The notes beneath the pieces are model-generated. The model was given only the letters and a program-made list of their open reading frames with translations, was not told where the DNA came from and made no database searches. The position numbers and the translations under genes are program-made. This document shows positions 1 through 64,000 of a stretch of 64,000 nucleotides of DNA, in pieces; within the stretch, counting starts at the first letter, position 1, and each line of letters opens with the position of its first letter. Origin of the DNA: Epinephelus fuscoguttatus (Eukaryota; Chordata; Actinopteri; Perciformes; Serranidae). The DNA is taken from the NCBI RefSeq assembly GCF_011397635.1, contig NC_064752.1, positions 403,501 through 467,500 of the forward strand. The letters run 5' to 3'.

Positions 1-821
1 GAGACTGAAGCAGACAAGAGTTAAATTATTAAAAGATGAATGAATATTAGACTCACATTAGTTCGCTAGGTGCTCATGTCTCTCAAACTGAACTGATGAA
101 GATCTAACTTTAAAATTCTAAAGTAACGGAAAGGTTCGTCGATCAGTCGAGCACTGTTGCTAGGCGACTGACAGGAAATGGACATGTGCTTTGTTGCTTC
201 CGGCAACAGTAACAGTTTTTCAGTATAAGTAGGAGACAAAATAAAAGTCTTTGTTTGCTGTAGCATCAAACACACAGGTGGGATTAATGTCACTAATGAA
301 GCTGTGTTCCGTTTATGTGTCCCAGTGAGGCAGCACGAGACACTAATACAGGCAAATGGAATGCAGCCACCATTAATTATTAATTAGTCCAATTTAAACC
401 ATGGCAACACCTGTGCTGCTGAAAGTCTGTCAGAGGACTCTAGAGACCTGTGTCTTTAATCTGGTAGGCTATTTAAATTTAACTTAGAATTATATTACCG
501 TCTTAGTCACTTTTATCATCCATGGTATTTATTTGTTTTCTTCTATATTGACTTTTTCTTTATCATGTGAGCTGTTTCAGCTTTTTCACTTAAGTCCTGC
601 CTTCTCTATATCACTGTTTTTATTGTGTTGCATAATGTACTACAGCCTCTTACGCACCTTTTACTTCTTTAATCTTGTAAACCTGTGTTGAGGCAGATTC
701 TAACCTGCTGCAGCCAGAAAGCACTTTGATCATATGGTGTTTGTGTATGTGTTTGCCTATATAATTTAGGGATTTGACTTTTATGTATTGATTTTTAAAT
801 GTATGTTACATCACAGACGCC
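1..821. other. Non-coding, AT-rich flank
   Basis: I see no supportable exon here. The open frames are short and lack splice context or recognisable protein similarity. Bases around 355-425 resemble, in inverted orientation, bases around 3700-3770, so part of this stretch is an interspersed repeat. Confidence 0.6.
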
Positions 822-2104
822 TTAAAGGATAACTTCAGTATTTTCCAACCTGGGCCCTATTTCCCCATGTGTATGTGTGCGTATGATTCATAGGTACAAC
901 TTGTTTTAAAATTGGTTCAGTATTGAGGGAGGCGGATGCAGCCGGCAGCCGTGAAACTAGCTGAAACGGTAACGGGGGCAAATGCGTCCCGTATAAGTTT
1001 GTGCATTAAAAGTGCTTTTTTTCACCACTGACCGGTTCAGATCACCAGTGCTATCTCTGTAAATAGCATACTAAGCGTTTCCCTGACCCCTCACCTCCTC
1101 CCGGCTGTGACGTCATCTCGCGAGAGCTTTGCTTGTTGCCGGAAGAAAACAGAGGAGCCATGCTGAGCGCCACACAGAGTGGCGCTGGTTGTCCCGGAGT
1201 ACAGTTGAGAGTTTTACTGCATCGGTATCATGGCTGCATATTTACCCGATTTCAAGAATGAGGATGAGCCCTTTTATTACAATGGCCGCCCGTACTTATT
1301 TGAGCCCGAGTATACGGACGAGGAGCTCCTACAAACTGAAGAGCAGACGAGGATAGAGAGAGAGGGCCAACGAGCAGACGAGGGTGAAGCAGCCGCTGCA
1401 CGAACGCACATCTCTGAGGACAGGTGGTGCTCCTTGCTGTGACTCCATGCCCACAGAGGAAGAATATCTGTGTTGCAACGAGTGGGACCTGCTGCCCAAT
1501 ATTCATGGTCTCGATGTGTCCTGGGATGATACAGAAACTACCAAACGCTGTCTAACTACGTTAGAGGATTTCCCCCCTCTGATCAACAGGGCAGTGCTGG
1601 ATACCTTTTTTCATGTGCCCAAAATAAATTGGAGGAGGCGGCCAAAACCACAGGGACCAAATGGTCAACTATCCATCGAGTAAGTATAACTAATATGCCT
1701 TTATGCATGTAATACTGATACCTAGAATTGTCTCCGAGACACACATTTACTGTTGCATACTTTGCCCTCGTATATATCGTACCCTGTTTTCTTCCGGCAA
1801 CAAGCAAAGCTCTCATGAGATGACATCACAGCCGGGAGGAAGTGAAGGGTAAGGGAAACGCTTAGTATGCTATTTACAGAGAAAACACTGGCGATCTGAA
1901 CCGGTCAGTGGCGGAAAAAAGCACTTTTAATGCACAAACTTATACAGGACACATTTGCCCCCATATCTACCTCATGGCTGCTGGCTGCATCCGCCTCTCT
2001 CAATACTGAACCAATTTTAAAACAACTTGTACCTATGAATCATACGCACACATACACATGGGGAAATAGGGCCCAGGTTGAAAAATACCGAAGTTACCCT
2101 TTAA
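822..2104. mobile_element. TTAA-flanked DNA transposon with about 330-bp terminal inverted repeats
   Basis: TTAA at 822-825 and at 2101-2104 flank two long inverted arms, about 822-1155 and 1780-2104. The arms match almost base for base: for example CCTGGGCCCTATTTCCCCAT at the left end is answered by its reverse complement near the right end. A TTAA target-site duplication is established for piggyBac and Kolobok superfamilies; the internal sequence does not show a transposase, so the superfamily is inferred. Between the arms lies a decayed coding exon (1230-1679). The element is best read as a deletion derivative of a larger autonomous transposon. Confidence 0.82.
1230..1679 (+). pseudogene. 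P2X7 C-terminal-tail-like protein, first coding exon, frameshifted
   Basis: The reading frame opens at ATG 1230 with an acidic N-terminus containing RPYLFEPEYTDEEL, then shifts frame near 1420 and continues with MPTEEEYLCCNEW, a downstream PLINRAVLDTFF segment and a basic stretch. The pattern of a YLFEPE-type leader, a cysteine cluster, MPTEEE and a CC pair resembles the soluble cysteine-rich tail of P2X7 receptors and the many P2X7-like single-domain proteins of fish genomes. The open frame stops at a consensus donor (GTAAGT, from 1680) and the following exon is missing, replaced by the right inverted arm. There are no P2X membrane segments or ATP-binding ectodomain, so it is not a receptor. 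It sits inside the TTAA element and was probably its passenger or accessory gene. Assignment is from motif memory, not a search. Confidence 0.6.
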
Positions 2105-2249
2105 TATATCCAGTGGACGCAATAAGGAGAGGTCATCAGGTGGGACCCAACCTTCATTGAGTGTTTCGACCTTTAACAACATGCTCTCAGGCGGTGGGCC
2201 TGCAGTGGTCAGGTCACTGCCCCTCTCCCACAGGCTTCCAGAGGGTTAG

Positions 2250-2830
2250 ACAGTTAGTCTCAGTGTGCATACATCTGTTTGAATAGGCGGGTTTTGAGAG
2301 GGAATTTGAAGGATGTTATGCTGTCAGACTGTCGAGTGTGTGGGGGTAGGGAGATCCAGGGAGCGGGAGGCGGTGCACTCCTGGAGAAGGTCAGACAGGT
2401 AAGTAGTTGGGTCGGTAGTTGGATGAGAATAAGGGTGACGTGGTCAGATGATTTGGTGCAGGTGGTGATCCCGGCGGCAGAGTTTTGAATCATGTGAAGG
2501 CTTTTAATAAGTTTGGTGGGAAGAGAGAATACTGCGTTAAAGTAGTCAATATGGAATGTGACAAATGTACGGACCAAGACTTCAGTGCTGGACTGGGACA
2601 GTGATGGGCGGAGTCTGGAAATGTTGTAGAGGTGGAAGGAAGCAGTCCAGGTAATGTTTTTTTATGTGGGGTTCAAATGAACGAGTGCTATCCAGAATGA
2701 CACCAAGACTCCTGACGTGGCTGGAGAAAGGTACAGGGAAGTTATCCCCAACATTCAAACTGCGGCTTTCCTCTTTTGCCTTCTTATTCCGACTTTTGTC
2801 ATCATATTCCACACTGATTGAGCTGGGAAT
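2250..2830 (-). mobile_element. Degenerate L2/CR1-type LINE reverse-transcriptase tail
   Basis: Minus-strand frames contain FVTFHIDYFNAVFSLP and MIQNSAAGI, the decayed form of the thumb segment seen in L2/CR1-type LINEs (typically a DYCNAL...QNAAAR pattern). The upstream part carries LGVILDSTRSFEPHIKK, another conserved piece of the same protein. The fragment is broken by frameshifts and stops, lacks the catalytic YADD region and cannot be active. Confidence 0.72.
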
Positions 2831-3550
2831 CCTCTGCATCCCACTTCCAGAACAGCCATGTTGTGCATCCTTTGTCCGGACAATCCTCGACCAACTGTTG
2901 GTACTTGGCTTTTTTTCCTCTCAGCCGCTTCCTCACAGGACTGTTAGCTCTACCAGGATTACTTGACTTCCATCCTGAGACCACATCATGATGTCTGCAG
3001 CAGATGTTGTTCTGCTTCGCCCTGGTCAACAGGCTCCTGAACCTCTTTTACAAAGCTGATGATGCTCTGCAGTGTCTTTGTTTTGGCTTGGTGTTTCTGT
3101 CTTCTTTCCTGCTCCAAGATGTCAGCAGGTGTTGTCAGTACCTTGTCATGGTGCCACCTGTATCTCCCCTGGCTCAGAGCTGTTTTGCACCTCGATAAGA
3201 TGTGCATCATGGATCCTTTGGCTCCACATAACCTATACAGGGGGTCCTCCTTTATTCCCCACCTGTGTGAGCTGACCAGGGTTAGGAGGGTGTCAGAAGG
3301 AAATGCTAAATGGCTCCAGCTGCCACATTTCAGTCAACATGATTGTCCCCTTAGGAAGTTCCCGCCTTGTCCAGACACCTTGCGTTACGAGCCCAATATC
3401 TTCAGCTCTTCTCTCCTCCTCCTCAAGACTCCGGACCTCATCCTGGATCAAGGCTCTCTTTTCCCGAGGAGTGGACTTTGACCATTGTTGTTGTTCCCGT
3501 GCCTCGTCATCTGAGGCAGAGGTCAGCGATGATGTCCCTAGTCTTTAAAT
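2831..3550 (-). mobile_element. Degenerate non-LTR retroelement pol C-terminal fragment
   Basis: Read on the minus strand from about 3550 downwards, the frames give in order a QGVWTRRELP segment, HILSRCKTALSQGRYRWHHD near 3150-3200, and KKAKYQQLVEDC...WLF near 2850-2900. A cysteine/histidine motif followed by GRYRWRHD is a hallmark of the C-terminal part of a non-LTR retroelement polyprotein common in fish and molluscs. Several frame breaks separate the pieces. It directly abuts the L2-like remnant, so two unrelated dead retroelements are joined here. The clade is not certain. Confidence 0.6.
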
Positions 3551-3559
3551 GAACATGAT

Positions 3560-3690
3560 ATTGTTGTAGTCTTGCAAGTTTTTTATTGTGTTATTTTTCC
3601 ACGTGCATTGTTTTAATCTTGCAATGTGGGGCACTTTGCATGTTTGTATGAGAGGTGCCGTATAAATAAAGTTGTGCTTATCTGTCTGAC
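3560..3690 (+). mobile_element. LINE 3' end remnant, plus strand
   Basis: The stretch ends with a GCACTTTGCATG block and GAGGTGCCGTATAAATAAAG, the usual 3' terminus of fish L2/CR1-like LINEs (a 'gtgctatataaataaa' type tail). No coding part of the same orientation precedes it, so it is a 5'-truncated copy. Confidence 0.55.
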
Positions 3691-3769
3691 TGAAACGTCA
3701 CAGCAGAAGGAGCACAGGTGTAATTAATGACACCAGTAATGGCTGCATTCCATTTAGGTTAAAAGTGAC

Positions 3770-5455
3770 TGTCTGTTTATCTCTTAAGTGTTTCACAGGG
3801 TGGGAAAGTATTATTTGGTGTGTTACCACATTTGATTTTGTGCAATAAGTTAATACCTACCTCAAAACTTGGTAATTCACTCGCCTATAAAACTGCTGTC
3901 TCCAGACCTGTCATAACATTATCACATATTCAAGAGGCATGAGTGAGGAGTTGATTGAAAGACTTTGAAACACTGAGAAAACTGAAAGAAAAAACACATG
4001 CACACATAAACTCCTTAGTATTCTGGTCCAGTCAAGGCCAGCTAACTAGCTGTGCAGAGACAGGAGAAAGGCAGCGACGTGACGACAGGCTGGACGAACA
4101 AATGAAACAGAGGAAGAGGAGTAAACAGCAGAAGAGAGGAGAAGAGATTGAAATTCCCACAGAAGAACTCCTCTTGGTCACTTCTTGCCAACAACATAAA
4201 CAGACTTTGAAGCCATTGATCACAGAACAGAAGCTTCAAACCTCTCAGTCATGACAAAGAAAAACTTTCATCATCTTTGCCTAAACACAAAGAGATAATA
4301 AATCAGTATGTGCGCTGATACGCTGACTCTCACCAGCTGTTGAAGATAAAGCAAGCCGTCCCTGCATTATTAAAAAAACAAAACAAAAAAACAGTGCAAA
4401 ACAAAACAGTTTGAAATTAGAGGATTTAAGGCAGCAGTTGAGGATGTGCAGTATTTACATTTGTGTTTATAATCACCTGAAATCCCTGCCTGCCTTTGTA
4501 AAAGTGCTTTCTCATATTTTGTAAATGACCTAAAATGACCTCTGAGGTGCTGCCGTCGTTTCAGTCGAAATCTCGATTGTATGTTCAGCACTGTGCTGAC
4601 AAGTAATGATCGACTGCTGCAGAGGATCCTTCAGTTAGACCTGTCAGAGCTCAGTGACGGCCGGCGGCACAATGAAACTCCACAATAAGCTTGATTAAAC
4701 ACCTCAGCACACAGCTGATAATGGAGCAATAGAATCATATTCAAAGGAATTCTATGAAACATTTAAGCCTGTAAACACAAGCAAATCATGTCTCATTATT
4801 TATCGAAATCCTGAGCTCCAAGTGTCTTTTCAACACTACAGACAGTCCGGCAGCAGGGACACAGACGTCACTAAGGCAAAACAAGGGCATACATTTATTA
4901 AACTTTTAAGAAATAAACAAACCTATGAGTAAGAGATTTGATTGTGAGCAATAAGACTGAACACGATCAAGCTACTTACAGAGAAGAGAGTCAACTCTCT
5001 TAAAGAGTCCCTTTAAGAGCAACTCTACGTGATCATATACTCCGAGCAGAGAATCAGAGACAGAGATTTTTCCCCTTACAAAATCCTCTTATTTTACTTA
5101 ATGCAGTTTATGTGATATGTAACAAAAAAAAAACAAAAAAAACTTTGTTTTAATTTTGGGTAATGTTCTTGATATCAAATGGATAATATAGATGAGGGGC
5201 AAAATAATAAAGCTAATAAATAAATTTAAAAATAAAAAATAAATGCAAAATTGAATAAAATTGAAAAAATATTTAAAACATAAAAGAAAACTAAATAGGA
5301 AAGTAAATGGGTAAAAACAATAACAGCAAATTAGAATTAATATCAGTTTGGCACATTTTATCAAATAATTAATGCATACCTTAATTTTAATATTATTTTT
5401 AGTACATCTGATGGCATATTAATTTATTTTAATATCATTTTGAATACATCAAATG
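3770..5455. other. Non-coding stretch, no gene recognised
   Basis: A 99-residue Lys/Glu/Gln-rich open frame at 3955-4254 (+) has no recognisable domain and no splice context, so I do not call it a gene. The rest is AT-rich. From about 5095 to 5450 the sequence is almost pure A/T with simple A-runs. Confidence 0.5.
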
Positions 5456-5645
5456 ACTTTTTTTTTTTAAAGATATTTTTTGGGGCTTTTTTTATTTTTA
5501 TTTTTTTAGCCTTTAATGCATAGGACAACACAAGCATGAAGGGGAGAGAGAGAAAGGGATCGACATGCAGCAAAGGGCCACTGGCTGGAGTCGAGCCCGG
5601 GCCGCTGCGGCAACAGCCCTGCACATAGGGCGCCCCACATAATTT
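5456..5645 (-). mobile_element. tRNA-derived SINE, minus strand
   Basis: On the minus strand the element starts near 5640 with GGGGCGCCC, has a B-box-like GGGCTCGACTCC, then the GCATGTCGATCCCTTTCTCT segment found in a very common fish short repeat, and ends in an A-rich tail with AAAAATAAAAAT near 5490. The order of tRNA-like head, body and A-rich tail fits a Pol III SINE. The A box is poorly preserved. Confidence 0.6.
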
Positions 5646-6592
5646 TTTTTTAAATATTATTTTTGGTATATCTAATGGCATATAAATTAATTTAATAAGT
5701 AATTTATTTATCTACAATTTCAGTAGGTTCTGTTCTCTATAAATATCTCTTAAGTAGCAGTTTTATTTGATATAGTTCTAACGTATTAAATAGATATGGA
5801 GTTATATGAAATTGGCAAAAATGGAAACAAACATTAAACTGAACCAAAGCAGGAAATTAAATACAGAAGCACATTAGATTAATCATCATATAATGAGGAG
5901 AATTCAGTGCAGACTATTAGGTATTTTTGCATAATAGGAAATTTGGTAAAGGGTTTGTTGTTTAAGTTTGTGGGTAAAAAGTGACTGATTTTTCTTTTAT
6001 CTCATTTTATCTTAAACTTAAGGCTAAAATGTGACTGAACACACTGAACAAAGCATAAATGGAACTTGTCTGTGTGAGAGAATATCTTGTATGAGTCACT
6101 GCTGTTTGGATGTAAAGAGAGACCTTGGTGCATGAGGATCCTCTTTGTCCATCTCTCCCACACATTATTTGAATCAGATAAATATGGTGAGTGTGTTTGA
6201 TGAAGCACATGCAAATAAGATGGTGGCCACAGTGTAATACCCATTTATACTTCTGCACTCTGTTGATCACAGTATGTGATATGAGTGTGTTTCATGTCAG
6301 TTATCTACCGTGCAGAATGACGTTCACCTGAACTCATCACAATGCAACACTGGCCTCTAGTCACTGATTCAGGTCATAACACACCCAACAGCAAAGTATC
6401 ACTGAGAGGTTTTCAACCCTACAATCCTGGACAAGCAGAATATAAACAAGAATCACATTTCTCATTATGTAGAGTTAAAAACTGACATGATCATTGACTG
6501 AGAACTATGACTTTGTGGAAGATAATTAAAGTTTCTTAAATTGTGATTTATTACCCAGTCAACATCTACCAAAATGTGACCTTACACAACTC
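5646..6592. other. Non-coding stretch, nothing recognised
   Basis: AT-rich sequence without long frames, splice-flanked exons or clear repeat boundaries. Confidence 0.5.
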
Positions 6593-7159
6593 TTAAAGGG
6601 ACAGTTCACTCCCAAATCAAAACCACATATTTCCCCTCTTACCTGTCGTGCTGTTTATCAGTCTCGATAGTTTTGGTGTGAGTTGCCAAGTGTTAGAGAT
6701 GTCTGCCTTCTCTCCAATGTAATGTAACTAGATGCCACTCTGCGTGTGGTGCTCAACATGCCAAAATACATTTGAAACGCTCAACAGCAATGAGTCTTCC
6801 AGAAATTATGACTTAGTTTACTCCACATATTTTTGGTTTTTGAAAATAAGGTGGAGACTTGGGAAAACTTCGCCAAAAAGGAGTTTTCTTGGGTATATAA
6901 GAAGCTGCTTTTTGCTACACACACAGCAGTCAGAGCTTTGGAGCTTGACGCAGGTTTATTGATGTTGCAGAATAAACTATCACATTCCAGCTTCAAGTGT
7001 TTGTCTTCAGAGTATTTTTGAGATGCCAGTGGGTTCTGACAAAGGTGTTTTTGACAAAGTGCTAACAACAGATCCAGACTCTTTTTTTGGCCCAGGTTGG
7101 GGACAAATTGGCACAACACTACCTCCCCTCCCGCCCAAGCTATTCAGACTTTCTTGCTC

Positions 7160-7710
7160 TGTATATTGCAGCACTTGCCGGTGGCCATCTGACGTGCAGC
7201 ATACCGCCGTGAAAGGTGCGTCTGTGCCTCAGTGACTGACGCCGAGTTCCACCGATAAAGCGGCAGTATTTCATGAATTGAGTTGTTGCCCACTTCATCA
7301 AAAACACTGCTGCCCAGCATGCATCATGCAGCCACGAAGGATGCCTCTGTGCCTCAGTGACTGACGCCGAGTTCCACCGACAAAGCGGAAGTATTTAATG
7401 AGCTGAGTTGTTGCCTATTGTGTCAAAAACAACCGCCCAGTGTGTCTCATACCACTGCAAAGGGTGCCTCTTGGACAGGTGCCCCGAGCAGCTGGGGGTT
7501 CGGAGGTGAACTGGCACCTCTCCAGCTACCAGTCCACGCTCCATACTTGGTCTGTGCAGGGACTTGAACCAGCAACCCTCCAGTTACCAAGCCACGTCCC
7601 TATGGACTGAGCTACTGCCACACCAAATATGCAAAACGTGACTTGGTGACTGACACTGAGATCCACTGACAAAACAGTGATATTTGATGAGGTGGACATT
7701 AGAACGGGCT
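7160..7710. repeat. Tandem array of about 125-bp units, interrupted by a SINE
   Basis: The block TGACTGACGCCGAGTTCCACCG recurs with its flanks: the TCTGTGCCTC landmark is at 7221 and again at 7346, a period of 125. A third unit begins near 7430, breaks off after GGGTGCCTCTTG, and its remaining half (GTGACTGACACTGAGATCCAC and the block after it) reappears after about 7640. The SINE therefore landed inside the third unit. Confidence 0.75.
7470..7632 (-). mobile_element. tRNA-derived SINE nested in tandem repeat
   Basis: Read on the minus strand from about 7628, the head is GGCAGTAGCTCAGTCCATAG, an A-box-like tRNA sequence, and about 40 bases on lies GGTTCAAGTCC, a near-perfect Pol III B box. 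The spacing matches a tRNA gene, but the anticodon-arm region does not fold as a functional tRNA by eye and the sequence continues into a SINE body. It splits a 125-bp tandem unit, so it is younger than the array. Confidence 0.68.
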
Positions 7711-7801
7711 GGCAACTCACACCAAAACAATATAGATTGACAAATGGCACTACAGGTGAGAGGAAAATGTGTGTTTGATTTTGAGGCAAACTGTCCCTTA
7801 A

Positions 7802-8939
7802 AGTCCTACAAACTGCTGTAACGGTGACACAGTATGAAACACACAGGAGCTTCTCTTCATGTGAAAAACACTGAAGTATCACTGATATGAAACAAGGCAG
7901 GAGTTACAAGAAGGGAAAAGATCTTTTATTATTAAAGTAGAACTTAACTGAACTGATAATCCTCTTAACCATTTACAACAATTTAAACATGTTCATAAAC
8001 AATACAATCTATTGTAAAACTGTTGACTATATGGCTCCAAAAAGCTGCTGTGGCATGAAAACTATTTTTTTTCTTGTACTTTTTTATTAAGCGACTTCTG
8101 TTGACACAGACATCAAGTGTGTAAAAACCTCTGGATCATTTGGAAAAACACAAACCCTGACCCTGTAACATTTTCATCCAACAGCAGCGACGTCGACTGG
8201 TTTATCACCAGAACAATCTTTAACAAAAGGAAAAGCAAAATCAAACGACACTCCAAACAGCTGTGGACACAATCCAGGCTCCTTACAGCTTCATGAAATC
8301 TGTCACAGATTGTTTGACGCAGTTTCAAAATAGTTAGAACAGCATGAAGACACCAACATGCCTCGTGTTGGTACGACAAATGTAATATACAGAATAAAGT
8401 TCCTTGTGTCAACTGGTTGTGTTGTTAACCCGTAATGATGACACTCACTATGGTCGACTGTTGAGTGATGAGGTAAGCGCGCTGTAAAATAGAAATACTG
8501 TGCTAATACAAATATATATTTTCCTCCTTGTGTCTGAAACCTTGTAGCAGCTGATAATTAATTAATTGCTGGAAAATGACACAAACAAAATGTTAATTTA
8601 AATGTATGAAAATGAACACCTGCTCACCTTCACGGTGTTTATTCAATAATGATTTAAATCAAACTTCGATAACACATTTGACGTAACCATCGTTGCATAA
8701 TGTAAATAACTTATGACATGTTTGACTGTGTTTCTATCCCATTTGAAGCTCGCCAACATTATCAGCTGCTACAAATGTCCATCCAACAGCCATGACATGT
8801 ATATAACACTGGCTCTAACACTGATATTATTATCATTAGTAGTAGTATTTTCCCAAAAAGTAATGTTGCTGTTCACACACTGTTGACGCAGTAACTCACT
8901 GAGAGCTCTGCTGGTTTTTGTCCTCAGAAAATTGAGACT
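7802..8939. other. Non-coding stretch with a possible minus-strand poly(A) site
   Basis: No exon is recognised. A minus-strand AATAAA lies at 7930-7925, followed by a composition that could be the end of a transcript. It could be a distal polyadenylation site of dcaf1, but nothing in the sequence links the two. Confidence 0.35.
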
Positions 8940-9446
8940 TTAAAGGAACACTTCACTCACAAAATGTCCATTTGTATGTCGATTACTTACTGCGTGTTAC
9001 CTTAAATTCATGAAGAAAACATTGGTTTTCTCACATGCGCCCACACTGAACAGAGAATCCCAAAAAAGCAAATATTCTTCATGAACTGAACTGAAGTAGT
9101 CAGGGTCCACGTTAAACAACAAAAAAAACTATATCTAAACATCCCAGGGACGCAATTTGTCCACGCCTGTGAAAATGCATGTGTTTGGGAAGTACTGAGA
9201 ATACGACAGGATAAATGAACCTTGGAATAAACCGCAGGAGAGTGTGAGAGTTCGTAAACCAGTGTTTTAATATAGTTTTGCTGTAAATATGGTCCCCATT
9301 CACTTCAACTCATGAAGACTGTTTGCAGTTTTTGGATTCTCCGTTCACCATCAAGGCATGTTAGGAAAAAAGTCTCCAAGAATGCAAGGTAGCACAGTGA
9401 GTACTTGGCATACAAATGGAATTTTGCAGTTTAAGTATTCTTTTAA
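8940..9446. mobile_element. TTAA-flanked foldback (MITE-like) element
   Basis: TTAA at 8940-8943 and 9443-9446 bound two arms that are reverse complements over most of their length: left arm CATTTGTATGTCGA and GAACAGAGAATCC are answered by the complements of TACAAATGGA and GGATTCTCCGTTC on the right. No coding sequence. Confidence 0.75.
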
Positions 9447-9454
9447 AAATATTC

Positions 9455-10230
9455 AGATAACAGACAACAGTTTTTGAAACTGGTCCAGTTTGGTGAGACT
9501 GCAGCAGGCAGATGTGAAACAGGCTGGAATGTTACCACTTGGGGCAATTGTGCATCGTCAATTAACGCCCAATAAATGTTTTTGCAACTGACAAACATAA
9601 TGAAATGAATCACTACAGAGATAGACCTTATTGTTAAAGAGAACCAAAAAAAGCCTCACAATCACCATTGCTAAAGCAACCAGACTCCATTTTAATAAAC
9701 AGTAATTTTACTTCATTCAAAGTCCAAAAAAACAAAATAAAAATCACAAACCCATCCTGGCTGGTCTTTCCACTGTTCCAACAATGACCAACTCTGGTTT
9801 GAATTAAACCCTTTACTCACCCTGTTAGATGTGACAATATGTTGCCTCTACACACGCTAAAATTACTATTTATTCAAATGGCGTCTGGTGTGTTTGGCGT
9901 TGGCAATTTCGAGGCTGTTTTGGGACAAACGAAACGGACCTCACTCTTTCCAACAAAGGTCTTTCTGTAAGGATACTTTCCATAATGTGAGACAATTATA
10001 ATAATAATCTGAGCCCGTCAGTGGCAAAAACAAGCTCTTTTGGAGGACATACAATAATAGTGCATAATTGCCCCAAGTGATTACATTGCAGCCTGTTTCA
10101 CTGCTGCCAGCTGCAGCTCTCTCACGCAATACTGGACCACTTTCAAAGACTTCTGTTCCCACCAGTCACTTAGACGCAAACATCTGGGAAAACAGGGTCT
10201 AGGTTGAAAAACACCAAACTTACCCTTTAA
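9455..10230. mobile_element. TTAA-type inverted-repeat element, left end truncated
   Basis: The right end (TAAACTTACC-type terminus, TTAA at 10227-10230) carries GTTGAAAAACACCAAACTTA, a TIR close to that of the 822-2104 element. Its inner part, including GCCTGTTTCACTGCTGCCAG near 10095, is matched in inverted orientation by TGTGAAACAGGCTGGAATG near 9515. The outermost left arm is missing, possibly lost when the neighbouring 8940-9446 element arrived. Confidence 0.62.
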
Positions 10231-11740
10231 AGAATTTTTTTATACAACCACTTAGTGCTGCTGGTTTACCAAACAAAAGGAAACCTGAGGGTCACAGGGG
10301 CTACAAACATTTCTCCCAACACATAAAAGCTATCAACCCCTATAAAATTGAAATAAATTAAACTTAAAATAAGTCAAAATAACTTAAATTAAACAAAACT
10401 ATATGTCACTGCCACGCCTGGGTCATCATTGACTTTATGGCGAAATTATATACAGCGTCAAAGGACAAAATGGCTCATAGTGATGCATGCATCAGCGCCT
10501 TCTGCAAAAATCTGATCTGGATGTTAAAAGAAGAAGTACAGAAGTTTGGACACAGAAGGTTTTTTAAGTGGGGTTATATAAGGTACTTAGCATAGTCAGT
10601 GCATTACCTACAGTAGATGGTAGAACGAATTGAAGCTGTTACTGTCGGCTTCTCCTAACTGGGAGCGTGCCGGCTGACATCTATAATAGGTAATACACCA
10701 AATACCTCAATCTGACCTATCCCATTAACAAACTGCTGATCTCAGCCCACAGACACAGTGGAAACCTCTACTGCTTGATGAAGAGTTGGGTATTTTGATT
10801 CCTCACAAGACACAAAAGTTGGTGTTTTTATTCGGTGCATGGAAACAAAGATATTTCTAATATGCGCGAGCAAAATGGGAGCATTTCTGTGATGATCCAG
10901 CAGGCTTAAGGAGCAAGATCTACGGCTAGCTTTTGTTCACTCTATCTTTACATCTTTACATAACATTCTTGGGACTTTACATTGTCTCTGGGTGTATTTG
11001 AGGATAAAAAATGTTCATGTTTTTATTGCTGTAAAATGAGGAATGCTGAATGAGCCTGTGATTCCACATTGGTCGCTGCCTTTATGTGAATATTTGGCTT
11101 TTAGCTGCGATTGTTTGGGAAGAAAACAAATATGTAGGGAGGATTGATGCAGTGTGGAAATAAATGAACTACACTAACCTTTCTCTACAGAAGTATGGAG
11201 ACCAGGTTTTACCAGAATGTTTGGCCAGTGGCTAAAACACTGATGTAGTTTTTTTATTAAATATCAATTTAATTTAAATTTACGGCTTCAAGTGCTGTGA
11301 AATTTTTTGATTAAACTTAAATTATCCATCCACAGAAAAAATGGGGGGAAAAAAAACTATAAAAACTCCTTCACATAAGTTTCCATTAGTTGGTCAGTGA
11401 GTACAAGAGCAACACCAGAGGCAGCGAGCCAGGTAAAACACCATAAATACTTTTCATTCACAAATACTCTCTCCTACTGAAGCAAAGCAGAAAGCAAGGT
11501 CCAGTGAAAAGTCAGTGTTCTCATCTGAGCCCCGTGGGGGGAAAATTTATTCGTCATGACTGTCGTGTCTCTAAACTGCAGAACGCAGAGAGGGAATGTC
11601 ACAGGTGTTCTGGACATCGATGTGCATATCAGTGTATTCACAGTCAACTTGCCTTTTAGAACGAGAAATGATGATTTAAAAAGGGAAAAAAAGGCCTTGT
11701 TGAGGTTCATGTTGTCCGCAGAGGAGCGTCCTCACTCAGG
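10231..11740. other. Non-coding stretch; near end is likely dcaf1 3' UTR
   Basis: No coding exon is seen. The part next to 11741 is the probable 3' UTR of dcaf1. The rest, to about 10.2 kb, shows no recognisable structure. Confidence 0.45.
11546..11551 (-). terminator. dcaf1: Candidate poly(A) signal of dcaf1
   Basis: AATAAA on the minus strand lies about 190 bases downstream of the predicted dcaf1 stop codon at 11743-11741. It is the first canonical hexamer after the stop. A second candidate is at 7930-7925. Confidence 0.5.
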
Positions 11741-37363
<25,623 letters not shown>

Positions 37364-37492
37364 CACGGAGCAGGCTGTCAGATACTAAAAGAGATTATTA
37401 CAGAGGGAGATGTCTCCGTGTTGCTGCTGTGAATCCACACCACCACCACCAACAACAACAGGTGTCCTCTGGTCAGGACAGCTGCTCATCAA

Positions 37493-37518
37493 CCGCTGCT
37501 GCTGCTGCTGCTGCTGCT
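37493..37518. repeat. (CTG)n trinucleotide repeat
   Basis: Eight GCT/CTG units in dcaf1 intron 1. Confidence 0.9.
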
Positions 37519-37786
37519 CAGAGGACACTCTCTGCTCTGTGCTGTGAGCTCAGCTAACGCGGCAAGAAGGTGACAGTTAGCAAACTTAGCTAACCACCGT
37601 CAGTTCCCGCCGCTTCCTTCGGTTCACCTGCTTTTCTCTCAGTGTTACAACCCACACATTCCCCTCCCTGTGGTCAACGTTAGGGTCAGTTACAGAGCAG
37701 CAGTGCGGGCTGAAAGCTGCCTCATGTCAGACACACAAACAGCTTCAGCTAGCAACTTCACACTGTTTCAAATGTGACACACTCAC

Positions 37787-37910
37787 CTGAAGAAGAGCTT
37801 CCTCCTCCTCTTCTTCGTTCTGCTCCTCAGCTCAACTCGTCGTTTCAAGAAGTTCCGCTAAAATGTGACGGAAAGTTGTAAACGAAACAGCGCTGACATT
37901 AAATGTTGTG
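37787..37910 (-). other. dcaf1: dcaf1 exon 1, non-coding (approximate 5' end)
   Basis: TCAG|GTGAGT on the minus strand (donor from 37786) closes a short purine/pyrimidine-biased exon just downstream of a GC-rich promoter. No ATG in frame with exon 2 is required. The transcription start is not known; the high coordinate is an estimate. Confidence 0.6.
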
Positions 37911-37939
37911 GGGAAAAGTATCACGTTTATTTTCAAAAC

Positions 37940-38030
37940 TTCTCCCGGCGGCTGCGCGCTACGTCACTGAACGACCGTCGACGTTGGATGACGTAAGACG
38001 GCGAGCCCGCTCATGGGACTTGTAGTTCTG
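37940..38030 (-). promoter_or_regulatory. dcaf1: dcaf1 promoter with CRE-like and ZNF143-like motifs
   Basis: This is the most CpG-rich stretch near the gene (GGCTGCGCGCTACGTCACTG). It has ACGTCA at 37960-37970 and TGACGTAA at 37989-37996, both CREB/ATF-type. On the minus strand, ACTACAAGTCCCATGAGC (about 38026-38009) fits the core of the ZNF143/SBS motif (ACTACAATTCCCA). There is no TATA box. This fits a housekeeping promoter. Motif calls are by eye. Confidence 0.6.
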
Positions 38031-38079
38031 AGAGGCAGATTTTTAGATTTGTTTAGCGTAGCTCATCAAGGGTGAAAAA

Positions 38080-38168
38080 AGTATTCAGATCTTTTACTTT
38101 AGTGAAAGAACCAAAACTACACAGTGGAAATACTCCATTACAAGTAAAACTCCTGCACTCAAAACCTT
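38080..38168. repeat. Short fish interspersed repeat
   Basis: GAAATACTCCATTACAAGTA with a preceding AAAAGTATTCAGATC block matches a very common fish repeat seen in many intergenic regions. It abuts the LINE that follows. Confidence 0.55.
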
Positions 38169-39430
38169 AAATCAAATCAAATTTATTTATAAAGCACATT
38201 TAAAACAACAGCTGTTGAACCAAAGTGCTGAACAATCATGAGTATAAAAACAACACAATAAAAGAAACACAAACAGGTAACAGACAGAAATGCCAAACTC
38301 TCATACAGAGTTAAAAGCCAAAGAATAAAAATGTGTTTTAAGACATGATTTAAAGACGGACAGTGAGGGGGCAGTCTGACATGCAGGGGCAGCTCCTTCC
38401 AGAGTTTGGGGGCTGCAACTGAAAAGGCCCGGTCTCCCTTCTGCTTTAGCCTAGATCTAGGCACAACTAAAAGCGACTGGTCAGCAGACCTGAGAGCACG
38501 TGGAGGTGCATGTGCCACTAAAAGATCGGACAAATAAATGGGGCCTAGCTCATGTAAAGATTTATAAAGGAAGGTTAAAATTTTAAAATCAATTCTAAAA
38601 AGTACAGGGAGCCAGTGAAGGCTCGGGAAAGCACGGGAGAAATGTGCTCTCTCTTGCCATAAAAGGCACTGCAATAATCCACACTGATAGAAATAAAAGC
38701 ATGGATGAGTCTTTCAAAGTTGTTAACAGAGAGGCAGGACTTAACCTTAGATAAAAGCCTCAGTTGATAAAAGATTTGACGACTGAATTTATGTGTTTAT
38801 CCAAATTAAACCCACTATCCATGATCACACCAAGGTTTCTGACGTATGATTTTACCATGGACTTATATTGCTCAGGTCCATATTGGGGCCAACACAGGCA
38901 CTACTGGGTCCAAATATCAGAATCTCAGTCTTTTCGTCATTAAAACTTAGAACATTTAAGGCCATCCACGCTTTAATGTCTTGAAGACAGTCCAGCAGTG
39001 GCTGGAGGGTGCCATTTTGTTTTAAAGGCAGATCAATGTGTGTGTCAACTGCATAAAAATGAAATGCAATGCCATGTTTTCTCAGAATTGAACCCAGGGG
39101 GAGCATATAAAGGGAAAAGAGGATAGGCCCAAGAATGGACCCCTGAGGCACTCCACAAGGTAAAGGTGGAGGAGGACACACAAGCTTCTGTCAGTCAAGT
39201 AAGACCTAAACCACTAAAACGCAGGTCCTTTTATGCCAATATGATGCTCTAGGCGAGCGATAAAGATACTATGATCCACTCACTGTATCAAAGGCAGCTG
39301 ACAGGTCTAAGAGCATAAGAAGGGCAGAATTCCATCAGTGGCGATTAAAAGATCATTAAAAACTTTCAAAAGTGCTGTTTCAGTGCTATGACAGGCTTTA
39401 AACCAGACTGGAACACCTCGAGAATACCAT
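38169..39430 (-). mobile_element. L2-like LINE, 5'-truncated, minus strand
   Basis: From high to low, minus frames give FKACHSTETALLKVFNDLL, then a broken AAFDTV region, [20 protein letters not shown], a YAVD box in place of the catalytic [34 protein letters not shown] and FSVAAPKLWKELPLHVR. It ends at about 38172 with a GCTTTATAAATAAATTTGAT tail. Frameshifts, stops and the altered catalytic box show it is dead. It separates dcaf1 from the Ig genes. Confidence 0.88.
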
Positions 39431-39872
39431 TTGAATTTAAGGACTGCAATTGAATATGCCATCAGTGTGTGCCGCTGCAGCTGTGATGAAGGTGAGGTTT
39501 TACTCAGCCATCCCATAATGTCAGTCTGCATGAAGCAGCAGCCAACACTATGAGAGGAACTTCATTAGTCACTTAAAGTTACGCATGATGATGTTTCACA
39601 AGACTAAACTGAATTTAATCCTGGTTTTCTTTTGAGAATATTCGTGCTGAATATCAGCTGTTAGCAGTTTAGTTAGAACAGTGATGTTATCTGCCTTCAC
39701 AGTCCCAAATATCTGTAAACTCCAGTGATGTGTGTCTCCAGAGAAATAGAGTCTGTTTCCTAATGCAGTCTTATTCATAGAAAAAAGACCTGAAATGTTT
39801 GAAGATGAATCACACAGAAGAAACAACTCAGGTTTGTGCCATAAACTACACTGTCAGGAAGTCCATGGGAAA

Positions 39873-39873
<1 letters not shown>

Positions 39874-39926
<53 letters not shown>
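39874..39926. repeat. (GT)n microsatellite
   Basis: About 26 GT units. The corresponding place in unit 2 (around 49720) has other sequence. Confidence 0.97.
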
Positions 39927-39928
<2 letters not shown>

Positions 39929-40146
39929 AATACAGTGAAGATAGAAATTAGTCAGCAGAGGGCGTGTGTACGACTTGCCTCTGAAATGATTTACTTTATT
40001 TAAATGGAGGAAAACATTTAACAGTTAAACAGTGTTGTGTGTTCAAAGTGTCATCTACAGAAACAGGTGTTGCAGGTGGCGTCTGTCTGAGAAACTGACC
40101 ACAAGCTGAACAAACAGTCACACCACAAATCATAATGTCAGCATGT

Positions 40147-40152
40147 TTTATT
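40147..40152 (-). terminator. Candidate poly(A) signal of Ig gene 1
   Basis: Minus-strand AATAAA in a conserved block (GCATGTTTTATTCAGTAG) about 1.3 kb after the stop codon. The same block occurs in unit 2 at 49985-49990 and is duplicated there. Confidence 0.35.
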
Positions 40153-40624
40153 CAGTAGAATAGTAACATTTAAACAGATAAACAGAACTGACAGAAATCA
40201 CATAATAGCAGGATACAAGTGTATGACAACATTTACACCATAAACAGTTTGAAAGTGACTCTACACACTCTGGCTTGTTGTATGTAAGGAAAAGTTCAAC
40301 ATTTTAAAAAATAAGCATATTCACTCTGTTAGTTAAATGAGAACATTGATACCACTCTGACACATGAACACAACAAAGTGCACAGACATGAGCAAACATG
40401 CGTAAAGGTACGAAATATAAAAACAGGTTTCTTAATACTAATATAATATTGAGACAAACATTAAAACTTAGAAAAGTGCAAATGAAGTAGCCCATAGCAA
40501 TAAGGTAGAATTATGGAGGCCTTCTTGATTTCAACAGGTGTAAGAAAACTTTTTTTAAATTTACAGCAGGCCTATATCTCAGCATTTCAGTGAAAATTAA
40601 ATTATTTTTAAAGTTTAAATTATT

Positions 40625-41375
40625 ATTCAAGAAATAAACGTATAATGTCACAGGATGAAAGCATAGTGAAGACCAGAACACAAGTTTTATTTACAGACCT
40701 TGAAAAAGTCATTCATGCTTTTATCTCATTACGTCTGGATCACTGTAATTCCCTGTGCTCAGGGCTCAGCCAAAAGGCCATTTCCTGTCTCCAACTCACT
40801 CGTTCAAAACTCGGCTGCCAGACTTTTGACTGATTCAAAGAGACAAAACTACATAACTCCCCTCCTTGCAACGCTACACAGGCTACCTGTTAAGTATAGA
40901 ATCATTTTGAACTCTTACTAATTCCCTTTAAAGCCCTACATGGCCTCGCTCCAACATACAGTATAGATTTACTTACGCCCTATGAGCCTAGCCGCTGCCT
41001 GCGCTCCTCAGGTAGGACCTTCCTAACTGTTCCCACAGCTCGTGTTGTTCCAAAAGGAAACGGGGCATTTTCTGTTAAAGCCCCACAGCTGGGGAGCTCC
41101 TAACCTGAGGAACTTAGGTTAGCAAACTCAGTGTCTTCGTTCAAAACACTCCTCAAAACACACTTTACTAGAAGGCTTTTTACACTAAATCTGTTGTTTG
41201 TCTAGTTTCTATCCTTCTTTCATCTATTTCATTATTTATTCATTCATACACACTCTGATGTATCTGGTCTGAGGTTTTGTTCAACTTTTTTTTTATCTTG
41301 ATAGTGTATACTATCTTATTTGTCTCATAGAGCCCTTTGTAACTGTGTTTTGTAAAGTGCTATACAATACCTGCT
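40625..41375 (+). mobile_element. LINE RT tail (L2/CR1-type), plus strand, unit 1
   Basis: Plus frames read VIHAFISLRLDHCNSLCSGL, QNSAARLLTDSKRQNYITPL, then FKALHGLAP...LLTPYEPSRCLRSS and FSVKAPQLGSS, ending with a GTAAAGTGCTATACAA tail. This is the usual C-terminal sequence of an L2/CR1-type LINE. It is 5'-truncated and frame-broken, and lies in the 3' flank of Ig gene 1. Confidence 0.8.
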
Positions 41376-41407
41376 TGTCAGCTGCGACGCACACGCAACT
41401 ACCCCCC

Positions 41408-41408
41408 C

Positions 41409-41456
<48 letters not shown>
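41408..41456. repeat. (CA)n microsatellite
   Basis: About 24 CA units directly downstream of the Ig gene 1 stop codon (41464-41462). Unit 2 lacks it at this position. Confidence 0.97.
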
Positions 41457-41459
<3 letters not shown>

Positions 41460-41461
41460 CT

Positions 41462-44060
41462 CTACAACATTGAATCGGGGGGTGCTGTTGCCTGTGAGTC
41501 ATGTGCACCCGTATTCAGTGGCTGCTGCTCCTCCTCTCTCTCTGCAGTCTCTGAACCCTCTGACCCTGCAGAAACATAAAACAAAAATGTATTAAAGATA
41601 TTTTGAACTTTCTTGATCCGACTCAGGCAGTCACCCCTCAGACATATATTTTCAAACGTATTATTCATCAGTGTCTGTTTGGAAATATAGTTAATGTGCA
41701 GATTGATTCTCTTGAAAGGTGCAGTGATGTGTATTTGTTAGTTAGCTCATAAGTTCAGGGCAGTTTTGTGGTCGACTATAAATGCTCAGTATTAGTAGTA
41801 GAACTGATTTTAAAGTTTCATTGACTACTTTTAGGACACTTCATGTGTCAGCCTGGTTGCACTGCAGGTCCTGACCCCATACTGTGTATACTGTACCAGA
41901 ACATGACTGAAGACCCTCAGGTTCAGTCTGAGTCCTCGTACCACAGCCAGCAATGTGCTGAACATTACTGTTCATCAGATGTTCAAATTTCTGTTGCTGT
42001 CTCTCTAAGGAGTTAAGAGGAAATGTCATTTGCATCTTCTTTAATTAGTTTTTAAAATGTAATATAAAATGATTCATTTATATTTGATGTAGGACCCTAA
42101 TTGGATCTCGTAACTTTAACGATAAACTGTCTGAAAACAGAAACGAGGCCCTCTGCTGTAACGTGCGCACTGATTCGGAAAAACAGACTCTTGTATTATA
42201 TTCACAACTTTGTTGTATTTATTTTTATTTATTCATTATTAGAACCAGAGGACTCATATATTAATGTAGTCTCAGTGAGTTTTGTATAAAACAGACTGGT
42301 TCATATCTGAAGAGACAAACACAACTGTAAAGACTCTGACAGATATGTTGATAGGATATATTATTAAAACTTACCTCTACACCTGTGATGGCACAAAAAC
42401 AAACTGTAACAACCCCAAAGAAGGACTAAAATTACTCCAGCAACAAGGCATGCAACATTACCATTGCTCCAGGTTTCGTCTGAAACACATGACAAAAAGC
42501 TGATGTCAGGTAAAAAGTAGCACGCACATACCCAAAAAAATTTTTATGCTAGGTGCTGGACCAAAAGGTAAGTATGAAAGAAAAAGATGAAGTCCGCACA
42601 CCAGAAGCTGCTCCTTGCACAATTTATTCATGCATTGAATAAAACAAAAAGCTGATGTAACACTCAAAATGTAACTGTGTATCATGTACAGCAGATTGAT
42701 CATTGACTAAACGTAGAGAACAGTTCAATGTGCTGCTAAAATCTATCAAAACTAAAAGTACAACACATGAGCACCTCAAGGAGGAAACTTACCAATGATA
42801 TACACAGGTATCTCTGTATGAATCTGATGGTTGATTTCCTCCTGTGTGACCACACAGTGATAGCGGTCGGTCTTGGTCACAGAAGTTTGGAGGATGATGT
42901 CATAGCTGCCTCCTCTGTCTGTGACCTGTGTCTCCTCAGCAGGAAGGATGTTTCCATCACTGTCCTTCCACTCTACTTTAGATTTTGGAGAAGCACCTCG
43001 AACAACACACTGCAGCTGCATCCAATCAAGTTTGACATTGAGGACTGTGACAGATGGCTTTGGAGATGAAACTGTCAACACATTATAAAGAATAAGTTAG
43101 AAAGAACAATTACATGATCAGAAATGTAATAATGTGCTTTTTGTGTTCACTCCCTCTCTGCTCGTATTTAGAAACACTCACCAACAACAAGATCAATGTG
43201 GAATATTTGAGGCGTCTGAAGAAGTGGAAAAAAGCAGGTGTAGTCTCCACTGTCAGCCATCTTTGTATTTCTGATGATGATGGAGGCGTTGCCGTGTTTC
43301 AGCTCATCTTGGAAATGAAAGACTCGACCTTTGAACTGCTCATCTTGACCTGAACCACCATTGTTGTAATGGAGGCCTTCATCATACATGAACACCCCCA
43401 TCATACCATCATCTTTCATCCAGACAAAGAGTTTCTGCTCGATGTTCTCCTTGGTGCTGAGGGAACAGGGTAATGTGACATCACTCCCTTCTGACACCAA
43501 CACTTTGATGGCCGCTGGTCCTGGAACATAAAAACATCATATGTTTGCAACATGTGTCACCAGAATTATTTTCTTGACCTGAGAGGTTTTTGAGAGGTTA
43601 CTGTGGCGCCCTCTGTTGTCCTAAAACTAACATTTCTTTTCATTAGGGGTTCAAGCCCGAAGGGTCAAAGAAATTTTGCTTTGTTTGATTGACTTGAAGT
43701 TCGACACACACGTCCAACTGAATGTGCTCTACAAGTCTTAGGAACCATTAAGGTTTTCCGCCATATTGAATTTTCTGAAAAACAAATTTTTGACATCATG
43801 GGAGGAAGTTTATCAATAGTCATCAACAGCTTTTTGATATGTCATTGCTTTATGATGATATTGACCAATTACCTTTAGAGAGGGCGTGGCTCAGCACATT
43901 AATGGATTTTACTCATTAATTTATAAAAGAATTCATTGAATTAAATATAACTCCTGACATCTCCATACAGACAGTGTGGGAGGCCTTTAAGGCAACATGT
44001 AGGGGATGGATCATTAGTTTTTCATCATATAAGCACAGAGAAGTTACAGAAGAAAGAGAA

Positions 44061-44102
<42 letters not shown>

Positions 44103-46230
44103 ACTTGATGCCCTGATCTCAGCGGTTGAAATTTTGAATAATATTAAAGGTCTGTCAAATGGTAAGGCACCTGGTGGAGACGGTTACACCACAGCATTTT
44201 TAAAATGTTTCTTGAGAGAGATCACACCACTGTTGGTGAACTTATATAATGATATTATACAGAAGCAATTTATGCCACAATCAATGCAGACAGCCATAAT
44301 ATCATTGTTGCCCAAACCTGGAAAAAAACACCTTGACATAAACAATTATAGGCCTTTAAGTTTACTTAATAATGATTATAAATTGCTTGCAAAGATACTA
44401 GCAAAAAGATTAGAAAAAATTGTGCCCACTTTAATTCAGCTGGATCAGGTTGGTTTTATCCCTGGGCGGTTATTATCCAACAATATGAGGAGGCTTAAGC
44501 AAGTTGTGCAAGTGGCCAGCTCTCTCCAACATCCAGTGGTAGCAGTATCATTGGATGTGGAGAAAGCATTTGACCGTATAGAGTGGCAGTATTTGTTTTA
44601 TACTTTGTCTAGATATGGTTTTGGTCCTAGATGTTTACAGTGGATTAGAGCTCTGTATCATGAACCTGTTTCGGCAGTTAAGAGTAATAATATCATTTCA
44701 ATACCACTTCAGCTTTATTGCTCTACTAGACAAGGTTGTCCTCTTTCCCCACTATTATTTATCCTGGCACTAGAGCCTCTAGCTTGTGCAGTAAGGTTGG
44801 ATAGATATATTACAGCAGGTGTCTCAGTTGGTGATTATGATTTTAAACTTAATATGTGCGCACATGATATTCTGTTGACATTGTCTAAGCCATCATGCTC
44901 AATCCCAAAAGTATTACAAACAATAAAAACATTTGGCAATTTGTCAGGATATAAAATAAATAAATAAAATACAAAAGTGAAACCATCCCTTTAAATCAGT
45001 TTACACACATCACAGATCTGGGTCCAGCTCCTTTCATATGGAAAAGAGAAGGGATGAGGTATTGGGGCATTAAAATCAGAACCCCTATCAGCAAAGTGTT
45101 TGAAATAAAGGCTCATCCTCTGGGACATTCCATAAAGGAAGACCTTAAAAGGTGGTCTAGTCTGAGTGGGCGGAAGTTCGCTGCGTAGATCAGCCTCTCA
45201 CTGGGCGGAATTTATTGCTTGGGCACTGTTATTTACGTGACAACACCTGAACATAACACACACAGACACACATTGGCTGTTTGTTTCTACCTCTCTCCTC
45301 TCTGGAAGCCTCAGACCTCCAACCGCCCGCCTCCGCCTTGATTAAACGACGGTAAACGGCAAATGCGTGCTCATGGTTAGAGGAGTATCACCCAGGATTC
45401 ATATGAACTTGATTGTGGACATGGTGGACAAACAATATCACTCTGGACATAGGATCACAACATGGAAACAGCTGATCCTTACAACTCAATCTGGGTGAAA
45501 ATGAGTGTGTAAATTAATTTTTTGGGATGGCGGCCATATTGGTAATATGCAAATTAGAGGACAGAAATAAAACATAATATGATTTAGCAATAAATACTGA
45601 ATCTGCATGTTCTAATGTGTTTCTAATGCTTAAACATATGTAACACCAAGTTTGTTAAAAACAACAACACTTATTTTAATTTGCCACCATCTTGGGAATA
45701 TGCAAATTAGGGGTCCAGATGCATCCAATCATTAAATTAGCACTCCTATGTGTTTCTCATGGGCAGAAAACATCAGATAAACACCAACTTTGCATTTGTG
45801 GCTCATCTAGTTCAAATGTTAGAGCTGAAATGGTTACAGTCGGCAGCCAAATTGGATTTTGCCACAGTCATCAGAATGCTAATGCTAATGTGACTGTAAT
45901 GCGATGTTCAATTTCCAGATTCCTTTTAAATACATTAATTTAAATATGTAGGCCTCCTGAATGTGGTGCTTTTAACACAAAATGAACGACTGTCTTGAGT
46001 TTGTGAGCTATGCTACTCTACACACTGCTCTGAACACTCTTCAGTTTCTTTAGGCCACAGAGCCAACAAACTAACCAAGGCCTACATGAAGTGCTGAGCC
46101 CGACTTCCTGTCAAACAAACTTGTGCCTTCATAAACTACAAAGTTAATGGTTCTTACCTTTTTCATCACAAAGAGTTTTTCCAGTGAAACACAGCAGGCA
46201 AAAACACAGCAGGTCCAGCTGAAGCTTCAT
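41462..46230 (-). CDS. Butyrophilin/B7-like Ig membrane protein, copy 1
   Basis: Five coding exons: 46158-46230 (signal peptide), 43182-43520 (V-set), 42793-43071 (second Ig), 42375-42479 (transmembrane), 41462-41565 (tail). All junctions are GT-AG, each in phase 1, and the sum is 900 nt (299 residues). The V-set domain has the first cysteine in VTLPCSLS and the second in ADSGDYTC, with a tryptophan in FVWMKDD; an N-glycosylation site is at NAS. The second domain has QLQC and YHCVV cysteines and VEWKDSDG. The transmembrane exon encodes a Val/Leu-rich helix, then a short Glu-rich tail without B30.2 or ITAM/ITIM. The order fits teleost butyrophilin-like, HHLA2-like or CD276/VTCN1-like B7 receptors or ligands; I cannot name the orthologue. 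Intron 1 holds an L1 fragment. Confidence 0.86.
43905..45180 (+). mobile_element. L1-clade LINE ORF2 fragment in intron 1 of Ig copy 1
   Basis: The frame at 44134-44967 carries LSNGKAPGGDGYTTAFLK, NNYRPLSLLNNDYKLLAKIL, QVGFIPGR, LDVEKAFDRIEW and RQGCPLSPLLFILALEPLA, the reverse-transcriptase blocks of the L1 clade. The catalytic FADD/YADD box is changed to CAHD, so it is inactive. Upstream (43915-44060) a frame with ELNITPDISIQTVWEAFKA and downstream (45050-45175) GMRYWGIKIRTPISKVFEIK continue the same protein. It is in antisense orientation to the gene and is absent from unit 2. Confidence 0.88.
44061..44100. repeat. (ATT)n microsatellite
   Basis: About 13 ATT units inside the L1 fragment, splitting its upstream piece from the RT core. 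Confidence 0.97.
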
Positions 46231-46302
46231 GACTGTCTATCTGATCTTTGGATTCATTGTTGTTGCAAACAGTCGGGTGTCTTCTTATCGACGCAACACC
46301 GA

Positions 46303-48400
46303 GGCCCACATCACTCCTGATGAAGGGGAAGTGTAAAATAGAGAAGTCAAAACATGGCACACCCTCACCACTCTCCCGGAAGAAGGAAGCAGATGTAACC
46401 ATGGATACCAACAGACACTTTGTGAAAGCAAAATAGAGCAACAAGTTATTAAAAAAAAACATTTAAATCTGAATTAAAATGAGTTAAATTAAAAATAAAC
46501 CTGAATAAGTCAGATAAGAGTTACAGTGCAGTGGAATCAAAGTAATTAACTTGTTCATATTTTCTTGACACAGTTCACACATTCACAGATGAACTTCATT
46601 CATTAATCTGGGCAGTCTTACTGCCATCCCTGCTTTGCAGCATTCCTCTTTTTAGTGAAGAGACTCATTTTTAATCAGCAGATTGTGTGACTGCTTTGTC
46701 ACGTGGTGTGTTTGTTCTGGAGGAGAGGAGACCTGTGTGGATAATATTTCATATTTAGACTTCTCATCTTAGGCAGGACTTCACAAAATCCTTCTAATCA
46801 AATCAAAACACCATATTTTCATGTGGAACAGGCTTGTTAATATAATCAATATCATGCTGTGCCAAATGTGTATTACATGTATTTGTTGCATTATTTTAAA
46901 TATGAATGCCTTGTTTGAAATAATATTTGTAATCATTGTAAAATAATCTTTTTCTCTGGCTTTTAGTTCCAAACATAATCAATCAGTATTGACAACTAAT
47001 AATCATAAAGCCCATCAATAAAATCAAATTACTCCTCTACTTTATCAGACTGACAACACATTACTGCATTACGTGATGAAATTAATTACCACATCTACAC
47101 ACAGCGCCGTCTCACTAATTCATCTTGCGGTTTGTGCGACTGTCAAACACACACATATACACACCAACAGCGTCTCTGCCGTCATCTGAGCATTGATGCA
47201 AAAACCTTTTCTCCGACCTGTTTCTCTGTGCAGGAGACACACACAGGAAGCGCACCTGCACAGGTGACATTAATTAAATCCATAATGCGTCACCGGAAGC
47301 TAAAATCGCCACACCTTTTAAATTAAATCACTCTACTCTGCTTTTTAGTGCTCCTTAAATTACATAACTCTGAAACCAAAGCAAAGGAATGAAAAAGAAA
47401 AGAAGAGCATTTTAATTTATGCCTGAACAGTTTATAAAGAGTTTATTGAGCTTCAGAAGGAGCAGAGTTTTCTCAACATCCTTCAGTTCATCACAAACAC
47501 TCAACATCAACACATCTGGAGATACATGGTTTTCACTGGACAGGAAAGGGATGGAGAACTGTCCTCTGAGCAGTAACTAAAGCTGTCAGACAGATGCAGT
47601 GAAAGTACAATAGTTAGCTGTGACATGTAGAGGGGGAAAGTATAAAGTTGCATTAAATGGAAATATAAATAAAGTACCTTGAATGTGTAGTCAGCTACAG
47701 CAGTTGAGTCAGTGTACTTGGTTGGACTCCACCACTGTAGCTCATGTAGTATGAATCTCTCCACTCAATATTACTGATATATAAAAGCTAATGAAACTGA
47801 TCTTAACTCAAGGTCCCCTTACTGTACCTTTAACCACATCTCACTGTCTTCATCATCACATGGAGTTTGAGATGGGTGTGACTGACTCTGAAAAAGCAGA
47901 TGGACCTTAAGTTAGGGTTTTGGTTTTTCTTTTTGCCGCTCAAAATTATGTTCAACAATGAACTTTCATGTCCAACTACAGTCGTACTTGACGAGTAGGT
48001 TACTGAGGTATTAGGACACTAGCCCCAATGGGATACAATGCAACTGTAATAGAGAGCAAACCCGCTGTTGTTTGTTAAATCAAGTGGATATTACACATTA
48101 TCATTGTATATGATCACATTATAATAAGGATTTGTACCTTTTCAGCACAGTTTATGCATGAGACAAAGTATTTAGTGTTCAGACAAGTGTTGAACCCTTT
48201 AATGTCCACACCAAGAAAAGAGAAATGGAATTTTCTGTCTTTGCATTTTTTCATTTCCTTAGGGCAATACTAACAAAAATCAGTGTTTGTTTTCTGACAC
48301 TGTAACATGCTCATAAAACATGCCTTGCTTTAAAAATCCCACCACACAGAACCCTCATATCTGGAGTGACTTTATTTGTTCCTAACTTCCTGTGTGACGC
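46303..48400. other. Upstream flank of Ig copy 1, no gene
   Basis: No exon is recognised. Between 46800 and 48404 the sequence has no counterpart in unit 2. The 85-residue minus frame at 47507-47764 has no splice support or similarity. Confidence 0.5.
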
Positions 48401-48654
48401 AAACTGTAAAGGCACACTATTTACAGACACAGCAACATCCAGTGGATTTCTTTAGCATGACACAGCTAACCAGAGTGGTGGAGATAGCTCCATCAGGTTA
48501 GCTTCAACACATTGTTCATTGAGATACAGTGACTCAAAATGTGCTAAACCAAACGGTTGAGAATGCTAAAGGGTTAACCAAAGTTAAAACAGATCTTTAT
48601 ACATATCTTTTTTTTTTATTGAAGCATTGCAGGTTAGTATAAATGTAAGTAGTA

Positions 48655-49030
48655 TATATGTGGAGCCCCTGAAGCCAAACTGCTATTTAAAATAGTTTGG
48701 ATGTAAGGTCCAATAGTCTCATAGATATCTTTAAAAAAGTGAGAGGGAACAACATCTGTGGGACAAGTAGAAGGTTTCAAATGACCAATTACATCATTTA
48801 ACTGTGAAAGAGACACAGGCTCAAAGTCCTTAAAAACAGCAGAGCAAGTGACAGCAGTGGAGGGGTCATAAGAAGGAGGTGAAATGTGTGATCTAATGGC
48901 CACAATCTTGTCAATAAAAAAAGTGAAGAAAGTTTTCACAGATTTCTGGGGACACATCAAGGCAAGCAGAAGGAGGGGTGTTGAGAATATTATTAATGGT
49001 GTCAAACAGAACACGAGGTTTGTGGCAGCT
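48655..49030 (-). mobile_element. L2-like LINE linker fragment, minus strand
   Basis: The minus frame has FFTFFIDKIVAIRSHISPP, FEPVSLSQLNDVIGHLKPST, then DVVPSHFFKDIYETIGPYIQ. This is the segment between endonuclease and reverse transcriptase in fish L2-type LINEs; the near-complete copy at 60290-60600 shows the same order. Both ends are missing. Confidence 0.8.
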
Positions 49031-49344
49031 ATTAGAGAAAATGTTCAGTTCAAAACCTGAAGGAAAAGCACTTATACCACACTGGGAAAATACTCCAGCA
49101 TGACAACTTGTGATTTCTTCACAAAGACAACTTCTGGTGATGTCACTTTAATTAATGTCAAGTTGTCATAATCAAGACAGCCCAAACAATGTCAACTTGT
49201 CATTACAAAAACCCAATGACACTTAATGACAGCAGTCATAAACGTTTATGACATGTACATAATAATAAGATAAAATCAGACACCTTCAAGTAAAGTGTTA
49301 GCGTTAAAGCTTACAAGTATCTTACACAACATCCTGATAGCAGC
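49031..49344. repeat. Palindrome-rich interspersed repeat between the duplication units
   Basis: GACAACTTGTGATTTC, GTCAAGTTGTCATAATCAAG, GTCAACTTGTCATTAC and CATAAACGTTTATGACATG recur within about 200 bases in both orientations. A known fish repeat of unknown class has this TTGTCAT spacing. It lies exactly at the join between the two units. Confidence 0.5.
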
Positions 49345-50944
49345 CATCAGTGTGTGCCGCTGCAGCTGTGATGAAGGTGAGGTTTTACTCAGCCATCCCA
49401 TAATGTCAGTCTGCATGAAGCAGCAGCCAACACTATGAGAGGAACTTCATTAGTCACTTAAAGTTACGCATGATGATGTTTCACAAGACTAAACTGAATT
49501 TAATCCTGGTTTTCTTTTGAGAATATTCGTGCTGAATATCAGCTGTTAGCAGTTTAGTTAGAACAGTGATGTTATCTGCCTTCACAGTCCCAAATATCTG
49601 TAAACTCCAGTGATGTGTGTCTCCAGAGAAATAGAGTCTGTTTCCTAATGCAGTCTTATTCATAGAAAAAAGACCTGAAATGATTTAAGATGAATCACAC
49701 AGAAGAAACAACTCAGGTTTTTAACCCTTCATGCAACATATTACATGTCTCCACTGTTCATCTGTATGATCAGTGTGATGCAAACTGGATACATAAATCA
49801 CTGATGTGTGACTTGCCTCTGAAATGATTTACTTTATTTAAATGGAGGAAAACATTTAACAGTTAAACAGTGTTGTGTGTTCAAAGTGTCATCTACAGAA
49901 ACAGGTGTTGCAGGTGGCGTCTGTCTGAGAAACTGACCACAAGCTGAACAAACAGTCACACCACAAATCATAATGTCAGCATGTTTTATTCAGTAGAATA
50001 GTAACATTTAAACAGATAAACAGAACTGACAGAAATCACATAAAGGCAGGATACAAGTGTATGACAACATTTACACCATAAACAGTTTGAAAGTTTTCTC
50101 TACACACTCTGGCTTGTTGTACGTAAGGAAAAGTTCAACAGTCACACCACAAATCATAATGTCAGCATGTTTTATTCAACAGTATAGTAACATTTAAACA
50201 CTGGTTGCAATTGAATTAAAGAAAATGTCAACATTCTCTAAAGTACACATTCACATTCTTGCTGAGAGAACACTGATACCTGACACATGAACACAACAAA
50301 TGTATCTCTCATGAGCAAACATTTGTAAAGGCACAAAATATAAAAATAGGTACAATATATGAATAAACTGACAAATGTTTTACACTTTATTTAACACTTT
50401 CACAGCATTGTGGCAAACTCTGGTTCAAGTCTTGTAATTTGGTCTGAATATAAAAATATGATACAGCATCATTTTGCCTCCTGCAGAAGTCTCACAACCA
50501 AATCTCAAAGACACTTTTAATTGTGATAATGACACGAACATGAATGAACTAAACACAAGATGTATGTTTTAGCATCTCAGTCATTATCAAAGGGTTGAAT
50601 GTTACAGTCTGATACACAGCACAGTGAAGGCCTAAAACATATCTGCCACTTCAGTCTCACACTTGTGTTAAACCCCACTCAATACTTGAATCTTAAAGCT
50701 TTTCTTTCAACACAAAAACATTGTTTAATACTAATATAATACTGAGACAAACGTTAAAACTTAGAAAAGTGCAAATGAAGTAGCCCATAGCAATAAGCTG
50801 GAATTATGGCCTTTTGGTTAAGAGGCCTTCTTGATTTCAACAGGTGTAAGAAACTGTTTTGTTTTTGTTTTTTTTTTAATTTACAGCAGGCCTGTATCTC
50901 AGCATTTCAGTCATTTCTGTGAAAATTAAATTGTTTTCAAAGTT

Positions 50945-51416
50945 TAAATTATTATTCTCCAACTCAATGAGTATGGACTCGTTCAAAACTCTACATAACT
51001 CCCCTCCTTGCAACCTCCTTTTGAACTCTTACTAATTCCCTTTAAAGCCCTACATGGCCTCGCTCCAACATACAGTATAGATTTACTTACGCCCTATGAG
51101 CCTAGCCACTGCCTGCGCTCCTCAGGTAGGACCTTCCTAACTGTTCCCACAGCTCGTGTTGTTCCAAAAGGAAACGGGGCATTTTCTGTTAAAGCCCCAC
51201 AGCTGGGGAGCTCCTAACCTGAGGAACTTAGGTTAGCAAACTCAGTGTCTTCGTTCAAAACACTCCTCAAAACACACTTTACTAGAAGGCTTTTTACACT
51301 AAATCTGTTGTTTGTCTAGTTTCTATCCTTCTTTCATCTGTTTCATTATTTATTCATTCATACACACTCTGATGTATCTGGTCTGAGGTTTTGTTCAACC
51401 TTTTTTATCTTGATAG
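50945..51416 (+). mobile_element. LINE RT tail, unit 2 copy, proximal part
   Basis: The same L2/CR1-type tail as at 40625-41375 but with the upstream part shortened by internal deletion. It keeps FKALHGLAPTYSIDLLTPYE and FSVKAPQLGSS. The hAT element at 51417 splits it; its end resumes at 52442-52505. Confidence 0.78.
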
Positions 51417-52433
51417 TAGGGATGCACCGAAATGAAAATTTGTGGCCGAAGCCGAATAAAATTAAACACTTGACCGAATACCGAGTACCAAATGCTGAAT
51501 ACTGAATACCGAATACCGTTGTTTAGTTTTTCATCAGTTTTTGCAGATGAACCGCCTCCAGATTAGTGTTGTCACGGTACCAAAATTGGGACCCACGGTA
51601 CGATACCAATGAAAATATCATGGTTCTGAGTAGTATCAGGATACCACAGCTAAAATGAGGCAGATGTGCCTTTTGTCATTTATAAAAAGATAAATCACTT
51701 TTCTATAATACATCAATGATATTTCAATGGAATAAATTACTTACTGACTTATTCATACTTCAAAAACAGCATCAGTAAGTGATTAACATAGGGGGGATCA
51801 AAATAAAATAAATAACTAAAATAAGAATCAACCAGCCACCCTCCTCCCTTGACAAGTAAAGAACAGTCCCTTCAGTGCGGCGAGGTTTGTGGGCCGTTGC
51901 TGCCAGAAAGAGAGAAATGTGAACGGCTCGTTTCTCCTCTGACACATCACATACCTGTGTGCTGTCACGGCTCGGCTGTCCAGGTACTTTTGGGCAGTCA
52001 TGACAGCAAGAAGAGGATATTATTGGAGCTGGACTTCTCCGTCGCCGGTAAGCCTATGGCCGCCATATTTGACAGGAATACATTAACGTTACCGTCTGTG
52101 TCTGTGACCCCCGTTCAACCCACAACTGGCGGGATTTGCCTTTTGTTTCTGCTGCTGGTTGAAATCTGTACTCACACAGCGTGCTGAATGATTTATTTTG
52201 CTCGCACAAAACTATTTTTAGTCGCAAATGCAAGTGCAGTGACGAATGGAGTAAAATATCGCCACTGCCGACATTTTACTCCGTCCATCACCGCACGCTG
52301 TTTGACTGCGTTATCAAAACACGCCGCTATTATTCGGCCTTGCTTTTCACTTATTCCACCGAATACCAAATGTGTGTTTTTGTGCAATATTCAGCCGAAT
52401 ATATTCGGTTACCGAATGTTCGGTGCATCCCTA
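51417..52433. mobile_element. hAT-like element with 8-bp target duplication
   Basis: Ends are TAGGGATGCACCGAA and its exact complement TTCGGTGCATCCCTA. The element is flanked by CTTGATAG at 51409-51416 and 52434-52441. Unit 1 has a single CTTGATAG (41297-41304) at the same point, an empty site. An 8-bp duplication and A/GGGATGCACCGA-type ends fit the hAT superfamily. Inside, 51560-51610 looks like the end of another element (GTTGTCACGGTACC). The frames are short and no transposase or BED finger is visible. Confidence 0.92.
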
Positions 52434-52762
52434 CTTGATAGTGTATACTATCTTATTTGTCTCATAGAGCCCTTTGTACCTGTGTTTTGTAAAGTGCTAT
52501 ACAAATTAAGCTCATCATTATATTATAATTAAACATAATAGACACATAGAATCGTATATCAGTTGTTCTGTACTGTTATTGTTATGCATTGAATATAATA
52601 CAAAATAAAATAGATCGCTTCCTCAGCGGTCTTCAGTTTACTCAATAACAGAAAAGAGGTCCCTTCAGGAAGAAGGTTGACAAACACTGATTTATACCAT
52701 CAACACAGTTTAAAGGTGGACACCCAAAATTAGTGTCACAAATTCCCCCTCCCCACACTCCT
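52434..52762. other. LINE tail end and 3' flank of Ig copy 2
   Basis: 52442-52505 is the end of the split LINE tail (GTAAAGTGCTATACAAATTA). The rest up to the stop codon of Ig copy 2 has no recognised feature. Confidence 0.5.
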
Positions 52763-55700
52763 CTACGACGTCGAATCGGGGGGTGCTGCTGCCTGTGAGT
52801 CATGTGCACCCGTATTCAGTGGCTGCTGCTCCTCCTCTCTCTCTGCAGTCTCTGAACCCTCTGACCCTGCAGAAACATAAAACAAAAATGTATTAAAGAT
52901 ATTTTGAACTTTCTTGATCCGACTCAGGCAGTCACCCCTCAGACATATATTTTCAAACGTATTATTCATCAGTGTCTGTTTGGAAATATAGTTAATGTGC
53001 AGATTGATTCTCTTGAAAGGTGCAGTGATGTGTATTTGTTAGTTAGCTCATAAGTTCAGGGCAGTTTTGTGGTCGACTATAAATGCTCAGTATTAGTAGT
53101 AGAACTGATTTTAAAGTTTCATTGACCACTTTTAGGACACTTCATGTGTCAGCCTGGTTGCACTGCAGGTCCTGACCCCATACTGTGTATACTGTACCAG
53201 AACATGATTGAAGATCCTCAGGTTCAGTCTGAGTCCTCGTACCACAGCCAGCAATGTGCTGAACATTATTGTTCATCAGATGTTCAACTTTCTGTTGCTG
53301 TCTCACTAAGGAGTTAATAGGAAATGTCATTTGCATCTGAAATGATAATAAATCATAGTTTTTAAAATGTAATATAAAATGATTCATTTATATTTGATGT
53401 AGGACCCTAATTGGATCTCGTAACTTTAACGATAAACTGTCTGAAAACAGAAACGAGGCCCTCTGCTGTAACGTGCGCACTGATTCGGAAAAACAGACTC
53501 TTGTATTATATTCACAACTTTGTTGTATTTATTTTTATTTATTCATTATTAGAACCAGAGGACTCATATATTAATGTAGTCTCAGTGAGTTTTGTATAAA
53601 ACAGACTGGTTCATATCTGAAGAGACAAACACAACTGTAAAGACTCTGGACAGATATGTTGATAGGATATATTATTAAAACTTACCTCTATCAATCCTTT
53701 TGTTGGGCCTGTGATACCACCTAAACAACCAAACTACAACAAGCCCAAAAAAGGCTAAAGTTGCAGCAACAACAAGACATGTAACAATATTCCTCCAGCT
53801 GTTGCCTGAAACACATGACAAAGAGCTGATGTAACACTCAAAATGTAACTGTGTATCATGTACAGCAGATTGATCATTGACTAAACGTAGAGAACAGTTC
53901 AATGTGCTGCTAAAATCTATCAAAACTAAAAGTACAACACATGAGCACCTCAAGGAGGAATCTTACCAATGATATACACAGGTATCTCTGTATGAATCTG
54001 ATGGTTGATTTCCTCCTGTGTGACCACACAGTGATAGCAGTCCGTCTTGGTCACAGTAGTTTGGAGGATGATGTCATAGCTGCCTCCTCTGTCTGTGACC
54101 TGTGTCTCCTCAGCAGGAAGGATGTTTCCATCACTGTCCTTCCACTCTACTTCAGGTTTTGGAGAAGCACCATGAACCTCACACTGCAGCTGCACTCCAT
54201 CATCTGTGGCATCAAGGACTGTGACAGATGGCTTTGGAGATGAAACTGTCAACACATTATAAAGAATAAGTTAGAAAGAACAATTACATGATCAGAAATG
54301 TAATAATGTGCTTTTTGTGTTCACTCCCTCTCTGCTCGTATTTAGAAACACTCACCAACGACAAGCATTACATGGGATTTTTCTCTTCTCTGCACAAATG
54401 GAAAAACACAGGTGTAGTCTCCACTGTCAGCCATCTTTGTATTTCTGATGATGATGGAGGCGTTGCCGTGTTTCAGCTCATCTTGGAAATGAAAGACTCG
54501 ACCTTTGAACTGCTCATCTTGACCTGAACCACCGTTGTTGTGATGGAGGCCTTTATCATACATGAACACCCCCATCATACCATCATGTTTCCTCCAGACA
54601 AAGAGTTTCTGCTCGATGTTCTCCTTGGTGCTGAGGGAACAGGGTAATGTGACATCACTCCCTTCTGACACCAACACTTTGATGGCCGCTGGTCCTGGAA
54701 CATAAAAACATCATATGTTTGCAACATGTGTCACCAGAATTATTTTCTTGACCTGAGAGGTTTTTGAGAGGTTACTGTGGCGCCCTCTGTTGTCCTAAAA
54801 CTAACATTTCTTTTCATCAGGGGTTCAAGCCCGAAGGGCTGAAATGTTGTTGTTGTTGTTTTTGTTGTTGTTGTTGATGAAATGATACATCGTAGAGAGA
54901 CAAAATTTTCACCAAAGATTGGAAACTGTGTGCAAATGGTACTCAAGAAATATAAGTCCAATCGGCCAGATGTGGGCGCTATAACTAAGGTCGAAGAACT
55001 TTCGTTTTGTCACACTGACTTGAAGTTCGACACACATGTTCAACTGAATGTGCTCTACAAAAGTCCTCAGAACCATTAAGGTCTGCCTGACTAGACTGTC
55101 TGCCATATTGAATTTTTTGAAAAACACATTTTTGCCATGTCCTCCTCAGGCATAGGTCCGATTTCTACTAGATTTTCTGTGCATCATGACTGGATGAAGT
55201 TTATCAAAAAATATCAACAGCTTTTTGATATGTCATTGGGTTTTGATGATATTGACCAGTGAACTTTAAAGGGGGCGTGGCTCAGCACATTAATGGATTT
55301 ACTCCTTAACCGTTGAGCCAATCATCACAAAACTTGTAGGACATGTCCAAATATTTACCTGAGTCATACCCTGAAAGTTTTATTCAAATCGACCACTAGG
55401 GGGCTCTACACATGCAAAAAGAAAAAAAAATCTCATAATCAGCTACAGAGATTTGTATGACATTGTGCTTGCATCATCAACAGTCATGTCTCAGTCAATA
55501 CACAAAATTTGGAAATTATCGCTTAAAGGGGGCGTGGCTTATTACATTGTCTAAATTTCCACACATTTCACAGTCCATACTTCAAAAAATCATAATAGAT
55601 CACCAGTGTGTCTGACAGAGCTGAATTTTTTTTCAGCACATCCACTGAATTGTGACAAAACTTCGTCATGCCGCAACCTGTCGTCAATTCAGAAGTCTGT

Positions 55701-58378
55701 CACTCTATATTTTTAAAAATATGTAAAATTTATTAACATCTATATCTCTAAAAGTCTTCATCTAAATGCAACCATCGTTGCCACAAACATTCTGTGGATA
55801 CTAGATGTCACATGTTTCAAATGGTGTTCAGATCGGTTTAACAGTTAGCTCACAGTGATATTTATTATCTTGTTGTACTTTGTACTGTGTGCACAACATT
55901 TTCTGTTTCATCTCATTTTTAACCAAATGTCACCAAAATATTTGACAATATTCCTGAAATCAGCAGAATGATGCGAGATTTTTTTCAGAATTATATCACC
56001 AACACTTAAACTGTGATATCTCATTGCTTTTTGAAGATATTGACCAATTAACTTTTAAGAGCGTGTGGCTCAGCAAATGACTCCACAACGTTTGGGCCAA
56101 TCACCACAAACCTTGAAAGCAATATCTTCAGAGGTACCAGGAACATATCCTGAAAGTTTCCTTTAAGTTGACCACTAGGGGGCACCTCAGATACAAAAAA
56201 TGAGCATGCAATAACACAAATCAGATTATAAATCAGAAATATACGGTGGCCGACAGGGATAAACGCGATGCAAATAGAGAAACGCACTACAAATAGACAA
56301 ACGCACTACATATAAGAAAACAAATGCAAAGGAAAATGCTGCAAATAGAGAAACATGCTGCATATACTGAAACACGCTGCATATAAGAAAACCAATTCTA
56401 AAAGAAAACGCTGCATATACACTCACAACGGAGGTGCTCCAGGCCTGTAGGGGCAGTGTTCAGCTTCCACCCGAGAGACAGACGAGTGAGCGAGAAGAAG
56501 AAGAAAGTTATGTTTGGAGGAAAGTTGGAGCCGGGACAGGCAACACAGAAAGGTACGTATTCTTTTTTATTTCTCTTTCTTTCTTGTTTTTCACATGTGG
56601 CCCTCATCTTTTACTGTATAATGAGAGTGAAGCTGATTTACATAGCTGACGTAAGCGTGCTAGAGACTTTCTACACGAGTAGTGTGTCCGTAGTAGCAAA
56701 GTTAGCTAATGTTACTGTAACCAACATTACTTTCCGGGACACCCCAGGTTTCGGTTCGGAGGCTTACTTTTCTGAACATTTTTTAATGTATAATACAGAG
56801 GTCAAGATTATATTGTAGACTTATTCATAATAGACTTTTAACAGCTCATATCATAAATAATTTGATATTAGATTTTGGGATATAAAATTAAATATTATCT
56901 ATTAGTGCTTAGAGCTGAACAGCTGTGAAACAATCATGAAATAATGTTTTATGTGATTTGCCTGCTGTCAATCAGCACTGAGCGCCGCCTCTTCCCATTC
57001 AGTCTGTACGCTATTTTTCTTTGCATTTGTTTTCTTATATGTAGTGCGTTTCTCTATTTGCATCGCATTTATCCCTGTCGGCCACCGTAGAAATATATCT
57101 TGTCTAATCATTACAAAACATGCAGGATGTGCTAAATAATAATTATGAGCCATATGTTAAATTTGTTTTTAATCGGTCTACAGGGGGCGCCACCTGTTCC
57201 ACACAGCCCAGGTGATCTTACACCTGACCAAGTTTGGGATTGCAATCAACTGGAGAAGAGCAGCCTCCTACTACACCATGATGTCATGCCGCGACAGGGC
57301 GTTCATTGATCAGGCTCCACCCACTGTACCCAAAGAGTCCAGGGGTGAGATAGAACAAAGGTTACAATAGTATAACCCTAGCTCTATTGGCACAGATGAA
57401 ACCCTCTGCATAGGGGCCCTGACACTGCTTTGTGGCTCGCTGAAGAGGGTGTAGGATGTCACACATAGGAATCTGTCTCCTTATGTACTGAGGGGTCCGC
57501 AAATGTTCAGATAGGCAGGTCTGGATTGGCTGGTTACATTCATACCTTTCTCAGTGGGCAAATGCGGAAATGTGGACAAACAATATCACTCTGGACATAG
57601 GATCACAACATGGAAACAGCTGATCCTTACAACTCAATCTGGGCGAAAATGAGTGTGTAAATTAATTTTTTGGGATGGTGGGCATATTGGTAATATGCAA
57701 ATTAGAGGACAGAAATAAAATATAATATGATTTAGCAATAAATACTGAATCTGCATGTTCTAATGTGTTTCTAATGCTTAAACATATGTAACACCAAGTT
57801 TGTTAAAAACAACAACACTTATTTTAATTTGCCACCATCTTGGGAATATGCAAATTAGGGGTCCAGATGCATCCAATCATTAAATTAGCACTCCTATGTG
57901 TTTCTCATGGGCAGAAAACATCAGATAAACACCAACTTTGCATTTGTGGCTCATCTAGTTCAAATGTTAGAGCTGAAATGGTTACAGTCGGCAGCCATAC
58001 TGGATTTTGCCACAGTCATCAGAATGCTAATGCTAATGTGACTGTAATGCGATGTTCAATTTCCAGATTCCTTTTAAATACATTAATTTAAATATGTAGG
58101 CCTCCTGAATGTGGTGCTTTTAACACAAAATGAACGACTGTCTTGAGTTTGTGAGCTATGCTACTCTACACACTGCTCTGAACACTCTTCAGTTTCTTTA
58201 GGCCACAGAGCCAACAAACTAACCAAGGCCTACATGAAGTGCTGAGCCCGACTTCCTGTCAAACAAACTTGTGCCTTCATAAACTACAAAGTTAATGGTT
58301 CTTACCTTTTTCATCACAAAGAGTTTTTCCAGTGAAACACAGCAGGCAAAAACACAGCAGGTCCAGCTGAAGCTTCAT
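52763..58378 (-). CDS. Butyrophilin/B7-like Ig membrane protein, copy 2
   Basis: Five coding exons: 58306-58378, 54356-54694, 53967-54245, 53686-53805, 52763-52866. Junctions are GT-AG in phase 1 and the total is 915 nt (304 residues). Layout and cysteines match copy 1. The signal exon is identical. The V-set exon differs most near its end: the strand after the second cysteine reads FPFVQRREKSHVML where copy 1 has FPLLQTPQIFHIDL. The transmembrane exon is five residues longer, with a clear helix around CLVVAATLAFFGLVVVWLF followed by a basic RWYHRPNKR stop-transfer. The tail ends PPDSTS. It is intact and probably functional. Exact orthology in the butyrophilin/B7 group is not clear. Confidence 0.87.
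54830..56242. repeat. Interspersed repeat array with GGCGTGGCT blocks
   Basis: GGCGTGGCTCAGCACATT, GCCATATTGAATTTTTTGAA and CGACCACTAGGGGGC recur at about 55080, 55270, 55390, 55530, 56060 and 56170. These are diverged copies of one fish repeat, also seen at 43740-43900 and 62860-63540. They fill intron 1 of Ig copy 2. Confidence 0.6.
56243..57088. mobile_element. Inverted-repeat DNA element with 8-bp target duplication
   Basis: Left end ACGGTGGCCGACAGGGATAA is the complement of the right end. AGAAATAT flanks both sides (56235-56242 and 57089-57096), an 8-bp target duplication of hAT type. Inner arms carry GAGAAACGCACTAC repeats that continue the inverted match to about 56320 and 57020. The centre (56440-56560) is GC-richer, with an AGAAGAAGAAGAAAG stretch, an ATG and a donor-like AAAGGTACGTA, as in a first exon. 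Confidence 0.85.
57097..57570. other. Intronic repeat DNA in Ig copy 2
   Basis: It includes another CAGGGGGCGCC block and a stretch without recognised features up to the point where similarity with unit 1 resumes (57572, matching 45423). Confidence 0.5.
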
Positions 58379-58449
58379 GACTGTCTATCTGATCTTTGGA
58401 TTCATTGTTGCTGCAGACGGGTGTCTTCTTATCGACACAACACCATAGA

Positions 58450-61400
58450 CTGTACGCATAGACATATGCACCGAGTTTGAGCAATGAGTTTTTCTCTCTG
58501 TAACACCTTCCTGAGTTTGTTTCCGTGTCTGTGGTGTGTGTGTGGGTTGGAGAGTAGGAAACTTTTCTGCCGATTCTCTGTAATATCTCTTTATGAGTAA
58601 CTGCTTTATTTTCCATTCATACTGTAACATGCCAAACGGCATCAGAGAAACACTCATTTGTGACTGAAACTGCTTTAATCTCTCCGTATGCTGTGTGTGT
58701 TTTTTCTGTTTGTAACACTTGCTGCACTTAAAGGCAACTCTCTGCTGGTGTATGATCGCCAAACGTTGCTAGATCTGAGAACCTCCACTACAGGTCTGGT
58801 CAACTTAGATCATAATGGACACCGAACTCTACCTCCGTTCCTCTCGGATATACCGGCACACCTTTGCCGCACGTCAGCGCCACTCCCTCGGCGAAAACGC
58901 CACCGCAGGCGCGGTAAGCGTGGCGGCCGTTTGGTAAGGCTGAGGGTCGCGCTGATGCGTCCCGATCGTGTTGGATTTGGAGCGGTGCCTTGCCTCTGTA
59001 TCTCCCGACGTTGGCTGGATCCTGTCGCGGCCTGTTTGGTACCGGTGGCCGGCCTGGATGACCTGTTTCTCCCCCGCGGCCCCTGCTCTCCTCATCCACG
59101 CTGGCGTGGAGCCGACCCAGGGAACCTGCAGCTTCTCCGCGGGGAGCGTCTGTCAACGGCTCGCTCTGACCCACCGGCTCTAGCCAGGTTTGGCCTGGTT
59201 AATGCAAGATCGCTTGCTAATAAAACATTCATCCTGAAGGATTTCTTCACATCGCGTGATCTGGACTTCCTTTTTGTCACAGAGACGTGGCTGAGCCTTG
59301 GTGAGTCCAGTGCTTTTACAGAACTTTTACCTGCCGACTGTTGCTATTTTAATTCTCCACGGACATCTGGTCGAGGAGGAGGAATTGCAAGTGTCTTTAA
59401 AAGCCACTTCAAATGTAAACAAATATCGCTGTCATCGGCTCCCGCCAGCTTTGAATTAAGCCTGTTTGAGCTGGGATGTCCTCACACGGTGCTGTGTGCT
59501 GTCGTCTATCGACCTCCAAAATACAACAGGGATTTTATAACTGATTTTTCTGCGTTCCTGGCTGATATCATGCCGAAATATGACAGAGTTTTGATCGCTG
59601 GTGACTGCAATATTCATGTGTGCTGCCCGGAAAACCCCCTGGCGAGGATTTCTTAAATCTCATTGACTCTTTTAATCTCGTACAATCTGTATTGGGCCCT
59701 ACACATGTACAGGGACACACACTTGATCTTGTTTTGTCATTTGGTTTGCCTGTCTATAATCTGGAAGTCTGTGAAGCGTATTTCTCTGATCATATGCCTG
59801 TACTTGTTGAAGCCGCAGTGTGTTTTAACTCTGTTAAACCTCCCGCTGCTGTTCGCAGCTGCCGGGTTATTAACCCTTCCACTGCCGCTCACTTCTCGTC
59901 TGCTTTCAGTCAGATCTGCGCCACTACTGATCCTGCACACCTTGACACAGAGGCTCTTTGCTCTCAGTCTTTTCACTCTTGCCAGTCTGCCATCGACTCT
60001 GCCGCCCCATTAAAGAGCAGGCAGCGTAAAGTTAAGCCTGAGCCGTGGCTGAATGAAACAACCCGCAGTGTCAGACAGGAGTGTCGCAGAGCTGAGCGTA
60101 AATGGAAAAAAGATAAACTAGAGGTGTCTTTTCAAATATTGAGGGATTGTTGGCGTCGTTATCAGTCCTCTGTGAAAGAGGCAAAAAGGAAATATTTCTC
60201 TGACATTATTGTCTCTAACTGTCACAAACCTCGTGTGTTGTTCAAAGTGATCAACTCTACCCTGAATGCATCACAGACTGTGGGAGCTGAGCCCTCTCCC
60301 CCTGTGTGTGAAAACTTTCTGCGATTTTTTATTGATAAAGTTTCTTCTACCAGAGCACTTATTTCACCTTCAGCCTCTGACCCCTCAGTGTTTGTCCCCC
60401 GTTCTGCTGTCTTTGACTCATTTGAGCCTGTGACCCTGGCGTTTGTGCAAGAGATTGTGGGGGGTTTAAAACCATCTGGTTCGCCCAATGATCCTGTTCC
60501 TCCTCAACTTTTTAAAGAGGTTTTCCCCACTCTCGGGCCTTACTTACTCAATATTATTAACAGCAGTCTGTCTTCAGGAGTGGTTCCTGTTCAGTTTAAA
60601 CATGCAGTTGTGCAGCCACTGATTAAAAAACCTGGACTGGATCCCACTGTTATGGCTAATTTTAGGCCCATTTCCAAACTGCCTTTCGTATCAAAGATCT
60701 TAGAGAAGATTGTTTATTCTCAGCTTTTTGACTTTTTTAATGACCACAACATTCTTGAAATTTTCCAATCTGGTTTTAAAACATTGCACAGCTACTGACT
60801 CTGGTCACTCGGTAATTCTTGTCCTTTTAGATTTAACTGCTGCTTTCGACACAGTGGACCATGATATCCTAATTGCTCGCCTGGAGCAGTGGGTGGGCAT
60901 CAGGGGTCAGGCGCTGGCTTGGTTCAGGTCCTACCTATCACACCGGTCATTCTGTGTCGGCCTTGGTGACTCTGTGTCCTCCACTGCTCCTCTCTCTTGC
61001 GGGGTTCCACAAGGCTCAGTGTTGGGCCCACTTTTATTTTCTTTATACCTTCTTCCACTTGGGTCCATTCTCAGGAAGCACGGCATTTTATTTCATTGTT
61101 ATGCGGATGACAGCCAGATTTATGTCCCCTTAAAAGGCTGACTCTTCTGCACTTAAGCCACTTCTAAATTGTCTGGATGACGTCAAAGCTTGGATGGCTC
61201 GAAACTTTTTAAATTTTAATGAGAACAAGACGGAAGTGATTGTCTTTGGTGGCATTTCCGTGACCTCCCCAGTCGACCTGGGTTCCCTGGCGCAGTTCGC
61301 CAAACCCACTGTTAATAATCTGGGGGTAAAAGTGGACGCGGAACTAAAGTTCGACAGCCAGATTAAAGCTGTGGTAAAACCAGCTTCTTCCAGCTAAGAC

Positions 61401-62104
61401 AACTTGCTAAAATTAAACCCTTTCTGCACAGACAGCACTTTGAAACAGTAATACATGCCTTTGTAACCACTCGGCTTGATTACTGCAATGCTCTTTACAT
61501 GGGGTCAGCGGGTCCTCCATTGCACGCGTCTGCAACTAGTGCAGAATGCAGCTGCACGTCTCTTAACTGGCACTCGAAAGTCTGAGCACATTACACTGAT
61601 TTTAGCTTCACTTCACTGGCTACCCGTCCATTTTAGAATTCATTTTAAAATTCTTTTATTTGCTTTTAAAGCCCAAAATGGCCTTGCTCCAGTGTACCTC
61701 TCTGAGCTTCTGCACCCTTACGCACCTACTCGATCCCTCAGGTCAGCTGACCAGCTGCTCCTGAGGGTTCCCAAAACAAGGCGGAAGCTCAGAGGGGACC
61801 GAGCGTTTGCTACTGCCGCCCCTAAGCTTTGGAATGAACTGCCGCTGCACATCAGGCAGTCCTCTTCCGTGGCCACTTTTAAATCTCTTCTTAAAATGCA
61901 CCTCTTTTCCTTGGCTTTTAACACCACCTAGATTGTTTATTTTATGTGCACAGGTTTTACCCTTTATTTATTATGTTTTCTGTTTTAATGTCTATTTTAT
62001 TGTTTATTTTATTGTTTATTTTTCTTAATGTACAGCACTTTGGAAACCTTGAGTTTATTTAAACTGTGCTTTATAAATAAAGATGGATTGGATTGGATTG
62101 GATT
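58450..62104 (+). mobile_element. Near-complete L2-type LINE, frameshifted, plus strand
   Basis: The N-terminal part (from 58688) has a basic Arg-rich segment, then an AP-endonuclease domain with LVNARSLANK, FVTETWL, SGRGGGIA, VYRPP and AGDCNIH. It continues after a break near 59640 with an SDHMPV motif, a linker region, and the reverse transcriptase with AFDTVDHDIL, CGVPQGSVLGPLLFSLYLLP and an intact YADD box, ending with LHWLPVHFRIHFKIL and APKLWNELPLHIR (stop near 61930). The frame is broken near 59640, 60785, 61138, 61390 and 61490, so it is inactive. The 3' end is CTTTATAAATAAAGATGG followed by TTGGA repeats. It is absent from unit 1. The 5' end is approximate. Confidence 0.92.
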
Positions 62105-62490
62105 AATCGGTGTTTTTACCGGGTTAAATCACGTGGTGTGTTTGTTCTGGAGGAGAGATTTTGTGAAGTCCTGTCTAAGCTGAGGAGTCTAAATATGAAA
62201 TATTATCCACAAACTGTAAAGGCACACTATTTAAAGACACAGCAACATCCAGTGGATTTCTTTAGCATGACACAGCTAACCAGAGTGGTGGAGATAGCTC
62301 CATCAGGTTAGCGTCAACACATTGTTCATTGAGATACAGTGACTCAAAATGTGCTAAACCAAACGGTTGAGAATGCTAAAGGTTTAACCAAAGTTAAAAC
62401 AGATCTTTAGACATGTCATCTTTTTTCTCATTGAAGCATCATTTTCTCATTGAAGCATTGCAGGTTAGTATAAAGTACAGTAGCCTGTTT
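62105..62490. other. Remainder of duplication unit 2 with a small inversion
   Basis: 62157-62210 is the inverted counterpart of 46733-46792 in unit 1; flanking sequence on both sides is in the same orientation as in unit 1. From 62211 to about 62480 it matches 48405-48660. Confidence 0.75.
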
Positions 62491-62660
62491 AGCCGTGTGT
62501 GATAAGTGTAAATCGGGGGGGACCTTAGGTCACCTTTTCTGGTCTTGCCCCAAACACAGCAATTTCTGTGCGTTTTTCAATTGTATACTAACGTGTAAAG
62601 CCAGCAGTTAGTCCCTGACTGTCTCACTGTGATACTGGGCTGCTCTGATGACACTTTGAC
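62485..62660 (+). mobile_element. L1-type ORF2 C-terminal scrap
   Basis: CCGTGTGTGATAAGTGTAAA followed by a G-run and CTTAGGTCACCTTTTCTGGT gives CDKCK and, after a small frame slip, HLFWSC, the end motif of fish L1 ORF2. Nothing else of the element is seen nearby. Confidence 0.45.
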
Positions 62661-62799
62661 TCTTCCTCCTGCATCACAGTAAGCTCTTATGTATGGTGTA
62701 TTCATAGCAAACAGGGTTATTTTTTGAGAATGGAAATCTGTGTGCTGTTTTTTTTTATCTTACTGGCAGTGTGTTTTTATCTCACTATATAATGATGAA

Positions 62800-63560
62800 A
62801 ACTCTGTGTGTGTCTGTTCCACGTGTTTCTCCTCACTGACTTGGTCAATCCATGTGAAATTTGGCACAGTGGTAGAGGGTCATGGGAGGATGCCAATGAA
62901 GCAATATTACATCAATTGGCCAAAGGGGCGCGCTATAGCAACCCACTGAAATGTCAAACTTTGAATGGGCATATCTCATGCCCCGTATGTGGTAGAGACA
63001 TGAAACTTTGCACAGAGATGCCTCTCCTCATGAGGAACACATTTGCCTCAAGAACCCATAACTTCCGCTTATATAGATTTTCCACCATTTTGAATTTTTT
63101 GAAAAACACTTCAAATGGATCTCTTCCTAGGAAGTTTGAGCGATCTGCATGAAACTGGGTGAACATAATCTAGGGAGCAATATCTAAAGTTCCCTCTTGG
63201 CAAAAGTTGGAAAACTTCCTAAAACTGAGCTTCTATAAGGCAATGAATATTGCGGAGGGCGTGGCTCATCACATAAAGGTGTAGAACATCTCAAGGGTTT
63301 CACCCATCACCACGCAACTTTGTAGGCATATGACCACACATAATCTGAGGGGACCCCTCCATTATTGACCCCATCAAACAAAATGGGGGCGCTAGAGAGC
63401 TCATTTCTTATCTAGGCCTAACCGCCATATGGATTTTTACTAAACTTGGTAGATATGTAGAACAGGACGCCTCAAGGTGACTGGAGAAATTTAACTCTAA
63501 TTGGCAACTGGGTGGCGCTATAACAACAGAAAAATGCTTCAAAATGGCTAAAATGCGACC
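62800..63560. repeat. Divergent copy of the GGCGTGGCT interspersed repeat
   Basis: It shares GGAGGGCGTGGCTCATCACA, a TTTTGAATTTTTTGAAAAAC block and GGGGGCGCTAGAGAG with the repeats in intron 1 of Ig copy 2. The open frames across it are chance frames. Confidence 0.55.
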
Positions 63561-64000
63561 GATCGCTGTGGCTCCCCCTGTGGACCAATGTTGGTGTTGT
63601 TTTCTAATGTTTGCTATGACTAAGTCATGGTATGGTATGCTGTATTCAATGGGTATGGACTAGTTTGTCTTATAATTTCATATCATCATTATTATTTCGA
63701 TTATTTTTATTAATATTGATTTTTTTGGTCTTTCTTTCTTATGTCCATCTTTGTGTATTGTTAGTGTTAAAAACTCAGGGATAAAATAAAAAACTATAAA
63801 AGTTCCATAAAAGGGGAGAAATTCCATCCACTAAAATAAATAAAAATTAAAAATGTTCGAGAGTTAGGTTAATGATGAAATTAGAAAGTATTTGTGGCCA
63901 TTTAGACCTCACACATTTAAATTTAAGACTAATGACTTTAAGTCCATAAAACTGAATTTAAGATCTTTAAAGGACCTGCAGGCAGCCGGTCACAGTTTAT
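63561..64000. other. Non-coding end of window
   Basis: AT-rich, with no exon or repeat boundary recognised. Confidence 0.5.

Follow-up and report, generated by a model that had tools for sequence, protein, structure and literature searches.

Patchy exon divergence beside near-identical introns in two tandem B7/butyrophilin-like genes of Epinephelus fuscoguttatus

Two tandem genes and the patches in which they differ

The window analysed here, 64,000 nucleotides of contig NC_064752.1 from Epinephelus fuscoguttatus, contains two tandem genes on the minus strand, termed U1 (46230-41462) and U2 (58378-52763). Both are intact: the U1 stop codon ends at position 41462, and the U2 ATG starts at position 58378. 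The U1 gene begins at the ATG at 46230 with a signal peptide exon (46158-46230), followed by the V-set exon (43182-43520; Pfam V-set, 2.3e-12; splice sites AG/GT), intron 2 (43072-43181), the exon of a second Ig domain of the C2-set_3, butyrophilin type (42793-43071; Pfam, 4.4e-9), a transmembrane (TM) exon (42375-42479) and a last exon for a short cytoplasmic tail and stop (41462-41565). The corresponding U2 features are the signal peptide exon of the gene model (58306-58378), the V-set exon (54356-54694; Pfam V-set, 4e-13), intron 2 (54246-54355), the second Ig exon (53967-54245; Pfam C2-set_3, 3.5e-12), the TM exon (53686-53805) and the last exon (52763-52866). The TM exons were placed by the gene models and a simple hydrophobic score, which was used to choose the TM segments, and the signal peptides were called by eye. 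Both models have open frames and AG/GT splice sites, and encode products of 299 and 304 aa, each consisting of a signal peptide, a V-set domain, a C2-type Ig domain, a TM segment and a short tail. In the modelled last exon the tail runs for about 34 residues to the stop, and a search of the last exons gave no Pfam match, B30.2 included.

C2-set_3 was the top Pfam profile for the second Ig domain of U1 and U2 alike, and the closest solved relatives of the two-domain part of U2 were CD276 (1.9e-27) and BTN2A1 (5.6e-18). NCBIfam, which is built for prokaryotes, gave no match for the two exons queried. U1 and U2 are predicted to be tandem genes for B7/butyrophilin-like type I membrane proteins, for which homology alone would indicate a putative T-cell-ligand-like role.

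When the two units were aligned base by base, intron 2 was identical at 110 of 110 positions, as the sequence-only reading had claimed. No difference was found in the exon 1 region (46157-46234; 0/78) or in intron 4 (0/326). The body of the V exon differed at 5 of 286 positions and the second Ig exon outside its patch at 3 of 183, so that both Ig exons are about 98% identical outside the patches. Over the block from the V exon to the second Ig exon, 43 of 619 exon positions differed as against 2 of 379 intron positions (Fisher p 1.4e-7). The claim that the exons are more divergent than the intron was thereby borne out, but the divergence is confined to patches and does not extend over entire exons. 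In 50-bp windows the differences were likewise concentrated: the densest window held 20, and the maximum among 20,000 random placements was 12.

The first patch lies at the end of the V exon (U1, 43183-43235; U2, 54357-54409), where 20 of 53 bases differ. The structure predicted for the V domain was poor (pLDDT 40), so we assign the label CDR3 to this patch from the conserved cysteine and by homology, with a numbering that we take to be applicable. After the second cysteine 10 of 17 residues differ, in agreement with the earlier description of a mostly different V-set end. The second patch (A-B-C; 42975-43045 in U1) differs from U2 at 15 of 71 bases; 10 residue differences were counted in the block, matching the "about ten" noted previously. 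In the structure predicted for this domain (pLDDT 87), the patch covers strands one and two together with the loop after them. The TM exon, which the sequence-only reading had passed over, forms a third patch with 23 differences in 98 aligned positions and 23 gap columns. The patches preserve the reading frame, and three of their edges, the 3' edge of CDR3 and the two of the TM exon, fall within about 6 bases of splice junctions.

Relation of the patches to a distant lineage

A related lineage (P841 and P850) was found on the same chromosome-size contig at 4.84-4.85 Mb, on the strand opposite to that of the U genes; P850, at 4.85 Mb, is 4.4 Mb away from U1. An exact tract of 237 bp (43176-43412, minus strand) is common to U1 and P850. 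It spans CDR3 and stops 6 bases inside intron 2, and the U1 CDR3 patch is identical to both P841 and P850 at 53 of 53 bases. The divergence between U1 and P850 fell from 0.220 in distal intron 1 to 0.021 in the V body and 0.000 in CDR3, then rose to 0.211 in intron 2 and 0.310 at the start of the second Ig exon. Intron 2 of U1 showed 20 differences in 95 aligned positions and a large indel against P841 and P850 alike. In the V body alone, synonymous divergence was significantly lower than the divergence of intron 2 (p 0.003 for U1-P850 and 0.0005 for U2-P841).

Over the V exon as a whole, synonymous sites were near-identical as well, with 2 changes in 69.3 sites between U1 and P850 and 0 in 69.8 between U1 and P841; protein constraint is therefore not the explanation. 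Compared with both P841 and P850, the V exon of U1 combines a near-identical tract, synonymous sites included, with diverged flanks, the signature of gene conversion. U1 is identical to P through CDR3 to the exon edge, whereas U2 is P-like only as far as CDR3. When sites were split among U1, U2, P841 and P850, 21 sites of the V exon set U2 apart, 20 of them in CDR3. Two sites in the upstream V exon grouped U1 with P850 and U2 with P841, and four sites within 8 bp of the second Ig exon grouped U1 with P841 and U2 with P850, so that adjacent clusters conflict. The opposite orientation of the U and P genes argues against unequal crossing-over between them.

For the other patches the partners are less clear. 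In the second Ig block, U2 differed from P850 at 3 of 64 positions and U1 at 16 of 64. The A-B block of U1 gave partial matches alone, to P841 (94% over 49 bp) and to a locus at 4763 kb (91% over 53 bp), and the A-B contrast could reflect change in U1 alone. Genome DNA searches of the assembly with the U2 CDR3, the U1 TM exon and the U2 TM exon each returned only the query itself. Such searches overlook relatives of about 75% identity, as with the U1 TM exon, for which the 73%-alike U2 exon was missed, and the result speaks only against a close copy in the assembly. Among the fetched loci, the closest relative of the U2 CDR3 was 75.7% identical over the 70-bp query. The proposed search for a third, donor member thus succeeded for the U1 CDR3 only. 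A difficulty for conversion is that the U2 CDR3 shows proportionally more differences from P (20/53) than does intron 2 (20/95; p 0.03), so a CDR3 native to the U lineage would have outpaced the intron.

The exclusion of constraint, the conflicting site splits and, as described below, the synonymous changes enriched in the patches, the family-wide runs statistic and the recurrence of the pattern in other gene pairs support a mosaic produced by conversion. We consider it likely that U1 and U2 are mosaics arising from interlocus gene conversion among dispersed family members. Between the U and P genes the exons would act as islands of homology, amid introns that are 15-22% diverged and carry a large indel. 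Conversion would halt near the splice sites, leaving exon patches that differ and an intron that is spared. The CDR3 transfer would have run from P to U1, and a similar process may account for the A-B contrast and for the TM exons. The presumed effect is a block-wise swap of the CDR3 loop, the second-Ig surface and the TM segment, which would diversify a T-cell-ligand-like protein. Gene conversion from a family member, as the sequence-only reading had suggested, is thus supported for the V exon, with its 237-bp tract and flanks diverged by 21-22%, and is extended by inference to the second Ig block and the TM exons. The missing donor for the U2 CDR3 and for either TM exon counts against conversion, and patch edges adjacent to splice sites fit it only where homology also ends there. 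A conversion process that switches segments in respect of exon edges, with spliced RNA as a possible template or with intron heterology halting it at splice sites, and that repeatedly rewrites loop and TM segments but spares the introns, is a rather unlikely account.

The tandem copies might instead stem from a single polymorphic locus, two divergent alleles of which were joined by unequal crossing-over between haplotypes, with introns homogenised by allelic recombination under balancing selection. No missing donor would then be needed for the U2 CDR3 or the TM exons, and the MHC, where exon polymorphism accompanies homogenised introns, offers a precedent. The MHC case differs in that its pattern is one of allelic polymorphism. 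An allelic origin leaves the U1-P850 tract unexplained, and edges sharp to a few bases would demand selection at every site; we regard it as improbable.

Selection, family-wide pattern and noncoding divergence

The sequence-only reading had proposed diversifying selection on a binding surface, and had held that synonymous changes as frequent as nonsynonymous ones would speak against it. In the CDR3 patch pS (0.61) exceeded pN (0.30), giving a dN/dS of 0.32 between U1 and U2. The second Ig block showed 12 nonsynonymous and 3 synonymous changes (dN/dS 1.26), and pooling the patches gave p 0.34 for nonsynonymous against synonymous sites. Synonymous changes were strongly enriched in the patches (10.2 in 28.7 sites, compared with 2 in 101.7 outside; p 2e-6). 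These counts argue strongly against selection on point changes in situ as the main cause. It is very improbable that point mutations at binding residues were rapidly fixed after a recent duplication, since this would require 20 changes in 53 bp beside a noncoding divergence of about 1% (20/1918). The five changes between the U1 and U2 V bodies, 4 nonsynonymous and 1 synonymous, all at residues 35 to 54, do point that way, as does the pair V4720k/V4786k with 23.5 nonsynonymous to 2.5 synonymous changes. Across the family, however, pooled dN/dS was about 0.7 (0.49-0.78 by region), with none above 1 among the regions tested. Five disjoint close V pairs pooled gave pN/pS 1.58 (p 0.12), or 1.30 (p 0.36) when U1-P850 replaced U1-P841. 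Selection may have retained swapped segments.

Family members are dispersed along the contig. Their runs statistic was reached by 0 of 2000 shuffles, both in the set of 13 V exons and in that of 17 C exons, in a test that presumes equal site rates and is inflated by conserved stretches. Of 15 V exons, 4927762 (stops and frame shifts) and 4877069 (partial) were omitted; of 18 C matches, the partial one at 4910895 was omitted from the runs and dN/dS tests. Single pairs were weaker, with a global p of 0.17 for U1-U2, and U1-P850 was not among the 14 pairs listed. A divergent exon beside a conserved intron recurred in two of six other V pairs, namely V4712k/V4753k (exon 16/333, introns 1/448) and V37k/V72k (exon 23/351, upstream intron 1/300). 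The reverse was seen in V4912k/V4944k (exon 23/345, flanks 154/286 and 68/133), and V37k/V4182k, V72k/V4182k and V4720k/V4786k were mixed. An exon excess was absent from the C-exon comparisons L045/L047, L045/L049, L047/L049 and L023/L024. Near-identical tandem copies are difficult to assemble, and collapsed or switched haplotypes could have given chimaeric exons. The recurrence in two other gene pairs, the open models with their splice sites and the in-frame patches make such an artefact scarcely credible.

Noncoding divergence between U1 and U2 in eight chosen blocks was low and uniform (19/2550, p 0.33). Adding three further alignable pieces (12/487, 14/213 and 9/72), which contain repeats, gaps and doubtful alignment, made it patchy (54/3322, p 8e-18), which overturned uniformity as proof of a recent duplication. 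A dispersed repeat in intron 1 of U1 (43663-43919, minus strand) differed from its U2 counterpart (54989-55309) by 31 mismatches and 66 gap columns, beside sequence less than 1% different. The U2 counterpart was its top genome match among 40 scored of 356 candidates, and over the first 127 bases other genome copies resembled the U1 repeat about as closely. Because it is dispersed, the repeat is suggestive of an old duplication but does not prove one.

With the added pieces, more weight falls on an old pair and slightly less on the mosaic explanation. Under the former, conversion keeps the introns and most of the exons alike, and selection removes converted versions of CDR3, A-B and TM. We give this possibility not quite an even chance; it is compatible with conversion among dispersed members and addresses why the remainder is identical. 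The patchy divergence, the intron-1 repeat and the lack of a close copy for both TM exons favour it. The uniformity of the eight main blocks is as expected from recent duplication, however, the added pieces are of doubtful alignment, and the repeat could represent two insertions, given the similar first 127 bases elsewhere. The likeness of the U1 and U2 introns would reflect either recent duplication or repeated homogenisation of an older pair. Taken together, exons diverging faster than the intron here point to an exchange of segments between paralogues, or to their unequal homogenisation, and not to selection on point mutations, and a naive reading of such divergence would mislead.

Comparison with known systems

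Comparable mosaics are already known from other immune gene families. The closest precedent is cattle CEACAM32/CEACAM1, paralogous Ig genes in which introns are alike and N-domain exons different, with the reverse in other paralogues (PMC7042247). The same paper reports a TM exon of separate origin, detected gene conversion and a dN/dS of 0.65 for ruminant N exons, and describes CEACAM32 as an escape of the selection-guarded kind (PMC7042247). Those genes belong to the CEA family and in them the N exon escapes conversion (PMC7042247), whereas U1 and U2 show patches smaller than an exon and a tract common with a gene 4.4 Mb off.

In the chicken BG butyrophilin family, hybrid genes and scrambled middle regions are ascribed to recombination and deletion (PMC4046983). 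Like U and P, these genes belong to a multigene family related to butyrophilins. The BG-region genes are close together in one orientation, so that crossing-over or deletion suffices (PMC4046983), whereas U and P are distant and on opposite strands.

In snake venom genes, ASSET denotes short exon segments exchanged for very different ones amid highly similar introns; its authors commit to no mechanism and consider that canonical recombination could not act on segments so small (PMC2711939). The likeness to U1 and U2 lies in segment replacement amid similar introns; U1 differs from the venom genes in that a partner lineage is visible for one patch. The U1 case supplies the question of how short exon segments are switched with a traceable partner lineage, and exon-edge segment switching, if true, would amount to an equivalent of venom ASSET among vertebrate immune genes, with a visible partner gene.

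Exon structure and location of the U1-U2 differences

U1 and U2, the two intact tandem B7/butyrophilin-like genes on the minus strand, have exons at 46230-46158, 43520-43182, 43071-42793, 42479-42375, and 41565-41462 (U1, 299 residues) and at 58378-58306, 54694-54356, 54245-53967, 53805-53686, and 52866-52763 (U2, 304 residues). The reading frames are open in each, with AG/GT at the internal splice sites and with V-set and C2-set_3 domains; the solved structures nearest to the two-domain part of U2 were CD276 (1.9e-27) and BTN2A1 (5.6e-18).

Base alignment showed near identity in the exon-adjacent introns and the bulk of the exon sequence, except in three exon patches: the CDR3 (20/53 differ), the A-B-C block of the second Ig domain (15/71), and the TM exon (23/98, plus 23 gap columns). 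The V body, namely the V exon outside CDR3, differed at 5/286 positions, the second-Ig exon outside its patch at 3/183, and intron 4 at 0/326. The sequence-only reading had held that the intron between the V-set and second Ig exons is identical in both copies and that the exons are more diverged; the former was confirmed (0/110), and the latter applies to the three patches but not to the remaining exon sequence. The clustering and the exon/intron contrast exceeded chance by far.

A 137-bp stretch of U1 intron 3 (42507-42643) had no counterpart in U2 and no further copy among the fetched loci. Open frames in U1 intron 1 (43951-45188), the first of which (43951-44967) matches reverse transcriptase (Pfam RVT_1, 6.9e-31), were without counterpart in U2 intron 1. 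Beyond the U2 ATG, two long open frames (58679-60798) gave weak matches to endonuclease (7e-5) and reverse transcriptase (0.0013), each under the Pfam cut-off; 38170-39321, 40693-41241, and 48668-49042 are distantly similar to pieces in 60208-62094. The frames beyond the U2 ATG and these pieces look like non-LTR retrotransposon remains.

Mosaic relationship with P841 and P850

P850, a P-lineage relative, lies on the plus strand at C1:4850356, 4.4 Mb from U1. U1 and U2 differed equally from P850 in distal intron 1 (11/50), the stretch adjoining the V exon (3/69), intron 2 (20/95), and the second-Ig exon start (9/29), and nearly so in the V body (6/286 and 7/286, respectively), whereas the CDR3 differed at 0/53 positions in U1 and 20/53 in U2. 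The exact U1-P850 tract spans 237 bp and ends six bases into intron 2, where the P introns have a large extra stretch and the likeness to U ceases. V-exon synonymous divergence was 0/69.8 for U1 and P841, the neighboring P locus, and 2/69.3 for U1 and P850. As read from these alignments, the V-exon pattern is the apparent footprint of interlocus conversion, and conversion with another family member, as proposed earlier, is thus supported for the V exon. Crossing-over is disfavoured because U and P are in opposite orientation.

In the A-B block, U1 differed from P850 at 16/64 positions and U2 at 3/64 (p 0.002), which is compatible with a P850-type tract in U2 and equally with alteration in U1 alone. 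Some of the U1 block is P841-like, at 94% identity over 49 bp. Intron 2 hardly differs between P841 and P850 (3/298), and their V exons are nearly identical, whereas their TM exons are different, as though each 3' half derived from a separate gene.

Among six further V pairs, two showed a hot exon and cold introns, one the opposite, and three a mixed pattern. V4712k/V4753k differed at 16/333 exon versus 1/448 intron positions (p 1e-5), and V37k/V72k at 23/351 exon versus 1/300 upstream intron positions (p 8e-6), its downstream introns being unrelated; V4912k/V4944k had the cold exon and hot introns. No exon excess was found in the C-exon comparisons L045/L047, L045/L049, L047/L049, and L023/L024. 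The family-wide runs statistic was extreme for V and C alike (0/2000 shuffles as high), a test inflated by unequal site rates; for U1-U2 by itself, the global p was 0.17.

Donors, intron likeness, and selection

When the U2 V domain was used as a protein query against the assembly (26 contigs, 1.05 Gb), at least 64 matches were obtained (150 of 152 candidates scored). Fifteen, two of them partial, were 57-100% identical, all on contig 1 (37-72 kb, U1 and U2, 4.18 Mb, and 4.71-4.94 Mb); the other 49 among those scored reached at most 39%. Thirteen of the close V exons were aligned. The domain ends in FHI.LVV in 12/12 exons other than U2 and in SHVMLVV in U2; hence, U1 carries the family-type CDR3, and the U2 CDR3 is the outlier. 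A third member that could have donated the divergent segments was found for the U1 CDR3 (P850, 53/53 identical), but genome searches revealed no close copy in the assembly of either TM exon or of the U2 CDR3, the latter search having missed 76% relatives seen by direct BLAST.

Two contig-end loci, L044/L045 (C1:34-54 kb), have blocks in common with L048/L049 (C1:4.178-4.195 Mb), with identity reaching 99.5% (426 bp), and differ in the V exon middle, a likeness due to segmental duplication or conversion across 4.1 Mb. Large V-set exon arrays among the 150 scored matches occurred at C17:9.02-9.23 Mb and 41.43-41.59 Mb, and also on C14, C19, C23, and C9; by eye, those on C17 resemble antigen-receptor V segments.

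The intron likeness of U1 and U2 may come from recent duplication, as the uniform differences in the eight main noncoding blocks (19/2550) would fit. Homogenisation of an older pair, to which we give slightly less than an even chance, draws on the clearly patchy picture when three left-out pieces are added (54/3322) and on a repeat at the same location in both first introns with 31 mismatches over about 256 bases.

Synonymous sites differed at 7.2/11.8 in the CDR3 patch (nonsynonymous, 12.8/42.2) and at 3/16.8 in the second-Ig block (nonsynonymous, 12/55.2), against 2/101.7 outside the patches (p 2e-6). Since they differ heavily inside and barely outside, the patches are old sequence in young surroundings. 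Pooled dN/dS exceeded 1 in no region tested (78 V pairs, 136 C pairs). Pooling five disjoint close V pairs gave a pN/pS of 1.58 (p 0.12); exchanging the U1 partner for another changed this to 1.30 (p 0.36). Diversifying selection on point changes, the other cause offered at first, is therefore not supported as the main one, the synonymous counts speaking against point mutation under selection as the main origin of the patches; a small contribution of selection to the divergence is possible.

Comparison with known systems

Going by titles and abstract openings, we found no description of this pattern in fish B7/butyrophilin-like genes among the open-access papers listed. In cattle CEACAM32/CEACAM1, introns and exons contrast in the same way as in U1/U2; gene conversion was detected there, and the TM exon is of separate origin (PMC7042247). 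Among butyrophilin relatives, the BG genes of chicken are hybrids (PMC4046983). Venom ASSET is similar in appearance, its mechanism being left unexplained in that source (PMC2711939). U1/U2 is a well-documented further example of an already known phenomenon; its edges are unusually sharp, and one partner lineage can be traced.
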